Assembly: GCA_022826755.1 (NCBI GenBank)
Contig: JAJDUG010000080.1
Location: forward strand, 1-64,000
DNA from: Acidobacteriota bacterium
GTDB lineage: Bacteria; Acidobacteriota; Terriglobia; Versatilivoradales; Versatilivoraceae
Direction: 5' to 3'
DNA length: 64,000 nt
Shown: positions 1 through 64,000 of the stretch, piece by piece
Position numbering within the stretch: the stretch's first letter is position 1
How the letters are laid out: each line of letters begins with the position of its first letter
The notes under the pieces: model-generated
The model's input: only the letters and a program-made list of their open reading frames with translations
Told to the model about the DNA's origin: nothing
Databases searched by the model: none
Made by a program: the position numbers and the translations under genes

Positions 1-100
1 CCATCCCCCAGCGGCCCCCCCGCCGGCAACCGGCCCGCCACCCACGGGTACCGCCGGGGGGGGGGCCCCCCCCGCTCCCGGGGGGGGGGGCCTCCTCCGA
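1..100. other. G/C homopolymer tract at window edge
   Basis: The first 100 bases are almost pure G and C. They include ten G at 56-65, eight C at 66-73 and eleven G at 80-90. No gene fits here. Such runs are typical of low-quality sequence at an assembly edge, although real low-complexity DNA cannot be excluded. The remaining bases up to 286 hold only a short repeat similar to those at 5807-6010 (TTCGTGGTTCG around 207-217). Confidence 0.5.
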
Positions 101-286
101 TCACTCTTGCTCCTCAAGGGGGCACGCGCCGGCCTGCCGGGCCGCAGCCCTGCCGATGCAGCAGAAACGTCACGCTTGGTGCACCTTCGTGGTCCTTCGT
201 GTCACTTCGTGGTTCGCTCTTTTTTCGTTTGTTTCAGCGTGCCGGGCTGAACTCCGGACTGCCGACGGGTTGCTGCTTTTGGATTC

Positions 287-667
287 ATGATCAGGAAGCT
301 CTATCTTGGACTGGGACTGGCGGCTCTGTCGATTGGATTCGCGGGAATGTTCCTGCCCCTGGTTCCCACCACCCCGCTGGTCTTGCTGGCCGCCTGGTTC
401 TTCTCCAGAAGCTCGCCTCGGATCCACCAATGGCTGCGAGCCCACCGGCGCTTCGGACCCATTCTGCGCGACTGGGAAAACGGGCAGGTAATTCGCCCGG
501 GGGCCAAGGCCGCCTCGGTGGTGCTGATGTTCGGCCTGGTCGGCTACAGCGTGTGGTTCGTGCTCAGCACGCCCTACCTCCAGGCGCTGCTGATCCTCAT
601 CAGCCTCGGCGTGGCCCTGTTCGTTCTCAGCCGGCCCTCCAAAACCCCGCCACGCAGCCCAAGGTAG
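287..667 (+). CDS. DUF454 (YbaN-like) inner-membrane protein
   Basis: A 126-residue integral membrane protein of the DUF454/YbaN family, whose function is not established. The family signature is visible in the first third: a hydrophobic stretch with FLPLVPTTPLVLLAAWFF, followed by SRSSPR. Two further hydrophobic segments lie near residues 73-93 and 97-117, giving three to four membrane spans. The C-terminus is basic and proline-rich. No strong ribosome binding site precedes the ATG at 287. The length matches the family. It stands alone ahead of the tRNA gene. Confidence 0.8.
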   Translation: MIRKLYLGLGLAALSIGFAGMFLPLVPTTPLVLLAAWFFSRSSPRIHQWLRAHRRFGPILRDWENGQVIRPGAKAASVVLMFGLVGYSVWFVLSTPYLQALLILISLGVALFVLSRPSKTPPRSPR

Positions 668-809
668 CCGTTCCCACCTCCTGCGGTGCGGATCATAGAG
701 AAGTGAAACAGGAGTTGTTTCAGCCAAGCTCCACAGCCTCGGATTTTGAGCTTGTCAAGGTCTAAGGAGGCGTGCCAGAATCGCCGCCACGGACTTCAAC
801 CCGGGCTCT

Positions 810-884
<75 letters not shown>

Positions 885-1041
885 TCCTTTTTCTTTCAAT
901 ACGCTTCAGTCGACAGTCTCCTGCCTTCCCATGCGCGCAAGGCAAGCTCCCTGCCGTTGCCGAAATCAGAGCGGTACGTCTACCGCTTGCGCCGAGCCCG
1001 GTCCTCACCTGCCGGAGCCCGCCTCGTGGCCGGGAATTGCG

Positions 1042-1071
1042 TTGACAGCCTTTCGCGCCGCCCGTTAACAT
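1042..1071 (+). promoter_or_regulatory. sigma70-type promoter before pgsA-like gene
   Basis: A perfect -35 TTGACA (1042-1047), an 18-base spacer and -10 TAACAT (1066-1071, 4 of 6 matches). Transcription would start near 1078, about 38 bases before the ATG at 1116. Confidence 0.6.
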
Positions 1072-1115
1072 CTCTGGCTTTCTACCGGTTGCCTGCCCTC
1101 GGGCGGCCCTTGGCC

Positions 1116-1688
1116 ATGACCTCCCAACTGCTCACCCCCGCCAACCAGATCACCATTCTGAGGATGGCCTTCATACCGGTGTTCGTCAACCTCCTGCTCT
1201 ACAACCACCTCGGATGGGCCTTCTTCGTCTTCCTGCTGGCGGGGGTCACCGACGGCCTGGACGGCCTGATGGCCCGGTGGCTGCAGCAGAAGACCGCCCT
1301 GGGAGCCCTGCTGGATCCCATCGCCGACAAGCTGCTGTTGACCACGGCTTTCGTCGTCCTTTCGATCAAGGACATGGAGTTGCCCAACCTGATTCCCCTC
1401 TGGCTCACCATCCTGATTCTCAGCCGGGATGTGTTTCTGATCGTGAGCACTCTCATCATTCTGTTGATGACCGGTCATCGCAACTTTCCCCCCTCCGTTT
1501 ACGGCAAGGCCGCCACGCTCATTCAGATCGTCACTCTGACGCTGGTGCTGCTGTTCAACTATCTGGGGACCGCTCCCCAGTGGTTGTGGGTGCTATACCC
1601 GGCCACGGGAGCCATTACGGTCTTCTCGGGACTGCACTACATTTATCGGGGAAAGAGAATGGTTTCCGAGGGACCGGCTCCGGCCTGA
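1116..1688 (+). CDS. pgsA: CDP-alcohol phosphatidyltransferase (PgsA-like)
   Basis: This gene probably makes phosphatidylglycerophosphate from CDP-diacylglycerol and glycerol-3-phosphate, the committed step to phosphatidylglycerol in the inner membrane. The 190-residue product carries the full CAPT motif DG-x2-AR-x8-G-x3-D-x3-D (DGLMAR, then G, then DPIAD at about residues 50-75), with the metal-binding aspartates intact. About five hydrophobic segments follow. The ATG at 1116 was chosen because the first residues (TPANQITILRM) match the conserved start of PgsA proteins; the frame is open further upstream but without family similarity. Other CDP-alcohol transferases share the motif, so the exact substrate is inferred. 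Confidence 0.83.
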   Translation: MTSQLLTPANQITILRMAFIPVFVNLLLYNHLGWAFFVFLLAGVTDGLDGLMARWLQQKTALGALLDPIADKLLLTTAFVVLSIKDMELPNLIPLWLTILILSRDVFLIVSTLIILLMTGHRNFPPSVYGKAATLIQIVTLTLVLLFNYLGTAPQWLWVLYPATGAITVFSGLHYIYRGKRMVSEGPAPA

Positions 1689-1720
1689 GGCCCGCAGGAG
1701 ACTCGTTCCACCCTTCCGCC

Positions 1721-3091
1721 ATGCCCGAAAACACGTCCACTAGGGGAGTTGCCGTCGATAGGGTGGAAGCCGGCTCCATCGCACAGGAAGTGGGCATCGA
1801 ACCCGGTGACCGCCTGTTGTCCATCGACCGGCGCGCAGTGGAAGATGCCCTGGACTACCGCTACTTGAGCTCCCAGGTCGACCGGGAGCTGATTCTCACG
1901 GTGGCCAAGCAATCGGGAGAACTTTGGGATATCGAGATCGAAAAGGAAGAGGACGAAGACCTGGGTCTCGAGCTCGAGCCCATCCAGACCCGGATCTGCA
2001 AGAACAACTGCATCTTCTGCTTCGTGCACCAGTTGCCGCGCGGCAAGCAGGTTCGCCGCACCCTGAGGGTCAAGGACGAGGACTTCCGGCTCTCGTTCCT
2101 GTTCGGCCACTACCTGACCCTGACCAACCTCTCCGAAAAGGACTATCAGCGGATTTTCGAACAGCGGCTCTCACCGCTCTACGTTTCCGTTCACGCCACC
2201 GAACCCGGGCTCCGTCAATTCCTGCTGCAGAACCGCAAGCCCGACGACCTGCTGGGAAACATGCGGCGCCTGATTGAGGGCGGCATTCGGCTTCACACCC
2301 AGATCGTGTTGATGCCGGGGATCAACGACGGGGTCCACCTGGAAAGAAGCATCCGGGATCTTCTGGCATTCCACCCCCAGGTCATGACCCTGTCGATCGT
2401 CCCGGTCGGCCTGACGGACCACCGACGGGGACTGCCCCGATTGACGCCGGTTGACGCCGCCTATGCCCGCAAGACCATCTCCCACGTCTCCACCATCCAG
2501 GACCGCATTGGGGAATCCCACGGCACCCCGTTCTGTTTTCTGGGAGACGAGTTCTACATCATGGCCTCGCAGGCCATTCCGCCCCGTTCCCACTACGGGG
2601 ATTTTCCGCTGGTCGAGAACGGGGTGGGCATGGTTCGGACCTTCCTGGACGAGTTCCACCGAGAGATGGAAAGCCAGTGGGAACCTCCCACCGAGCCGAT
2701 TCGCGGGACGGTCGCAACCGGCAGGATCTTTCATCCGATCCTGCAGGACTGCATTGAACGCATGAACGCCGTTCTGGGAACCGACCTGCGCTGCGAACTG
2801 GTGGAAAACCGCTACTTCGGCGGCGGGATCACCGTGGCGGGACTGCTGACGGGCTCGGATATTTTCACCAGCCTGAGCGGCCGGGTCCATGGAGATTTCG
2901 TCGTTATCCCCTCTGAATCCATGACCGGGGAAGGCGGCCTGTTTCTGGACGACTGGGTGCGGGCAGACCTGGAGGAACGACTGGGAGTGCCCGTGCGGGG
3001 CGGCGGCTTCCACCTGAATGAATTCTTCGAGGCTGTCCTGCAGGGTGCGGGGGAAGGGATTGCGGCAAGTCCCGCCGGTTCCGGACCGTGA
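1721..3091 (+). CDS. DUF512 family protein: PDZ plus radical SAM-like iron-sulfur protein
   Basis: A 456-residue protein of the DUF512 family (PDZ-like N-terminus, Elp3/radical SAM-like core), whose role is not established. Residues 8-60 form a PDZ-like module (AGSIAQEVGIEPGDRLLSID). Residues 93-100 give C-x3-C-x2-C (CKNNCIFC), the ligand set for a 4Fe-4S cluster. The C-terminal half (RSHYGDFPLVENGVGM onward) is the DUF512 domain. It lies 32 bases after the pgsA-like gene on the same strand, so it may be co-transcribed. It ends one base before the convergent protease gene. Confidence 0.85.
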   Translation: MPENTSTRGVAVDRVEAGSIAQEVGIEPGDRLLSIDRRAVEDALDYRYLSSQVDRELILTVAKQSGELWDIEIEKEEDEDLGLELEPIQTRICKNNCIFCFVHQLPRGKQVRRTLRVKDEDFRLSFLFGHYLTLTNLSEKDYQRIFEQRLSPLYVSVHATEPGLRQFLLQNRKPDDLLGNMRRLIEGGIRLHTQIVLMPGINDGVHLERSIRDLLAFHPQVMTLSIVPVGLTDHRRGLPRLTPVDAAYARKTISHVSTIQDRIGESHGTPFCFLGDEFYIMASQAIPPRSHYGDFPLVENGVGMVRTFLDEFHREMESQWEPPTEPIRGTVATGRIFHPILQDCIERMNAVLGTDLRCELVENRYFGGGITVAGLLTGSDIFTSLSGRVHGDFVVIPSESMTGEGGLFLDDWVRADLEERLGVPVRGGGFHLNEFFEAVLQGAGEGIAASPAGSGP

Positions 3092-3092
3092 A

Positions 3093-4214
3093 TCAGGATT
3101 CGAAGACGCTGTGCTTGAGTCCTCGCTTGGCCTGGTTCAGGGCCGAATGAATGCTGAGGAACTCACCCACGTTCTCCATGGTCAACAGACCCGACAGGCG
3201 GCCGTTTCGGATCACGGGCATGGTGCGGCACTTGCACTTTTGCAGCCGGGCGAAAGCCAGCTCCAGCATTTCCGTGGCCTCCACCATCTGAAAGTCCCGC
3301 CGCATCACCGTGGACACCGGGGTGCTCAAACCCTGCTTGGCCAAGGCGACCAGCAGGTCGGATCGCGTCAGGACACCCACCACCCGGTCGCCCTCAACCA
3401 CCGGAAAGTCCTGCTGAGAGCCGGCCAGAATCTCGTCCACCGCCTGGCCCAGGGAGTCGTAGGGAGACAGCGTGCGAAACTTGGTGACCATGGAATGGCT
3501 GACCGGAATCCCCCCCAGGGCCGACCTCATCCCCACCAGGGAGGCTTCCTGCTGGGCACCCATCCAGACGAACAGGGCCACAAAAAGCAGGAAGGGATTC
3601 CAGGAATAGAGCCCGATGAATCCAAACAGAAAAGCCATGCCCTGACCGAGGCCGGAAGCGATCTGGGTGGCCCGCAGGTAGTCCATTCTCATGGCCAGCA
3701 GGGCCCGCAACACCCTGCCGCCGTCCATGGGGAAGGCCGGCAACATGTTGAAACCGGCCAGAATCAGGTTGACCGCCATCAGAATCGGCAGGAACGACCC
3801 GAAAGTGAGTTGATCGAAGGCGACGCGATCCAGAGCCCCCCACTGATTGGTTACCGTCAGCACGGCGGCCAGCGTCAGCGAAATGACGACGTTGACGGCC
3901 GGACCGGCCAGCGCCACCCAGAGTTCCTGCCAGGGATCTTCCGGCATCCGCTCCAGCCGGGCCACGCCCCCGATGGGCAGGAGCGTGATGTCCCGGGTGG
4001 CGATCCCGTACCTGCGGGCCGTCAGGGCGTGACCGAACTCGTGAAGCACGATGCAGACGAACAGGGCGAGGATGAAGAGAACCCCGGACAGGGCTGCGCC
4101 TGGACCTCCCGCCTTCCAGTGGATAATGGCGAAATAACCGATGATCAGCAGAAAGGTCGCATGGATGTATACTCCGATGCCCGCGTATTCACCGATTTTC
4201 CAGGACCACTTCAT
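3093..4214 (-). CDS. M50 site-2-type metalloprotease with C-terminal CBS pair
   Basis: An intramembrane zinc protease of the M50 (site-2 protease) family, 373 residues. The zinc motif HEFGH is at residues 58-62 within a membrane segment. The second conserved motif, N-x2-PAFPMDGGR (Asp ligand), sits in a later helix near residue 167. About six hydrophobic segments fill the first 220 residues. The last 130 residues form two CBS motifs (for example VVGVLTRSDLLVAL and LSGLLTMENVGEFL), which in other proteins bind adenosyl nucleotides. This architecture is common in environmental bacteria and archaea. The substrate is unknown. It is convergent with the DUF512 gene with one base between stops. Confidence 0.88.
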   Translation of the reverse strand: MKWSWKIGEYAGIGVYIHATFLLIIGYFAIIHWKAGGPGAALSGVLFILALFVCIVLHEFGHALTARRYGIATRDITLLPIGGVARLERMPEDPWQELWVALAGPAVNVVISLTLAAVLTVTNQWGALDRVAFDQLTFGSFLPILMAVNLILAGFNMLPAFPMDGGRVLRALLAMRMDYLRATQIASGLGQGMAFLFGFIGLYSWNPFLLFVALFVWMGAQQEASLVGMRSALGGIPVSHSMVTKFRTLSPYDSLGQAVDEILAGSQQDFPVVEGDRVVGVLTRSDLLVALAKQGLSTPVSTVMRRDFQMVEATEMLELAFARLQKCKCRTMPVIRNGRLSGLLTMENVGEFLSIHSALNQAKRGLKHSVFES

Positions 4215-4470
4215 GGGTATCCCGTTCCCCTGGTAAAGACCATCGCCGGCGATTCCCGGCCGGATCGTCCGGCGTTGCCGACCATCGCCGGCCCAACATC
4301 ATTCTAGACGGGTCATAACCGATTCGCCACTCGGCGCGCGGCTGTGGCGGGCGCGAACCCCCACCGCATCAGCCTTCGCCATCCGGCTCGGCTTCTGCGA
4401 CTCCCCGTCAAGGGGGGAGTGATACATGGTTTCGAGAGGGTGTGCCTTGCCGGGGGAGGCTACTGGACCA

Positions 4471-4875
4471 ATGCGGGACGACCCTTCCACCCACAGGATT
4501 TTCGGACCCCTGCTGATGGCGCTGGCCACCCTGCTGGTGACCGGCATGGTGATCTGTGTTCGCATGGTCCCCGGCCAGTTGCACCCCTTTCAACTGGCTT
4601 TCTTCCGCAACTTTTTCGGACTGGCGGCGCTGGTCGCCTGGCAGTGGGGCAGCGGCCCGGGGTTCCTGAAGACCAGCCGGCTCCGGCTTCACCTCGGCAG
4701 AGGCATCTTCAACCTGCTGGCCATGCTGGCTTTCTACTCGGCCGTATTGCTGGGTTTCCTGGTTTTCGGAGAGGTGCCCGACCGCTGGGTATGGCTGGGG
4801 GGAACCCTGATATTCCTCAGTTCCACTTACTTGGCCCTCAAGGAATCGGGGAGCTCGGAGGTCTCCGTACCTTGA
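4471..4875 (+). pseudogene. EamA/DMT transporter with internal deletion
   Basis: The 134 residues from the ATG at 4471 read like the two ends of an EamA (drug/metabolite) transporter joined together. The first 85 residues cover TM1-TM3 (PFQLAFFRNFFGLAALVAW, then NLLAMLAFYSA). The rest matches the last two helices (LLGFLVFGEVPDRWVWLGG, then FLSSTYLALKE). Family members normally have about 300 residues and ten helices, so roughly 150 residues are missing at the junction around FYSAV. The join is in frame. A working short transporter is conceivable but unlikely. The frame is open upstream to a possible start at 4426, without family similarity. Confidence 0.7.
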
Positions 4876-4976
4876 CAGAGCCGGGGCGCTCGAATGCCGT
4901 TGGCCGGCGCCTGCGCTTGTGTCAGAATGGGGACCCTTCATGGGGGGAAGTACTTGCCAAACGAGGTCGAGCGCCA

Positions 4977-5738
4977 ATGAAACTCAAGAACAAAGTCGCC
5001 ATTGTCACCGGTTCATCCCGCGGCATCGGCCGCGCCACCGCCATCGAGCTGGCCAGGAACGGCGCCGATGTCGCCGTGAATGCCTACAGCCACCCGGAGG
5101 AGGGGCGCGAAGTGGTCCGGGAAATCCAGGGGCTGGGACGCCGCTCCTTCCTTTTTCAGGGAAGCGTGGCCGATCGGGCGCAGGATGAAGCCATGGTTCG
5201 GGAGACGGTGGAGAGGTTGGGACGGCTGGACATCATGGTCGCCAACGCCGCCTACAGCATCCGCAAGCCCTTCCTCGAAATGGAGGTCGAGGAGGTGGAG
5301 AAGACCTGGGGGGTGACGCTGTGGGGCGTCTTCCATTGCTGCCAACTGGCCGCCCGCCAGATGGTGAAGCAGGGAGACGGCGGCAGTATCGCCATCGTGA
5401 GCTCGGTGCACGCCTTTCGTCCCTACGCCCTTTCCACCGCCTACAACGGCGCCAAAGCCGCCATCAACCACATGTCTGCGACCTGGGCGGCCGAACTGGC
5501 CCAATACAGGATCCGGGTGAACGTCCTGGAGCCCGGCTGGATCGACACCCCCGGAGAACGGGCCTACGCCTCGGACCAGCAGATCAAGGAACGGGGCAGC
5601 AAGCTGCTGATGGGTCGCCTGGGCACCTCCGAGGAGATGGCCAAGGCCGTCCTGTTCATGGTCTCGGAAGAGGATTCCTCTTACATGACGGGAAGCGTCC
5701 TTCGGGCGGACGGAGGATTCGTCCTGCCCAAGCCCTGA
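4977..5738 (+). CDS. Short-chain dehydrogenase/reductase (SDR)
   Basis: A 253-residue classical SDR that should use NAD(P)H to oxidise or reduce a small alcohol or ketone. The Rossmann motif TGSSRGIG is at residues 12-19 and VANAAYS takes the place of NNAG. The catalytic Ser lies in IVSSVHA, and Tyr-x3-Lys (AYNGAKAA) is intact. ADGGFVLPKP ends the protein in the usual way. The ATG at 4977 begins MKLKNKVAIVTG, the standard SDR start. The upstream frame overlaps the EamA remnant and is a shadow. A weak promoter (TTGGCC, 17-base spacer, CAGAAT at 4900-4928) may drive it. Substrate unknown. Confidence 0.87.
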   Translation: MKLKNKVAIVTGSSRGIGRATAIELARNGADVAVNAYSHPEEGREVVREIQGLGRRSFLFQGSVADRAQDEAMVRETVERLGRLDIMVANAAYSIRKPFLEMEVEEVEKTWGVTLWGVFHCCQLAARQMVKQGDGGSIAIVSSVHAFRPYALSTAYNGAKAAINHMSATWAAELAQYRIRVNVLEPGWIDTPGERAYASDQQIKERGSKLLMGRLGTSEEMAKAVLFMVSEEDSSYMTGSVLRADGGFVLPKP

Positions 5739-6055
5739 TCAGCCGGGCTCCCGCCCCCACCCTGCCAAGCGGATTGTTCGAGAGTAAACACCCAATGGCC
5801 CATAAAAAAGACGAACCACGAATGAACACGAATTTACACGAATACAGGTGGACTCCCTCCAACGACAAGCGGCACCAAAACGCTTCTGTATTCTTGTCAC
5901 TTTGGCTTTACCTGGTGTCCTTCATGGAAAACCTCTCCATATCGCTTGTCACGCCCTCCAATCAACAATTCATCAGTCAGTTTATTGGTGTTTATTCGTG
6001 GTTCGTCTTTCCACTTCGCGGATTGAGGGCCGACGTTCCCTACCATTGGTGAGCA
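5739..6055. repeat. Intergenic region with 23-bp inverted repeat
   Basis: This 317-base gap holds no recognisable gene. Bases 5807-5829 and 5988-6010 form an inverted repeat that matches at 22 of 23 positions, around the core GACGAACCACGAAT. The arms enclose about 158 bases that are richer in A and T than the flanks and contain a smaller inverted pair (ACAAGCG/CGCTTGT). The same core appears near 207-217 and 56238-56251. It could be a small non-autonomous element, but no target duplication was checked. Confidence 0.55.
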
Positions 6056-7372
6056 ATGCGGGATAAGGACCATTCCGGTCCCCGGGGAACGACTCCGGAC
6101 ACCACCGACAATCTCCCCGAGCAGCAGGAACTGGGAGAGCTGACGCCGGCCATGGAGCGCCGCAACGGCGTCCTCTTCTTCTGCTCCTACGTGCTGATCT
6201 ACCTGGCCGCGCCGGTGACCTACATCGGCATTGTCCAGGCCGCCCTGTGCGACAAGCTGGGGGCCAGCTACGCGGTTGCCAGCCTGCCGGCCTCCCTCCA
6301 CCTGCTGGGAGGGCTGGGGCCGTTGGTCTGTTCCTGGCTCATCCCCTACCGACTGGAACGGGCTACCGTCGTCTGGTCCCACGGCATCAGCACCGCCGTG
6401 CTGGCCGCGGTGGGGACCACGCTGCTGCTGCCCTTGTCCAATGCGGTCCGCATTGCGGCTCTCCTGGCCCAAGGCCTGATCCAGGGCGCTTCCAATTCGG
6501 TGGCCCACGCTTTCGGTTTCCAGTGCCTGCGCCGAGGAACCACCACGCCCGGGCGGGCCAGAATCTTCGGCATCGCCTTCGGATTCACTCCCCTGGCCGC
6601 GGTTGCCGGCTCCCTGGGAGCCCAGTTCGTTCTGAACCAGGGACTGTCCTTCCTCCCCTATCCCCTGGACTTCGCCTTCCTCTACGGCATCGGCGTGCCC
6701 TGCATGGCCACGGTCGCCTTCCTGAGCAGCCGCTACCAGCTTGTCCCGGTGAAGGAAAAGAAACAGCGTCCCCCGCTGCTGCCTTATCTCCGGCGCAGCA
6801 TCGGAGCCTTCTTCTCCTCCCGTCCACTGGCGTTGACCTGGATCGCCTACGTGCTCTGGTACTTCTCTCTCTCGTCCATGCCCAATCTCTCGCTCTACAC
6901 CAAGGTAGCCATGGGTAGGGAACCGAAGGAGTTTTCGGGACTGGTGATGGCCCTTCGCTTCGGATTCAAGTCGGTGGCCGGGTTCCTGCTGGGGGCCCTG
7001 GCCCTGCGGAGGGGAATCCGGTCGCCCGTGACCACAACGGTCTTGCTGGTGGGAGCCGGGATCGCCTGGGCCTGGCTGGTGCCGGGCTACGGCTACCTGC
7101 TTTCCTTCGGGTTGCTGGGAGCGGGAGAGCTGGGAGGAGCCTATCTTCCCAACTACGTGGTCAGCATCTCGCCGGCGGCCGAGGGAGCCCGCAACATGTC
7201 GGTCATGGCGCTGGCCCCGCTGGCTTCCAGCGTGGCTCCCGCCACCCACGGAGCCTTGACCGACGGTTTCGGATTCGCCGCCAGCTTCGCCTTCGCCATC
7301 GCCACCATCCTGGCGTCGCTCTGGCTGGTGTTCCGGCTGCCCGTCATCAGACCCGCCGAACCGAAGAATTGA
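6056..7372 (+). CDS. MFS transporter (monocarboxylate transporter-like)
   Basis: A 438-residue integral membrane protein with about twelve hydrophobic helices in two halves, joined by a charged loop near residue 235 (VPVKEKKQR). The pattern is that of a major facilitator superfamily carrier. The first 35 residues are hydrophilic and probably cytoplasmic. The ATG at 6056 is preceded by no clear Shine-Dalgarno sequence. Helix-loop motifs such as LLGGLGPLVCSWL and SNSVAHAFGF recall the monocarboxylate-porter group, but the substrate cannot be read from sequence. It is convergent with the exported protein ending at 7394. Confidence 0.78.
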   Translation: MRDKDHSGPRGTTPDTTDNLPEQQELGELTPAMERRNGVLFFCSYVLIYLAAPVTYIGIVQAALCDKLGASYAVASLPASLHLLGGLGPLVCSWLIPYRLERATVVWSHGISTAVLAAVGTTLLLPLSNAVRIAALLAQGLIQGASNSVAHAFGFQCLRRGTTTPGRARIFGIAFGFTPLAAVAGSLGAQFVLNQGLSFLPYPLDFAFLYGIGVPCMATVAFLSSRYQLVPVKEKKQRPPLLPYLRRSIGAFFSSRPLALTWIAYVLWYFSLSSMPNLSLYTKVAMGREPKEFSGLVMALRFGFKSVAGFLLGALALRRGIRSPVTTTVLLVGAGIAWAWLVPGYGYLLSFGLLGAGELGGAYLPNYVVSISPAAEGARNMSVMALAPLASSVAPATHGALTDGFGFAASFAFAIATILASLWLVFRLPVIRPAEPKN

Positions 7373-7393
7373 CTGAGAAGTTCAATCGTCGGC

Positions 7394-9157
7394 TCAGTAC
7401 TGGATGGGCGAGTCCTCGAAGTTCCGATGGAGGCGATAGTCGATGTGGCAGTCCACATCCACCACGTCGACCGGGGATTTGATCCTGGGATCTCGCTGGA
7501 CCAGGGTCACCCCCACCTGGTTGGTTCCCTTCTTGGGGTAATGATCGGGAGGCAGGTGGTATTCCAGGATGTAGCCGTAGGGCCCGACAGCCATGTTCTT
7601 CAGAACTCTGAAATGCAGATCGATGTCGTTCCTGATGGCGTCCGGCAGAGTCCGGCCATTGAGGCTGACGGCCAGCTTGTCGAGGGAGGGCTCGATGGAG
7701 GTGACCCGCACGCGCAGACGCACCGACTTGACGCGTCCCAGGGCCTGCCATGGTGACAGGTCGTCGGCCACGGCCAGGGGCAGGGTCACGGGTTTCCCCT
7801 CGGGCAATCTTTGGGGAAGGACAGGGTCCTGAATCGGGAACAAGGGCTTGGGATCGCTTGCGGCGCGATCCAGCGAGCGGACCCGATAGTTCTTGTCGGC
7901 GGTGGCCAGCAGCTCGGGCTGCCCCAGCAAGCGCAGAGTCTCGTACTCCGGCGCCGTCCAGGGCCAGCCGTTCGGGGCCCATCCTCCCGAGCTCAGACCG
8001 AACCCGTCGGCTCCCTTGTCGTAAGCCAGGGCCGCCGCCCCCCAGAGCATGGGAGCCGTGGCCGTGCTCTCCAGTTGACGCCCCAGGCGGCTGGTGATCC
8101 CCGCCAGCACCCGGCAACCGGTTCCCCGGGTCAGCCTCACGGCGGCGGACAGGTCCAGGTCCTGATCGAACAGGAGCATGTTGTTCCTGGGAGTCTCCTT
8201 CTTGTAAGGACTCATGCAGACCAGGCCGTCCACCAGTTTTTCCGTCACCCAGGTCGCCACTTCAAATCCGGGAATCCTCCACATGGAGGGGGGACCCGCG
8301 GGGATCCGAACATAGACCCGTTTCCGCCGCCCTTGCGCTTCCTCGGCCTTGCGGGCCACCTCCTTGATATCGCGGATCCACTGCGTCAGGAGGGGGGCCA
8401 GTCGAGCCACTTCGCCGAAACGGCAGAAGGGTCCGAATTCGTTGTCCAGCGAGAAATCCAACTCCACCCCGTCGGACTCGTAGCGGGTCAGCAACTCCTC
8501 GAAAATCCGGAACCGCTCACGGCGCACCTCGGCGTGGAGAAAGTTGAGCCGCCCAGTGCTGAACATGCGTCCCAGGAGCTGAGCCTGGGGGTGATCGTCC
8601 TCCCCCACGTAAAACTGGGGGTTGTCGAAGACGAAATCGGACTTCCTGCCGTAACCCCGCTCCGATTCCGCGCCTCCTCCCATGATGCAGACCGGACAGG
8701 TGGGAATGAACCAGATCCCCTTCCGGTGACAGCGCTCGGCCAAAATGCGCATGGGGTCGTTGCCGTCGGCCACCAGTTGCTTGAGGTTGCGTGAGGCGCG
8801 GTAGAAGATGGGGTGCACCCAGACATCCACGTTGTCGCCCCACAATGGGGCCACCTGGCTGCCGTACTGGACGGCGCCGCCCTCCAGTCCCGCCGAATAG
8901 AGCAGGGTGTCGACGCCGCTGTCGACCAGTTGATCCACGGCATAGGTCAGATCGGCAGCCTCCAGAGGCGGCGCGAACTGATAGAGGCCGGAATAATGGC
9001 GCCCGTCGTCGTAGAAGAAGACCCTGGGTTCACCCGCCTTCCCCTCCTCCGAGGCTCCCTGGCGCTTTGCGGCCGAGGCCGAGGCCGAGGCCGGCGGGGC
9101 CAGGACGGCGCCGGGGGCCGCCATGCCCACAGCTTGCAAGAAATGTCTGCGCTTCAT
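7394..9157 (-). CDS. Exported TIM-barrel-like protein, Tat-type signal (paralogue A)
   Basis: A 587-residue protein that starts MKRRHFLQAVGMAAPGAVLA, a twin-arginine-type signal followed by a low-complexity Ala/Ser linker. Starting at the ATG at 9157 places the Arg pair next to the N-terminus; the frame allows nine more residues. The mature part has features of a barrel hydrolase: VDTLLYSAGLEGG, RCHRKGIWFIPTCPV, RYESDGVELDFS and a long region rich in Arg and Trp. The last 150 residues look like a beta-rich domain. I do not recognise a named family; a distant link to family-10-like glycosyl hydrolases is only a guess. It is homologous along its length to the next gene upstream (9217-10905) and is last in a six-gene run. 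Confidence 0.75.
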   Translation of the reverse strand: MKRRHFLQAVGMAAPGAVLAPPASASASAAKRQGASEEGKAGEPRVFFYDDGRHYSGLYQFAPPLEAADLTYAVDQLVDSGVDTLLYSAGLEGGAVQYGSQVAPLWGDNVDVWVHPIFYRASRNLKQLVADGNDPMRILAERCHRKGIWFIPTCPVCIMGGGAESERGYGRKSDFVFDNPQFYVGEDDHPQAQLLGRMFSTGRLNFLHAEVRRERFRIFEELLTRYESDGVELDFSLDNEFGPFCRFGEVARLAPLLTQWIRDIKEVARKAEEAQGRRKRVYVRIPAGPPSMWRIPGFEVATWVTEKLVDGLVCMSPYKKETPRNNMLLFDQDLDLSAAVRLTRGTGCRVLAGITSRLGRQLESTATAPMLWGAAALAYDKGADGFGLSSGGWAPNGWPWTAPEYETLRLLGQPELLATADKNYRVRSLDRAASDPKPLFPIQDPVLPQRLPEGKPVTLPLAVADDLSPWQALGRVKSVRLRVRVTSIEPSLDKLAVSLNGRTLPDAIRNDIDLHFRVLKNMAVGPYGYILEYHLPPDHYPKKGTNQVGVTLVQRDPRIKSPVDVVDVDCHIDYRLHRNFEDSPIQY

Positions 9158-9216
9158 GGTTGGTCGCGGCCTGACGGACTCCACGGAACCGTCACGGCTG
9201 CTCCTCCTTTCTCATG

Positions 9217-10905
9217 TCAATACTCGATGGGGCGCGGCTCGAAATGCCGGTGCAGCCGGTATTCGATGGAGCAATCCACGTCCTGGATCTCGAAGAGCAG
9301 ATCCACATCCGGGTCCTTCTCAAGCAAGGTCACCTTGACCACGTTTTCTCCGGGATTTGGGTAATGCTCGGGAGACAGCCGGTACTCATAGATCTGACTG
9401 CCCTGGTAGGCCACTCCCTCTTTGACGAAGCGGTAGTTCAAGTCGGTGATCTGCAGCATGGAGTCGGGCAGCGGCTTGCCGTTGAGCTCGATGCTGAGCC
9501 GGTTGAGGGAGGGCTCCAGGTTGTTGATGCGGACCCTCAGCCTGGCGGACCTCAGCCGATCCAGGGAGTGCCAGCGCCGGAGATCGTCGGCGACCCGTAG
9601 CGGCACTTCCTGAGGCTTTCCGACCTCGAGCGGCTTGGGAAGCAGGGGATCGAAACCCGGCAGGCCCGATCCGAAAGTCCCGGGATTGCGAGGCTGGTCG
9701 CGCACATGGTAGATCTTGTCGGCGGTTTGCAACATCTCCGGAGACCCCAACGGACGCAGCGCGTCCACCATGGGCTCCAGGAAAGCCAGCCGCTGGCTTC
9801 GGACCATGTCGTTGATTCCAAAACCGGCCGCTCCCTGGTGGTAGGCGTTGGCGGCAGCCCCCCACACCAGCCTGGCGGTCGGCTTGTCGTCCCTCCGCTT
9901 CCCCAGGGTGGTAGAACACTCAACCAGAATGCGGCAGGAACTCCTTCGGGCCAGCGAAACCACCTTGGAAATGTCGATGTCCTGGTCGAAAACTTCCGGG
10001 TCGGTGGAGGCGCAGATCAGGCCGCCCACCAATCCCTCCGCAATCCAGTCGGCCACCTCCAGGCCGGCGGCTTGCCAGGCCCGGGGGTCGGCCGGGATGC
10101 GCATGTAGACCCGCTTGCGCCGGCCCTGCTCCCTCTCCGCCTTCACGGCTATGGCCTTCAGCTCCCGCAGCCACCGGGTGAGCAGGGGCGCGCATTGGCT
10201 CACCTGGTTGAAGCGGCAGATGGGGAGCACCTCCGTGTGCACCTCCACGCCGTCTGTGGTGTAACGGGCGAGCAATTCCTCGAAGATGCGGAGGCGCTCT
10301 TCCCTCACTTCGGGATGGATGAAGTTGAGCCGGACCGGGGATATGTAGCGGGCTCGCGGGTCTTCATCCTTGCCCACCCGCAAGTGGTCGCTGTCGAGCA
10401 CGAAGTCGGAGAGGCGGCCCGTGCCTCGAGCCTGCTCGGAAGCCCCGGCCCCGAGGTTGAGGTGAGCGCTGGCCAAGAAAAGCATCCCCTTTTCATGGCA
10501 GCGGTCGCAGAACAACTGGGGCCGATCCCAACCCTCGCGCACCAGTTGGCGCACATGCAGGCCGTCCCGATAGTTCACCGCATGGTTCCATTTGCGCACG
10601 TTGCTCCCATGCATTTGTCCGACTTTGGTTTCGTAAATGCACATCCCGCCGCGGGGGGCCAGTTGGAAAATGAGGGTGTTCACCGAGGTTCCGGCGACCA
10701 GGTCCACCGTCTTGGTCACGTCCGACTTGGTCAGCGGCGGCGCGATCCCCGACATGTGGTGGAAATCCTCCCGCAGGAACACGCGGGGCTCGTCCGGCGC
10801 CGCACCGTCATCCTGACGCCCGGCGGACAGGCTTCCCGCTGCTGAAACCATGGAAACGGGTGCGGCCACGCCCACCCTCTGCAGAAACCGCCTGCGATTC
10901 AGCAT
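9217..10905 (-). CDS. Exported TIM-barrel-like protein, Tat-type signal (paralogue B)
   Basis: A 562-residue paralogue of the protein at 7394-9157. It begins MLNRRRFLQRVGVAAPVSMV, a clear Tat signal. Shared blocks include EPRVF near the mature start, DRCHEKGM, RLRIFEELLARYTTDGVE, QGRRKRVYMRIPADP and a C-terminal IEYRLHRHFE/IEY ending. The conserved acidic and Arg residues at equivalent places suggest an enzyme acting in the periplasm or outside the cell, but no catalytic assignment is possible from the sequence alone. It lies 29 bases after the cupin gene and 59 bases before its paralogue, all on the minus strand. Confidence 0.75.
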   Translation of the reverse strand: MLNRRRFLQRVGVAAPVSMVSAAGSLSAGRQDDGAAPDEPRVFLREDFHHMSGIAPPLTKSDVTKTVDLVAGTSVNTLIFQLAPRGGMCIYETKVGQMHGSNVRKWNHAVNYRDGLHVRQLVREGWDRPQLFCDRCHEKGMLFLASAHLNLGAGASEQARGTGRLSDFVLDSDHLRVGKDEDPRARYISPVRLNFIHPEVREERLRIFEELLARYTTDGVEVHTEVLPICRFNQVSQCAPLLTRWLRELKAIAVKAEREQGRRKRVYMRIPADPRAWQAAGLEVADWIAEGLVGGLICASTDPEVFDQDIDISKVVSLARRSSCRILVECSTTLGKRRDDKPTARLVWGAAANAYHQGAAGFGINDMVRSQRLAFLEPMVDALRPLGSPEMLQTADKIYHVRDQPRNPGTFGSGLPGFDPLLPKPLEVGKPQEVPLRVADDLRRWHSLDRLRSARLRVRINNLEPSLNRLSIELNGKPLPDSMLQITDLNYRFVKEGVAYQGSQIYEYRLSPEHYPNPGENVVKVTLLEKDPDVDLLFEIQDVDCSIEYRLHRHFEPRPIEY

Positions 10906-10934
10906 GATGTCTCACCTTTCCCGAAAAACGGGGC

Positions 10935-11303
10935 TCAGCCGGTCTCGGCGTCGACGTCGCCGACATAGGTGTTGGACAGCTTGGCGTAGTCCTCCCGGAC
11001 CGGACTGAAGATGTCCAGCGCCCGCACCGGTCCCCCCACGGCCACGGCCTTGTGGTAGACGTTGGGGGGAACCAGGAACATCGACCCCGCCTCGCAGACC
11101 CGCGTCTGGTTTCCGATCGTCATCTTCAGCTTGCCCTCCAGCACGATCCCCCCCTGTTCGTGGGGATGGTTGTGCAGAGGCACCGTGGCGCCCTCCTCGA
11201 TCTCCAGGTAGGAGAGCATGAGATTCTTGCCGTAGGGGGTGCGGAGGCGGACTCCGGGCTGAAGCTCGAGAGCCGGAAGCTCCTGGATGTCGATAAAGGG
11301 CAT
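10935..11303 (-). CDS. Small cupin-domain protein
   Basis: A single-domain cupin of 122 residues. Motif 1 is visible as PLHNHPHEQGGIVLEGKL: two His and a Glu, plus the Gly-rich turn. Motif 2 is GSMFLVPPNVYHKAVA, with a His ligand. These residues bind a divalent metal in the beta-barrel. Proteins of this size act as isomerases, dioxygenases or sugar/ligand sensors. The ATG at 11303 starts MPFIDIQELPAL; an upstream in-frame GTG would add 31 residues with no cupin similarity, and AGGAG-like bases precede the chosen ATG. It sits between the toroid protein and paralogue B in the operon. Confidence 0.85.
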   Translation of the reverse strand: MPFIDIQELPALELQPGVRLRTPYGKNLMLSYLEIEEGATVPLHNHPHEQGGIVLEGKLKMTIGNQTRVCEAGSMFLVPPNVYHKAVAVGGPVRALDIFSPVREDYAKLSNTYVGDVDAETG

Positions 11304-11417
11304 GTCGTCTTCTCCTTCTTCAATGGTTGTGAGATTGCGGCAAAGGGAACCGAGCAGCCGAACCGCTCCTGAATCGGGACATGTCCGGACCGGCACCGAT
11401 TTTCAAACAATGATTGC

Positions 11418-12404
11418 TCAGCCGCCCAGGGCCTGGTGCACCTCGTCCAGCCAGACCACCATCTCCGCGGTGGCGTCGTTGCTGCTCATCTGGCCGAATT
11501 TCCAGCAGCCGTCCTCGGCCTGCGAGGCCAGCAGATTGTCGCCCACCCGGGCGGCCATTTCCGCGTATTTCCGCTCGCCGGTCAGGGTGTAGAGGTTGGA
11601 GGCGGCCCAGGCCACCTTGCCGGCCCGCAGGCTCTTGTAGTTGAAATCGCTGGCGATCTCGGCCAGCCTCAGGTAGTCCTTGGCCAGACGGAGCCACTCC
11701 CCCTGCCCGCTTGCCTTATACAGGTTCGCCAGAAAGCCGGCGGCGATACCGGGATGAAAGAAGTATTCGTCCCGCTCGGCAGAGGCGTTCAGCACGAAAC
11801 GGATCTCTTCCTCCGGATCGAAGTTCGATTGGAGGCCGCCCGCGCGGCTGTAGACCGAATAGAGTTGTTCCGGGTAGTTGGGCTGCAGCCCCATCAACCG
11901 CTTCATCCAGCGGCCGACCCCCAGGCTCTCCCGCATCCGGCCGGTGTAGAGGGCGGCCTGGCCCCCTCCGCTCACCACCCAGAGGTCCTGCAGGACCCGA
12001 GCGGTTCTCTGGGTAGGGCTGGAATAGAATCCGCCGCTTTCCTCATCGAAAAAGCGCAACACGAAATCCATGCCCCTTTGAGACAGGTCGAAGTGGCCCT
12101 GGCGGTGGGCTGCAATGATGACCCAGATGTTGTAGTAGATGTAGTAGTACCCGTTGGTTTCGGGCAAGCGGGGCCCGAAGTCTCCGTCCCGGCCCTGGCC
12201 GTGGCGGCGAATCCAGTCCAGCAGGCGGTTGGCCTCGGCGCTGGCCCCGCTGACCATCAAGGCCAAGGGAACCTTGTAGTAGTCCGCCAGCCCGCGATCC
12301 GGCGAACCGAAGCCCCCGTCCGGCCTCAACTGCCGCATCAGAAAGCGGCAGCCTCTGTCACGGCCTTGCCGGAAGCGGTCCTTCGACTTGGAATTCGATT
12401 CCAT
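11418..12404 (-). CDS. Alpha/alpha-toroid (terpene cyclase/prenyltransferase-like) protein
   Basis: A 328-residue soluble protein with repeated helix pairs and Gly-rich turns such as LRPDGGFGSPDRG, EESGGFYSS and AEDGCWKFGQ. This pattern is typical of (alpha/alpha)6 toroids, the fold of squalene-cyclase-like, prenyltransferase-like and some glycan lyase proteins. No DxDD cyclase motif or prenyltransferase zinc site is evident, so the activity is unknown. It lacks a signal peptide. It lies 30 bases downstream of the aldo/keto reductase gene, which suggests co-transcription and a role in the same (possibly carbohydrate) pathway; this last point is inference. Confidence 0.65.
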   Translation of the reverse strand: MESNSKSKDRFRQGRDRGCRFLMRQLRPDGGFGSPDRGLADYYKVPLALMVSGASAEANRLLDWIRRHGQGRDGDFGPRLPETNGYYYIYYNIWVIIAAHRQGHFDLSQRGMDFVLRFFDEESGGFYSSPTQRTARVLQDLWVVSGGGQAALYTGRMRESLGVGRWMKRLMGLQPNYPEQLYSVYSRAGGLQSNFDPEEEIRFVLNASAERDEYFFHPGIAAGFLANLYKASGQGEWLRLAKDYLRLAEIASDFNYKSLRAGKVAWAASNLYTLTGERKYAEMAARVGDNLLASQAEDGCWKFGQMSSNDATAEMVVWLDEVHQALGG

Positions 12405-12434
12405 GGGCGATCACCTCCGCTTGGAAGGCCTCCA

Positions 12435-13379
12435 TCAAATCAGGTCCTGCCAGTGGGTGGGATCCACCAGGTCCGGATCGGACAGCGACAGCCCAGCCAG
12501 CGCCGCCATCATCCCCTCCGGCAGCGGACCTCGGGAGAGACCGGAAACATTGGACTCCAGCTCGGCCTCATTTTTCAGTCCCATCAGGACCGACGAGATC
12601 TCCGGCAGGGAAAGGCAGAAGCGCACGGCCGCCTCGGCCAAGCCGTCCACCTCCGAGCCGAGGACCTGAAGGATCTTCGAGGCCTGCTCCCGGAGCGGAG
12701 CCAGCCTCTCGGGCAGGAAATCGATCTGAGGCGTGAGAACTCCCCGCAAGAAAACGGACCGCACAAAGACACCCACTCCCTTGCGGGCGGCCTCCGGAAA
12801 GACCCGCTGCCTCATTTTCTGGTTGAGCAGACTGAAGGGGACCTGCAGCACCTGGAACAGCGGGTCTTTCAGGGTGGCCAGGGCGTCTTCCTCCCCATAG
12901 CAGGTCGCTCCCGCCAGCCGGATTTTCCCCTGGGACCGGGCTTCCTCCAGCGAATCCCGGATGGCGGTCTCTCTCAACAGCTTCTCGGTGGCGTTGTGAA
13001 TGTAGAGCAGGTCGATGGCATCCACCTGAAGGGCACCCAGGCTGGATTCAATCGAGTGGAACACCTGGCCCCGCTGTGCAGCGGCGTCCATGTCGCTGAC
13101 CGGGTTTTCGAAGATCACCTTGCTGGAAATCCGCGGCCTGGGGGACAGGTCCTTCAGAGCCCGTCCGATCACCTCCTCGCTGTTTCCATAGGCCCGAGCC
13201 GTATCCAGCCAATTGATCCCCCGGTCCGCGGCCCGGCGGATCAGCCGGATCGAGTCCTGAATAGATGGCCGGGAATACTGAGGCGAACCTTTGAACCCGT
13301 AATCCAGCCCGATCTCGGCTGTGCCCAGAGACACCTCGGAGGCCGTAAACCCGGTATTGCCCAGCTTGCGAACTCTCAT
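12435..13379 (-). CDS. Aldo/keto reductase
   Basis: A 314-residue aldo/keto reductase. The typical start MRVRKLGNTGFTASEVSLGT is at 13379; an alternative ATG at 13397 would add six residues. The catalytic tetrad is visible: Asp and Tyr in WLDTARAYGNSEEVIG, Lys in RISSKV and His in LLYIHNATE. The (beta/alpha)8 pattern continues through LRETAIRDSLEEARSQGKI. Such enzymes reduce aldehydes, ketones or sugars with NADPH. Its position 44 bases after a cupin gene and 30 bases before the toroid gene supports a catabolic operon. Confidence 0.88.
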   Translation of the reverse strand: MRVRKLGNTGFTASEVSLGTAEIGLDYGFKGSPQYSRPSIQDSIRLIRRAADRGINWLDTARAYGNSEEVIGRALKDLSPRPRISSKVIFENPVSDMDAAAQRGQVFHSIESSLGALQVDAIDLLYIHNATEKLLRETAIRDSLEEARSQGKIRLAGATCYGEEDALATLKDPLFQVLQVPFSLLNQKMRQRVFPEAARKGVGVFVRSVFLRGVLTPQIDFLPERLAPLREQASKILQVLGSEVDGLAEAAVRFCLSLPEISSVLMGLKNEAELESNVSGLSRGPLPEGMMAALAGLSLSDPDLVDPTHWQDLI

Positions 13380-13423
13380 GGCCGGCCGCGTTCTCAAGTC
13401 CCGGCATCGCTCCGGGCTTGTTT

Positions 13424-13798
13424 CTAGCTAGCGGATTGGTCCAATTGCGGCTTGCCGAAGAAGAGGACGACTCTCAGGGGCGACGTCCCGTTGTTCTCGA
13501 AGCCGTGGGGCACCCCCGCGGGGACCAGGACGGCATCCCCGGCGGAGACCTCCACCTGGTCGTCCCCGATCCACATCCTTCCCTGACCCTGCGTAAAGTA
13601 GTAAATCTCCTCCAGGGCTCCCTCTTCCTCGTGGGTGTGGGTGCCTTCGCTGGTCCCCGGATCGAGTTCCCAGACGTGGAAGCGCGTCCCCAGACGGCTC
13701 TTGCCGTCGAAAAAGGACCGTATTCGAATGGCGCCCCGGCCCTCGTGGACACCCTCCACTCGCCGGACGCCGGATGAATCGCTTTCCTTGATAAACAT
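13424..13798 (-). CDS. Cupin-domain protein, first gene of minus-strand operon
   Basis: A 124-residue cupin. Motif 1 is EGTHTHEEEGALEEIYYFTQGQG (two His and a Glu in a conserved spacing) and motif 2 is GDAVLVPAGVPHGFEN. The core looks intact for metal binding. The ATG at 13798 (MFIKESDSSGVRRVEG) is the only sensible start; the open frame far upstream runs antisense through the DapA-family gene and is a shadow. It is the first gene after the promoter at 13834-13863, so its product may sense or process the pathway substrate. Confidence 0.85.
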   Translation of the reverse strand: MFIKESDSSGVRRVEGVHEGRGAIRIRSFFDGKSRLGTRFHVWELDPGTSEGTHTHEEEGALEEIYYFTQGQGRMWIGDDQVEVSAGDAVLVPAGVPHGFENNGTSPLRVVLFFGKPQLDQSAS

Positions 13799-13833
13799 GG
13801 TCAAAGTGATCCTCTGCAGGCCAAAGGCGACAA

Positions 13834-13863
13834 ATTGTAACAGAGTGACCTCGGGAAACTCAA
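13834..13863 (-). promoter_or_regulatory. Promoter of the minus-strand cupin operon
   Basis: Reading on the minus strand, -35 TTGAGT (13863-13858), an 18-base spacer and -10 TACAAT (13839-13834). The start of transcription would fall near 13827, about 30 bases before the ATG at 13798. A second TACAAT on the plus strand (13913-13918) may serve the divergent DapA-family gene, but it has no convincing -35. Confidence 0.6.
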
Positions 13864-13954
13864 TTTGGAGGGAGCAATTGACTTCCCGCTGGCGAACCGA
13901 TTCGGATCTCCCTACAATTGAGACTTTCGTTGCCGTCAGGAACAGGAGTTGCCG

Positions 13955-14905
13955 ATGCCATTGACCAGTGACACCTTGAAAGGACTGTGGGCCGGAATGC
14001 CCGTCCCCTGGACCGCGCAGGACCAGGTGGACGAGGGGGCCTTGCGGGAGAACGTGCGGCGGATGTGCCGGGCCGGCGCCCACGGGGTCTATACCCATGG
14101 GACCACCGGAGAGTTCTACGCCCAGACTCCGGAGGAGTGGCGGCAGGTGGCGCGGGTCACGGTCGAGGAGTGCCGGCCGTTCGGAACCCCCACCCAGGTC
14201 GGATGCACCGCCCTGTGGACGGCCGAGGTCGTTCGCCGGGCCCGGTTCGCTCAAGAGATCGGAGCCGGCGGGATACAGGTGGCCTTCCCCTTCTGGCTGG
14301 CTCTTTCCGACGCCGAGGCTGTCGGATTTCTCAAGGAGGTCACCCGCCAGGCGCCCGGGATGCCGGTGATTCTCTACAACACCGGACGTGCCAAGAAACC
14401 CTTGACCCCCGACCTGCTCAAGCGCCTGCTGGATCAGGACCTGCCCTTGATCGGTTGCAAGGGAGTCAGCAGTCCGGAAGAGGCCGCCGCCTTCCTGGAC
14501 CTGGCTCCCGGGCTCAGAATCTTCGTGGGTGAAAACAGGCTGGCGGAGTGGTGGCATGCCGGGGTGCGGGGCTCCTACAGCTCCATGGTCTATGCCTGCC
14601 CCAAGCTGATGCTGCGCTATTTTCAGCTCTGCGAAGAGGGCCATCCCGAGGCAGCGGAGATCGGCCAGGGCCTGCAGCACCTCACTCGGGAGTTCGTGTT
14701 GCCTCTTGCGCAAGAGGGTTTCACCGATACCGCCTTTGACCGCACCTTTGCGGCGGCCACCGGATTCCTGACCGGGGAACTGCTTTCCAGCCGTCCTCCC
14801 TACCGCGCGGCCACCCGGAATGACGTGGACCGCTTCCGGCAAATCTGCCTGAGAGTCTTCCCGCAGTTTCTGGAGGAAAGCGCGGTTGCCGCCCGGGCCG
14901 GCTGA
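13955..14905 (+). CDS. DapA-family aldolase/lyase (dihydrodipicolinate synthase-like)
   Basis: A 316-residue (beta/alpha)8 class I aldolase or lyase. Family motifs include HGTTGEF (substrate carboxylate binding), VILYNTG with the catalytic Tyr, and LIGCKGVSS with the Schiff-base Lys. All are intact, so the protein should be active, probably on a pyruvate-linked substrate. It is more likely catabolic than lysine-biosynthetic, because no other lysine gene is near and it is divergent from a cupin/reductase operon. The ATG at 13955 is preceded by AGGAG six bases upstream, which decides against the in-frame TTG at 13949. Confidence 0.87.
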   Translation: MPLTSDTLKGLWAGMPVPWTAQDQVDEGALRENVRRMCRAGAHGVYTHGTTGEFYAQTPEEWRQVARVTVEECRPFGTPTQVGCTALWTAEVVRRARFAQEIGAGGIQVAFPFWLALSDAEAVGFLKEVTRQAPGMPVILYNTGRAKKPLTPDLLKRLLDQDLPLIGCKGVSSPEEAAAFLDLAPGLRIFVGENRLAEWWHAGVRGSYSSMVYACPKLMLRYFQLCEEGHPEAAEIGQGLQHLTREFVLPLAQEGFTDTAFDRTFAAATGFLTGELLSSRPPYRAATRNDVDRFRQICLRVFPQFLEESAVAARAG

Positions 14906-14982
14906 GGGGGGGGCGGCTTACCTGAAACAACAGAAAAATAGAGTGCAACCCCGTGTCGTAGCGTCAGGCCCTTCTTAATCCT

Positions 14983-17082
14983 GTGCATCCTGTGCATCGA
15001 TGTTCAATTTTTAGTCTTTCTCCATGGATCTGCCGCATCGCGGTCGGCTGGCGGGCCGCCACGTTTTCCCGGGTGGCGGCCTGGCTGGCGCTGGCCGCCC
15101 TGCCCTTTTCGAGCGCCCAGGCCCAGCAAGCGCCGCCGGAAACCAGGACAACCCACTACACCATCCAGGTCAAGCTCCTGCCCGAGCAACGCCTGCTGAA
15201 GGGGAGCCAGGTGGTGGAATGGCGCAATGCCACCCGGGAACCGGCCCGGGAACTGTGGTTCCATCTCTACTGGAACGCCTGGCTGAACAACCGCAGCACC
15301 TGGATGCGGGAGGATTCCCTGCGCTCCCGGCGCCGTTCCTCCCTGCGAAATCCGCAGCCGGGAGACTGGAGCTACCTCCGGGTGGAATCTCTGAAGGTGG
15401 AGGCCGGTGGGCCCTTCCGGGAATCGGATCGCACCTCCGCCATGGTCTTCGCTTCCCCCGACGACGGCAACAGGGACGATCGGACCGTGCTGGTGGTTCC
15501 CCTGGAGCGGGCGGTGCAGCCCGACGAGACCGTCAGAGTCTCCATTGGCTGGGAAGCCAAGATCCCTCGCACCTTCGCTCGAACCGGCTTCCGCGGCGAT
15601 TTCTTCTTCATGGCCCACTGGTTTCCCAAGCTGGGAGTTTTTCAGGACGACGGCACCTGGAACTGCCACCAGTTCCACGCCGCCACCGAGTTCTTTTCCG
15701 ATTACGGGAACTACGACGTCCGCATGACCGTCCCCACCGGATGGAAGCTCGGCGCCACTGGCGTGCAGCTCGGGGTGATCGATAGCGACGACGGCACCTC
15801 GACCCACCGCTACCAGCAGGATAACGTCCATGGCTTTGCCTGGACGACCAGCCCGGACTATCGGGAGGTTCGCCGCCGTTTCGATCATCCCGGCCTCAAA
15901 TCGATAGATATTCGCCTGCTCTATCAGCCCGAGCACCAGGGCCAGGTGGACCGCCACTTTCATGCCACCGAGGAGACCTTGAAGCTCTACGGCCTCTGGT
16001 TCGGAGAGTATCCCTACGGTCACCTGACGGTGGTGGATCCTGCCTGGAGAAGCGGGGCTCGGGGCATGGAGTATCCCACCCTCTACACCTGCGGGACCCG
16101 CTATCTCAACCCCTTCGGCGGCGGGGCTCCGGAAGGCGTCACCATCCACGAGGCCGGTCACCAGTTCTGGTACGGCCTGGTGGGGAACAACGAATTCGAA
16201 CACGCCTGGCTGGACGAAGGCATCAACACCTTTGCCACGGCAAGAGTCTTCGAGGCGGTCTACGGCAAGAGGGCTCCTGTGTACCGCTTCTTTCGGGGCT
16301 TTTTCCCGGTCATGATCCCCGAGATCCAGGCAGGACGCATCCAGAACAGCCGGCGCCATCGATTCCTGGCGGCAGCCCGGGGGGAAATCCCGGCCACCCC
16401 CAGTTACCTCTACCACCCCTCCACCTCGGGAGCCACCAGCTACACCAAGACCGCACTGTGGCTGCTGGCCCTGGAGCGTCGCCTGGGATGGGATGTCCTG
16501 CAGCGGATCCTCTCGACCTTCTTCGAAAACTCCCGCTTCCGCCACCCCACTCCCGAGGAATTCTTCCGCGTGGCCAACCAGGTTTCGGGCCAGGATCTCG
16601 GTCCCTTCTTCGAGCAGGTCTTTCACCGGGACAAGGTCTTCGACTACAGCGTCGAGTCCGTTTCCAGCGTGAAAGTGGAAACCAGGGGGTTTATCGACAA
16701 GGACGGGCAATTCCTTCTGTTGGCGGAAGCACCCGACTCCCAGGATTCGGAAGAAACGTCCGTTTTGTACGAAACGACCGTGCTTCTCCGGCGACTCGGA
16801 GACGGCATCCTTCCTCAGGACGTACTGCTGCGATTCGAGGACGGCGAGGAGTTCAGAACGCAGTGGGACGGCAAGCACCCCTGGAAGCTCTACCGGCTGG
16901 TCAAGCCCTTCAAGCTGGATTACGCCGCCGTTGACCCCGAGTTGACCAACCCGCTGGACATCGACTTCACCAACAACAGCCGCCGGCTGGAGCCTCAGGC
17001 GAACCTGCCCGCCACCAAGTGGTCCCTCAAGTGGCTGATCTGGCTCCAGGATTACCTCCAGACCGTGTTGGCTCTGCTGTAG
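14983..17082 (+). CDS. M1-family metallopeptidase, exported
   Basis: A 699-residue zinc peptidase of the M1 (aminopeptidase N-like) group. The zinc site is HEAGH at residues 389-393 with the third ligand Glu at 412 (LDEGINTF), exactly the M1 spacing. GMEYPTL resembles the GAMEN exopeptidase motif. A signal peptide (VAAWLALAALPFSSAQAQ) ends near residue 48. The N-terminal beta domain and C-terminal helices follow. The start is uncertain: the GTG at 14983 lies inside a short tandem repeat (two copies of GTGCATC) and the true start may be a little downstream. The next gene begins 17 bases after the stop. Confidence 0.85.
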   Translation: MHPVHRCSIFSLSPWICRIAVGWRAATFSRVAAWLALAALPFSSAQAQQAPPETRTTHYTIQVKLLPEQRLLKGSQVVEWRNATREPARELWFHLYWNAWLNNRSTWMREDSLRSRRRSSLRNPQPGDWSYLRVESLKVEAGGPFRESDRTSAMVFASPDDGNRDDRTVLVVPLERAVQPDETVRVSIGWEAKIPRTFARTGFRGDFFFMAHWFPKLGVFQDDGTWNCHQFHAATEFFSDYGNYDVRMTVPTGWKLGATGVQLGVIDSDDGTSTHRYQQDNVHGFAWTTSPDYREVRRRFDHPGLKSIDIRLLYQPEHQGQVDRHFHATEETLKLYGLWFGEYPYGHLTVVDPAWRSGARGMEYPTLYTCGTRYLNPFGGGAPEGVTIHEAGHQFWYGLVGNNEFEHAWLDEGINTFATARVFEAVYGKRAPVYRFFRGFFPVMIPEIQAGRIQNSRRHRFLAAARGEIPATPSYLYHPSTSGATSYTKTALWLLALERRLGWDVLQRILSTFFENSRFRHPTPEEFFRVANQVSGQDLGPFFEQVFHRDKVFDYSVESVSSVKVETRGFIDKDGQFLLLAEAPDSQDSEETSVLYETTVLLRRLGDGILPQDVLLRFEDGEEFRTQWDGKHPWKLYRLVKPFKLDYAAVDPELTNPLDIDFTNNSRRLEPQANLPATKWSLKWLIWLQDYLQTVLALL

Positions 17083-17099
17083 GAGACACAGGAAGGCCG

Positions 17100-18116
17100 A
17101 TGCACCCTCGTATCCATTTATGGGCCGGCTTGAGGCTGGTGCTGCATACGCCGTCGCTGCTGGCTTGGGTCTATTTCACCACTCTGGTCGTGGCTCTTCC
17201 CCTGGCCCTGGCCATGAAGCACCTGCTGCAGGGTTCCTTTGAAGGCAGCCTGGTGGAAGACGGCCTGCGCCAGGGCTTCGACCTGTCCTGGTACGGGGAA
17301 TTTGCCGCCGGCAGTTCCGGACTGGGAAAGACCTTTGGGCCCTGGGTGGTGGGAATCCTTCCCGTGCTGAGCAACCTGGAACGGCTGTTGGACGGGAAGC
17401 TGCACCAGGTCGATCCCACGGTGGTCGGGGCCGGGATTCTGATGGTGCTGGCCTGGTCCCTGCTGCTGGGGGGAATCCTCAGCCGTTTCGCTCATGAGGA
17501 GGAACCGCACTCGCGAGCCGGATTCCTGGCCCAGGGAGGCCTTTTCTTCTGGAGGTTCCTGCGCCTTGCGGTGATCTCGGGACTGATCTACTGGGGGATC
17601 TTCCGGGGCATCGGACAGCCCCTGCATGGCTGGATCGAAACGGCCACCCGGGACACTACCGTGGAGCGGACGGTTCTGATCTACACCGTCCTGGCCTACG
17701 CCCTGGTGGGACTGTTGTTCCTGGTGATGCAACTGGTGCTGGACTACGCCCGGATCTCACTGGTGGTGGAAGAACGGCGCAGCGTCCTGCTGGCCCTGCT
17801 TCGAGCCCTGGGCTTCGTCAAGCACCACCACCGCGCCGTGCTGGGCCTCTACCTGCTGCTGGCCGCCGCCGCCCTCCTCTGGTTTCTTGCCTATTCCTGG
17901 CTGGCCCCCGGAGCCAACCAGTCCACCTGGACCGCAGTCCTGCTGGCTTTCTCGCTGGGTCAGATCTACCTGGTGGGACGGTGGATCCTCAAGCTCTGGT
18001 TCCTGGCAAGCCAGACCCGCCTGTTCGTTTCCTCAACGCCCCGGACTCCGCCGGTCGAAAAGTGGGAAGCCCCCCCCATCGAGAATCCTCCACTGGTGGA
18101 AACGGGGCGGCCCTGA
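17100..18116 (+). CDS. Multi-pass membrane protein of unknown function
   Basis: A 338-residue integral membrane protein with about six hydrophobic segments, for example near residues 20-38, 110-130, 155-175, 195-215, 250-270 and 280-300. The loops are short and the C-terminal tail is Pro-rich and hydrophilic. I do not recognise the family. The ATG at 17100 is preceded by AGGAG at 17083-17087 and lies 17 bases after the M1 peptidase stop. The two genes are therefore very probably co-transcribed, and the product may act in the same envelope process. Confidence 0.7.
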   Translation: MHPRIHLWAGLRLVLHTPSLLAWVYFTTLVVALPLALAMKHLLQGSFEGSLVEDGLRQGFDLSWYGEFAAGSSGLGKTFGPWVVGILPVLSNLERLLDGKLHQVDPTVVGAGILMVLAWSLLLGGILSRFAHEEEPHSRAGFLAQGGLFFWRFLRLAVISGLIYWGIFRGIGQPLHGWIETATRDTTVERTVLIYTVLAYALVGLLFLVMQLVLDYARISLVVEERRSVLLALLRALGFVKHHHRAVLGLYLLLAAAALLWFLAYSWLAPGANQSTWTAVLLAFSLGQIYLVGRWILKLWFLASQTRLFVSSTPRTPPVEKWEAPPIENPPLVETGRP

Positions 18117-18205
18117 ACCCACGCGGAGTCGTTCATGGGCGTACGCCGTAGGCGTGTGATCTCCAGAGCCGCGCAGCCGAGCCGGCAGGCGGGGGTCTCC
18201 GGTTG

Positions 18206-18973
18206 TCATACCCGCTCCGCCACCATCCACTGCATGCCCCGGCGGGGCACCCTCCAGCGAAAGGGGACCCTGCCCGGCTCGGTGAGGTAGCACTCGATCT
18301 CCCCGGACGTCGATGGGCGCATGACGCAGAGATGGAGGCCATCCTTCCAGGTGAAGGGCCAGCGGGGCGGTCCGGCCAGCACCAGGTCGCAGTTGGACAG
18401 CACCTGGCCATCCTGGATCACCGGTTGCATGGTGCTCACGAAGGAGATGTGCTCGGGACCCCGGAGGTCATCGCTCCCCAATCCGAAGAGTTGCCGGATG
18501 CCCACCTGCAGCGTCCGTCCCTGGCGGACCAGTTCCTTCAGCTCTTCCAGATCGCCGGACAGGGCCTTCCCACCGGCGTCGTGCTCGTAGACCGGTCTCC
18601 AGCGGTCACAATAGAACCAACGGTAGACTCCATAGGGATAGTCGGCGCTCTCGTCGAGAGTGCGATTGTCCAGCATCCACTTGAGGAGGGAAAAACGACC
18701 CGAGAGGTCGTACTTGAACAGGCAGAAGTAGGGCTGCTCGGCGATCTCGCCGCGATGCACCAGGGAGTGGTGATGCGTCATCAGGCCGGCGAAGGCGTCG
18801 CCGCTTCCGGCATAGGTCTGTTGAAAATAGAGGGTTTCTTCGTAGTGCTCGGTGGTGAGGTAGAGGCGAAGGTCGGCGCCCCGGCGGACGGCCGCGGCCA
18901 GTTCCGGCGGAGACCCTGAGACGACCTCGCGATCGCCGTTCTGCTCCAGACCCAGCACCCAGTCAGCGGCCAT
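18206..18973 (-). CDS. Conserved-looking protein of unknown function
   Basis: A 255-residue soluble protein with no signal peptide or membrane segment. It is rich in aromatic residues (YRWFYCDRWRP, KWMLDNRTL, PRWPFTWKDG), with several His (LMTHHHSLVH) and a Cys in WFYCD. The composition is balanced and it fills the interval, so it is a real gene; I do not recognise the family. It follows the SDR gene on the same strand after a 100-base gap, and could be the third gene of the aldolase-SDR transcription unit. Confidence 0.65.
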   Translation of the reverse strand: MAADWVLGLEQNGDREVVSGSPPELAAAVRRGADLRLYLTTEHYEETLYFQQTYAGSGDAFAGLMTHHHSLVHRGEIAEQPYFCLFKYDLSGRFSLLKWMLDNRTLDESADYPYGVYRWFYCDRWRPVYEHDAGGKALSGDLEELKELVRQGRTLQVGIRQLFGLGSDDLRGPEHISFVSTMQPVIQDGQVLSNCDLVLAGPPRWPFTWKDGLHLCVMRPSTSGEIECYLTEPGRVPFRWRVPRRGMQWMVAERV

Positions 18974-19073
18974 GGCGGTTACCAGCGCAGGTCAAGATCG
19001 CAGCCTCTACGCCCACGGCTCCCCGGTTCGAAGTGGGGGCATGCCGTGTGTCGCAACAATGCACCGAGAGGGA

Positions 19074-19868
19074 TCACCACTCCCGGTGGTAGCCGGCCGT
19101 CCATCCCCCGTCGACCACCAGCACGGCCCCGTTCATGTAGCTGGCTTCCGGGGCCACCAGGAAGAGAACGGCGTGGGAGATTTCCTCCACCCGGGCTGGC
19201 CGGCCCAGGGGAATGTGAGAGATGAGGCTGGCGGCGTTTTCCGAGTAGGCCCCGTCGGGACCGTAGAAGAGGGCCTTGGTTCCTTGAGTCAGCGTGGACC
19301 CCGGGGCCACCGCATTGACCAGGATGCCTTGCGGCCCCAACTCCAGAGCCATGGAGCGGGTCAGGTTGATCACTCCGGCCTTGGCGGCCACGAAGGCGCT
19401 CTGCAGCCGCAGCGGAACCAGGCCCGCCACCGAGCTGATATTGACGATCCTGCCCCCGGAATGGCTGAGAATAGCCGGAATGGCCGCCTGGCTGGCGACG
19501 AAGACGCCCGTCAGATCGATATTCAGGATCCGTTCCCAGTCCCGGCTGGAAAACCGGTGGATGGGGACCCGGTCGCTCAGGGTGTTGATGCCGGCGTTGT
19601 TGACCAGTATCTGCAGGCCGCCCAGCCGCTCCTCGGTCTCTGCGACCACCCGCTCCATCCGCTTGCGATCCGAGACGTCCCCTTCCAGGGCCAGGCAGGT
19701 CCCGCCCGCTTGGCTCAGTTCCCGGGCCGTGCGCTCATTGGTTTCCCGGTCGACGTCCACGCTGACCACCTTGGCGCCGTTGTTCACCAACGACTCCGCA
19801 ATGGCCCGGCCGATGCCCTGGGCCCCTCCGGTGACCAGGGCGACTTGGCCGTTCAGATCGACTTTCAT
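19074..19868 (-). CDS. SDR-fold protein with catalytic Tyr replaced by Phe
   Basis: A 264-residue SDR with a good nucleotide site (TGGAQGIG at residues 14-21), NNAG, the conserved Asn in LNIDLTG and Ser in NISSVAGL. At the place of Tyr-x3-Lys it reads Phe-Val-Ala-Ala-Lys (QSAFVAAKAG); the codon is TTC at about 19399. The proton-donating Tyr is therefore absent, and ordinary oxidoreductase activity is doubtful. The Lys and the terminal VDGGWTAGY are kept. The start at 19868 (MKVDLNGQVALVTGG) is standard. It lies 26 bases after the HpaI-type aldolase, so the two are co-transcribed. Confidence 0.85.
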   Translation of the reverse strand: MKVDLNGQVALVTGGAQGIGRAIAESLVNNGAKVVSVDVDRETNERTARELSQAGGTCLALEGDVSDRKRMERVVAETEERLGGLQILVNNAGINTLSDRVPIHRFSSRDWERILNIDLTGVFVASQAAIPAILSHSGGRIVNISSVAGLVPLRLQSAFVAAKAGVINLTRSMALELGPQGILVNAVAPGSTLTQGTKALFYGPDGAYSENAASLISHIPLGRPARVEEISHAVLFLVAPEASYMNGAVLVVDGGWTAGYHREW

Positions 19869-19894
19869 TGACTGCCGCCTCGCGTCTACCGGCG

Positions 19895-20683
19895 CTATTC
19901 CTTTCGTCTCGCCTTGGCGTGATCCCGAACCATGCCGCAAACCAGGTCGGCTCTCTCGACCATCAAGCCGAAGTCCACGCCGAACTGGAGCCAGTGGACC
20001 CCTTTCTCCATCCAGCGAATGCCCTGCTCCGGGTCGGAGCCGATGGCTATCCCAACGTAGACGGAGCTGCGGCGAACCCTTTCAATGATGGACTCGATCA
20101 CTTTCGCCACCTCCGGGTGCCCGGGATCGGCCATGTGCCCCAGCGACCCCGAAAGGTCGTTGGGACCGATCACCACGCTGGTCAGACCGGGGACGGCCAC
20201 GATTTCATCCAGGTTCTCGACCGCCTCGGCCGTCTCGATCTGGACCACCGTCAACACCGATTGGTTGGCTCTCCGGCAATAGTCGGGTCCGCCGGTCCGT
20301 GTGTAGTTGGTGGGGCGGCGGGGACCGTAGCCCCGTATCCCTTCGGGCGGGTAACGGCAGGCCGCTACCGCGTTGCGGACGTCCTCGGCGGTTCGAATCA
20401 TGGGGAAGATGATCCCGTCGGCCCCCAGGTCCAGAACCGGCTTGACCAGCACCGGATCGTTCCAGGGGACCCGCACCAGCGCAGTGGCCCCGGCGACCCG
20501 GGTAGCCACGATGTGGCCCTCGACCCTCTCCAGGGTCATGCCGTTGTGCTCGGTGTCGATCCAGGCGAAATCGTAAACCTGGCAGAGGGCTTCGGTGATG
20601 GCCCCGTCGTTGAAGCTGATCCCCGCCCCCAGGCAGAACTGACCCTCCTCCAGCTTCCGCTTCAGCTTGTTGGCATTTTCCAT
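19895..20683 (-). CDS. HpcH/HpaI-type class II aldolase
   Basis: A 262-residue metal-dependent aldolase of the HpcH/HpaI/GarL family, which cleaves 2-keto-3-deoxy sugar acids or 4-hydroxy-2-oxo acids to pyruvate plus an aldehyde. Visible motifs are WIDTEHNG, with the catalytic His region; ATALVRVPWNDP; GADGIIFPMI; VVQIETAEAVEN, with the Glu metal ligand; and VVIGPNDLSGSLG, with the Asp ligand. The ATG at 20683 begins MENANKLKRKL; longer starts add no family similarity. It is first in an operon with the altered SDR and has its own promoter at 20751-20779. Confidence 0.88.
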   Translation of the reverse strand: MENANKLKRKLEEGQFCLGAGISFNDGAITEALCQVYDFAWIDTEHNGMTLERVEGHIVATRVAGATALVRVPWNDPVLVKPVLDLGADGIIFPMIRTAEDVRNAVAACRYPPEGIRGYGPRRPTNYTRTGGPDYCRRANQSVLTVVQIETAEAVENLDEIVAVPGLTSVVIGPNDLSGSLGHMADPGHPEVAKVIESIIERVRRSSVYVGIAIGSDPEQGIRWMEKGVHWLQFGVDFGLMVERADLVCGMVRDHAKARRKE

Positions 20684-20750
20684 GGCTTGGCACTCTCCTC
20701 TTGATTCACTATTGGGGGGGATGGGTGGCGCGTTCCGGAAAGGCGCTGTG

Positions 20751-20779
20751 AACCTAGCACGCTTGCCGGGGGGAGTCAA
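20751..20779 (-). promoter_or_regulatory. Promoter of aldolase-SDR operon
   Basis: On the minus strand, -35 TTGACT (20779-20774), a 17-base spacer and -10 TAGGTT (20756-20751). Transcription would start about 60 bases before the aldolase ATG. It is divergent from the PSD1 promoter. Confidence 0.55.
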
Positions 20780-20819
20780 CCGCGGCGGTCCTGGGGCATC
20801 ATCCGCGCCCAATTTGGGG

Positions 20820-20848
20820 TTGAGGGAGCCCGGCGAGAGCGCTAGACT
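20820..20848 (+). promoter_or_regulatory. Promoter before PSD1 gene
   Basis: -35 TTGAGG (20820-20825), 17-base spacer, -10 TAGACT (20843-20848). The leader to the ATG at 20982 would be about 125 bases; no riboswitch-like structure was recognised in it. Confidence 0.45.
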
Positions 20849-20981
20849 TAAGGATCAACGTCAGGGGCTTGTTCACCTTACCGGGGCCAGGATGCGACTT
20901 ATGACCGCGCCCGTGCCGGCGAGGCAGAGGCAAGAGTCCGCCTAGTGCGGACGGACGGAATGTTTCCAGAGAGGTCGGTCC

Positions 20982-23900
20982 ATGAAAAGGAAGGCTAGCT
21001 TGAGGCTGGGGTGGTTTTGCGGGATGGTGGCGGGCCTGGTCCTGGGGGCGGGAACGGCCGCCTGGGCCGATGGTCCCGAGCAGCCGGCAGTGGAATTCGA
21101 CCGCGACATCCGCCCTCTCCTGACCGACCGTTGCTACGCCTGCCACGGCCCCGACGAGGCGGCCCGCACCACCGAGCTGCGCTTCGATACCAAGGAGGGA
21201 GCCTTCGCCGACCTGGGCGGACACCGAGCCATCGTCCCCGGCGACCCGGACCGGAGCGAGATGTTCAAGCGAATCACCGCCGAGGAGGAGGCCCTCCGCA
21301 TGCCTCCCGCCTACTCGGGGCTGGAACTGAACCAGAAGGAGATCGAGCTGATCCGCCTGTGGATCGAGCAGGGGGCCCGGTGGCAACGTCACTGGTCGTT
21401 CATCCCCCCCGAGCGTCCTCCGCTGCCCGAGGTTGCCGATGAGGGCTGGACCCGCAACCCGATCGATTTCTTCGTGCTGGACCGACTGCGGATGGAACAG
21501 TTGAACCCCTCCGCCCCGGCCGACAAGACGGTTCTCATTCGCCGGGTCACGCTGGACCTGACGGGGCTGCCCCCCACGCCGGAAGAGGTGGATGTCTTTC
21601 TGGCCGATGATTCTCCCCGGGCCTACGAGAAAGTGGTGGATCGCCTGCTGCGGTCCCCGCGCTACGGCGAGCACATGGCCCTGGGCTGGCTGGACGCGGC
21701 CCGTTACGCGGACAGCAACGGCTACCAGACGGACGGGGAACGGACCATGTGGCGCTGGCGGGATTGGGTGATCGAGGCCTTTAACGCCAACATGCCCTTC
21801 GATCGCTTCACCGTGGAGCAACTGGCCGGGGACATGCTCCCCCAACCCACCCTGGAACAGCGGATCGCCACCGGCTTCAATCGCAACCATCGGGGCAACG
21901 GCGAGGGGGGCATCATCGCCGACGAATTTGCCGTGGAATACGTGGTGGACCGGGTGGAGACCACCGCCACCGTCTGGCTGGGCCTGACTCTGGGCTGCGC
22001 CCGCTGCCACGATCACAAGTACGACCCCTTCAGCCAGAAGGAGTTCTATCGGACCTTCGCCTTCTTCAACAACATCCCCGAGCGCGGCAAGGTCTACAAG
22101 TACGGCAATTCTCCTCCCATGATCAAGGCGCCCACCCGCCCGCAACAGAAACAGCTTGCCGTCCTGCAAGGGAAACTGGAGCAGGCCGAGCAGGACTTCA
22201 AGGCTCTGGAGCCGGAGCTCGACCGGGCCCAACAACAGTGGGAAGCCTCCTTCAGGAAGCGCCGGCCACTCCACTGGTCCATTGCGGAAGGACTGTTGGG
22301 ACACTTTCCCCTGAACGGAAAGGCCCGCGGTTGGCGGCGTCCCCTCCCGGTGCCGGCCAAAGGGAACAAGGCCAAGTCCGGATTCAAGGACGGCCGGCCG
22401 GAATTCACCCGGGGGAAGATCGGTCAGGCCGGCAGTTTCGACGGCCGCCGTTTCATCGATGCCGGAGACCTCGGCAACTTCGGCTTCTACGACCGTTTCT
22501 CCCTGGGGGCCTGGATCTACCCCGATGGCGAGCAGGGCGGCGCCATTGTCTCGCGGACGCTCGAGTTGGAAAAGGAGAAGGGCTATCGGGTTGCCCTGCT
22601 GGAAGGCAAGATCCACGTCAACCTGGTGGTGCGCTGGCTGGACGACTCCATCCGAGTCGAGACGGAGAGGAGTCTGGCCCCCAATCGGTGGCACCACGTC
22701 ATGGTGACCTACGACGGGTCCCGCACCTCCAAGGCGATCCGGATCTACGTCGACGGCAAGCCGGAGAAGTTCAAGGTGCTGGTGGATGACCTGAACCTTA
22801 CCTTCAAGAACGACGAACCTTTTCGAATCGGATCGGGGGGAGGACCCGGAAGCCGCTTCCAGGGGTTGATCGACGAGGTGAGAGTTTACGATCGTGCCCT
22901 GCCGCCGGACGAGGTGAAGGTGGTCGCCACCTCGACGGCAATCAACGACATCACAAGGAAGCCGCCGGATCGGAGAAGCCCGGCCGAGACCGACAAGCTC
23001 CGCGCCTACTTCCTGCAAAAGCACGCGCCCAAGCCGGTGCGCCGGGCCCACCGCCGGATCCTGGACGTCGAGGGGCAGATATCCGGTCTGCTGGAGACTG
23101 TACCCACCACCATGGTGATGCAGGAGCGAGAGAAGCCGCGGGAGACCTTCATGCTGCTGCGCGGCGCCTACGACCAGCCCGGCGAGAAGGTGAGTCCCGG
23201 CGTTCCGGAAGTCCTGGGCGGCGGCGCCAACGGAAAGATCCGCAATCGCCTGGACCTTGCCCGCTGGCTGGTCCATCCCGGCAACCCCCTGACTCCGCGG
23301 GTGGTAGTCAACCGTTACTGGCAGAGGCTCTTCGGCCAAGGACTGGTTCGAACCGTCGAGGACTTCGGCTCTCAGGGCGAGCGGCCCACTCACCCCGCCC
23401 TGCTGGACTGGCTGGCCACCGAGTTCGTGAGTTCCGGCTGGGATCTCAAGGCCCTGCAGAAGAGCATGGTCATGAGCGCCACTTATCGCCAGTCCTCCCG
23501 GGCCGCCCCGGAACGGCTGGTTAAGGACCCGGAAAATCTCTTGTTGGCGCGAGGTCCCCGCCAGAGGCTCTCGGCCCAGGCCATTCGGGACCAGGCCCTG
23601 TTCGTTGGGGGGCTGCTGGTGGAAAAGCGGGGAGGCCCTTCCGTCAAGCCCTATCAGCCGGCGGGGCTCTGGGAGGAACTGGCCGGGGATATCGCCTACA
23701 ACCAGAGCACCGGTGAAGATCTCTACCGCAGGAGCCTCTACACCTTCTGGAAGCGCACCATCGCTCCGCCCTCCATGCTGAATTTCGACGCCGCCGCCCG
23801 CGAGATGTGCACCGTCCATGTCAGCCGGACCAACACCCCCCTGCAGGCGCTCAACCTGATGAACGACGTCACCTTTGTCGAGGCCGCTCGCGGGTTGGCC

Positions 23901-24185
23901 CAGCGGGTGCTGGCCGAACCGGAGAGCCAGTCCCATTCGGACCGGATTGCCAGGGCCTTTCGCCTGGCCACCGCTCGCCGGCCGACTGCCGAGGAGGGAA
24001 AGATCCTGCTGGAAAGCCTGGAAGCCCACCTGGCTACCTATCGTTCCAACCGCAAGGCGGCCAAGGAACTGCTGGGCGCGGGAGAATCCCCGCTTCCCAA
24101 GGGCCTGGACCCCCGCGAGGTGGCTGCCTACACGGCCGTCGCCAGCCTGATTCTGAATCTCGATGAAACCATTACCAAGGAGTGA
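20982..24185 (+). CDS. PSD1-type exported protein: cytochrome c-like, DUF1549, LamG, DUF1553
   Basis: A 1067-residue exported protein of the class best known from Planctomycetes, Verrucomicrobia and Acidobacteriota. A signal peptide ends near AWADG (residue 30). A cytochrome c-like domain with CYACH (residues 51-55) follows, then DUF1549 (about 155-370, with DAARYADSNGYQ). A concanavalin/LamG domain spans about 470-640 (GAWIYPDGEQGG, PFRIGSGGGPGSRF). DUF1553 spans about 750-1010 (WLVHPGNPLTPRVVVNRYW, LGLD-like ends). These proteins are always paired with a DUF1501 protein; a role in polysaccharide or sulfated-glycan breakdown has been proposed for related clusters but is unproven. The DUF1501 gene starts three bases after its stop. 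Confidence 0.9.
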   Translation: MKRKASLRLGWFCGMVAGLVLGAGTAAWADGPEQPAVEFDRDIRPLLTDRCYACHGPDEAARTTELRFDTKEGAFADLGGHRAIVPGDPDRSEMFKRITAEEEALRMPPAYSGLELNQKEIELIRLWIEQGARWQRHWSFIPPERPPLPEVADEGWTRNPIDFFVLDRLRMEQLNPSAPADKTVLIRRVTLDLTGLPPTPEEVDVFLADDSPRAYEKVVDRLLRSPRYGEHMALGWLDAARYADSNGYQTDGERTMWRWRDWVIEAFNANMPFDRFTVEQLAGDMLPQPTLEQRIATGFNRNHRGNGEGGIIADEFAVEYVVDRVETTATVWLGLTLGCARCHDHKYDPFSQKEFYRTFAFFNNIPERGKVYKYGNSPPMIKAPTRPQQKQLAVLQGKLEQAEQDFKALEPELDRAQQQWEASFRKRRPLHWSIAEGLLGHFPLNGKARGWRRPLPVPAKGNKAKSGFKDGRPEFTRGKIGQAGSFDGRRFIDAGDLGNFGFYDRFSLGAWIYPDGEQGGAIVSRTLELEKEKGYRVALLEGKIHVNLVVRWLDDSIRVETERSLAPNRWHHVMVTYDGSRTSKAIRIYVDGKPEKFKVLVDDLNLTFKNDEPFRIGSGGGPGSRFQGLIDEVRVYDRALPPDEVKVVATSTAINDITRKPPDRRSPAETDKLRAYFLQKHAPKPVRRAHRRILDVEGQISGLLETVPTTMVMQEREKPRETFMLLRGAYDQPGEKVSPGVPEVLGGGANGKIRNRLDLARWLVHPGNPLTPRVVVNRYWQRLFGQGLVRTVEDFGSQGERPTHPALLDWLATEFVSSGWDLKALQKSMVMSATYRQSSRAAPERLVKDPENLLLARGPRQRLSAQAIRDQALFVGGLLVEKRGGPSVKPYQPAGLWEELAGDIAYNQSTGEDLYRRSLYTFWKRTIAPPSMLNFDAAAREMCTVHVSRTNTPLQALNLMNDVTFVEAARGLAQRVLAEPESQSHSDRIARAFRLATARRPTAEEGKILLESLEAHLATYRSNRKAAKELLGAGESPLPKGLDPREVAAYTAVASLILNLDETITKE

Positions 24186-24188
24186 GCC

Positions 24189-25667
24189 ATGAATCCCTTT
24201 CTGGAAAGCCAGCTTCTGCTCACCCGACGCCACTTTTTCGGTCTCTCCAGTTGGGGACTGGGGACAGCCGCCCTGGCATCGCTGCTGGAGGGAGACGCGG
24301 CCGCGGCCGGACCGGACCGGTCCGCTCTCCAGCCGCTACCCGGTGAGGCAGGGCTCCCGGAGCTTCCTCACTTCGCCCCCAAGGCCAAGAGAGTGATCTA
24401 CCTGTTCCAGTCGGGGGCCCCCGCTCAAATGGACCTGTTCGACCACAAGCCCGGGCTGCAGGATCGCCGCGCCCAGCAACTGCCCGATTCGGTGCGCAAG
24501 GGCCAGCGGCTCACCGGGATGACCGCCACCCAGGACAGCCTGCCCATCGCCCCCTCGATCTTCAAGTTCAACCGGCACGGCCAATCGGGAGCCTGGGTCA
24601 GCGAAATCATGTCCCATACCGCCAAGGTCGCCGATGAGCTGTGCTTCGTTCGGACCATGCGCACCGAGGCGATCAACCACGACCCGGCCATTACCTTTTT
24701 CCAGACCGGGGCCCAGTTGGCCGGCCGTCCCAGCATCGGAGCCTGGCTCTCCTATGGGCTGGGAAGTCAGAACCGGGACCTGCCCACCTTTGTGGCCATG
24801 ATCTCGCAAGGGACCGGCAAGTCGGACAGCCAGCCCCTCTACGATCGCTTGTGGGGCAGCGGCTTCCTTCCCACCCAGTACCAGGGAGTCAAGTTTCGCT
24901 CGGTGGGCGACCCGGTGCTCTACCTTTCCAATCCTCCGGGACTCTCCTCCGCCGGACGGCGCCGCTTCCTGGATGACCTCTCCCGCCTCAACCAGTTGAA
25001 GCTGAAGGATTTCGGAGACCCGGAAATCTCCACCCGCATCTCCCAGTACGAGATGGCCTATCGAATGCAGACCTCGGTTCCGGGCCTGATGGATCTGTCG
25101 AGTGAACCGGAGAGGACCTTCCAGCTCTATGGACCGGCGTCCCGAAAGCCGGGGACCTACGCCGCCAACTGTCTGCTGGCCAGAAGGCTGGTGGAACGCG
25201 GCGTGCGTTTCGTTCAGCTCTTCCATCGCGGCTGGGACCAGCACTCCAAGCTCCCCGAGCAGATCAAGGGGCAGGCCATGGATACCGACCAGCCCTCGGC
25301 GGCCCTGATCCAGGATCTGAAGGAACGAGGACTGCTGGAGGACACGCTGGTGATCTGGGGCGGCGAGTTCGGACGCACCATCTACTGCCAGGGAAAGCTC
25401 ACGGCCGACGACTACGGCCGCGATCACCATCCCCGCTGCTTTACCATCTGGATGGCGGGAGGAGGCATCAAGCCGGGGACCACTTACGGGGAAACGGACG
25501 ACTACAGCTACAACATCGTCCGCGATCCCGTCCACATCCACGACCTCCATGCCACCATCCTGCACTGCCTGGGAATCGACCACACCCGCTTGACCTTCAA
25601 GTTCCAGGGGCGTCATTTCCGGCTGACGGACGTGCACGGCAAGGTGGTGAAACCGATTCTGGCGTAA
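24189..25667 (+). CDS. DUF1501 (alkaline-phosphatase/sulfatase-like) exported protein
   Basis: A 492-residue DUF1501 protein. The N-terminus [20 protein letters not shown] is a Tat signal. The core has the sulfatase-like pattern: [72 protein letters not shown] and [15 protein letters not shown]. These conserved Asp/His residues probably bind metal. It is expected in the periplasm with its PSD1 partner, whose stop lies three bases upstream, so translation is likely coupled. Substrate unknown. Confidence 0.92.
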
Positions 25668-25734
25668 CCGGTGCGCCATTTTCAGTCCCACAAGCCTGGG
25701 CGTCCGCTTCCCACCCAATCCATAAGGAAAAGCA

Positions 25735-26820
25735 CTGAAGAGCAATAAACCACCATCGAGGCCGGCTTCAGAGCGACAGGCTTCCCGAAGAAGTCTTTGT
25801 AAAATGGGCGCACTGGCCCTCGGGAGCCTGGCTCTTCCCTGGGGTTGCCGTCAGCCGCCCGCCTCACCCGGCCGGCGCTGGAGTTCCACGGAGGAACTGA
25901 TCAAGGCCCTGGACGGTCCCCACAACTACCTGCCCACTCCGTTTCACGCCGACTACTCGGTGGATCTGGAGGGCCTTCGCCGCAACGTGGCCTACCACGC
26001 CGAAAGGGATCGTCTGACGGTTGTGGTCGGAGGCGGCTATGGCGAGGGCTGGAAGCTGAGCCTGGATGAGCACCGTGAGGTGGTCGCCGCCACCGTGGCC
26101 GGGGCCCGGCAGCAGATGCCGGTGATGGCGGGAGTCATCGGCGGATACAAGATATCCATTGACATGGCCGGAAATGCCGAAAAGGCCGGCGCGGATGCGC
26201 TGGTGATTTTCCCTCCCCGAGGGCGACACTGGCGTGCTGAAAACTACTACGAATTCTACAGGGACATCATTGCTTCGGTCTCCATCGGCGCCGTCATCCT
26301 CCCCAGTGGCCAACACGATTTCTGGCCGGAGGTGCTCATCCGATTGGCCGAGATCCCCAACATGATCGGATTCTTCCCCTCTCTGGGCGCGGATGAGGAC
26401 TACTATCCCAGGACCGGGGGACAGATTCTGGAGGCCGTTGCCAAGCCCCTGCTGTTCATGGCGGAGAACGAGCCGGCCGCCTCCCGTTCATTTTCCCGGG
26501 GAAGCCGCGCCTACTCCACGGCGGCGGCCGCACTGGTTCCGGAGGCTTCCAGGCGCTTCTGGAAGCACGGAGTGGCCGGAGAGGCCGCCAAGATGGAGGA
26601 AGTGCTGAAAACCGAGGTGGACCCCATTCTCAAGATCCGCGGCTACAAGCCGGGGTACGGCATCAGCGGCATCAAGGTGGCCATGGAAGCCTTGGGAAGG
26701 GCCGGGGGACCTGTACGTCCACCCGGCACCCAGGTGGATGCGGGAGATCGGGCGGGCATCGCCGAGATCCTGAAGAAGCATCCCGAAACCCGCGGCCTAG
26801 TGGTCGAGGACTTTACCTGA
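25735..26820 (+). CDS. Tat-exported DapA-like protein lacking the Schiff-base Lys; probable CTG start
   Basis: The body is a DapA-family (beta/alpha)8 protein (NYLPTPFHADYSVDLEGLRRN, VVVGGGYGEGW, LPVMAGV-like strand). Where active members have Tyr (LYN) and Lys (GIKxS) it reads VILPSGQ and MIGFFPS, so no Schiff base can form. The first ATG is at 25804, with no ribosome site, and leaves only half a signal peptide. The frame is open to 25726 and contains CTG at 25735, preceded by AAGGA with a six-base gap. Starting there adds 23 residues ending SRRSLCKMG, a good twin-arginine motif before the hydrophobic stretch and a Cys (LPWGC). The start is therefore inferred, 361 residues versus 338 from the ATG. 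Confidence 0.7.
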   Translation: MKSNKPPSRPASERQASRRSLCKMGALALGSLALPWGCRQPPASPGRRWSSTEELIKALDGPHNYLPTPFHADYSVDLEGLRRNVAYHAERDRLTVVVGGGYGEGWKLSLDEHREVVAATVAGARQQMPVMAGVIGGYKISIDMAGNAEKAGADALVIFPPRGRHWRAENYYEFYRDIIASVSIGAVILPSGQHDFWPEVLIRLAEIPNMIGFFPSLGADEDYYPRTGGQILEAVAKPLLFMAENEPAASRSFSRGSRAYSTAAAALVPEASRRFWKHGVAGEAAKMEEVLKTEVDPILKIRGYKPGYGISGIKVAMEALGRAGGPVRPPGTQVDAGDRAGIAEILKKHPETRGLVVEDFT

Positions 26821-26896
26821 TCCGTACTTCTCCGCAAGCTCTCTCAGCGATGATCCCCCGTAATCCCATCAACTACAGTCCCGGGGAAAACCTCTC

Positions 26897-27940
26897 ATGG
26901 TAACCAAGACAGCCGGCGAGCTTCGCCGGTTGACCCGACAGATTCTGGAAGCGGCCGGCGCCGTCCCCGACCAGGCCGAGATCGTGGCCGACCATCTGGT
27001 CCTGGCCAACCTGCGTGGTGTGGACTCCCACGGCGTCTGGCACATCCAGGGCTATGTGCAGGCCATCCGGGACGGACACATCCGCGTCGCGGCGGAGCCG
27101 AAGATCGCCCGCGAGACACCGGCCAGCGCTCTGGTCCAGGGGGACTGGGCCTTCGGACACGTGGTGGGGCGTTTCGCCATGCAGGCAGCCATTGAAAGAG
27201 CCGGGAACCAGGGTTTGTCAGTCGTCTCCCTGGTTCAAACCCACCACATCGGCCGACTGGGGCACTACGCGGAAATGGCCGCGGCAGAGGGCATGGTCTC
27301 GATGGTCTGGGCGGGCGGACAGGGCGCTGAAAAACCGGCTGCCGTCCCCTTTGGAGGACGCAAGCCCCTGTTCCATACCAACCCCATCGCCATGGGTCTG
27401 CCCATGGGAAGCCAGGCCCCCGTCATCATCGATTTCGCCACCTCGGCCACCGCCGGTGTCAAAGTGATCAACGCCTTCAACCGGAACCAGCCGCTTCCCT
27501 CCGATTCCGTCGTGGACAAGGACGGGAACCCAACCACCGACCCCCGGAAGTTCATGGACGGGGGCGCCCACCTGCCCTTCGGCGGCCACAAGGGCTATGC
27601 CTTGATGCTGGCCACCGAGATGCTGGGCAGGACTTTCAGCGGGGCCGACGACGGAGCCGAGCTCGACTATTCCGACCCTCTCTTCCGACGCCACGGCGCC
27701 ACCCTGATCGCCTTCCGGGCCGATCTCTTCCAGCCTCTGTCCCAATACAGCCAGCGCGCCGACGAGCTGGCCCGCCGAGCCCTGGCCGTTCCGCCCGCCC
27801 CCGGCTTCAAGGAGGTCCTGCTGCCCGGAGTGCCCGAGGACCGAACCCAGCAGGTCCGCCAGCGCGACGGCATTCCCATTGCCGACGACATCTGGCAGAC
27901 CATCGTCCAGGCAGCCTCCTCGGTGGGTGTGCAGGCCTGA
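26897..27940 (+). CDS. Malate/L-lactate dehydrogenase family (Ldh_2) oxidoreductase
   Basis: A 347-residue NAD(P)-dependent 2-hydroxyacid dehydrogenase of the Ldh_2 family (malate, L-lactate, ureidoglycolate and similar), unrelated to classical lactate dehydrogenases. Family motifs are ANLRGVDSHGVWH (catalytic His), VVSLVQTHHIGRLGHYAE, MVWAGGQG, PLFHTNPIAMG and FGGHKGYALMLATEML. Length is normal. The ATG at 26897 lies 76 bases after the DapA-like gene, so both may be read together. Substrate cannot be assigned. Confidence 0.88.
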   Translation: MVTKTAGELRRLTRQILEAAGAVPDQAEIVADHLVLANLRGVDSHGVWHIQGYVQAIRDGHIRVAAEPKIARETPASALVQGDWAFGHVVGRFAMQAAIERAGNQGLSVVSLVQTHHIGRLGHYAEMAAAEGMVSMVWAGGQGAEKPAAVPFGGRKPLFHTNPIAMGLPMGSQAPVIIDFATSATAGVKVINAFNRNQPLPSDSVVDKDGNPTTDPRKFMDGGAHLPFGGHKGYALMLATEMLGRTFSGADDGAELDYSDPLFRRHGATLIAFRADLFQPLSQYSQRADELARRALAVPPAPGFKEVLLPGVPEDRTQQVRQRDGIPIADDIWQTIVQAASSVGVQA

Positions 27941-28056
27941 GTGTTCGCCAATCCCTCCGTATTCGACCTGAGCTTCCATGGCCCGCCGTGGTTGCGCCCA
28001 AGCGCAATGCAGTAGCGGTTTTCGGGATCGAAAGAGGAGCGAATTGGGCAATAACG

Positions 28057-28109
28057 TTGGCCGCCCCCTACTCTGGTCGATAGAATAAAGCCCTGTTCCG
28101 GCACAGGGC
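28057..28109 (+). promoter_or_regulatory. hicBA promoter with overlapping palindrome
   Basis: -35 TTGGCC (28057-28062), 18-base spacer, -10 TAGAAT (28081-28086). Just downstream, 28090-28109 is the inverted repeat GCCCTGT-N6-ACAGGGC, which would overlap the start of transcription. Toxin-antitoxin operons are usually repressed by binding to such palindromes. The repeat could instead be a weak terminator of the upstream gene, as no T run follows. The rest of the 264-base gap 27941-28204 shows nothing else. Confidence 0.45.
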
Positions 28110-28204
28110 ACTCCTTCATCCAGTCCCTGGCCGTGTGCCCCCTACGGCGGCTCGCCCCGGAAGCTCTCAGTCCGGGACAGATCCAAAGAAGAGGTCTCCG
28201 TACC

Positions 28205-28414
28205 ATGAAAGAATACACGGCAGTCGTCGAACAAGACCCTGAGACTGGCCTCTACGTGGGTTACATCCCCGGATTCCCTGGAGCCCACTCCCAAGCCGAC
28301 ACGCTGGATGAGCTCAACACAAACCTTCGCGAAGTGGTGGAAATGCTCTTGGAAGATGGAGAGCCCCTGCTTGAAGGAAAGTTTGTCGGCACTCAACGAG
28401 TCGCTCTCCCCTGA
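28205..28414 (+). CDS. hicB: HicB-like antitoxin (short form)
   Basis: A 69-residue HicB/UPF0150 protein with the degenerate RNase H-like fold: YTAVVEQDPETGLYVGYIPGFPGAHSQADT, then LDELNTNLREVVEMLLED. It should bind and neutralise the HicA toxin encoded three bases downstream. Length is that of the short HicB type, with no C-terminal DNA-binding domain visible, which is notable given the palindrome at the promoter. The start at 28205 follows AGAAGAGG about ten bases upstream; the longer frame upstream has no HicB similarity. Confidence 0.88.
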   Translation: MKEYTAVVEQDPETGLYVGYIPGFPGAHSQADTLDELNTNLREVVEMLLEDGEPLLEGKFVGTQRVALP

Positions 28415-28417
28415 ATC

Positions 28418-28642
28418 ATGGCAAAGCCGCCGGTACTCAAGCCGCGCGAGGTCGCCGCGATATTGAAGCATCTCGGCTTTACCGAGGTCCGCCAGCGCGG
28501 GTCTCACAAACAGTTCCGTCATCCTGATGGAAAACGTACCACCGTCCCCTTCCACTCGGGCCGAGACATTTCGCCAATTCTGTTGCGTCGGATCGTAAAG
28601 GACACAGGACTCACCCTCGGTGAGTTTCTCGAATATCGATAA
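28418..28642 (+). CDS. hicA: HicA-like mRNA interferase toxin
   Basis: A 74-residue HicA toxin with a double-stranded-RNA-binding fold. The catalytic His lies in QRGSHKQFRHPDG, and the C-terminal DISPILLRRIVKDTGLTLGEFL helix pair is typical. It cleaves mRNA when freed from HicB. The gene order here is antitoxin first and toxin second, with only three bases between stop and ATG. Full length and all key residues suggest it is functional. Confidence 0.92.
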   Translation: MAKPPVLKPREVAAILKHLGFTEVRQRGSHKQFRHPDGKRTTVPFHSGRDISPILLRRIVKDTGLTLGEFLEYR

Positions 28643-28754
28643 GGCAGGATGTTCCGTGGGGGCGACTGCTATGCGGCGCTGCCTGTCCGGGTGAACAACG
28701 AATCTATCCGGGCACGGTTCGGCACAGGACTGGCCCATGTGAGGAGGAACAATC

Positions 28755-28955
28755 ATGGCTGTGCAGACACAAACAGCAAAAGTCAATCAGGGATTATCCC
28801 TTGCACAGCGTCGCGCCTACATGAAGTTGCCGCTTGCAGAACGCCGCAAGCGCCTCGCGGAGCAAGCGGAACGGATGGCGGAGCACTACGAGCAGGAGCC
28901 GGAACGGATAGAGCGCGAGACATGGCAGGGAGGCGAAGAACGTGAAGAGAGATGA
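28755..28955 (+). CDS. Small antitoxin-like protein, partner of 28942-29697
   Basis: A 66-residue, highly charged helical protein. The segment LPLAERRKRLAEQAERMAEHYEQE and the ending ETWQGGEEREER resemble small antitoxin-like proteins that I recall next to MazF/PemK or PIN toxins, where the consensus is close to LP-x2-ERR-x-L-x2-QA-x2-M-x2-HY. Here the following gene is not such a toxin but a 251-residue protein overlapping it by 14 bases. GGAGGA lies nine bases before the ATG, a strong ribosome site. The function as antitoxin is inferred from family resemblance, position and overlap. Confidence 0.7.
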   Translation: MAVQTQTAKVNQGLSLAQRRAYMKLPLAERRKRLAEQAERMAEHYEQEPERIERETWQGGEEREER

Positions 28956-29697
28956 TTGGTGGCAGGCGGTATGGGAAGCTATCTTCAGGGTTTGCGACCG
29001 CAATGGAACCCGTTGTTTCACAAGGAAGGAATTGTTCGACACGGAACCGCTGAAGAGGATGGTGTCTGCCTCGCGCAGCAAGGGACAACATCCTGAGATG
29101 TCCGTCAGTTATATCCTTTCTGATTTCACACGCTGGGGCAAATACGCTCAGATTAAAAGAACTGGCCACGGGAAATATGAACTCACCGATCTAGGGATGT
29201 ACGTGGTCTCTACAACCAAGGATCACTTCAGGCCAAGAGAACATGGAGCTACCTTCGACATCACAACCCCTCGTCACTTTCTGAACCGGATGGTCATTCC
29301 GCAGCACCAAGAGTTCAAGAAGAATCATCGTTCCTCACGTCACGCATTGCTAGCGATCATTTGCGCTTACCACATGTATGAGTGGGTACATAAGGAGAAA
29401 TTTACGCCTGACCACTTCAAATCGGTCTACAGCTCTGAGGCAGACAGAGATTACATGGTTGAACTGTTCAACTTGGCCAGGACTATTGTTAACGGGACCA
29501 AACACTTTAAACCGGCAAAGCAGGGCGTCAAAACGAAAGTGCAAGGTGGATTTCCATCCGACTTTAGTGATAGATCCCGACCCCTGAACGTGAAACTTTC
29601 AGGAAGCGAGAACCCCGATGATTGGGAACCGATAGATAACATCCTTGATCGGATGGTGGAATTTTGGAGGCGCCAGGAGAGCGTCGGTGCTTTTTGA
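28942..29697 (+). CDS. Winged-helix plus 'NGTKH' domain protein, candidate toxin/defence effector
   Basis: A 251-residue protein I cannot assign to a named family. Residues 1-90 look like a winged helix (FTRKELFDTEPLKRM, SVSYILSDFTRWGKYAQI, then GHGKYELTD), resembling DNA-binding ends of some restriction enzymes. Residues 105-200 (HFLNRMVIPQHQEFKKN, then RHALLAIICAYHMYEWVH, then ARTIVNGTKHF) match the pattern of an uncharacterised helical family with a conserved N-x2-KH; an HEPN-like fold is possible. It overlaps the upstream antitoxin-like gene by 14 bases. Its base composition is visibly richer in A and T than the surrounding genes, a sign of transfer. Confidence 0.7.
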   Translation: MKRDDWWQAVWEAIFRVCDRNGTRCFTRKELFDTEPLKRMVSASRSKGQHPEMSVSYILSDFTRWGKYAQIKRTGHGKYELTDLGMYVVSTTKDHFRPREHGATFDITTPRHFLNRMVIPQHQEFKKNHRSSRHALLAIICAYHMYEWVHKEKFTPDHFKSVYSSEADRDYMVELFNLARTIVNGTKHFKPAKQGVKTKVQGGFPSDFSDRSRPLNVKLSGSENPDDWEPIDNILDRMVEFWRRQESVGAF

Positions 29698-29905
29698 AAC
29701 AATACCCAAACGCAGTCTCGAAAATCCAACGGCGTGCCCACACACAGTATTGCTGGCTCTCTTTGCCCAGCCCGCCATGCCCTTGCACTCGTTGAAAGGC
29801 TCCTGGCGTGGTTTCTGGAGCGTCCAGGTGTCCCACAACTGGCGGATTGTCTTTGGGTTCAAGGATGGTGAAGCGGTAGATGTCGACCTGGTCGATCACC
29901 ACTGA
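29645..29905 (+). CDS. higB: HigB-like toxin (RelE/ParE superfamily), divergent N-half
   Basis: The last 40 of 86 residues clearly match HigB toxins: LHSLKGSWRGFWSVQVSHNWRI, then FGFKDGEAVDVDLVDHH. The start is TTG at 29645 (MIGWWNFGG), overlapping the end of the previous gene by 53 bases; the MI and the later LFET resemble the usual MIKSF and FFET of HigB. The middle is about 6-10 residues shorter than usual and poorly conserved, so a small deletion or frameshift is possible. In another frame the same DNA reads KIQRRAH, also HigB-like, which supports a frameshift. HigB cleaves mRNA on ribosomes; activity here is uncertain. Confidence 0.65.
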   Translation: MIGWWNFGGARRASVLFETIPKRSLENPTACPHTVLLALFAQPAMPLHSLKGSWRGFWSVQVSHNWRIVFGFKDGEAVDVDLVDHH

Positions 29906-29915
29906 GGAGACGGCA

Positions 29916-30176
29916 ATGGCGATGTTGAATCCGGCGCATCCCGGCGAAACCATCCGAATGGCTATCGAGGAAACCGGCTGGAGCGTCACCACGGCTGCAA
30001 AGCGGCTCGGCGTTTCGAGAAACACCCTGCATCGGCTCTTGGCCGGAACCGGAAGAATCAACCCCCGGCTGGCGTTGGCGTTGGAGCGTGTCGGCTGGTC
30101 GGAAGCCGACTTCTGGATGCGCCGGCAGGCAGGCTACGATCTGGCGCAAGAGAGGCGCAAGCAAGCGACGGCCTGA
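29916..30176 (+). CDS. higA: HigA-like antitoxin (XRE family HTH)
   Basis: An 86-residue HigA antitoxin with an XRE-type helix-turn-helix. It begins with the family hallmark NPAHPGETIRM, then TTAAKRLGVSRNTLHRLLAG, followed by ALALERVGWSEADFWMRRQAGYDL. The ATG at 29916 has GAGGAGA seven bases upstream, which decides the start. It lies 10 bases after the toxin gene, in the usual toxin-first HigBA order. It should bind HigB and repress the operon. Confidence 0.93.
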   Translation: MAMLNPAHPGETIRMAIEETGWSVTTAAKRLGVSRNTLHRLLAGTGRINPRLALALERVGWSEADFWMRRQAGYDLAQERRKQATA

Positions 30177-30254
30177 GTTGAGGTCTGGCAACATGGGCGG
30201 CCCTTCAGCAGGAGATCACCGCGTTGCCGGCTGGCTAATTCCAATTATTCAATA

Positions 30255-30280
30255 TATGATCCGCATAAGAAAAACTTATG
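30255..30280 (+). promoter_or_regulatory. LysR-type box and -10 element before LysR gene
   Basis: A -10 TATGAT (30255-30260) is followed by the palindrome CATAAG-AAAAA-CTTATG (30264-30280), which contains T-N11-A (30266/30278), the core of LysR-type operator sites. It lies 71 bases before the LysR ATG, so it is a candidate for autoregulation. No good -35 was found. The region is much richer in A and T than its surroundings. Confidence 0.5.
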
Positions 30281-30350
30281 GTTTGCGGATGAACGGCGCC
30301 GACCCCGTATGAAAACAGGGCATCGAGCCAGCGTCCCTCTCCACCGCAAT

Positions 30351-31250
30351 ATGAACCTCGACCAGATTCGCAATTTCCACGCCGTGGCCGTCCACCGGAG
30401 CTTTACCATTGCCGCCGAAACGCTCTTCCGCACCCAGCCGGCGATCAGCACCCAGGTCCGGATGCTGGAAGAAGAGTTGGGAGCCAGGCTCTTCGACCGC
30501 ATCGGCAAGAAGATCTACCTGACCCGGGCGGGCGATGTGCTGTTCGACTACGCCGAGCGATTGTTGAATCTGCACGATGAAGCCAAGCTGGCAGTCACCG
30601 AGGTAAACACCGTTCCCAAGGGGAAAATACAGATCGGCGCCAACGAGTCCACTTGTCTCTACGTGCTGCCCCAAATCTTCGCGCTCTTCAAGAAGAAATA
30701 CCCGGAAGTTCAGATCAGCATCTACCGCAACTTTTCAAAGAAGGTTCTGGACAAGGTCCGCGGCAACCAATTGGACTTTGGGATCGTCACCCTGCCCGTT
30801 CCGGAACAGGAGCTGAACATTCTGCCCATCGCCGAGGACGAACTGCGGCTGATCACCAGCCCGGACCATCCGCTGACTCTCCAAACGTCGCCTGACCTGG
30901 AGGAGGTCGTCTCCTACCCCTTCATTTTCCATACTGCCGGAACCACTCGCGAACGCTTGAAGAAACAGTTCGGGAGCCAGTGGGAGCGCTTGCATATCTC
31001 GATGGAACTCGCCAGCATCGAGACCATCAAGAAATTCGTGTCCATCGGCATGGGTATTTCAATTGTTCCAAAGAGCTACGCTGAAGAGGAAACCAGGCAG
31101 GGAACTCTGTGCCTGCTGCCTTTGAGGAACCTGAATCTGATTCGCAAGCTGGGACTCATCTACCGAAAAAAGCGCTATCTCTCACGGGCTTGCATCGTCT
31201 TTCTCGAGGTCGTGGAGGAATCCATGCGAGCCCTGGCAACTTCCAAGTGA
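30351..31250 (+). CDS. LysR-family transcriptional regulator
   Basis: A 299-residue LysR regulator. The winged helix-turn-helix spans residues 1-60 (MNLDQIRNFHAVAVHRSFTIAAETL, with TQPAISTQVRMLEEELGARLF). The effector domain follows from about residue 90 in two lobes (KIQIGANESTCLYVLPQIFALF; GIVTLPVPEQELNILPIAEDELRLI; FVSIGMGISIVPKSYAEEE). The ATG at 30351 gives the standard start; a frame opening at 30309 adds nothing. The target is unknown: the neighbours are a TA island and a membrane protein on the same strand. Confidence 0.93.
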   Translation: MNLDQIRNFHAVAVHRSFTIAAETLFRTQPAISTQVRMLEEELGARLFDRIGKKIYLTRAGDVLFDYAERLLNLHDEAKLAVTEVNTVPKGKIQIGANESTCLYVLPQIFALFKKKYPEVQISIYRNFSKKVLDKVRGNQLDFGIVTLPVPEQELNILPIAEDELRLITSPDHPLTLQTSPDLEEVVSYPFIFHTAGTTRERLKKQFGSQWERLHISMELASIETIKKFVSIGMGISIVPKSYAEEETRQGTLCLLPLRNLNLIRKLGLIYRKKRYLSRACIVFLEVVEESMRALATSK

Positions 31251-31252
31251 TC

Positions 31253-31397
31253 AGTGGTCAGTGATCGGTGGACAGCCTCGGATGCAGGAAGGTTTGTCAT
31301 TACCTGTTTGCACTTATTGAACCGCGACGCCAAGATAGACAAAGTGCTGAAGGCTACAATCCAATCACTGACCACTATCCACTGATCACTGACCACT
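31253..31397. repeat. 20-bp inverted repeat between LysR and FxLYD genes
   Basis: Bases 31253-31272 and 31378-31397 are inverted copies that match at 19 of 20 positions, built on (CACTGATCACTGACCACT). The left arm begins three bases after the LysR stop. Related stretches of CACTGACCACT type occur at 33813-33841 and 36272-36293. The pair encloses 105 bases with no gene. It may be a small mobile repeat or a structured spacer. Confidence 0.55.
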
Positions 31398-31414
31398 AAA
31401 AAAGGGGAACCGGG

Positions 31415-32038
31415 ATGGAGAACGAGAATCTGAACGCCAACGATGAGGCTCCCCAGCCCCCTTCCGAGAGGGAGCCGGAGGGTTTTCGAGTCGAGATGGT
31501 CGGACCTTCCAGAAAGCGAACCTGGATCCTGGCGGGGGTGGTGATCGCAGCCGTTCTCTTTCTGGTCGGTTCGGTGATTTCATCTTCCGGGGTGATGGAT
31601 GCCTGGCTTCCCTGGACGCAGGAATACGCTCAGCGAACGGTCCCGCCGGTGCCTGACGGAAGCGAACCCGTTGCGCTGCTGGAGTTCAACCAGGAACGGG
31701 GGGAGGACACCATCACGGTGACGGGGAGAGTCCTGAACCGAACTGAAGGGACGCTCGAGGATCTCATCGCTACCCTTACCCTGATCACCTCGCTGGAGTT
31801 GCCGCTGGAAGAGGAGGTGCCGTTGTCTCCCCGGAGCCTGGATGCCGGCTCGGAGGGAAGGTTCGAGTGGGTGAAACCGCTGTCGGGGGAGGCCGGCGGG
31901 ATCAAGCTCAAGTTCAAGCTGGCCAACGGAGCCGTCATCAAGCACCGGGACAGCCGCTACGAGCAAACGGAGGAAACGCCGGAGGAAGCGCCCGAAGAGG
32001 CGCCGGTGGATTTAACCGGGGAGGCCCCCGCCAGATAG
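31415..32038 (+). CDS. Single-pass membrane protein with FxLYD-like domain
   Basis: A 207-residue protein with a charged cytoplasmic N-terminus (about 35 residues), one membrane helix (WILAGVVIAAVLFLVGSVI, about residues 32-50) and an outer domain. That domain (VTGRVLNRTEGTLEDLIATL, then EGRFEWVKPLS) has the alternating pattern of FxLYD-type beta-sandwiches, known as non-catalytic envelope modules. The C-terminus is rich in Glu and Pro (TPEEAPEEAP). GGGGAACCGGG precedes the ATG at 31415. Function unknown. Confidence 0.72.
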   Translation: MENENLNANDEAPQPPSEREPEGFRVEMVGPSRKRTWILAGVVIAAVLFLVGSVISSSGVMDAWLPWTQEYAQRTVPPVPDGSEPVALLEFNQERGEDTITVTGRVLNRTEGTLEDLIATLTLITSLELPLEEEVPLSPRSLDAGSEGRFEWVKPLSGEAGGIKLKFKLANGAVIKHRDSRYEQTEETPEEAPEEAPVDLTGEAPAR

Positions 32039-32164
32039 ATTTCGTTTGGCTCGCGGGGATTCGTTTGCATATATTGATGCCCCGGCTGCTGCGCAATCGG
32101 CTCACTCCCGGAAACCGATCAGCTTCGGTCCGGCCCGCGTTGAGTTGAGCAGGGGTAGGATAGA

Positions 32165-33235
32165 ATGAACATGGGTAACGGAACAGGGATTCGCAGGACA
32201 CTTCTGGCGGCCCATCGGCGCGTCAGGGAATGGCGCATGGTTGCCAAAGCCCTGCTTTCCACCAGGCATCCGGTGCTGGCCCACCTCATCCCCATCCGCC
32301 GATGCAACCTTTCCTGCACCTACTGCAATGAGTTCGACAAGGTTTCGGCGCCGGTGCCCATCGAGGAAATGATGCGGCGGGTCGACCATTTGGCCCGCCT
32401 GGGCACCACCGTGATCACCATCAGCGGGGGGGAACCGATGTTGCACCCCGAGCTGGACGCCGTGGTGAAGCGGATACGGCTGCGAAAAATGATGGCGGGG
32501 TTGATTACCAACGGTTATCTGCTCAGTGTCAAGCGCATCCAACAGCTCAATCAGGCCGGTCTGGAGCATCTGCAGATCAGCATCGACAACGTCAACCCGG
32601 ACGATGTCTCCAAGAAAAGCCTCAAGGTTCTGGACCGGAAGCTGGTGATGCTGGCCGAGCACGCCGACTTCGCGGTCAACATCAACTCGGTCATCGGTTC
32701 CGGGATCCGCTTCCCCCAGGACGCCTTGCAGGTGGCCCGCCGGGCTGTCTCGCTGGGCTTCTCCAGCACCCTGGGCATCATTCACGATGGGGAAGGCCAG
32801 CTGCGAGCCCTGAACGAGAGAGAACGATCGGTCTATCGCGAGATCCAGAAGCTTGGCAAAAAGTCCTTTGCGCGCTTCAACAGGTTCCAGGAGAACATTT
32901 CTCGGGGGAAGCCCAACCAGTGGCGCTGCCGGGCCGGTGGACGATACCTCTACGTCTGCGAGGACGGCCTGGTTCACTACTGCTCGCAGCAGCGCGGCTA
33001 CCCGGCCATTCCGCTGCAGGACTACACCCGAGAACACATCCGGCGGGAATTCGACCTTCGCAAATCCTGCGCCCCCTACTGCACCGTTTCCTGTGTCCAG
33101 CAGGTGGGGGTGCTGGACAACTGGCGGTCACCCCAGACCGACGGCACCCGGGTCGACCCTGCATTGCTCACCGCGGGGCATGACCATGCCGCAGGCCCCT
33201 TCTCTCCGGCAGGCACTCGCGACCGAACGGCATAG
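32165..33235 (+). CDS. Radical SAM protein with SPASM-like C-terminal cysteines
   Basis: A 356-residue radical SAM enzyme. C-x3-C-x2-C is at about residues 54-61 (CNLSCTYC), with GGEP for S-adenosylmethionine binding ([13 protein letters not shown]) and the later [10 protein letters not shown] strand. The last 90 residues have a second Cys set ([17 protein letters not shown], then [12 protein letters not shown]), as in SPASM-type proteins that bind extra 4Fe-4S clusters. Related proteins modify peptides, lipids or cofactors; no peptide substrate gene is apparent next door. Starts at 32165 and 32171 are both possible. Confidence 0.88.
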
Positions 33236-33269
33236 CCGCGTGTTCGTCCGACCCGTCGAGCAACGCGGA

Positions 33270-33593
33270 TCAAACCGTGGCTCGATGGATCTTTCTCTTC
33301 AGAGTGTGGATCTGGCGGCGAATTGACTTCAGCCCGGCACGGTCCTTGGTCTCCAGCGCCTGGTCCCGCTTCTTCTTGAGCTCCTTGATCTCCAGCTTGA
33401 TGGCTCGCTTGTCGATACCCACCACCTCGTGGTGCTCGTGCATATCGACGCCTAGAGCTTCACAGATCGCCTTCAACAGAGGCTCCTTGGTCATCTGGGT
33501 AAAGCCCTTGACGGCCTCGTGCTCGATTTCACCGGCTATCTGGCGAAGCTGGGCAACGGTCTTGTGCCTCAGATCGCCGAACGTGTAGGCCAT
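33270..33593 (-). CDS. Small Rho-N/SAP-like nucleic-acid-binding protein
   Basis: A 107-residue protein. The first 50 residues (LRHKTVAQLRQIAGE, then GFTQMTKEPLLKAICEALG) have the helix-extended-helix pattern of the Rho N-terminal or SAP-like domain. The remainder is a basic, Lys/Arg-rich coiled helix (KLEIKELKKKRDQALETKDRAGLKSI). Such proteins bind RNA or DNA. The ATG at 33593 was chosen because the upstream part of the frame lacks similarity and carries the GAGAAGGAGC ribosome site just before it. A 13-bp palindrome lies 45 bases upstream. Confidence 0.75.
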   Translation of the reverse strand: MAYTFGDLRHKTVAQLRQIAGEIEHEAVKGFTQMTKEPLLKAICEALGVDMHEHHEVVGIDKRAIKLEIKELKKKRDQALETKDRAGLKSIRRQIHTLKRKIHRATV

Positions 33594-33916
33594 AGCAGCT
33601 CCTTCTCCCCTCTTGGATTCGATCACGGCGCGCCGCTGCCGATCATCGGCTCGAATTGTACATGATGTCTCTGCCGGTATGTGGAAAGTGAATGGTGCAG
33701 AGTGATTTGATCAGCTCCATATTCTCATCGGCACGTCCATCGATTTTTGTCCGACGATCACATCCCGACACGACCCTAACGATGGCAAATGGCGCATTCC
33801 TGCTCCCAAAACTAACCACTGACCACTAGCCACCAGCCACTGCGTCCCCTGCGCCTGCCTGTTTTTTCACCCGGAAATCTGCTAGTCTCAACTCCGCATC
33901 TCACGGGAGGCTATCC
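33594..33916. promoter_or_regulatory. Divergent intergenic region with palindrome and repeat
   Basis: This 323-base gap between the Rho-N-like gene and fabI has no gene. It holds a perfect palindrome GCCGAT-C-ATCGGC (33638-33650) and, on the minus strand, a TACAAT (33660-33655) that could be a -10 for the Rho-N-like gene. A CACTGACCACT-type repeat lies at 33813-33841. A good ribosome site GGGAGG precedes the fabI ATG. No convincing -35 was found for either gene. Confidence 0.4.
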
Positions 33917-34681
33917 ATGTTGGAGGGCAAATTCGGCGTCGTCTTCGGAGTCGCCAACAAGCGCAGCATCGCCTGGAGCATCGCCGAAGCCTGGCACAAG
34001 GCCGGAGCCCGGCTGGCCTTGACCTATCAGGGAGAGCGGTTGCAGCGGAACGTCACCCAACTGGCCGCGCGCTTCGGTAACGAGGCTCCCCTCTACCCCT
34101 GCGACGTCACCAGGGACGACGAAATCCAAGACGTTTTCCGTTGTCTCACCCGGGATTTCGGCAAGATCCACCTGATCCTGCACAGCGTTGCCTTCGCTCC
34201 CAGGGAAGCTCTGGAGGGGCGCTTCGTCGACACCACCCGACAGGCGTTCGCAACGGCACAGGATGTCAGCGCCTACTCCCTGGTGGCCATAGCCCGGGCG
34301 GCCCTTCCCTTGATGACGGAAGGTGGGAGCATCGTGACCATGACCTATTACGGGTCGGAAAAAGTGGTGCCTCACTACAACGTCATGGGAGTCGCCAAGG
34401 CTTCCCTGGAGGCAAGCGTCCGCTACCTGGCCCACGACCTCGGCCCCCACAATGTCCGGGTGAACGCCATCAGCGCCGGCCCCATGAACACCCTGGCCGC
34501 ACGCGGGATTCGCGGTCTGGGCAGCATGCTCAAGCACCATGCGGAGCAGGCTCCCCTCAAGCGGAACGTTCAGCCCGGGGAACTGGGCAATACGGGGCTC
34601 TACCTGGGAAGCGATCTCTCCGCCGGAGTTACCGGCGAGGTGCTTTACGTGGATTGCGGATACAACATCATGGGAATGTGA
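33917..34681 (+). CDS. fabI: Enoyl-[acyl-carrier-protein] reductase (NADH), FabI type
   Basis: FabI reduces the enoyl double bond in the last step of each fatty-acid elongation cycle. The 254-residue product shows the divergent SDR pattern: VFGVANKRSIAWSIA at the nucleotide site, DVTRDD, LHSVAFAPREAL and the catalytic Tyr-x6-Lys (YNVMGVAK). RVNAISAGPMNTLAARGI and the terminal EVLYVDCGYNIMGM are hallmarks. Length is normal and the GGGAGG ribosome site lies eight bases before the ATG. It is a single-gene unit; the following lipoprotein starts 121 bases later. Confidence 0.95.
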   Translation: MLEGKFGVVFGVANKRSIAWSIAEAWHKAGARLALTYQGERLQRNVTQLAARFGNEAPLYPCDVTRDDEIQDVFRCLTRDFGKIHLILHSVAFAPREALEGRFVDTTRQAFATAQDVSAYSLVAIARAALPLMTEGGSIVTMTYYGSEKVVPHYNVMGVAKASLEASVRYLAHDLGPHNVRVNAISAGPMNTLAARGIRGLGSMLKHHAEQAPLKRNVQPGELGNTGLYLGSDLSAGVTGEVLYVDCGYNIMGM

Positions 34682-34802
34682 GGAGCTGACCTTTCGGAGG
34701 CAGGCTGCGGGGGAGAAGAGCCTTCTTCCCTTTCCGGATCCAGGCTGATCCATTCCTGGGACGGCGCCAGCCCCTCCCGCTGAGCAGCAAAGGAGAAAGA
34801 CA

Positions 34803-35483
34803 ATGGACAAGTCAAATCGTCGACGACCGGCTGCCCCGGGAATGACCCGCCCTGATCCCGGCAATGGAATCGTTCGGGCCTGTTGGGCCGGGATAGGACT
34901 CTGCCTGCTCCTGTCCGGTTGCGCCGGCGAAAGCGTTTCCAATGCTGGAAACGCTCCCTCGGCGCCGCCAAGCGTAGGCTCCGCCGCTCCTGCCTCCGAT
35001 CGCCAGAAGGTTCTGGGACCCTTCACTCTGGAAGTCCCCTCAGGCTGGGTCGAGCAGACCCCGCGCTCCCGCATGCGCCGGGCCCAGTTTGCCCTCCCCA
35101 GAGAAAGCGGCGACTCCGAGGATGGTGAATTGACGGTATTCTATTTCGGCATGGGACAAGGCGGGTCCACCGACGCCAACATCAGCCGCTGGATCGGTCA
35201 AGTGGGCCAACCCGACGGTTCCTCCTCCAGAGACAAGGCCAAAATCAGGCAAAGCCAAGTCTCGGGATTCCGGATGACCGAAGTGGACGTGAGCGGAACC
35301 CTGAAGGCATCCAACATGCCGGGCGCTCCTCAGCGGCCCGCCCGCTCGGGCTATCGGCTGCTGGGAGCCGTGCTGGAAGGCCCGCAAGGACCCTGGTTCT
35401 TCAAGTTGGTCGGGCCCGAAAAAACCATCTCCCGCTGGGCCGACAGCTTCCGCCAGTTCATCGCAAGCGCCAAAAGCCAATAA
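34803..35483 (+). CDS. Predicted lipoprotein of unknown function
   Basis: A 226-residue protein with a lipoprotein signal: hydrophobic AGIGLCLLLSGC, where LSGC is a proper lipobox with the Cys near residue 39. The N-terminal extension before the hydrophobic part is long (about 27 residues), so the true start may be the second ATG. The mature part has a low-complexity Ser/Ala/Pro linker and then a domain of about 160 residues (FTLEVPSGWVEQTPRSRMRRAQFALP, GELTVFYFG, FFKLVGPEKTI), resembling small lipid-anchored domains of unknown role. AGGAG precedes the ATG by a few bases. Confidence 0.72.
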   Translation: MDKSNRRRPAAPGMTRPDPGNGIVRACWAGIGLCLLLSGCAGESVSNAGNAPSAPPSVGSAAPASDRQKVLGPFTLEVPSGWVEQTPRSRMRRAQFALPRESGDSEDGELTVFYFGMGQGGSTDANISRWIGQVGQPDGSSSRDKAKIRQSQVSGFRMTEVDVSGTLKASNMPGAPQRPARSGYRLLGAVLEGPQGPWFFKLVGPEKTISRWADSFRQFIASAKSQ

Positions 35484-35487
35484 TCTT

Positions 35488-35504
35488 GCCGGTCCCTTCC
35501 CGGC
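35488..35504. terminator. Weak hairpin between convergent genes
   Basis: GCCGG (35488-35492) and CCGGC (35500-35504) can pair around a seven-base loop, four bases after the lipoprotein stop and before the convergent HTH-REC stop. No T run follows in either direction, so its role as terminator is uncertain. Confidence 0.3.
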
Positions 35505-35518
35505 CGGAGAAATGCGGG

Positions 35519-36103
35519 TTACGCCTGAGGTGAGGCGGGATTCAACCGGACCAGGCCGTCGAAATGCAGTTCCAGAACATCGCCGATCTGTTCCGAGGTG
35601 AACTTCTTGGGTACGACCGAAACCGGAGCCGACTCAACGGCGCTTTGGAACAAGGGGTTCTCTCCGGCCAGATCCGTGACCACCACAAACACCAGCTTGC
35701 GGTCCAGCCTTCGAAGCTCCCGCAGTGTCTCCACGCTTTCCATCCGAGGCAGATTCAGATCCAGGAAAACCATGCGGAAAAACTCCCGCCTTGCAGCGTC
35801 CAGGGCCCGGGGGCCATCCGGCACGGCCACCGCTGTAATGCCGTGGAGTTGGACGATCCCCTGAAGACTGTCCCTTACCGTTTTCTCATCCTCCACGATG
35901 AGCACTTTCCCGGGTCCGTTCTTCGAATTGCTCCTGTTCGGCTCTTCCAGGAGCCAACCATCGATCTGGGACTTCTTGAAACGAAGACTGCCACCCACCT
36001 TCAATGAGGGAATCTTGTTCTGCCGCGCCAGGAGATAGACCGTTTGTTCCTTCAACTTCAGGTACTCGGCAACCTCCTTGACGGTTATCAATGAATCTTC
36101 CAT
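35519..36103 (-). CDS. Excisionase-type HTH fused to response-regulator receiver domain
   Basis: A 194-residue regulator with an unusual order: DNA-binding domain first, receiver second. Residues 1-52 form an excisionase/MerR-type helix-turn-helix (LITVKEVAEYLKLKEQTVYLLAR, then KVGGSLRFKKSQIDGWL). A short Ser/Asn linker follows. Residues 67-190 form a receiver domain with the acidic pair in VEDE, the phosphoacceptor Asp in VFLDLNLP, Thr in VVVTD and Lys in VVPKKF, so phosphorylation should be possible. No histidine kinase lies nearby. AGGAGG sits just before the ATG, and a strong promoter is at 36149-36178. Confidence 0.88.
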   Translation of the reverse strand: MEDSLITVKEVAEYLKLKEQTVYLLARQNKIPSLKVGGSLRFKKSQIDGWLLEEPNRSNSKNGPGKVLIVEDEKTVRDSLQGIVQLHGITAVAVPDGPRALDAARREFFRMVFLDLNLPRMESVETLRELRRLDRKLVFVVVTDLAGENPLFQSAVESAPVSVVPKKFTSEQIGDVLELHFDGLVRLNPASPQA

Positions 36104-36148
36104 TAGGCCTCCTCAACAACCATGCGGAAATGGGGCGCAAAGTCGCGA

Positions 36149-36178
36149 AGTATAAAGTTTATCGGTTCATTTTGTCAA
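36149..36178 (-). promoter_or_regulatory. Strong sigma70-type promoter of HTH-REC gene
   Basis: On the minus strand, a perfect -35 TTGACA (36178-36173), an 18-base spacer and -10 TATACT (36154-36149). Transcription would start about 40 bases before the ATG at 36103. The surrounding 100 bases are unusually rich in A and T for this window. Confidence 0.72.
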
Positions 36179-36245
36179 TTACTAAGCAGTGGTATAAATA
36201 GCTGTATTTTATCCGCCAATACCCTGCCGTCCCAGCGACTCCCGC

Positions 36246-36272
36246 CGGTGCTGGGCCGCCGGCCCGGCACCG
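36246..36272 (-). terminator. Strong GC hairpin after grpE
   Basis: Bases 36246-36257 and 36261-36272 form a 12-pair stem (one T-G wobble) with a three-base loop, 18 bases past the grpE stop. There is no T run, so it may act as a processing or Rho-dependent pause site rather than a classical terminator. A CACCGACCACT-type repeat overlaps its edge (36272-36293). Confidence 0.5.
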
Positions 36273-36290
36273 ATCACCATTCACCGACCA

Positions 36291-36956
36291 CTAATCCCCA
36301 AGCTGTCCGACCCTGACCCTGGCCGGGCGCACCAGCTTGCCGTTCAAGCGATACCCCTTTCGGACCACTTCCAGAATCAGGTTGTCCTCTTCCGATTGCG
36401 AAACCTCGGTTACCGCAACCGCCTCGGCCAACTCGGGATCGTAAGATTCTCCCGGTTCGGCCACTTCTTCCAATCCCAACTCGGCCAAAATGCCACCAAA
36501 CTGAGTGTGGATCAGTTCAACCCCCTTCAAGAGCCCCTCACGGTCGGGACTCTTCCGAGCGTGCAACAAGGCCCTCTCGAAGTTCTCGAATATGTCGATG
36601 AACTTCTCAACCGTCTCTCCCCGTGCCTGTTGAAGCCGTTTCTCGTACTCGTTTCGAATGCGCTCTCGTGCCTGCCGGTTCTCGGCCTCGGACTTGTCCC
36701 GAAATTCCCGATAGGAGGCGATAACCTCTTCGACCTTCTTCTCGGCCGCAGCCCGGCTCGTCTCCAGTTCCTCCACGTAGGTGGGCTTGAGCGATGAGGA
36801 GGATTCCCGTGCAGGCGTATCCTCTCCCTCCTGAACCCAAAAACGTTTGTCAGTGACGCGGATTTTGACTTCCTGGTCCTGGTCCCCGGCCCGGGGAACC
36901 CGGGCAGGGTCCGGGTCCTTCATTGGCAACGACTCGGATTTTTTGGACTTCTGCAT
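36291..36956 (-). CDS. grpE: GrpE nucleotide-exchange factor
   Basis: GrpE releases ADP from DnaK in the heat-shock chaperone cycle. The 221-residue product has a charged, poorly conserved N-terminus and a long coiled helix (residues 60-115: SRAAAEKKVEEVIASYREFRDKSEAENRQARERI). The GrpE beta domain follows (FENFERALLHARKSP, LLKGVELIHTQFGGILAELGLEEV, then VRKGYRLNGKLVRPARVRVG). It lies 17 bases after clpB on the same strand, so the two are one transcription unit. dnaK and dnaJ are not in the window. Confidence 0.93.
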   Translation of the reverse strand: MQKSKKSESLPMKDPDPARVPRAGDQDQEVKIRVTDKRFWVQEGEDTPARESSSSLKPTYVEELETSRAAAEKKVEEVIASYREFRDKSEAENRQARERIRNEYEKRLQQARGETVEKFIDIFENFERALLHARKSPDREGLLKGVELIHTQFGGILAELGLEEVAEPGESYDPELAEAVAVTEVSQSEEDNLILEVVRKGYRLNGKLVRPARVRVGQLGD

Positions 36957-36973
36957 GAGGAACTGCCTCCTCG

Positions 36974-39580
36974 TCAGGCTCGCTCGGTGACCGGCTCCGT
37001 CCGGAAGACCAGGGCCTCACGTTTGGCATCCGCATGCACTCGAAGGCGGTCGCCTGAATGAACCTCGCCGTTGAGCAGCTTGAGGGCCAGCGGATCCTGG
37101 ATGAGGCGCTGAAGGGCGCGCTTGAGCGGGCGGGCTCCATAGTCCGGATCGTATCCCTGGTTGAAGAGAACCTCCTTGGCCCGCCCGGTGAGCTCCAGGT
37201 CGATCTTGCGCTCCGCCAGCCGAGACCTGAGCCGCTCCAGTTGAAGATCGACGATGCGGCTGATCTCCTCGCGTCCCAGGGCATTGAAGATGATGATGTC
37301 ATCGATGCGGTTCAGAAACTCCGGCTTGAAGGAGGCGCGCAACACTTCGAAGACTTGAGTCTGAATCTCCTTGGGGTCCCGCCCTGTCATCTCCTGAATC
37401 GTCGATCCGGCAAGGTTGGAGGTCATGACGATCAGTGTATTTTTGAAGTCTACCGTCCGCCCCTTCCCGTCTGTCAAGCGTCCGTCTTCCAGGATTTGAA
37501 GCAGCAGATTGAAGACCTCCGGGTGGGCTTTCTCGATCTCGTCGAACAGGATCACCGAATAGGGTCGTCGCTTGACGGCCTCGGTCAGGAATCCCCCCTC
37601 CTCGTAGCCCACGTAGCCTGGCGGCGCGCCAATCAGCCGCGCCACCGAGTGCTTCTCCATGAACTCCGACATGTCTAGACGCACCGTGGCCTTCTGGTTG
37701 TCGAACAGAAACTCGGCCAGGGCCCGCGCCAACTCCGTCTTGCCCACTCCGGTCGGACCCAGAAAAATGAAGGATCCGATGGGCCGGTCCTGGTCCTGCA
37801 GTCCGGCACGGCTCCTGCGAATCGCGTTGGACACCGAGGTCAGAGCCTCTCCCTGACCGATGACCCGGCGGCCGAGCCTCTCTTCCATGTGAACCAGCTT
37901 GCCGACCTCTCCTTCCAGCATCCTGGCCACCGGAATACCGGTCCATTTGGACACCACCTGGGCAATGTCTTCCTCATCGACCTCTTCCTTGAGCATCCGA
38001 CTGGACTGTTGCATCTGTTCCAGTTTCCGCTTGGCGGCATCCAGCTCCTTCTGCAGATCGACCAGGGATCCGTAGCGTATTTCCGCGACCCTGCCCAGGT
38101 CGCCGGCCCGCTCCTGCTTCTGCTCTTCGATTCGAGCCTGCTCGATTCTCTCCTTCAGGTTCCGGATTCCGGAGATCAGGACACGCTCGTTCTGCCAGCG
38201 GGCCTTCTTCTCGGCCGAGGTTTCCTTGAGGTCGGCCAACTCGCGCTCCAGGGAAGCCAACCGTTCCTTTGAGGCCTGGTCCTCTTCTTTCCTGAGGGCT
38301 TGCCGCTCGACTTCCAGTTGGCGAATCCGGCGCTCCACTTCATCGATCTCCACCGGCAAAGAGTCGATCTCCATCCTTAGAGAGGCCGCCGATTCGTCCA
38401 CCAGGTCGATGGCCTTGTCGGGCAGGAATCGGTCGCTGATATAGCGGTCGGAGAGGGTCGCCGCGGCCACGATGGCCGAATCCTTGATCCGGACTCCGTG
38501 GTGCACTTCATAGCGCTCCTTGAGGCCGCGCAAAATTCCAATGGTGTCGGCGACGGTGGGTTCCCCCACGAACACCTGCTGGAACCGGCGCTCCAGGGCG
38601 GCGTCCTTCTCGATATGCTTCTTGTATTCGTTCAGAGTGGTGGCGCCGATACAGCGCAGTTCCCCCCGCGCCAGGGCCGGCTTCAGCATGTTGGAGGCAT
38701 CCACCGCCCCTTCGGCGGCCCCGGCGCCGACCAGCGTGTGCAGTTCATCGATAAACAGGACCACCTGCCCCTCGGCTTCCGTCACCTCCCGCAGCAGCGC
38801 CTTCAACCGGTCCTCGAACTCGCCTCGATATTTGGCGCCGGCAACCATGGCTCCCAGATCCAGGGCCACCAGTCGCTTGTGCTTGAGGCTCTCCGGAACG
38901 TCCCCGGCGACGATACGCTGAGCCAATCCTTCGACAATGGCCGTCTTGCCCACCCCCGGCTCACCCATCAGGACAGGATTGTTCTTGGTCCGCCGGGACA
39001 GGACCTGAATCACCCTGCGGACCTCTTCGTCCCGGCCGATGACGGGATCCAGCTTGCCCTTTCTCGCCAGGTCGGTGAGGTCGCGGGCGTAGCGCTGCAG
39101 CGCCTGGTACTTGTCTTCGGGATTGGCGTCGGTGACCCGCTGTGAGCCGCGAACGTCCACCAGCGCCTGCAGGATGTCGTCGGAATCGACACCCTGGGCA
39201 GCCAGGATGCGGTGCGCGGCCGACCCCTTGGTGTCGGTCAGGGCCAGCAGCAGGTGCTCGGTGCTGACATACTCGTCCTTGAGGCGGTCTGCCTGGCGAA
39301 AGGCGGCTTCCAGGACGGCGTTGAGAGCACCGGAGATCGGGCGGTTGCCAACGCCCTGGACCTTGGGCAGCCTGGCAAGGGCATTCTCGATCTCCCCGGA
39401 CAGCGCTTCCCGGGCAACCCCCAACTTGCCCAGGACCGGAGGAATGACGCCTTCGGCCTGGTCCAGGAGCACCCGCAGCAGGTGCTCCGGTTCGATCTGG
39501 GGATGGGCATGCTCACTGGCCAGCCGTTCCGATTCAACCAGGGCTTCCTGAGCCTTCAACGTGAGCTTGTCATGGCGCAT
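36974..39580 (-). CDS. clpB: ClpB disaggregase
   Basis: An AAA+ hexameric ATPase that pulls proteins out of aggregates together with DnaK. The 868 residues show all parts in order: the N-terminal repeat domain ([21 protein letters not shown]), NBD1 with Walker A GEPGVGKT (about residue 205) and Walker B VVLFIDE, then the coiled middle domain (about 405-525, rich in Glu/Lys/Arg). NBD2 has Walker [10 protein letters not shown] and [11 protein letters not shown], with the C-terminal GARPLKRAL sensor-2 region. Length is standard. AGGAAG precedes the ATG. A promoter is at 39616-39644; no CIRCE element was seen. Confidence 0.96.
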
Positions 39581-39615
39581 CGGCGTCTTCCTGTTGTGGT
39601 TTCCGGTACAGGCAA

Positions 39616-39644
39616 TTCATAAGATCGGCGCCGGTGCTTGTCAA
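39616..39644 (-). promoter_or_regulatory. clpB-grpE promoter
   Basis: On the minus strand, -35 TTGACA (39644-39639), a 17-base spacer and -10 TATGAA (39621-39616), about 36 bases before the clpB ATG. This is a housekeeping-type promoter. No sigma32-type CTTGAA/CCCAT pair and no CIRCE inverted repeat was recognised in the gap 39581-39843. Confidence 0.6.
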
Positions 39645-39843
39645 AAAGGATTCACCAGGAGCGGGCCTGCCCCCATCCGGTCCTTGCATCCGACGGTGAA
39701 TCCCTTCAGGAGGCCTCTTTGGAATCATTGGGAAAGATGCACCGCCACCGGCCATTCAAGGGTGGAGCTCAACAGGGAGTTTTTTGGAGGGACCGGTTGC
39801 GAAGGCCTCCGGCAACCGGGTAACGGCGGGTGTGATTCTCCCC

Positions 39844-40014
39844 TTAGTCCTCTTCCTTGGACTCATCGACCAGCATGATCGGAATGTCGTCCCTCACGGG
39901 AAAGACCCGTTTGCACCGGTAACACTTCAGGCCGTCGCCGTTGGGGGTCGGACTGACCGAATCCTTGCAGAGGGGACAGACCAGAATTTCCAAAAGTTCG
40001 GGGCTAAGGGGCAT
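39844..40014 (-). CDS. Trm112-like/UPF0434 small zinc-ribbon protein
   Basis: A 56-residue protein beginning PLSPELLEILVCPLCKDSV, then GLKCYRCKRVFPVRDDIPIMLVDE. The two C-x2-C pairs and the IPIML signature are those of Trm112/YcaR (UPF0434) proteins, which in some systems activate methyltransferases. The start at 40014 places the conserved PLSPELLEIL at the N-terminus; the longer frame has no similarity. It follows the DUF4340 gene after 117 bases on the same strand. Confidence 0.88.
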   Translation of the reverse strand: MPLSPELLEILVCPLCKDSVSPTPNGDGLKCYRCKRVFPVRDDIPIMLVDESKEED

Positions 40015-40131
40015 GGTTTGCTCTCCCTGCAGCGATCCGGTCAGCCCGGCCCGAGAGTTTGCAACTTCCTCTCGTCCGGGCCGGGCCACCGGCCGTTGGC
40101 TTGCCGGCAGGAGACGATGCCGGAGTCTTTC

Positions 40132-41496
40132 CTAGTCGCTCTGCTCCAGGAGGTCTTCGACCTTGAAGTCGAGGTCCTCGAGAACCTTCTTGTCCACCTT
40201 GTACAGGGTCGGGTCGGCGTTGGCTTTGCCGAAGACGACCTCATCCTCCGCCTTCCCCAACACCACCTCGATGACTCGATCGTCCTTTCGCACCACCTTG
40301 ACCTGGGCCGAGGGTTCACTGAAGCCATACCGGGGGTCATCCAGATTGGCCCGGTCCACGATTTCCTTCCCCTCCAGATCCTCCAATGGCCAGAAGAGCT
40401 TGTACTCCAGGACCGATTTTTCCTCATGACCGGACGGAGACCGCAACCGCCACTGGTCTTCGCTGTCCCTGGCGAACTGGAACTCCCGGTCGGGCAGCCT
40501 GACTTCAACCCGTTTCACCTCATCTCGCTCAAAGCGGGCCATCTTCCGGTCGCGGAGCTTGGAGAGGTCGAGATTCAACTTCGCCACCAGGTCTTCCTTG
40601 ATCTTGAAGACATCCGCCCCGGAGTCATCCTTGGCGTAGAATTGGGCGCCGACCTGTTTGCCGACCAGCAGTGTTTTCCTGGCCCGATTTTCGCCCAAAT
40701 AGAGATCAACGCGGGAGGAGGGCGCATTCAGTCCGTAGGTCTTGAGTCGGTCGGCTCCCCGTTCCAGGAATTCCTCCACTCGGGCGAACTCCAGGTCGCT
40801 GAGGAAGGACCTGATCTCGGAGCGGTCGGCCCTGGCCTGAATCGGCTCTCGGACAGACCAATCCTCTCCCTCCTTCTGCAACCGGTAGGTCTTGCGCCTC
40901 GAGCGGACCCGGACTTCCCGGACCTGTTCCCTGTCAAAATCCAGCACCGACTTGTCCCTGAAATCGAACAGTTCCTTGTCGACAGTGGTATGGAGCAACG
41001 TGGGCAACACCAGCACCTTGGCCAGGTGTGGAATCCTGCCGAAAACCGAGGACTGGTTGAAGTCCTTGTCTCCAAGCTCCAGGTCCAGGCTGCGCCCATC
41101 CTTCAAACCCATGGCAATTTTCAGGTTGGGATCTTCCAGGCCATAGTCCTTCCAGTCCACCAGGTCCGGCTCCAGAGATCTCTCCACCTGGGTGGAACTC
41201 AACTCGGAAACCAGCCCCTCCACCGCCGCCTCGTCGACCTTGGCTTCGATGGGAGCAACCAGCTTCCAGCCACCGTTCTCCTTTTTCAGGATGATGGGAC
41301 CGTCGCCGCGGACCAGGGAGATGGAGTTCACCTCCTCCTTTTCGAACTGGAAGAGCTTCTTGGCCTCTTCGGCAGCCTCTTCGCGCTTTTTCCCGCCTTC
41401 GATCTCGTAAAAGTAGACGAAGGCCCCCAAGCCGACGAAGAGAACAGCCACGACGCCCAGGTTTCTCCAGATCATGACTTGCGTCTCCTTGACCAA
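40132..41496 (-). CDS. DUF4340 membrane-anchored protein of Gld-like ABC operon
   Basis: A 454-residue protein with one N-terminal membrane helix (residues 12-28, LGVVAVLFVGLGAFVYF) and a long outer part composed of DUF4340 repeats (VEGLVSELSSTQVERSL, YGLNAPSSRVDLYLGENRARKTLLVGKQ, DKVEDLLEQSD-like end). Such proteins are found next to GldG-like and ABC-2 permease genes. It overlaps the GldG-like gene by 25 bases and ends a four-gene operon. Its role is probably structural or regulatory in the transporter complex. Confidence 0.87.
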   Translation of the reverse strand: MVKETQVMIWRNLGVVAVLFVGLGAFVYFYEIEGGKKREEAAEEAKKLFQFEKEEVNSISLVRGDGPIILKKENGGWKLVAPIEAKVDEAAVEGLVSELSSTQVERSLEPDLVDWKDYGLEDPNLKIAMGLKDGRSLDLELGDKDFNQSSVFGRIPHLAKVLVLPTLLHTTVDKELFDFRDKSVLDFDREQVREVRVRSRRKTYRLQKEGEDWSVREPIQARADRSEIRSFLSDLEFARVEEFLERGADRLKTYGLNAPSSRVDLYLGENRARKTLLVGKQVGAQFYAKDDSGADVFKIKEDLVAKLNLDLSKLRDRKMARFERDEVKRVEVRLPDREFQFARDSEDQWRLRSPSGHEEKSVLEYKLFWPLEDLEGKEIVDRANLDDPRYGFSEPSAQVKVVRKDDRVIEVVLGKAEDEVVFGKANADPTLYKVDKKVLEDLDFKVEDLLEQSD

Positions 41497-43073
41497 ACCA
41501 GGACGCCCAAGCCCAGCGCCGCCCCCGGCAACACGACCATGGTCACCCAGAACAGCATCCTGGAGTCGGCAGCGGTCATCTGGACACCGCGGTTTTCCGA
41601 ATCCTTGGGTCGAACCGAAATCAGGTCCTCGTCCTCGGCCAGCCAGCTCACCGCATTCAGAAACAGGTCCCCGTTTCGCTGGAGCCGCAGAAAGGCGTTG
41701 TTGGCAAAGTCGGAATCGCCGATCACCACCACCCGGGCTTCCTTGCCGAAGGATCCGTCTTGCTGCGCTTCATTCTTGTCCGAATCTTCGCCCCCGTCTT
41801 CGTCTCGAGCTCCGTTCGAATCGGCCGCCTCCGAACTCACCGAAAGGGTGCTGACCACCCCAAGGACCACCGGGCCCTCGATATCCACGGCCGGATTGAA
41901 TTCCGCCGATCCGTCCACCAGGTTCTTTTCTCCCCAGCTTCGCTCCGAGGTACGAAACAGCTCCCTGGAGCTGAAGGAAGAATCCTCGTGATCGACTGTC
42001 TTCAGCGAGCGAGCTTCAGGAAACACGGTCATGGTATTTTCGAGGTCATCGGTAATGGGGTGCGACTCGTAGGAGGTCACCAGGGGAGCCGCGGGGCCCA
42101 TGCCGAAAAGCTGCCCCAACCCGGTGGAGTCAACCACGATGTCGTCCTCCACCCCGATCTTCCACTTCTCCAGCAACTCTTTCAGGCCGGAGTCGAGGTC
42201 GGGGTCCAGCAACAGGAGAACTTTCCCCCCCGCGTCGACATATCCATCGATGAGCGCCGTCTCCGTTGGGAGCAAGGCCACGGCCGGACCGGCGATCACC
42301 AGGGCGGAGCAGTCCTCGGGAATGCTCCCCGCCTCGGCCAGATTGATGCTTTGCACGCGGTAGTTCTGGTTCTCGATGGCCTGCTTGGCGGCCGCGTATC
42401 CCCGCTCCTCCCGGTCGTTTTCAATATCGGCCTCGTTGTGTCCCTTGGTGAAGTAGATGACCTTGTCCTGCTCCCGCGTAACCTTCAGGATGCTGTTGGT
42501 AATGTCCTCTTCCCGGGCAGCCTCCACGGTCTCCCGCTTCTCTCCCGAAACCACCACGATTTCTCCAAAGCGGTTCACCTCGAACTTCCGGGCCAGTCCC
42601 GGCTCGGCCTGGGGGTCCACCTTGCGGTAGCTCAGGGACGAGGGGTTGAGCGCCACATACTCCTTCATCAGGTCATCCAGACCTGCATTGGGGTCCTTGT
42701 CGAAGAGGATGACTTCCACCTCGGTTTCCAACCCGCTGACCAGTTTCTCCGTCTGGTCGGACAGGCTGTAGAGCTTGTTGCTGGTGAGATCCCAACGCTC
42801 CTGGTATTTCTTGGCCAGGAAGTTGATCATCCCCAGCAGGCCCACCACCATCACCACCATCAAGGCCGTGTTGGCGCCATACTGGGCAGACCGCCGCCGC
42901 AAGCCGGCCTTGAGTTGCTCGAAGCTCAAGGCAATCATGGCCAGTGTGAGAATCAGGCCTGCGTAGAGTGCGACCTGCACCCGGTAGTCCCAGACCCCCT
43001 GAATGGAGTACCAGACGTAGGCCAGTATGATCAGTACCGGGCCAAAGGAGGCGATGTTTTTCAGTACGTTCAT
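41472..43073 (-). CDS. GldG-like ABC-transporter accessory protein
   Basis: A 533-residue protein of the GldG/Mxd3-like group (DUF4350-type). Two or three membrane helices occupy the first 100 residues (VLIILAYVWYSIQGVWDY, LILTLAMIALSFEQL, ALMVVMVVGLLGMINFL). A large outer domain follows (EVILFDKDPNAG, KVIYFTKGHNEAD, then the GAPxA-like VIAGPAVALLP and LLLLDPDLD). A closing membrane helix (FWVTMVVLPGAALGLGVLVW) precedes a basic tail. The ATG at 43073 lies five bases after the permease stop; the upstream frame includes that stop region. In Bacteroidetes the homologue works with GldA and GldF in gliding; here the role is unknown. Confidence 0.87.
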   Translation of the reverse strand: MNVLKNIASFGPVLIILAYVWYSIQGVWDYRVQVALYAGLILTLAMIALSFEQLKAGLRRRSAQYGANTALMVVMVVGLLGMINFLAKKYQERWDLTSNKLYSLSDQTEKLVSGLETEVEVILFDKDPNAGLDDLMKEYVALNPSSLSYRKVDPQAEPGLARKFEVNRFGEIVVVSGEKRETVEAAREEDITNSILKVTREQDKVIYFTKGHNEADIENDREERGYAAAKQAIENQNYRVQSINLAEAGSIPEDCSALVIAGPAVALLPTETALIDGYVDAGGKVLLLLDPDLDSGLKELLEKWKIGVEDDIVVDSTGLGQLFGMGPAAPLVTSYESHPITDDLENTMTVFPEARSLKTVDHEDSSFSSRELFRTSERSWGEKNLVDGSAEFNPAVDIEGPVVLGVVSTLSVSSEAADSNGARDEDGGEDSDKNEAQQDGSFGKEARVVVIGDSDFANNAFLRLQRNGDLFLNAVSWLAEDEDLISVRPKDSENRGVQMTAADSRMLFWVTMVVLPGAALGLGVLVWSRRRKS

Positions 43074-43077
43074 CCCG

Positions 43078-43866
43078 TTATGTCCTCCACCGCCAGGATT
43101 CAATGGATCGATAGGTCAGGAAGAGCCCGAGAAAGACGAAGCTCAGGTAAACGACCAGGCTGGAGCTGTCGACCACTCCTTTCGAAAAGTCGTCAAAGTG
43201 GTTGAGAATGGAAACGTAGCCGAGGATCTCCTGCACCAGGGGTCCCGCAGCCTGGGCCGAGAGGTCGATCACCCAGAGAATCAGGAGGACGCCGAAGGTG
43301 ACGCTGGCGGCGACCATCTGGCTTTCCGTAAGGGTCGAGATAAAGATGCCCAGGGAAATCAGGGCCGCGCCCAGCAACAACAGTCCCAGATATCCGGAAA
43401 GGACCGGTTGCAGCGCCATCTTGGGAGAGCTGTAGAGATAGAGGAAGGCGTGGTAGACCAGGGTCGGCAACAGCATGACCACGAAAAAACCCATGGCTGC
43501 CAGGAACTTTCCCAGGATGAGCTCGAAATGGGTCAGGGGAGAGGTCAGGAGAAGCTCGATGGTGGCCCGGCGTCTTTCGTCGGCAAAGGTCGCCATGGTG
43601 ATCATGGGCACCATGAACAGAATGATGGTGCTGACGATGCCGAAGAAATTTCTTTCCACCAGCGCAGGAACATCCATGGCCGGGGCGCCGCCGCCGAACT
43701 GCTGGGCCTGGACGGCCATCATCATGGACCGCTGAATAAAAACCGTCAGGATATTGTAGAAAAAGTACCCGCTCACCAGGAGGAATACCGTCAGCACGCC
43801 GTAAGCGACGGGGGAGGCGAAATAGACCTTCATCTCCTTGTCAATAACTGCCAACAGGTTTCTCAT
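43078..43866 (-). CDS. ABC-2 type permease (GldF-like)
   Basis: A 262-residue permease with six hydrophobic segments. Its start MRNLLAVIDKEMKVYFASPVAYGVL is the hallmark of ABC-2 permeases of this group, followed by a large outer loop (about residues 45-70) and a middle helix (TIILFMVPMITMATFADERRR). RATIELLLTSPLTHFELILGKFL is the conserved cytoplasmic segment. It overlaps the ATPase gene by four bases and is followed five bases later by the GldG-like gene. Confidence 0.92.
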   Translation of the reverse strand: MRNLLAVIDKEMKVYFASPVAYGVLTVFLLVSGYFFYNILTVFIQRSMMMAVQAQQFGGGAPAMDVPALVERNFFGIVSTIILFMVPMITMATFADERRRATIELLLTSPLTHFELILGKFLAAMGFFVVMLLPTLVYHAFLYLYSSPKMALQPVLSGYLGLLLLGAALISLGIFISTLTESQMVAASVTFGVLLILWVIDLSAQAAGPLVQEILGYVSILNHFDDFSKGVVDSSSLVVYLSFVFLGLFLTYRSIESWRWRT

Positions 43867-44813
43867 TGACTACGCACCTCCTCCTGAGTGGTGAGTTGGG
43901 TGAAGACTTCCTCCAGGCTCAACTGCAGCGAGCGCAACTCCAGAAGCTCAAAGCCTTCCTCGATGACACTCCGGGCTATCCGGCCTCTGACATCCTGCTT
44001 CAGCTCCGTTTCAATGCGGTAGGAGGTTACCTCTCCTTCACCCAGCGGTCTGGACGCGACACTCAGCACTCCCTCGATCTGCTGCAGCCGCTGCTGCAGC
44101 TCGACCTCGGAGCCCCTGGCTTCCATGTAAATGTGAGCGGCCCCCTGCTGCTGCCGGGTCAGGTTCTCGGGGGTGTCCACGGCCACGATCTTCCCGTCGG
44201 AGATAATGACCACCCGCTGGCAGGTCATGCTGACCTCGGGCAGGATATGGGTTGAAAGAATAATGGTGTGGTTTCCGGAGAGGCTCTTGATGAGCTCGCG
44301 CACCTCCTTGATCTGATTGGGGTCCAGTCCGACCGTGGGCTCGTCCAGGATCAGCACCTCCGGGTCGTGGATCAATGCCTGGGCCAAGCCGACCCGCTGC
44401 TTGAAGCCCTTGGACAGGTGCTTGATCAGCTTCTTCCCGTAGCCCTCGATTCGCACCGTCTCCTTGACCTCCAGGAGGCGCCTCCTGCGGTCTTCAGGAG
44501 CTACGCCCTTGATCCTGGCTACGAATTGAAGGTAGCCGTCCACCGTCATCTCGTCATAGAGGGGAGGGTGTTCGGGCAGGTAGCCGATGCGACGTTTCAC
44601 TTCCATGGCATTTTCAAAAACGTCATACCCGGCGACCCGAGCCGTGCCTTCAGTGGCGGGCAGGAAACAGGTCAGAATGCGCATGGTCGTGGTCTTGCCG
44701 GCGCCGTTAGGCCCCAGGAACCCCAGAATTTCTCCCTTTTCCACCTGAAAGGACACCTCATCGACAGCCTTCAGGTTCCCGTATCTCTTGGTCAGTCGAT
44801 CGACTTCAATCAC
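43863..44813 (-). CDS. ABC transporter ATP-binding protein (GldA-like)
   Basis: A 316-residue ATPase that powers the adjacent permease. Walker A GPNGAGKTT is at residues 34-42, the signature LSKGFKQRVGLAQAL near 135, Walker B VLILDEPTVGLD and the switch His in ILSTHILPEV. The extra C-terminal 80 residues (SEVELQQRLQQIEGVLSV and beyond) are typical of the GldA/CcmA-like group. It is first in the operon, 95 bases after the promoter at 44908-44935. Confidence 0.94.
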   Translation of the reverse strand: MIEVDRLTKRYGNLKAVDEVSFQVEKGEILGFLGPNGAGKTTTMRILTCFLPATEGTARVAGYDVFENAMEVKRRIGYLPEHPPLYDEMTVDGYLQFVARIKGVAPEDRRRRLLEVKETVRIEGYGKKLIKHLSKGFKQRVGLAQALIHDPEVLILDEPTVGLDPNQIKEVRELIKSLSGNHTIILSTHILPEVSMTCQRVVIISDGKIVAVDTPENLTRQQQGAAHIYMEARGSEVELQQRLQQIEGVLSVASRPLGEGEVTSYRIETELKQDVRGRIARSVIEEGFELLELRSLQLSLEEVFTQLTTQEEVRSQ

Positions 44814-44907
44814 AAGAGCTCTCCCTTCCCGAATTCAAAGACACGATCCCGAGCGAGCCCCGCCGAAACCGGCACAGGGGTGAGCCAGAGGGCTGCTCGA
44901 ACAGATT

Positions 44908-44935
44908 ATTATAAGGAAATCGCTTCGGCTGTAAA
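44908..44935 (-). promoter_or_regulatory. Promoter of the Gld-like ABC operon
   Basis: On the minus strand, -35 TTTACA (44935-44930), a 16-base spacer and a perfect -10 TATAAT (44913-44908). The leader to the ATG at 44813 is about 88 bases. Nothing else is visible in the gap 44814-45040. Confidence 0.72.
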
Positions 44936-45040
44936 GGGGGACAACCGGAGGGGATACACCCTTTGCCGTGGAGACCCAGCTCCTCTGGAAACCCGGGAAA
45001 TAAACGATAGTTTCAAGCTTCGACCCTGGGCTGTGAGACC

Positions 45041-45316
45041 TCAGTGGACCGTGTCCGGCAGCAGCAGGCTGTTGCGGTCTCCGCTGGTGGCCCAACCCTG
45101 GTCGACTTTAATGATGAGTCCGTGGAACAGGATGTCGCTCCCGGACAACACCACCAGCACGTCTCCCGGGTTGACTTCAGGGTTCCTGAGCTCGAACCGG
45201 ATTACCGAGGCCCGTCCATTCTGCTGCTTCACGGTCTGATAGGAGAAGTCTTCCACCTCAACCGCCAGGGTCCTTGAATGGGGCGGAAGCTCGTTGCTCT
45301 CCTGCCGATCGGTCAC
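45041..45316 (-). CDS. Small protein of unknown function
   Basis: A 91-residue soluble protein with a beta-strand pattern (TLAVEVEDFSYQTVKQ, SVIRFELRNPEVNPGDVLVVLSG, ILFHGLIIKVDQGWA). It has no signal, Cys or repeats. The start is GTG at 45316 with GAGGTGA nearby. I do not recognise the family; the RFELRNPEVNPGDVLVVLSG block could be a small sandwich domain. It is divergent from the gene at 45359. Confidence 0.55.
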   Translation of the reverse strand: MTDRQESNELPPHSRTLAVEVEDFSYQTVKQQNGRASVIRFELRNPEVNPGDVLVVLSGSDILFHGLIIKVDQGWATSGDRNSLLLPDTVH

Positions 45317-45344
45317 GTTTCACCTCAAGGGATTGGATAATTGG

Positions 45345-45350
45345 TATAAT
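45345..45350 (+). promoter_or_regulatory. TATAAT directly before the ATG (leaderless candidate)
   Basis: A perfect -10 TATAAT lies only eight bases before the ATG at 45359. Transcription would start at or within a base or two of the ATG, giving a leaderless mRNA. No ribosome site is present, which fits. No convincing -35 was found. Confidence 0.45.
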
Positions 45351-45358
45351 CCGGCGCC

Positions 45359-45829
45359 ATGAGCGGAGAGGTCAGCAAGCGTCGGGTGGCAGCGGCAGGC
45401 CGTGCGGCCGCTGTAGCTTTAGTGCTGCTGGCTCATTCCGGGCCGGCAACTTCGGGGGACAAGAACCTGGTGGTCAGCGGACGCCTGGTGTGTCTGGGGG
45501 CAAACCTGAAGGAAACCTCTTGCGAGGACGCCCCCGCCCGGTTAGCCCTCAAAGCGGATACCGGACGACTCCATGCTCTGGCCGCCGGGGACGCCGCCAA
45601 CACCCTCCTCCAGGAAAAGCGACTGCAGACGAGACAATTCCGGCTGACCCTGAGAAGCCTGGATGGCGGCAAGACCTTTCAAATCGTCAAGACTCAATTG
45701 ATCCGCGCCGGTAAAGTCTACGACTTTCACTACTTCTGCGAGATCTGCAACATCACCACCTACGCGCCCGGACCCTGCATGTGCTGCCGGGCCCCCACCG
45801 AGTACCGGGAAGCGCCGGCTGAAACGTAG
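45359..45829 (+). CDS. Exported Cys-rich protein of unknown function
   Basis: A 156-residue protein with an N-terminal signal peptide (RVAAAGRAAAVALVLLAHSG, cleavage near residue 32). The mature part is a single domain (LVVSGRLVCLGANLKETSC, then HALAAGDAANTLLQEKRLQTRQF). It ends in a compact Cys cluster, with C-x2-C followed by C-x-C-C (CEICN and CMCC), which could hold a metal or disulfides. I do not recognise the family. It is divergent from the gene at 45041-45316 and convergent with the CBS protein at 45870. Confidence 0.7.
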   Translation: MSGEVSKRRVAAAGRAAAVALVLLAHSGPATSGDKNLVVSGRLVCLGANLKETSCEDAPARLALKADTGRLHALAAGDAANTLLQEKRLQTRQFRLTLRSLDGGKTFQIVKTQLIRAGKVYDFHYFCEICNITTYAPGPCMCCRAPTEYREAPAET

Positions 45830-45869
45830 AGTAGTCAGACGGTAAGCGCAAGTACCGGGGCCGCAATTC

Positions 45870-46403
45870 TCACCGGGACGCCGGACCCGGAGAGGCATCC
45901 TCCATGGACTGCTGGAGATAGTCGAGCACAGCCCGCACGGAAACGATCCTGGGGGGATGGTCGTGGCTGACCACCGGGATGTGGCGAAATCCCTCCACCG
46001 ACATCTGGTGGAGGACAAAGCGAATGGATTCCTCTGCCTCCATGGTCACCGGATTGGGGGTCATGACCTCGGAGATTCTGACGGAACCGAGGGAGGCTTC
46101 CATTCCCCCCAGCTTGTAGAGCACGTCTCGTTCCGACAGGATTCCAACCACGATTTCCTCTTCCATGACCAGGACGCACCCCACGCTCTTGTTCTTCAGA
46201 AGTTCGACCGCCTCCTCGACCGGGGCCTCGGGCGCAACCGTGACCGCGGGTTTGGGCTTGAGGTCGGCGATCGTATCCTCCATGAGGCGCTTCTGCAGCC
46301 CCTCGGTGGGTTGGGGGACGTCCAGCTTGGTGAGAGGCGCCAGACATTCCTCGCACCGGTCCGCCCCGGGAAGATTATACGAGCCGCAGGCAGGACAGAT
46401 CAT
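45870..46403 (-). CDS. CBS-pair protein with N-terminal zinc ribbon
   Basis: A 177-residue protein. An N-terminal zinc ribbon (C-x2-C, then C-x2-C: CPACG and CEECL) spans the first 25 residues. A CBS pair follows from about residue 50 (VEEAVELLKNKSVGCVLVMEEEIVVGILSERDVLYKL, then the second motif MTPNPVTMEAEESIRFVLHQM, then FRHIPVVSHD). CBS pairs often bind AMP or ATP and adjust a partner protein. It lies 96 bases after korB on the same strand; a matching CBS protein lies before korA. Confidence 0.9.
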   Translation of the reverse strand: MICPACGSYNLPGADRCEECLAPLTKLDVPQPTEGLQKRLMEDTIADLKPKPAVTVAPEAPVEEAVELLKNKSVGCVLVMEEEIVVGILSERDVLYKLGGMEASLGSVRISEVMTPNPVTMEAEESIRFVLHQMSVEGFRHIPVVSHDHPPRIVSVRAVLDYLQQSMEDASPGPASR

Positions 46404-46499
46404 GAGGGCCCTCACAAAGAGACAGTGCGTCGCCTTACCTCTGCCGACCGCATGGTCAGAGGCAATCGGGGTGCGGCCGGTGGGTCCATGGGATGACGA

Positions 46500-47543
46500 C
46501 TATTTCACGACCCAGGTATCGCCGCTGTTGAGCAGTCGTTCCAGGTCTCCGGTTCCCGAACGGCTGATGGCGTCCTGCACCTGGGCTTCCATCAGCTCGT
46601 CGTAGGTCGGCTTGGCCACGGAGCGGAAAACTCCCAGGGGCACGGGAAAATCGGGATAATCCATGCGGGCCAGCAGATTCGCCAGGTGGGGATCCGGGTC
46701 GTGAATATCGTGAATCAGCAGGTCCGCTTCGGAATCCTCCCGGCGAAGATCGACCACCTCCAGTTTGAGGCCGTTCAGCCGAATTCCCTTGTCCCGGTCC
46801 CTGCCGAATACCAGCGGCTTCCCGTCCTCCAGCCGGAGGGTGCGATCGTCTCGAAATCCCCGTTCGGAGAAGTGCTTGAAGGCCCCGTCGTTGAAGATGT
46901 TGCAATTCTGAAATACTTCCACGAAGGACACTCCCTTGTGGTGGGCCGCCTGGGTAAGGACCGAGGAGAGATGCTTCACATCCACGTCGATGGAGCGGGC
47001 CACAAAGGTGGCCTCGTTGGAGATCGCAATGCACAAGGGGTTGATCGGATAGTCGATGGACCCGGCCGGAGTGGACTTGGTTTTCTTGCCGAACTCGGAT
47101 GTCGGAGAATACTGGCCCTTGGTCAATCCGTAAATCCGGTTGTTGAACAGAATGATGTTGATGTCCAGGTTTCTACGGACCGCATGCATGAAATGGTTGC
47201 CGCCGATGCTCAAGGCATCGCCATCCCCGGTAATCACCCACACCGACAACTCGGGACGGGAGGCCTTGATACCGGTAGCCAGGGTCGGAGCCCGGCCGTG
47301 AATTCCGTGAAAGCCATAGGTGTTCACATAGTAGGGGAAGCGGCTGGAGCAACCGATTCCGGAGACAAAGACAAAGTTCTCCCTGGGGATGTTCAGATCG
47401 GGCAGCATCTTCTGAGTCTGGGCCAGAATGGAGTAGTCCCCGCAACCCGGACACCATCTCACCTCCTGGTCGCTCATGAAATCCCGGCGTCTCATGGGGA
47501 GCACGGCCGCCCCCTTCCGTCCACTGTCGCCGTCATGGCTCAT
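46500..47543 (-). CDS. korB: 2-oxoacid:ferredoxin oxidoreductase, beta subunit
   Basis: The thiamine-diphosphate-binding subunit of a KorAB-type enzyme that converts 2-oxoglutarate (or another 2-oxoacid), CoA and oxidised ferredoxin to acyl-CoA, CO2 and reduced ferredoxin. The 347-residue product shows RWCPGCGDYSIL at residues 29-40, the TPP fold GDGDALSIGGNHFMHAVRRN, NNRIYGLTKGQYSPTS and SFVEVFQNCNIFNDGAF. It lies 59 bases after korA, so one operon. Which 2-oxoacid is used is uncertain. Confidence 0.92.
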   Translation of the reverse strand: MSHDGDSGRKGAAVLPMRRRDFMSDQEVRWCPGCGDYSILAQTQKMLPDLNIPRENFVFVSGIGCSSRFPYYVNTYGFHGIHGRAPTLATGIKASRPELSVWVITGDGDALSIGGNHFMHAVRRNLDINIILFNNRIYGLTKGQYSPTSEFGKKTKSTPAGSIDYPINPLCIAISNEATFVARSIDVDVKHLSSVLTQAAHHKGVSFVEVFQNCNIFNDGAFKHFSERGFRDDRTLRLEDGKPLVFGRDRDKGIRLNGLKLEVVDLRREDSEADLLIHDIHDPDPHLANLLARMDYPDFPVPLGVFRSVAKPTYDELMEAQVQDAISRSGTGDLERLLNSGDTWVVK

Positions 47544-47602
47544 GGTTGACTGCTCCTGGCCGGTTTCCCCGGAGGGGCCGGCTCACTGTCGTCGCCCTGG
47601 AA

Positions 47603-49462
47603 TCAGAGCATCTCTCCAATGGCTTCCTGCAGTTCGGAAATCTTGAAGGGAAGGCCTCGCACCCTGTTGAAACCGACGGCATCCACCAGGTATCGAGACC
47701 GGATGATCATCAGCAACTGACCCAGATTCAGCTCGGGCACCAAGACCCTGTCAAACCGAGAGAGAACCTCTCCCAGGTTCCCGGGCAGAGGATTCAGGTA
47801 CTGCAAATGAAGACTGGAGACCGGATGGCCCTGCTCCTGCATACTCTCCACGGCGGAGGTGATGGCGCCGTAGGTCGAACCCCAGCCAACCACCAGGACC
47901 TTTCCTTCCGGTTTCCCGAAGACCTTGACCGACGGAATGAAGTCGGCTATCCGGGCTATCTTCTCGGCCCGTAGACGCACCATGCGGTCATGGTTGTCGG
48001 GGTTGTAACTGACGTTCCCGGTGATATTCTGCTTCTCCAGGCCACCGATGCGATGCTCCAGTCCCGGGGTTCCCGGGATGGCCCAGGGGCGGGAAAGGGT
48101 CTTCTCGTCCCGCAGATAGGGTTGAAACCCCTCTGCCTCTGTCCTGAAGCGAACCTCAATGTCGGGGAGGTTCGCCACCGACGGAATTTTCCAGGGCTCC
48201 GACCCGTTGGCCAGGTAGCCGTCGGAGAGGAAGAAGACCGGGGTCATGAACCGGGTGGCCAAGCGAAAGGCCTCGAAGGCCATGGTGAAGCAGCCGGATG
48301 GCGTAGCCGGCGCAACCACCGCCACGGGACACTCCCCGTTTCGCCCGAACAGGGCCTGCAGCAGATCGGCCTGTTCGGTCTTGGTGGGCAGGCCCGTGCT
48401 GGGACCGCCGCGCTGAATGTTGGCGATGACCAGTGGCAGTTCCGTCATGACGGCCAGCCCGATGGCCTCCGACTTGAGGGCGACTCCCGGACCGCTGGTT
48501 CCGGTCAGTCCCAGGTGACCCGCAAAGGAAGAACCGATGGCGGCCCCCACGGCCGCAATCTCGTCTTCCGCCTGAAAGGTCTTGATGCCGAAATTCTTGT
48601 GCCGGGCCAACTCGTGCAGGATATCGCTGGCCGGAGTGATGGGGTAGCTGGCATAGAAAAGGGGCCGTCGCAGCTTCTGAGAAGCCGCGATGAAACCGAA
48701 AGCCGTGGCCTCGTTGCCGGTAATGTTGCGGTACTTGCCGGGAGCCAGCCTGGCGGTGCGCACCCGATAGTGGGTGGTGAAGAGCTCGGTGGTGTCGGCG
48801 TAGTTGTAACCGCTTCGCAAGGCCAGCGTATTTGCAGCCAGGATCTGCGGCCTCCTCTTGAACTTGGCCTCGATCCAGGAGAGCGTCGGCTCCAGGGGAC
48901 GGTCGTAGAGCCAGTAGGTAATTCCGAGAGCGAAGAAGTTCTTGCACCGGTCCGCATCCCTCTTGTGAAGGTTCAGCTCCTGCAGCGCCTTGCCGTTCAG
49001 CTCGTTCAAAGGCACGGCGATCAGTCGGTAACCCGACAGGCTCCCGTCCTCCAGGGGGTTGGACCCATAGCCCGCCTTCTTAAGATTCAAGGGCAGGAAG
49101 GAATTGGAATTGGCAATGACGATGCCCCCGGGCTCGAGGTCCGACAGGTGCACCCTGAGAGCCGCCGGGTTCATGGCCACCAGAACGTTGGGCTGATCCC
49201 CGGGGGTGCGAATGTCGCGGCTGCTGAAGTTGATCTGGAACCCGCTAACACCCGGCAGGGACCCGGCGGGTGCGCGAATCTCGGCCGGGAAATCGGGGAG
49301 GGTGCTGATGTCGTTCCCAAAGATCGCCGAGGTATTGGTGAACTGGGTTCCGGTCAACTGCATGCCGTCGCCCGAGTCCCCGGCAAACCGGATGGTTGCG
49401 TTTTCGATCTCGACGATTTCCCGGCCGGATTTGTGGTTTTTTTCGGTAGTTGTGGCAGGCAC
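47603..49462 (-). CDS. korA: 2-oxoacid:ferredoxin oxidoreductase, gamma-alpha fusion subunit
   Basis: A 619-residue fusion: a gamma domain at the start (ATIRFAGDSGDGMQLTGTQF, then FPAEIRAPAGSLPGVSGFQI) and an alpha domain from about residue 200 (GNEATAFGFIAASQ, LFYASYPITPASDILHELA, AAIGSSFAGHLGLTGTSGPG). The C-terminal part carries VLVVGWGSTYGAITSAVE. The start is GTG at 49462 (MPATTTEKN). The fused gamma-alpha form is common in bacteria such as Acidobacteriota. It lies 68 bases after a CBS-pair gene and 59 before korB. Confidence 0.92.
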   Translation of the reverse strand: MPATTTEKNHKSGREIVEIENATIRFAGDSGDGMQLTGTQFTNTSAIFGNDISTLPDFPAEIRAPAGSLPGVSGFQINFSSRDIRTPGDQPNVLVAMNPAALRVHLSDLEPGGIVIANSNSFLPLNLKKAGYGSNPLEDGSLSGYRLIAVPLNELNGKALQELNLHKRDADRCKNFFALGITYWLYDRPLEPTLSWIEAKFKRRPQILAANTLALRSGYNYADTTELFTTHYRVRTARLAPGKYRNITGNEATAFGFIAASQKLRRPLFYASYPITPASDILHELARHKNFGIKTFQAEDEIAAVGAAIGSSFAGHLGLTGTSGPGVALKSEAIGLAVMTELPLVIANIQRGGPSTGLPTKTEQADLLQALFGRNGECPVAVVAPATPSGCFTMAFEAFRLATRFMTPVFFLSDGYLANGSEPWKIPSVANLPDIEVRFRTEAEGFQPYLRDEKTLSRPWAIPGTPGLEHRIGGLEKQNITGNVSYNPDNHDRMVRLRAEKIARIADFIPSVKVFGKPEGKVLVVGWGSTYGAITSAVESMQEQGHPVSSLHLQYLNPLPGNLGEVLSRFDRVLVPELNLGQLLMIIRSRYLVDAVGFNRVRGLPFKISELQEAIGEML

Positions 49463-49530
49463 GGTGGTTGAGATTTTCGCTCCTTGAAGCTCAACTTCCC
49501 AAATGGGTCCGAAACCGGTGGAATTCCTCC

Positions 49531-50067
49531 TCAGGCTCCGTCAGGCTCGCTGAAATTCTGACCGGGCCGGGGCGGAAGGGAAAACACCTCCTGAGGGTAG
49601 CACTCCAACAGATAGTCAACGATATTGATCACGGACAGGCAATCGCAGACCCGATTGGCCGAATCGACCAGCGGAATATGGCGGTAGCCGCCCTGGTTCA
49701 TCAGACGAACCGCATCCAGCAGAGAATCGTCCGGACTCAGGACCGCCGGCTCCGGCGTCATGAGGTCACGAATCGGCCGTTCCAGACCCGACCGGCCGCG
49801 TCCTGCCACCTTGCGAATCAGATCCCTTTCGGTAAATATGCCCAGCAGGCTCGATCCGGCCGCCACCAGGGCACAACCGTTGCGCCTTCGCTGCATGGTT
49901 GCAATGGTCTCCCCCAAACTGGTTTCCGGGGCCACGCAAACCATTTCCTTCAGTTGCAGGTGCCGAATCTTGGTCCGGCGCAGATTCAATTCGACGCTCA
50001 TGCCTTCAAGCCCTGCGATTTCCACCATCTCCAGCCTGACATCATCACACTCGATTAGTTCCATCAT
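49531..50067 (-). CDS. CBS-pair protein upstream of korAB
   Basis: A 178-residue protein formed by two CBS motifs: SLGETIATMQRRRNGCALVAAGSSLLGIFTERDLIRKV, then PEPAVLSPDDSLLDAVRLMNQGGYRHIPLVDSANRVC. The first 50 residues are extra (VEIAGLEGMSVELNLRRTK). It has no zinc ribbon. It lies 68 bases before korA on the same strand and resembles the CBS pair after korB. A role as an energy-state sensor of the KorAB complex is inferred from position only. Confidence 0.9.
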   Translation of the reverse strand: MMELIECDDVRLEMVEIAGLEGMSVELNLRRTKIRHLQLKEMVCVAPETSLGETIATMQRRRNGCALVAAGSSLLGIFTERDLIRKVAGRGRSGLERPIRDLMTPEPAVLSPDDSLLDAVRLMNQGGYRHIPLVDSANRVCDCLSVINIVDYLLECYPQEVFSLPPRPGQNFSEPDGA

Positions 50068-50124
50068 AGCACACCTATACCGCTACCAATGGCTACATGC
50101 GGACGCCTCTTTTCGCCCTTCAGG

Positions 50125-50254
50125 TCAACCGATCACCAGAACGGCCGTGCCCTGAATCTTTCCCGCCCGAAGCGCCGACAGGGCCGGGTTGAGGCTTGGG
50201 CAGGTCCCGTTCGACCAGGGGCCGACCCGGAGTCTCCAGCACCATGGCCTTCAC
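50125..50254 (-). pseudogene. Remnant of zinc-dependent alcohol dehydrogenase
   Basis: Only 130 bases remain. From the GTG at 50254 the frame reads VKAMVLETPGRPLVERDLP, the standard N-terminus of zinc alcohol dehydrogenases. After about 24 residues the frame shifts by one, and the next 17 residues (ALRAGKIQGTAVLVIG, then stop at 50125-50127) match the standard C-terminus. A full gene has about 340 codons, so some 900 bases have been lost between the two ends. It follows the cyclase-family gene by 17 bases and would have been its operon partner. Confidence 0.8.
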
Positions 50255-50271
50255 GACGATGCTCCGGCTGT

Positions 50272-51258
50272 CTAAAATGTCGCAATGGGATTCAGCGGGG
50301 ACCCGGTGGCCCCCGGGACCCGCAGAGGGGCTGCCGTCATGAGGAACTCCCACCGCTGGCGGGCTTGGGCGGCCTCGCCGACAGCCTCCAGTTCCAGAAC
50401 ATCCAGGATGGGTGTTCCCATTCCCACGATCAGGACCATGTGAACCGGCAGGAAGGAGTCCTTCACCTGAGAGGGCATGACGTCGGTGGCCAGATCGCTG
50501 CCCACGATGGCCACGTCGCGCTCTTTCAGCCAGGGCAGGCAGGAGGCGTGCAGCCCGGCCGAATTCCGCATGATGTCCCAGCCGCCCTCGGCGCGGCGCC
50601 TGGCCCAGCGCCCGGTCCGCAGCAGAAGGGCATCGCCCGAGCCCACCCGGACACCCGCCTTCTCTTCCCAGGCTTCCAGGTCTTCAGGGTAGATCGCCTT
50701 GTCTCCGGGGAGATAGTCCAAGCCCCACAGGCGGGGCATATCCATGAGCACGGCCCGGGTGAAGATGCCGTCCTTCAGGGCGTGGACCGAGAGCTTGCCC
50801 GCCCCACTCCGGGTGACTTCGTCCCTGGAAAACCCGTTGTACATCTTTCCCTGGTAAAAGAAATGGCACAGGGCGTCCACATGGGTGGTGGTGAATCCAT
50901 GGAAGCTCACCGCAAACCGATCGTTGGCACCCACCGAGTCGGGCTTGAAACTCTCCGGCAACATCACGTGCTCGAAGGGAGGCGAGCCATCCTGCTCGAC
51001 CTTTATGGCGTCGTGGGCCATGGAAAGGGAGACCCCCTCCTTCACCAGGGCCGCCGCCTGCTTGCGCTTTTCGGCCGTGATCAGGTTGATTGTTCCCAAC
51101 TGGTCCTCCGCCCCCCAACGACCCCAGTTGGAAAGCGTGGTCATCATCCGGTCGACGTCCTTGCTGGTCAGGTTCTTGGAACTCCGACAGACCATGACCG
51201 GCGCCGTTACCGTCAACAGCAGCACATGGGTGACAACAACGAATCGGGACAGTTTCAT
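50272..51258 (-). CDS. Exported cyclase-family (kynurenine formamidase-like) hydrolase
   Basis: A 328-residue metal-dependent hydrolase of the cyclase/KynB family, which opens amides or lactones. A signal peptide (LSRFVVVTHVLLLTVTAPV) covers the first 22 residues. The metal site is in FTTTHVDALCHFFYQG (the usual H-x-G-T-H-x-D is slightly altered), with LLLRTGRWA and the later VGSDLATDVMPSQV. The ATG at 51258 has GGGAGG nine bases upstream; an ATG at 51291 with GAGAGGG is the alternative. It is last before the alcohol dehydrogenase remnant. Confidence 0.83.
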   Translation of the reverse strand: MKLSRFVVVTHVLLLTVTAPVMVCRSSKNLTSKDVDRMMTTLSNWGRWGAEDQLGTINLITAEKRKQAAALVKEGVSLSMAHDAIKVEQDGSPPFEHVMLPESFKPDSVGANDRFAVSFHGFTTTHVDALCHFFYQGKMYNGFSRDEVTRSGAGKLSVHALKDGIFTRAVLMDMPRLWGLDYLPGDKAIYPEDLEAWEEKAGVRVGSGDALLLRTGRWARRRAEGGWDIMRNSAGLHASCLPWLKERDVAIVGSDLATDVMPSQVKDSFLPVHMVLIVGMGTPILDVLELEAVGEAAQARQRWEFLMTAAPLRVPGATGSPLNPIATF

Positions 51259-51414
51259 CTTCTTGATCCTCCCATTGGAACGGCGACTCATCGCCAGGCC
51301 CTCTCCCGTGTTTGGCTTCGATAGTCTATCGATGCCCAACCGGCTCTTCAATCGTTTTGGCCGGCAAGGACGGGACGCCGGCCGGAAGACAAAAAAGAGA
51401 TTCGAAAGCTGCAC

Positions 51415-51420
51415 TATAAT
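51415..51420 (+). promoter_or_regulatory. TATAAT directly before MFS ATG (leaderless candidate)
   Basis: A perfect -10 TATAAT lies nine bases before the ATG at 51430, with no ribosome site between them. Transcription would begin at the start codon. No clear -35 is present. The layout is the same as at 45345. Confidence 0.45.
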
Positions 51421-51429
51421 GAACGCCAC

Positions 51430-52611
51430 ATGCTATCGAATCGAGAAGGCTTCAAATTTCTTGCCTATATAAGCATCAGCGCCCTGCTGAGCTTCACCAT
51501 GTGGACGCTCATCCTGGTCCCCGACTACCTGGCTCATCAGGGGTGGTCGGCCCAGAAGATCGGCTGGGCCATGGGCCTGTTCTTCGTCTTTGCCCTCTTC
51601 ACCCGGATCTTCTCGGGGCACCTGGCCGACCGCATCGGAAACGTGCCCACCGCCCTGGTCGGCACCGGCATTGCCTTGAGTGGCTGTATCTTCTATTGGG
51701 TCTCCCTCTGGTGGCCGGACGCCCTCTTTGCGGCTCGCGCCCTTCACGGCGCCGGGGGGTCGATGGTTGCCTCCGGCGCTCTTTTTCACCTGGTGAGATC
51801 GGTGCCCCAGCATCTCAAGGGGCGGGTGATGGGGTATTTCGGCCTGCCCGGGTTCGTGATGATGGGAGTGGGTCCCTTCATCGCCGAGACGTTGCATCGT
51901 ACCTGGGGAATGGTCGGGGTATTCACCTTCATCCTGGTCAATTTCGTAGCGGTTGGCATTCTCCTCCGCTGCCTGCCGCGGCCCCTGGCTCCCAGGGGTA
52001 CGCGACGGACCACCTTCAGCCGCGCCTTCAGAGAGAGCTTCCCCAATCTGAGACCCGTGATTTTCTTCGCTTTTTGCTTTGGCGCCGGCTTGTCGGCCTG
52101 GAGCAGCTTTCTGGCTCCCACCGTGAGTTGGATCGGAGCCGGAGCAGTCTCGGCCTTTGGCGTCGGCTATGGCTCGGGAGCCTTGATGACTCGTCTGGGC
52201 CTGAGTCAAAGACTGGATCGGGGCAGGAATCGCCTGATCGCCATCTCCAGCCTTACGCTATACGGGGTGGGGCTTGCCTGGATTCCTCATGCCGATCATG
52301 CCTGGCAATTGGGACTCATCGGGTTCGGTTGCGGAATGAGCCATGGCCTCTACTACCCGGCCTTGAGCTCCTACGCCGCCCAGCGTTTTCACCCCCTGCA
52401 CACCGGAAACGCCATGAGCCTCTACATGTCCGCGTTCAGTCTGGGGATGTTTCTGGGGTCTCCGCTCTGGGGCTACGTGGGGAACCAATGGGGATACCTC
52501 TGGATCTTCGCATCGGCAGGCCTGCTGGTGTTCTGCTCGACCCTGATTTTTGTGATTTCACGTTCCTGGCGGCCGGCCAGGAAGCTGATCTGGGCGAAGG
52601 CTGGCCCCTGA
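51430..52611 (+). CDS. MFS transporter
   Basis: A 393-residue major facilitator with about twelve hydrophobic helices. The conserved loop between helices 2 and 3 is visible (GHLADRIGN, matching G-x3-D-R-x-G). ARALHGAGGSMVASGALFHL and FGCGMSHGLYYPAL lie in later helices. No substrate can be assigned. It is divergent from the cyclase-family gene, and the DapA-like gene starts 72 bases later, so it may import the substrate of these enzymes. Confidence 0.86.
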   Translation: MLSNREGFKFLAYISISALLSFTMWTLILVPDYLAHQGWSAQKIGWAMGLFFVFALFTRIFSGHLADRIGNVPTALVGTGIALSGCIFYWVSLWWPDALFAARALHGAGGSMVASGALFHLVRSVPQHLKGRVMGYFGLPGFVMMGVGPFIAETLHRTWGMVGVFTFILVNFVAVGILLRCLPRPLAPRGTRRTTFSRAFRESFPNLRPVIFFAFCFGAGLSAWSSFLAPTVSWIGAGAVSAFGVGYGSGALMTRLGLSQRLDRGRNRLIAISSLTLYGVGLAWIPHADHAWQLGLIGFGCGMSHGLYYPALSSYAAQRFHPLHTGNAMSLYMSAFSLGMFLGSPLWGYVGNQWGYLWIFASAGLLVFCSTLIFVISRSWRPARKLIWAKAGP

Positions 52612-52683
52612 AACTTACCGTTTTTACAATGACAACCTCGAGTGGGAGGCGAAAGCTACCCGGAATCTTGGGAGAAAGAGGCG

Positions 52684-53649
52684 ATGGAGACACAATCCAA
52701 GCAGAAACTTGAGACGGGGGCCGGTCCGCTCCCCTTCACCGAACTCGACACCGTCACCGTGCTGTTGCCGATGCCTTTTCGGGACGGACGGTTGGACGGG
52801 CGGGCACACGCCCGGAACCTGGACTACCTGCTGGGAAACTGTTTTTTGGATGAAGGGCGCAGGCGGGTCATCGGAATCGGGGGAACCAGCCTGATCCACC
52901 ACCTCGACCGGAGCACCCTGTTGGAGCTGACTCGGTCGACCGGGCGCCGGCTGGGGGCAGATGCGCTCTTCATGGCCGGGGTCATTCCCACGCCCCCCTC
53001 CGAAGCCAGGCGATTCATCCAGGAATGCCTGAGCCTGGAGAGACCCCCCGACTACTTTCTGCTGATGCCCATTCCCGGTCTGTGCAACCCCGAGGGCGTT
53101 GAAGCCGAGCTTTCGGCTCTTTCGGAATACTTTCAAGACCGAGGGGCGGGACGCTTTGTCCTCTACCTGCGCACTGGCCGCCTGAACGCGGCCTATGCTA
53201 GACTCGCCTCCAGATTTGCCAACATTGCCGGCATCAAGGTGGGCACCCGGCCCGGAGACGTGCAGGAGCTGCGAGCCGCAGTGCCCCCTTCCAAACGGGT
53301 TCTCTGGGGAGTGGGCGACCGGGTGACGGCGGCGGCCCGCCTGGGCGCGCGGGGCCATACCTCCGGATTGACCCTGATCTGCCCCCGCCTCTGCGATGCC
53401 ATCAACAATGCCTGCCGGCGCGAGGACTTCGAGGCCTGCGCCGAGCTGGAGCAAGTGGTTTCGGGACTCGAAGAGATTCGTTTCATGGAGGATCGGATCT
53501 ACAACTACTCGGCCGTGGTCGCCGCCAGCCGGCTGGGTGGATTCCAGGACATCGACCTGGGAGAAGGGGGGCCGTTCAACGCCCCCCCGCCGCCGGCGAT
53601 CCTGCAGCAAATCGCCCGCTGCGTGGAGCGGTTGAAACCCTACCACTGA
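52684..53649 (+). CDS. DapA-family aldolase/lyase
   Basis: A 321-residue DapA-family protein, shifted from the classical motifs. FVLYLRTG provides the Tyr and IAGIKVGTRPG the Schiff-base Lys. The substrate loop reads IGIGGTSL instead of GTTGE. The ATG at 52684 has GGGAGAAAGAGG upstream; the frame allows a start at 52642, without similarity. It may catalyse a retro-aldol step. It follows the MFS gene by 72 bases and precedes aceE by 78 bases. Confidence 0.8.
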   Translation: METQSKQKLETGAGPLPFTELDTVTVLLPMPFRDGRLDGRAHARNLDYLLGNCFLDEGRRRVIGIGGTSLIHHLDRSTLLELTRSTGRRLGADALFMAGVIPTPPSEARRFIQECLSLERPPDYFLLMPIPGLCNPEGVEAELSALSEYFQDRGAGRFVLYLRTGRLNAAYARLASRFANIAGIKVGTRPGDVQELRAAVPPSKRVLWGVGDRVTAAARLGARGHTSGLTLICPRLCDAINNACRREDFEACAELEQVVSGLEEIRFMEDRIYNYSAVVAASRLGGFQDIDLGEGGPFNAPPPPAILQQIARCVERLKPYH

Positions 53650-53727
53650 CCGGCCAAAGGCGACTGAATCGGAGCAATCCACCGAGTCGGCCAATAGCAG
53701 CCCGTTTTCGGGCGAACGGAAGCAGGG

Positions 53728-56178
53728 ATGACCGGACATTCCCCAGAACTGACCAGCAGCGGCCAGGGGGCCAAGATCGGCGTGGAGCTTGCCGACAACC
53801 TGGCGGATTCAGAGGTCGACATCCTGGAGCGAATTCAAGAGAGGGTTCTGTGGCTGAGCATGCAGATCGTGCACTACGCCAATTCCGAAAGGGAAAACGG
53901 CAGCGGCGCCAAGGTGGGAGGGCACCAGGCCAGTTGCGCCTCCATGGTCAGCCTGATGACGGCTCTCTATTTCCACTCGCTGCGATTCGGAGACCGGGTC
54001 TCGGTCAAGCCCCACGGCTCCCCGGTGTACCACGCCATCCAGTATCTCCTGGGCAACCTGCCCGAGGAGAAGCTCCGCCAGTTCCGCAGCTTCAAGGGAC
54101 TTCAGTCCTATCCCAGCCGCACCAAGGACGTGGACCAGGTCGACTTTTCCACCGGGTCGGTGGGTCTGGGAGCCGTCGTTCCCAACTTCGCCCGGCTGAC
54201 CCGGCAGTTTGTGCGCGACCATTTCGGGCACCCCCGGCGCAACCGCTTCATCGCCCTGATGGGCGACGCCGAATTGGATGAGGGAAACGTGTGGGAGGCC
54301 CTGGGCGAAGAAACCTTGCAGGAACTGGGGCAGGTCCTCTGGATCGTCGATCTCAATCGCCAAAGCCTGGACCGGGTCGTCCCCAGCGGCAAGGCCCAGA
54401 AGATCGAGGAGATGTTTCGCATCAACGGCTGGCGGGTGCTCGAGTTGAAGTATGGCCGGAAACTGGAAGAGGTCTTCAGGCGTCCCCACGGCGAGAAACT
54501 GAGACGGCGCATCGACCTGATGAGCAATGACGAGTACCAGAGCCTGCTGCGCATCGAGGACGGCGAAAAGATCCGGCGCCGGCTGGTCAACACTCCCACC
54601 GGCCAGGACGAGGAACTCGTGGAATTGTTGAGCGACTACTCCACCGACGAAGTCAAGCCTCTGCTGGCCGATCTGGGCGGCCATGACCTGCGCAAGATCC
54701 TGGAGGGACTGGACGAGGCCGATCGGATCACCGACCAGCCGGTCGTCATCATCGCCTACACCATCAAGGGTTGGGAGTTGCCGATCGCCGGAGATCCCCT
54801 GAACCACGCCAAGCTCCTGACCTCGGATCAAATGGCCGAGCTTCGGTCGCGACTGGGAATCGTCTCCGGAGGAGAATTCAACCGATTCGCCCCCGGAAGC
54901 TCCGAAGACCGGTTTATTCAGTCACGCCTCAAGCTTCTCAATGGAAATGCCGAGGCCGAAGCCGCTCCTGCACCCGCGCCTCTTCCGATTCCCACCAGCC
55001 TGGGGTCCGGCTACCGGGGCGACCTCTCCACCCAACAAGCCTTGGGGACCCTCCTCACCGCCTTGAGCCGCATTCCGGAGGTGGCGGCCCGCATGGTGAC
55101 CACTTCCCCCGACGTTTCCATTTCGACCAACCTGGGGGGATGGATTCACAAGATGCGGGTCTACAGCCACGAGGAGAAGATCAATTTCTTTCGCGAGAAT
55201 GCGGTGGCCTCCATGCTCAACTGGGAGCAGTCCCCCAAGGGACACCACATCGAGCTGGGCATTTCGGAGAACAACCTGTTTCTCCTCTTGAACATGTTGG
55301 GACTGTCGCAGGAATTCTCCGGGGAGGTGCTGCTTCCCTTCGGAACCGTCTATGACCCCTTCATCGGACGGGGGCTGGATGCGTTGACCTACGCGGCCTA
55401 CACCGAATCCAAGTTCATTTTTGCCGGCACCCCCTCCGGAATCACTCTGAGCCCCGAGGGCGGCGCTCACCAATCCCTGATCACGCCCTCCATCGGCATG
55501 GAAATGCCCAACCTGGTCTACTACGAACCCACCTTCGCCCAGGAACTGGAATGGATCTTTCTGGCGGGCCTGCGGAACCTGCTGGACCGCAAGCGGGGTC
55601 AGATTCTCTACCTGCGGCTCTCCACCCGTCCGGTGCCGCAAAGTCTCTTCCCGGCCGACCGCAAAACGGCTCCCCAAGAGTTGGAGCGCCTGCGCCAGGA
55701 CCTCCTGCGGGGGGGATATCGACTACTGGATCACAGCTCCGCCCCCGGGTACGCTCCCGGCAGAAACGTCCTGAACATCTTCACCTGCGGGGTGATGGTG
55801 GTCGACGCCCTGGAGGCCAGCCGAAGACTCGCTCGCGAAGGCATCTTCGCCAACGTGATCGCCGTCACCAGTCCGGACCTGCTCTTCCGGGGCTGGCAGC
55901 AGGCCAACAAGCTCAAGATGAAAAACCCCGCTACCCGTTTCACCTTTCACCTGGAGGGCCTGATTCCGCCCTCGGAACGCCGGGTCCCCATCGTCACAGT
56001 GCTGGACGGGCACTCGCATGCCCTCTCCTTCATCGGGAGCGTGTTCGGCAGCCAGGCGCTCTGTCTGGGCGTGGATGAATTCGGACAGTCGGGTCAGGCC
56101 GAGGAGCTCTACGACCACTACCAGATCGGCGTCAAGGCCATCACTCAGGCCGCCCGCCAGCTGGTCCAGGCAGGTTAG
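53728..56178 (+). CDS. aceE: Pyruvate dehydrogenase E1, homodimeric (AceE-like)
   Basis: An 816-residue thiamine-diphosphate enzyme of the homodimeric pyruvate dehydrogenase E1/transketolase-like group. Residues near 60-130 give GAKVGGHQASCASMVSLMTALYF. The TPP motif is GDAELDEGNVWEA near residue 180, with VLWIVDLNRQSLDRVV after it. The pyrimidine-binding half has LGISENNLFLLLNMLGLSQ and YLRLSTRPVPQ. E. coli AceE has 887 residues, so this copy is slightly short. No E2 or E3 gene lies in the window, so the partners must be elsewhere. Branched-chain or related 2-oxoacids are an alternative substrate. Confidence 0.88.
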   Translation: MTGHSPELTSSGQGAKIGVELADNLADSEVDILERIQERVLWLSMQIVHYANSERENGSGAKVGGHQASCASMVSLMTALYFHSLRFGDRVSVKPHGSPVYHAIQYLLGNLPEEKLRQFRSFKGLQSYPSRTKDVDQVDFSTGSVGLGAVVPNFARLTRQFVRDHFGHPRRNRFIALMGDAELDEGNVWEALGEETLQELGQVLWIVDLNRQSLDRVVPSGKAQKIEEMFRINGWRVLELKYGRKLEEVFRRPHGEKLRRRIDLMSNDEYQSLLRIEDGEKIRRRLVNTPTGQDEELVELLSDYSTDEVKPLLADLGGHDLRKILEGLDEADRITDQPVVIIAYTIKGWELPIAGDPLNHAKLLTSDQMAELRSRLGIVSGGEFNRFAPGSSEDRFIQSRLKLLNGNAEAEAAPAPAPLPIPTSLGSGYRGDLSTQQALGTLLTALSRIPEVAARMVTTSPDVSISTNLGGWIHKMRVYSHEEKINFFRENAVASMLNWEQSPKGHHIELGISENNLFLLLNMLGLSQEFSGEVLLPFGTVYDPFIGRGLDALTYAAYTESKFIFAGTPSGITLSPEGGAHQSLITPSIGMEMPNLVYYEPTFAQELEWIFLAGLRNLLDRKRGQILYLRLSTRPVPQSLFPADRKTAPQELERLRQDLLRGGYRLLDHSSAPGYAPGRNVLNIFTCGVMVVDALEASRRLAREGIFANVIAVTSPDLLFRGWQQANKLKMKNPATRFTFHLEGLIPPSERRVPIVTVLDGHSHALSFIGSVFGSQALCLGVDEFGQSGQAEELYDHYQIGVKAITQAARQLVQAG

Positions 56179-56266
56179 CAACGCCCCCGCCCTGCCGTGC
56201 AGATCAGACCAGGAAAAACGTCCGATCAACCAATCGAGACGAACCACGAAGTTGTTTCACACGAGC

Positions 56267-57367
56267 CTACCCCGCCAGGGGCTGCTGCAGGGTCATGCAG
56301 TGAAGGGCGCCGAAACCCCAGGCCAGGTCCAGGCTGTGAACGCCGGCCACGGAACGGCCCGGGAACAGCCGGCTGAGCCGGCTCAGCGCCAGGCGGTCGT
56401 TGGGGTCGTTGAAGGTGGGAACCAGGACCGTCCGGTTGGCGATGTAGAAGTTGGCATAGCTGGCGGGTAGGCGCTGCCCGCTGAAGGACAGGGGCCTCGG
56501 CATGGGAAGCTCAACCACCCGGAGCGCGTGGCCGTCCTGGTCGGTGGCCTTCGCCAGCCGCCTCCGGTTTTCCCGCAGGGCTTGGTAGTTGGCGTCCCGC
56601 CGGTTGGATTCCACCGAGACCGCCAGGGTGGTGGGGTTTACGAAGCGGGCGACGTCGTCCACGTGGCCGTGGGTGTCGTCGCCGGCGATTCCTCGCTGCA
56701 GCCAGATGACTTTGGTGACCCCGAGGTAGTGCCGAAAGATGTCCTCCATCTCCGCCCTGGAAACTCCCGGGTTGCGGGCCTGGACGGGGCTCAGCAGGCA
56801 TTCCTCGGTGGTGACCAGCGTTCCCCGGCCGTTCACGTCGAAGCTGCCCCCTTCCAGGACGATCCTGCGCCCGCCGGGTTCCATCGTCGGCTGCCGGCAT
56901 TTCACGCCGAGCAGGCCGGCGATGGCGCCGGGAACCGCGTCGTCCCGCTTCCAGTTCGAATACCTGGCCCAGCCGTTGAATTTCCAGTCCAGGACCCCCA
57001 CCTGGCCCGTCCCCGAACCGCACCGGCGGACGAAAACCGGACCGCTGTCGCGCAGCCAACTGCGGTTGGTGGCCACCCGGTGGAATTCAACAGCAGCCAG
57101 ATCCACCTCGGCCTGTGAAAGCAGCCGGCGGGCCCGCTGTTCCAGCCGCCCGTCCTCCACCAGGATCCTGACCCGTTCGTGGCGGTGCAGGTGGCGCACC
57201 ACCTCGCCAAAGACCCAGGGGATGGCCGCGAACTTGCCGGGCCAATCGGCCCGATAGTGTGGCCAGGCGATCCAGGTGGCCTCGTGAGGCTCCCACTCCG
57301 CCGGCATGCGGTAACCGTTCGGAATCGCAATCAGGCCCATGGCGGTCGTCGGACAAGACCGACTCAC
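56267..57367 (-). CDS. aguA: Agmatine deiminase
   Basis: Converts agmatine to N-carbamoylputrescine, the first of two steps to putrescine. The 366-residue product has the PAD-like fold: RMPAEWEPHEATWIAWPH at the start, VEGGSFDVNGRGTLVTTEECLL, GDDTHGHVDDVARFV with catalytic Asp and His, and the catalytic Cys in GFGALHCMTLQQP. The GTG at 57367 overlaps the TraB-like stop as GTGA, a classic coupling; an ATG at 57340 is the alternative start. The AguB gene lies two genes upstream on the same strand. Confidence 0.92.
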   Translation of the reverse strand: MSRSCPTTAMGLIAIPNGYRMPAEWEPHEATWIAWPHYRADWPGKFAAIPWVFGEVVRHLHRHERVRILVEDGRLEQRARRLLSQAEVDLAAVEFHRVATNRSWLRDSGPVFVRRCGSGTGQVGVLDWKFNGWARYSNWKRDDAVPGAIAGLLGVKCRQPTMEPGGRRIVLEGGSFDVNGRGTLVTTEECLLSPVQARNPGVSRAEMEDIFRHYLGVTKVIWLQRGIAGDDTHGHVDDVARFVNPTTLAVSVESNRRDANYQALRENRRRLAKATDQDGHALRVVELPMPRPLSFSGQRLPASYANFYIANRTVLVPTFNDPNDRLALSRLSRLFPGRSVAGVHSLDLAWGFGALHCMTLQQPLAG

Positions 57368-58296
57368 AACTGCTTCACGGTATATCCCTGCTTTTCCAAG
57401 AGTGCCACAACACTCTCCGGGCCCACCAGGTGGAGCGCTCCGACCACCAAGAGGGTGGTTCCCGGCCGATCCAGAATCGGATCGATCTCGAGCAACCAGT
57501 TCTTGTTGCGCTCGACAATCAGCCTTCGGTACAGGCCGGGATAATCCTTGAAACTTTCCTGCATCAATTCCGCCAGCACCTTGGCCTCCCCGCGGGACCA
57601 GGCTTGCACCAGTTCTTCGATTTCTTCCTCCATCTCATCCAAGTCTTCCAGGGTCTGCAAGAGGAACTCCTCCTGCAACCTGTCGGACATTCCATCGAAC
57701 CGGTCCAACTGGTATTCCACGGTTTCCAAGGCCCGGATTTCCTTGCCCGCCTGCTTCCCCTTGTCGAAGTAATAGCGGTCGACGCCGTGCCTGGGATCGA
57801 ATCCCAGAGTCTGCAACTTGAAGAGGGCAAGAGTCAGACTGAAAGACCAGGGCTTCAGGGAGCGGAGCCGGTCAAAGGGCAGGCCCAGCGCCTCGGTCTT
57901 CTGTTTGGCCAGGGCAAAGGTCTCCGAGGAAACTTTGTCCTGGAGCGTCTCCCCCTGGAGCATTGCCTTCCGGGCGAACACTTGCCGGCTCTCCGGAGAA
58001 TTGCCTTCGTCCAGGTCCAATTCCAGCAGAATCGTGTTGGCTTGCTGAAAGGCTGCTTCCGCCGCCGGAGACACGGCATGGGTCCCGGGTTTCAGCAAAT
58101 GCACGGTCCCCAGCAGGAACAGGGTGCCCTTCTCGGAAGAAACTTCCCACAAACAGCCCCTGGAGGTCTCCTCGGTTGCGGGAGACTGCTGGGCTGCCAC
58201 CGTAGCGGCGCCCAGGCCGAGGCTGAAAACGATCGCCAACAACGCAAGGAGGGCCCTCTTCGGCTTGCGGTCCATGGTCCACTGGTCGAATGACAT
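57364..58296 (-). CDS. TraB/GumN-family exported protein
   Basis: A 310-residue TraB/GumN protein, a metal-dependent hydrolase-like fold of unclear bacterial role. A signal peptide (ALLALLAIVFSLGLGAATVAA) covers residues 15-36. Motifs are WEVSSEKGTLFLLGTVHLL with the conserved GTxH, TILLELDLDEGN, GFDPRHGVDRYYFDKGKQ and the closing TLLVVGALHLVGPESV. It sits between aguB and aguA on the same strand, overlapping aguA by four bases if that gene uses its GTG. Its link to polyamines is by position only. Confidence 0.88.
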   Translation of the reverse strand: MSFDQWTMDRKPKRALLALLAIVFSLGLGAATVAAQQSPATEETSRGCLWEVSSEKGTLFLLGTVHLLKPGTHAVSPAAEAAFQQANTILLELDLDEGNSPESRQVFARKAMLQGETLQDKVSSETFALAKQKTEALGLPFDRLRSLKPWSFSLTLALFKLQTLGFDPRHGVDRYYFDKGKQAGKEIRALETVEYQLDRFDGMSDRLQEEFLLQTLEDLDEMEEEIEELVQAWSRGEAKVLAELMQESFKDYPGLYRRLIVERNKNWLLEIDPILDRPGTTLLVVGALHLVGPESVVALLEKQGYTVKQL

Positions 58297-58407
58297 CGGT
58301 CCCTGTCCTTTCCGAGGGTAACCCCTCTTTCACAATCCTGGTGCGGCGCCGGGCGCCCAGGCGGCAAACGACCGGCCGGTATTGGTGACCCGGTCGCTCC
58401 GTCTGGT

Positions 58408-59316
58408 TCAGCTTGTCGGCGGACAGTCGAGGAGCCGATTGACGATCGGCGCGTAACTGTCGATGCGGCGGTCTCGCAGGAAGGGCCATTGCCGCCGGAC
58501 CTCTTCAATTCGACCCCAGTCGCATTCCGCCACCACCAGCTCTTCCTCCCCGGAAGCTTCAGCCAACACCCCGCCGAACGGGTCGCAGACGAACGAGGCT
58601 CCCCAGAAGTCCAGACCCTCGCCGCCCGGGGGGCATTCGAAGCCCACGCGGTTGACCGATGCCACGAAGATCCCGTTGGCAATGGCGTGGGAGCGCTGCA
58701 TGGTCTTCCAGGCCTCCTGCTGGGCGGCGCCGTCTTGCTGTTTCTCCGAGGGGTGCCACCCGATGGCGGTGGGATAGAAGAGGATCTGGGCGCCGCCCAG
58801 GGCAATCAGGCGGGCCGCCTCCGGATACCACTGATCCCAACACACCAGCACGCCGATGCTTCCGTAGCGGGTCTCGAAGGTCGGGTAACCCCGATCCCCC
58901 GGGGTGAAGTAGAATTTTTCGTAGTAGAGGGGGTCGTCGGGAATGTGCATCTTGCGATAGCTTCCCAGCAAGGTCCCGTCCGCATCCAGGACGACCGCGG
59001 TATTGTGGTAGACGCCGGCCGCTCTCCTCTCGAAGAGAGGAACGACCATGGCCATTCCATGCCGCCGGGCCAGCGCCGACAAGCTTTCGGTGGTGGGGCC
59101 GGGAATCGACTCGGCCAGGTCGAAGAAGGCCTCGTCCTCCGCTTGGCAGAAGTACTGCGACCGGAACAGCTCCTGCAGGCAAAGGATCTGAACCCCCTGT
59201 TCGGCCGCCCGGCCAATGCCCTCCCGGACCTTCTCCAGGTTGTCCCGAGGTTGCGGGCAGCTCGCCATCTGCAGCAGACCCACCTTCACCCTGGGGGATG
59301 GTTGTGTCCTGGTCAT
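58408..59316 (-). CDS. aguB: N-carbamoylputrescine amidase
   Basis: A nitrilase-superfamily enzyme that splits N-carbamoylputrescine to putrescine, CO2 and ammonia. The 302-residue product has the catalytic Glu in ILCLQELFRSQYFC, Lys in YRKMHIPDDPLYYEK and Cys in VLVCWDQWYPEAARL. The SRQYFC-like and FYFTPG segments are typical of AguB. The ATG at 59316 is followed by KVGLLQMASCP, the standard start. With aguA two genes downstream it completes the agmatine route to putrescine. Confidence 0.93.
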   Translation of the reverse strand: MTRTQPSPRVKVGLLQMASCPQPRDNLEKVREGIGRAAEQGVQILCLQELFRSQYFCQAEDEAFFDLAESIPGPTTESLSALARRHGMAMVVPLFERRAAGVYHNTAVVLDADGTLLGSYRKMHIPDDPLYYEKFYFTPGDRGYPTFETRYGSIGVLVCWDQWYPEAARLIALGGAQILFYPTAIGWHPSEKQQDGAAQQEAWKTMQRSHAIANGIFVASVNRVGFECPPGGEGLDFWGASFVCDPFGGVLAEASGEEELVVAECDWGRIEEVRRQWPFLRDRRIDSYAPIVNRLLDCPPTS

Positions 59317-59494
59317 ACGGGTGTTTCCAGCCTCCCCTGCCTGGTCGCCGGCGACACTATATGGGGCCTGCCTTGGAATTTCAACGGCCGCCGATTGCGG
59401 CTGCAACTCCCGACAACCATGCCAACTGCGTGCGCAGGATCGCCCCCTTTTTGACGGGCTATCGGGCAGCCCGGTGGGGGATGAGGTCTAAACT

Positions 59495-59503
59495 TGTGAT
59501 AAT
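59495..59503 (+). promoter_or_regulatory. Extended -10 promoter before aroC
   Basis: TG-T-GATAAT (59495-59503) is an extended -10 element, 39 bases before the aroC ATG. No clear -35 was seen, which is usual for extended -10 promoters. Confidence 0.4.
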
Positions 59504-59541
59504 ATGGCATTTGTCAGTTCAGGCCTTGCCAGGAGTTTTTG

Positions 59542-60789
59542 ATGGAGATATTGGGTGGACCGTTGTATGGGGTTGCCGGCGCCGGGGAGTCCCACGGGCC
59601 GGCCATCACCACCATCGTTTTCGGTTGCCCTCCCGGGCTCAGGATTTCCCGCCAGAGGATTCAGCGCTACCTGGACCGGCGGCGTCCGGGAAGCAGCAGG
59701 CATGGAACGCCCCGCCGCGAGCAGGACCGGCTGATCCTGTTGTCGGGGCTGTACCAGGCGGATACCGATCGCTTGACGGCCGGCGCTCCCATCCGGGTCG
59801 GCGACGCGGACCAGTCCCTCACGGTTCCCTCTTACGAGGAGGGCCACTGCAGCGGCGAACCGGTGGCGGCCCTGGTGCTCTCCTCGTCCAAGCGCCCGCA
59901 GGACTATGAGCAGTTTGCCGGACCCGAAGGGGAGGTTCGTCCCGGACACACCGACCTGGTCAAGCATCACCAGTCCCGAGGCTACGCGGACCCGAGAGGC
60001 GGCGGGCGCTCCAGCTACCGCTCCACCATCTCGGACGTCATCGCCGGCTCCATCGCCCGGATCTTTCTGCGGGAGCATTTCCGGACGGTAATCCTGTCTT
60101 CCATCTGCCAGGTGGGACCGTTGAAGAGCTCGCTGACCCTGGCCGATCGGCTCAAAGAAATACAGGAGCCTGGCTCGCCTGGTTGTTCGCCGGAGGCCCT
60201 GGAAAAGCTGGAAGATTCCCTGGAGGGATCCGAGATCCACACGCTGGACCCGACCCTCGGCCGGAGCGCCGCCGAAGCCATCAGGGAAACCCGCAGGAAG
60301 GGAGATTCCCTGGGAGCATCCATCGAGGTGGTGGCCGCCAATCCGCCGCCTCTGGTCGGGGAGCCGCTCTATCAGAGCTTGAAGTTGCGCCTGATGGGCT
60401 CTCTGGGGGGATTGCACGCGGTGCAGTCGTGCGAGATCGGCGCGGGTTCGGCAGCCGTCGAGCGAAGGGGGAGCGAAAACAACGATCCCATCCGGCGTTC
60501 AGGCTATCAAGGCAACCGCCACGGCGGACTGCTGGGTGGAGTCACCACCGGCAGTCCCCTGATCTGCCGGGTCGGGTTCAAGCCGACCTCCTCCATCCTG
60601 CTTCCCCAGCAGTCGGTCCGCAAGAACCTGGAAGAGATCGAGTTCAGGCTCAAGATGGGGCGCCATGACCCTTGCGTGGGCATCCGCGCGGGAATCACGC
60701 TGGAGTCGCGCCTGGCGATCGAACTGATGAACGCGGTGCTCATGCACCAGTCGCGACGGCTCGATTTGAAGGCCCACCAACTCTTTTGA
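59542..60789 (+). CDS. aroC: Chorismate synthase
   Basis: The last enzyme of the shikimate pathway, making chorismate from EPSP with reduced FMN. The 415-residue product shows GESHGPAITTIVFGCPPG near the start, RREQDRLILLSGLYQ, RPGHTDLVKHHQ, DPRGGGRSSYR and NRHGGLLGGVTTGSP, then KMGRHDPCVGIR. The ATG at 59542 has AGGAG six bases upstream, which decides against the preceding TTG. It is rather long, with an insert around residues 195-235. No other aro gene is nearby. Confidence 0.95.
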   Translation: MEILGGPLYGVAGAGESHGPAITTIVFGCPPGLRISRQRIQRYLDRRRPGSSRHGTPRREQDRLILLSGLYQADTDRLTAGAPIRVGDADQSLTVPSYEEGHCSGEPVAALVLSSSKRPQDYEQFAGPEGEVRPGHTDLVKHHQSRGYADPRGGGRSSYRSTISDVIAGSIARIFLREHFRTVILSSICQVGPLKSSLTLADRLKEIQEPGSPGCSPEALEKLEDSLEGSEIHTLDPTLGRSAAEAIRETRRKGDSLGASIEVVAANPPPLVGEPLYQSLKLRLMGSLGGLHAVQSCEIGAGSAAVERRGSENNDPIRRSGYQGNRHGGLLGGVTTGSPLICRVGFKPTSSILLPQQSVRKNLEEIEFRLKMGRHDPCVGIRAGITLESRLAIELMNAVLMHQSRRLDLKAHQLF

Positions 60790-60875
60790 ACCAACCCGCC
60801 GGACCGTCCCGGGACACCTGCCCGTGGACCGCAAGGAACCCGTCAGGAAAGCCGCAAGGCGGTCCCGCCGGCCGC

Positions 60876-60903
60876 TTGACGCCCTTCGAATCGGTGTTAG
60901 ACT
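60876..60903 (+). promoter_or_regulatory. Promoter before YHS membrane protein
   Basis: -35 TTGACG (60876-60881), 16-base spacer, -10 TAGACT (60898-60903), about 50 bases before the ATG at 60954. Confidence 0.45.
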
Positions 60904-60953
60904 CATGGCATGCGGGTCAGGTTCGCATTCCTCACCGGGGGTGAGCATCTGCC

Positions 60954-61232
60954 ATGAAATGGATGTTCTATTTCGCCATTCTCCTGGCGGCATTGATGTT
61001 TATCCGGGGTGTGCTGCGGGCGCTCCTGGCCCCCATGCGGGCGCCCTCCAACTTCGAGAACCCCGGACCCTCCCGGTCCCGCGGGCCGACGGTCAAGCAC
61101 GGGACCATGGAGAAGGACCCCGTCTGCGGCACCTACGTCGACACCGACTCCGCCCTGCGCCGCTCCTTCCGCGGAGAAACCAAGTACTTCTGTTCCGCCG
61201 AATGCCTCGAGAAGTTCAAGCAAGGCCATTGA
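60954..61232 (+). CDS. Small membrane-anchored YHS-domain protein
   Basis: A 92-residue protein with an N-terminal membrane helix (residues 4-24, MFYFAILLAALMFIRGVLRAL) and a C-terminal YHS-like metal-binding domain (EKDPVCGTYVDTDSALRRSF, then KYFCSAECLEKFK). YHS domains bind copper or other metals in transport ATPases and monooxygenases. The helix-plus-YHS form suggests a membrane metal-handling or sensing role. Its last 17 bases overlap the convergent pyrC stop region. Confidence 0.85.
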   Translation: MKWMFYFAILLAALMFIRGVLRALLAPMRAPSNFENPGPSRSRGPTVKHGTMEKDPVCGTYVDTDSALRRSFRGETKYFCSAECLEKFKQGH

Positions 61233-62517
61233 AGTACTCCGGACACCGATAGACGATCTTCCCCGCCACGATGGTGGCGGCCACGCGCCCCTTGAGGGCG
61301 GTTCCGTGGAAGGGGGAATTGCGGCTCTTCGACCTGGTCTTTCCCAGATCGTAGACCCATTCGGCGTCCGGGTCGAACAGGGTCAGGTCGGCCGCGGCTC
61401 CTGCTTTCAGGTGGCCGAGCGGCTGGTTGATCAGTTGGGCGGGTTGGGTGCTCATGAGTTCCACCACGCGTGGGAGACTGATGAGGCCGGTATGGTAGAG
61501 GCGGGTGAGGACCAGGCCCAGGGCGGTCTCGAGACCGATGATCCCAAAGGGGGCCTGGTCGAATTCCAGCATCTTTTCGTTGGGATTGTGGGGAGCGTGG
61601 TCGGTGACGATGCAATCCACCGTGCCGTCCACGATGGCTTCCAGCAGCGCCTCGATATCCTCCTCGGTCCGCAGGGGAGGACTCATCTTGGTGTTGGTGT
61701 CGTAGTCACGGCAGGCCGCGTCGCTGAGGGTGAAATGGTGGGGGCAGACTTCGCAGGTGACGTGAATGCCCTTGCTCTTCCCCTGCCTTACCAGGTCGGC
61801 GGCGCCACTGGTGGAAAGATGGGCGATGTGGATGTGGGCACCGGTCAACTCCGCCAGCATGATATCCCGAGCCGCCATGGCGTCCTCGGCCGTGCGGCTC
61901 ATGCCCTTCAGGCCCAGGACCGTGGACTGGTACCCTTCGTTCATGCAGCCGTGGGCCGAGAGGTTGAGATCTTCGCAGTGTTCGATGATGGGAATCTTGA
62001 AGGGCAGCGAATACTCCATTGCCCGACGCATGAGTTGCCCGTCCATCACGCCCTTGCCGTCGTCACTGATGCCGATGGCTCCCGCGTTGACCATTTCTCC
62101 GATTTCCGCCAATCGCTCTCCGGCGCTGCCCGCGCTGATGGCGCCTATGGGAAACACCCGGGTCAGGGCTCGCCGCTCGGCCTCCTTGAGGATGAAGCTG
62201 GTGACCGCCGGATTGTCGTTGACGGGATCGGTGTTGGGCATGCAGCAGATGGAGGTGAAGCCGCCGGCCGCCGCCGCCTCGGAGCCGGAATGGATGGTTT
62301 CTTCGTCCTCCCGGCCGGGTTCCCTCAGGTGCACGTGGATATCGATCAGACCCGGGGACACAATCAGCCCGGAGGCGTCCAGAACCGGAATCCCCGAAGC
62401 CTGCAGGCCGGGTGCGATGCGGCTGACCCTGCCGTCCTCCAGCAGGACATCGCTGACATGGTCCAGTTCCTGAGCCGGATCGATGACTCTTCCGCCTTTA
62501 ACCAGCAGGGCTGACAC
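61216..62517 (-). CDS. pyrC: Dihydroorotase
   Basis: Cyclises carbamoyl aspartate to dihydroorotate, step three of pyrimidine synthesis. The 433-residue class I-type enzyme shows the metal motif DIHVHLREPG (two His), SICCMPNTDP, IPIIEHCED, HIAHLST and VDCIVTDHAPH. The start is GTG at 62517 (VSALLVKGGRVIDPA) with GGAGGA seven bases upstream; the longer frame is unrelated. It is third in the pyrR-pyrB-pyrC operon, 34 bases after pyrB. Confidence 0.94.
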   Translation of the reverse strand: MSALLVKGGRVIDPAQELDHVSDVLLEDGRVSRIAPGLQASGIPVLDASGLIVSPGLIDIHVHLREPGREDEETIHSGSEAAAAGGFTSICCMPNTDPVNDNPAVTSFILKEAERRALTRVFPIGAISAGSAGERLAEIGEMVNAGAIGISDDGKGVMDGQLMRRAMEYSLPFKIPIIEHCEDLNLSAHGCMNEGYQSTVLGLKGMSRTAEDAMAARDIMLAELTGAHIHIAHLSTSGAADLVRQGKSKGIHVTCEVCPHHFTLSDAACRDYDTNTKMSPPLRTEEDIEALLEAIVDGTVDCIVTDHAPHNPNEKMLEFDQAPFGIIGLETALGLVLTRLYHTGLISLPRVVELMSTQPAQLINQPLGHLKAGAAADLTLFDPDAEWVYDLGKTRSKSRNSPFHGTALKGRVAATIVAGKIVYRCPEYFNGLA

Positions 62518-62551
62518 TCTTGACTCCTCCAGCGGTTGCGTCCGCCAAAAC

Positions 62552-63580
62552 TCACCCCTCGGGGGCCTGCGGCGGTTGTTCCCTTCCTCCGATGACCAGG
62601 TAAAGAACAGCCATTCGAATGGCGACACCGCTGGCCACTTGTCCCAGGATCACCGAATAGGGTCCGTCGGCCACCTCCGACGCGATTTCCACGCCGCGAT
62701 TGATGGGGCCGGGATGCATGATGATGGCGTCGGGCTTGGCCGATCTCATGCGACTGGCGGTAAGCCCGTAGTAGCGGAAGTACTCCCGCACCGAGGGGAA
62801 GAAGGCCTCTCGCTGGCGCTCCATTTGAATGCGCAGCATCATCACCACGTCGGCCCCATCCAGGGCCTCATCCATCCGATCGGTCACGGCCGGCGGTCCG
62901 TCCGGGGCGCCCATCCGTTCAAAGCCTACCGGGAGCAGGGTCGGCGGTCCGCAAACCGTCACCCGAGCGCCCATCTTCCCCAGCAACAGGCAATTGGATC
63001 GAGCCACCCGGCTGTGGGCGATATCTCCGATGATGGCGACCCGCAATCCTTTCAAGGCCGGCTTGTGGTCCAGGATGGTGAGCGCATCCAGCAGCGCCTG
63101 AGTGGGATGCTCATGGGCTCCGTCACCCGCGTTGACGATGCAGGCCGTACAGCTTCCGGCCAGTTGATGGGGGGCTCCGGCCGAAGAATGTCGAATCACG
63201 ATGACATCCGGAGCCATGGCCTCCAGGTTTCTGGCCGTATCCACCAGGGTCTCTCCTTTCACGATGCTGCTGGCGGAGGTAGAGATATTGATGGCGTCGG
63301 CACTGAGTCGCTTGGCCGCGATCTCGAAGGAGGTGCGCGTCCGGGTCGAGGCCTCGAAGAAGAGATTGATGACGGTCTTCCCGCGAAGCGTGGGTACTTT
63401 CTTGATGGGACGGGTTGAGATTTCTCGAAGAGACTTGGCCGTCTCCAAGATCAATTGAATCTGATCCACCGACAGCGGCTCAATGCCCAGCAGGTGTTTG
63501 GCATTGAATGACACCGGGCCTCCCCGGGAGGCGGGTGGGGTGGACGCGCCGGACTGTGGGGCGATGGCTTCAGGACTCAT
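62552..63580 (-). CDS. pyrB: Aspartate carbamoyltransferase, catalytic chain
   Basis: Joins carbamoyl phosphate and aspartate, the committed step of pyrimidine synthesis. The 342-residue product has the carbamoyl-phosphate loop [19 protein letters not shown], then [30 protein letters not shown] and [11 protein letters not shown]. The first 25 residues are a low-complexity extension. The ATG at 63580 overlaps pyrR by four bases (ATGA), so the two are translationally coupled. No regulatory chain (pyrI) is present. Confidence 0.94.
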
Positions 63581-64000
63581 GAAGCAGGTTCAACCAGCAG
63601 AACTCCCTCTCGACGATCGATCTCTTTCAACCTTACCTCCACCATCTCCGCCGCGTCGGTCTCCACCGTCTTGCCCACGAAGTGAGCCTGGATGGGCAGT
63701 TCCCGATGGCCCCGATCGATCAGGACGCAGAGCTGAATGGCCTTGGGCCGGCCGTAATCCACCAGGGCGTCCATGGCGGCCCGCACGGTTCGCCCGGTGA
63801 ACAGAACATCGTCCACCAGCACCACGATCTTCCGGCTCAACGGGAAATCGATTTCGCTGCTCTGCACGATCGGCTGGGTGGCTACCGAGGAAAGGTCGTC
63901 TCGATAGAGATTGATATCCAGGTGACCGACCGGAACCTTGACGGCCTGCATTTCCCACAGAGCCCTGGCCAGACGCTCCGCCAGCGGCACCCCGCGGCGA
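63577..64000 (-). CDS. pyrR: PyrR uracil phosphoribosyltransferase/regulator (truncated by window end)
   Basis: The last 141 residues of PyrR, whose start lies past base 64000. The PRPP motif is present as [21 protein letters not shown], and [25 protein letters not shown] is the conserved PyrR tail. PyrR binds uridine nucleotides, represses pyr mRNA by attenuation and has weak uracil phosphoribosyltransferase activity. It leads the pyrR-pyrB-pyrC operon. The N-terminal 35-40 residues and any attenuator are not in view. Confidence 0.93.

Follow-up and report, generated by a model that had tools for sequence, protein, structure and literature searches.

A locus in the genome of an Acidobacteriota bacterium, which is marine and probably sponge-associated, raises the question of which substrate is degraded by two apparently exported proteins and the enzymes encoded next to them. 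The analysed stretch (64,000 nucleotides, here termed the window) contains six genes in a row on the minus strand and a divergent aldolase gene, and the ORF check found all of them at the positions and on the strands given by an earlier sequence-only reading. The operon starts with (i) CUP2 (13,424–13,798), a single-domain cupin of 124 amino acids (PF07883, E 3.1e-20), followed by (ii) AKR (12,435–13,379 or 13,397), an aldo/keto reductase (PF00248, E 2e-36), (iii) TOR (11,418–12,404), a helical AprG-related protein of 328 amino acids, (iv) CUP1 (10,935–11,303), a second single-domain cupin of 122 amino acids (PF07883, E 5.8e-16) with metal-ligand histidines present as judged by eye, (v) X2 (9,217–10,905; 562 amino acids) and (vi) X1 (7,394–9,157; 587 amino acids; an alternative upstream GTG start is possible at 9,184). 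The divergent gene DapA (13,949–14,905, plus strand) encodes an aldolase of the DHDPS/NAL superfamily (PF00701, E 1.7e-23). The Pfam matches agree with the earlier assignment of the two cupins, the aldo/keto reductase and the DHDPS/DapA gene. The promoter formerly proposed at 13,863–13,834 (minus strand) does not rise above chance (1 site found vs. a mean of 1.0 in shuffled sequences); the site is visible in four aligned members of the genus and absent from the fifth aligned locus, L033.

The gene order is kept across relatives, excluding the possibility, raised with the earlier reading, that the genes are conserved together in none of them. X2 is contiguous with TOR, CUP1 and X1 in all seven relatives possessing a close X2 (L010–L016), the complete six-gene set recurs in six of six longer loci (L029–L034), and DapA is found in each of the five among these that extend far enough. 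L033, which belongs to another genus, retains the operon and DapA at 64–77 % protein identity with synonymous sites saturated, while its flanks are devoid of the peptidase, MFS and close SDR genes of the window. Relative to three close relatives, dN/dS is 0.025–0.23 across all seven genes, and the six operon genes are under purifying selection. The gene set is not indivisible: genome G007 has its relatives of X2, TOR and DapA and an X1-like gene spread over separate contigs, and a close AKR was not found there.

Two plus-strand neighbours may contribute to the same function: an MFS transporter (6,056–7,372), which converges on the operon and is a candidate importer, and an SDR (4,869–5,738) as a possible accessory enzyme. 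Of 10 loci outside the genus that hold an MFS homologue, 3 have a DHDPS-family gene within 10 kb (by estimate, about 0.5 would be expected); these three stem from one family and are not independent. In one case, an MFS homologue lies near a GH156-like gene. SDR and MFS form a separate two-gene unit in another genus (G008).

Relationship of X1 and X2 to GH156

The two exported proteins had been considered unrecognised. However, profile searches as well as a comparison of folds put them next to the inverting exosialidases of GH156. This sialidase family is small, was defined only recently and works by an unusual Asp/His mechanism. With a profile of 25 X-family sequences, EnvSia156 (ORF12p; PDB 6rzd) is matched at E 8e-42, and Cwp19 ranks second among PDB proteins (E 6.6e-5). 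These 25 members were selected from the best matches in G000, G007 and G008 plus L033 and are not a random sample; of 27 places considered, L035:4480-5562, L039:30-1130, L044:9548-10840 and L045:7185-9302 were left out as partial or uncertain, and L049 as identical to L033. Searched singly, X1 (E 8.5e-11) and X2 (E 1.7e-7) yield EnvSia156 as their only match at E 0.1 or better. With the X2 model, which is of modest confidence (pLDDT 55.9), Foldseek retrieves GH156 as best PDB match (E 1.6e-23) with both domains covered; the superposition reaches Z 23.6 over 404 residues (rmsd 7.5), while the next family (21.8) aligns with the barrel only. X1 and X2 are thus homologous to EnvSia156 across the (β/α)8 barrel and the β-sandwich domain, and they form a clade of their own beside GH156 (100/100 support). 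Among existing family models, NCBIfam provides none for any of the 25 members, while the uncharacterised glycosyl-hydrolase-like Pfam families GHL10 and GHL6 match 13 and 2 of them, respectively, at E 0.01 or better; the scores of X1 and X2 themselves (14.7 and 20.1) do not reach the curated threshold (27.9). The former description of both as barrel-like and Tat-exported agrees with the barrel of the X2 model and with the N-terminal motifs KRRHFLQ (X1) and NRRRFLQ (X2), which are of the twin-arginine type.

In PMC6811678, Asp14 of EnvSia156 is described as general base, His134 as acid, and Arg129, Arg202 and Asn346 as the triad holding the sialic acid carboxylate. Asp14 is present in 24 of the 25 aligned members, Glu186 and Glu197 in all, and a buried arginine (Arg246) in nearly all, X1 and X2 being included in each case. 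The sialidase residues are rare (Arg129 in 3/25, Arg202 and Asn346 in 2/25 each, His134 in 1/25) and according to residue mapping X1 and X2 possess none of them. The column of His134 holds Ala in X2 and Gly in X1, although in this loop the alignment could be off by one or two residues; the columns of Arg129, Arg202 and Asn346 are occupied by His, Glu and Asp in X2 and by Pro, Glu and Ser in X1. This loss of the sialic-acid-binding residues suggests that X1 and X2, though derived from a sialidase family, probably cut a different sugar.

In a reading that retains sialic or other nonulosonic acids as substrate, X1/X2 would be sialidases that evolved a carboxylate site anew, DapA would be an N-acetylneuraminate-lyase-like aldolase, and the N-acyl-aminosugar so formed would be the substrate of TOR as an epimerase or aldolase. 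That GH156 is the nearest characterised family fits this reading, as does G043, one of the three MFS–DapA loci mentioned above, where an AKR relative, the DapA-family gene and the MFS gene occur alongside two exported BNR_2 (propeller, sialidase-like) proteins; BNR_2, however, includes non-sialidases too. With all four residues missing from X1/X2, and the three of the carboxylate triad retained in two divergent paralogues of the same genome, we consider a sialic acid pathway unlikely, even though sialic-acid-linked residues in sponge mesohyl and an enrichment of GH33 in sponge MAGs are reported in PMC8163846.

A further feature separating the clade from GH156 is its C-terminus: all 15 clade members carry HRHFExxPxxY, or a sequence close to it, immediately before the stop codon (HRNFEDSPIQY in X1, HRHFEPRPIEY in X2). 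The host genome has six FExxPxxY-stop endings, all in genes of this clade, a distribution that gives no hint of a general sorting signal. The tail, together with the loss of His134 and of the substrate-binding residues, could also point to secreted, non-hydrolytic pseudoenzymes that bind or scaffold glycans and use the tail as a partner-binding signal. We judge this improbable, given the near-complete conservation of Asp14, Glu186, Glu197 and Arg246, the strong purifying selection and the restriction of the shorter ending to the clade within the host genome.

TOR, DapA, AKR and the cupins

TOR matches AprG of apramycin biosynthesis (PDB 9lfi, 9c95) over its full length in profile comparison (E 1.9e-29) and is, as judged from sequence, a distant relative of it. 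Both share Tyr43-Lys44, Asn92, His100, Asp140, Lys263, Asp310 and Glu314; among the 13 aligned family members, AprG included, Lys263 is common to all, Tyr43 and Glu314 to 12 each, and Lys44 to 10. AprG is an aldolase yielding a 7'-N-acetyl product, as stated in PMC11033246, and such a product would be compatible with the sialic acid alternative. The relationship implies that aldol chemistry may reside in TOR as well as in DapA. The pairwise similarity is low, however, and the biosynthetic role of AprG counts against a catabolic reading of TOR, whereas the context of TOR looks catabolic with no aminoglycoside genes seen nearby. As to its earlier designation as an α-toroid protein, the toroid fold is not directly confirmed, the AlphaFold2 model being too poor to search (pLDDT 46.3). 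TOR paralogues elsewhere adjoin other enzymes (e.g., SDR-like genes), and their neighbourhoods neither repeat the operon nor contain GH156-like genes.

DapA shares PF00701 and the elements GTTGE, Tyr141 and Lys169, invariant in six of six sequences, with the superfamily that comprises DapA, NanA, KdgD and the hydratase-aldolases; Lys169 is the Schiff-base lysine. The protein is equally near to several branches (best PDB matches at E 2.7e-17 to 1e-15). N-acetylneuraminate lyase belongs to the same superfamily, as the sialic acid alternative would require, but the score of DapA (47.6 bits) is far from the nanA cut-off (382) and no better than for other branches, those of 5-dehydro-4-deoxyglucarate dehydratase and dapA being about equal. 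In AKR, Asp59, Tyr64, Lys87 and His128, which we take to be the catalytic tetrad, are invariant in seven of seven sequences. Comparison of DapA and AKR with PDB profiles singled out no particular branch, and there were no matches at strict cut-offs. AKR, DapA and the two cupins are, by their sequences, unremarkable representatives of their superfamilies and have the catalytic residues.

The near-equal dehydratase score of DapA would also accord with a uronate-type pathway, in which the exported proteins release an (unsaturated) uronic acid, the cupins resemble KdgF/KduI, AKR serves as reductase, and DapA as KDG-type aldolase or dehydratase. A weak KduI score of CUP2 (E 0.022) and sub-threshold matches of TOR to pectate-lyase-2 and GH127 point in the same direction. 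Yet the KduI, dehydratase, pectate-lyase-2 and GH127 scores are all far below their cut-offs, and Pfam reveals no polysaccharide lyase, GH88/105 or KDG kinase among 10 + 10 neighbouring ORFs (some of them on the non-coding strand), making such a pathway rather improbable.

A putative pathway for glycan degradation

The reading we prefer, with about even confidence, is that of a glycan-catabolic operon: remodelled exo-hydrolases of GH156-like type would free a sugar other than sialic acid extracellularly, and cytoplasmic enzymes would degrade it. It is based on gene order, conservation, homologies, and the losses and retentions of residues. X1 and X2 would act as Tat-exported, exo-acting glycoside hydrolases of inverting mechanism, using the conserved aspartate (Asp47 in X2, Asp51 in X1) as general base; with a −1 pocket devoid of carboxylate-holding residues, each may take a terminal sugar other than sialic acid off an external glycan. 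Missing of the general acid His134 could, on the other hand, mean that hydrolysis was lost. The monomer would be imported, possibly by the adjacent MFS transporter. In the cytoplasm, the cupins may isomerise the sugar or open its ring, TOR may catalyse an epimerisation or (retro)aldol step via its invariant lysine, AKR may oxidise or reduce an aldehyde, and the DapA-type enzyme may cleave or dehydrate a 2-keto-3-deoxy acid to pyruvate and an aldehyde, the order of steps being likewise predicted.

The general idea of an exported step followed by cytoplasmic reduction and aldol cleavage, put forward in the sequence-only reading, thus holds with respect to the joint conservation of the genes. Its remark that the pathway is not a familiar one still applies, as the analysis did not lead to a substrate: the locus shows neither a binding protein nor a marker of a known sugar pathway that would fix it. 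Literature on GH156 and sponges, judged by titles and the beginnings of abstracts, contains nothing on such an operon.

More tentatively, X1/X2 could belong to a new clade of glycoside hydrolases that is the sister group of GH156 and has been remodelled for a substrate other than sialic acid. Its C-terminal tyrosine (HRHFExxPxxY-COOH) would be indispensable and fold back into the active site or a dimer interface, and the clade would feed a sugar pathway not yet described, with an AprG-type toroid aldolase in catabolism. If the members of the wider superfamily that lack the sialidase residues are active, the range of the family would extend far beyond sialic acid, and to annotate all of them as sialidases would be a mistake. 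With its seven enzymes, the set provides a compact system for tracing the substrate and places AprG-like proteins in a catabolic setting.

Paralogues of X1 and X2 in the host genome

The wider superfamily of GH156 is represented by about 43 loci in the host genome (47 matches merged to 43 loci), most aligned members lacking the sialidase residues. For one paralogue (G000:C20), whose match appeared to contain a stop, a selenoprotein or readthrough was considered and rejected: its reading frame closes normally at residue 528, beyond which the match simply continues. A partnership of the X family with DUF1501 (PF07394) was likewise dismissed: with 52 DUF1501 matches in the genome, 11 of the 43 X loci have one at a distance of up to 5 kb, where about 6 would be expected, and among the 17 core X copies it is 4, against 2.4 expected. 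Several X paralogues do adjoin DUF1501 genes.

Organization and conservation of the operon

The window belongs to a 4.6-Mb, MAG-like genome of the Acidobacteriota, with Terriglobia and Acidobacteria MAGs as closest named relatives, including Candidatus Versatilivorator vitaminiformans and the pelagic ALOHA_A2.0_1; the relatives' record titles and isolate names are read as pointing to a probable sponge association. The gene layout claimed by the sequence-only reading was found, i.e., six minus-strand ORFs (7394–13798) spaced by ~30–115 bases and a divergent DapA-family gene (13949–14905, plus strand). Its cupin, reductase and DapA-family assignments agree with Pfam, which returned Cupin_2 twice (CUP1, CUP2), aldo/keto reductase (AKR) and DHDPS.

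Joint conservation of the genes, on which that reading depended, is evident from six longer loci (retrieved via the exported protein X2) with the same order of all six genes; the DapA gene is present in five, the sixth stopping at a contig end. The genes for the AprG-related "toroid" protein (TOR), CUP1 and the exported X2 and X1 are contiguous in 7/7 shorter loci (G001–G006, G008), a set that largely shares its genomes with the longer one. Most informative is G008 from another genus (L033), where the operon proteins are 64–77 % identical, synonymous sites are saturated and the locus lacks the window's peptidase, MFS and close SDR neighbours; SDR and MFS genes are paired elsewhere in that genome (L102). 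The proposed co-occurrence of the exported family with cupin and toroid genes holds in these loci. In genome G007, by contrast, relatives of X2, TOR and DapA and an X1-like gene each reside on separate contigs; no AKR was found there at E 1e-60. X2 is absent from three genomes of the same family (G009–G011), G010 yielding one weak match.

X1 and X2 as relatives of GH156

The two exported proteins, previously considered unrecognised, are matched by profile, single sequence and structure to EnvSia156, founder of GH156. It was the one strong PDB match of a profile of 25 X-family members (picked from best matches) and the sole match of X1 and X2 searched singly; Pfam gave only sub-threshold GHL10 matches for both. 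Structure prediction, proposed for both proteins, is available as an X2 model of modest confidence, with GH156 as top match by Foldseek and by VIA-align 2 across both domains.

In EnvSia156, Asp14 is described as base, His134 as acid, and Arg129, Arg202 and Asn346 as holding the carboxylate (PMC6811678). Residue mapping showed Asp14 in 24/25 members (Glu in the remaining one), compared to Arg129 in three, His134 in one, and Arg202 and Asn346 in two each, none of these four being present in X1 or X2. X1 and X2 are plainly GH156 relatives, yet depart from GH156 in two residue features, the general acid and the carboxylate triad. The most economical reading, with about even chances, is a hydrolase–import–catabolism operon for a non-sialic sugar, in which hydrolysis would precede import and catabolism. 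Kinship with a sialidase would suit an operon serving sialic or nonulosonic acid, which is unlikely given the missing carboxylate-binding residues; secreted pseudoenzymes, compatible with loss of His134 but not readily with the retained Asp14, are more improbable still.

Two paralogues in the host genome (L045:9083-10666 on C20, L039:4802-6466 on C80) provide a built-in contrast, as both retain Arg129, Arg202 and Asn346, and the former also His134. Both cluster with EnvSia156 (support 97/94), the branches of EnvSia156 and L039:4802 being long, and are more promising candidates for genuine sialidases in this bacterium. Altogether, the X-family profile gave 47 matches in the host genome (43 loci after merging; 17 at E < 1e-130). 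Since only 4/297 phylum genomes contain the family at E 1e-20, the expansion is lineage-specific. DUF1501 is also unusually expanded (52 matches in 4.6 Mb) but only weakly linked to GH156-like genes. GH156-like genes at L042 and L095/L096 adjoin Tat-type exported GFO_IDH_MocA oxidoreductases, L095 also encoding a fused cupin-SGL lactonase-like lipoprotein. Near the X2 orthologue on contig C9 of G007 (L046), two Tat-type enzymes are encoded, one of the DHDPS family and one an aldo/keto reductase, both apparently exported.

X1 and X2 fall into a 15-member clade (support 100/100), all members of which end in Tyr immediately before the stop (HRHFExxPxxY with few variants), versus 0/10 X-family members outside. 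As DNA pattern, FExxPxxY-stop occurs six times in the host genome, exactly in six genes of this clade (reversed control, 0). So exact an ending suggests a function for the terminus itself, e.g., in the pocket or at the dimer groove; the tail is of low confidence in the X2 model.

TOR, transporter and further DapA-family genes

In the reaction of AprG, an N-acetyl-aminosugar donates a two-carbon unit. The TOR profile matches AprG along its full length, and Lys263 is kept in 13/13 sequences (12 TOR relatives plus AprG). AprG is described as the aldolase making the octose core of apramycin (PMC11033246). TOR relatives occur in 5/297 sampled phylum genomes and 10/14 selected ones, in neighbourhoods mostly differing from the operon.

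The adjacent MFS transporter (6056–7372, plus strand) has homologues in 13/299 class genomes (E 1e-50). Outside the genus, a DHDPS-family gene lies within 10 kb in 3/10 loci (G043, G381, G491), which are not independent, as their DapA genes, all from one family (f5), are related at 63–65 %; a fourth locus (G007 C37) has one at 11 kb. A GH156-like gene is next door in one of the ten (G007 C175). In L101 from another family (G043 C1:342000-361900), an AKR relative (39.6 %), two exported BNR_2 (sialidase-like propeller) genes, a DHDPS-family gene and the MFS homologue lie within ~10 kb. A uronate route, for which reductase and DapA-type genes might also serve, seems rather improbable beside the non-sialic sugar reading.

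A second DHDPS-family gene (25804–26820, plus strand) has a lipoprotein-like start (LPWGC) and no Lys at the expected Schiff-base position; it is preceded by a DUF1501 gene (24189–25667) and followed by an Ldh_2 dehydrogenase (26897–27940). The region 28001–32000 has a G+C content of 0.55–0.58 versus ~0.63 in most of the window and is possibly acquired DNA. A DUF512/radical-SAM protein with a PDZ domain is encoded at 1214–3091 (plus strand).
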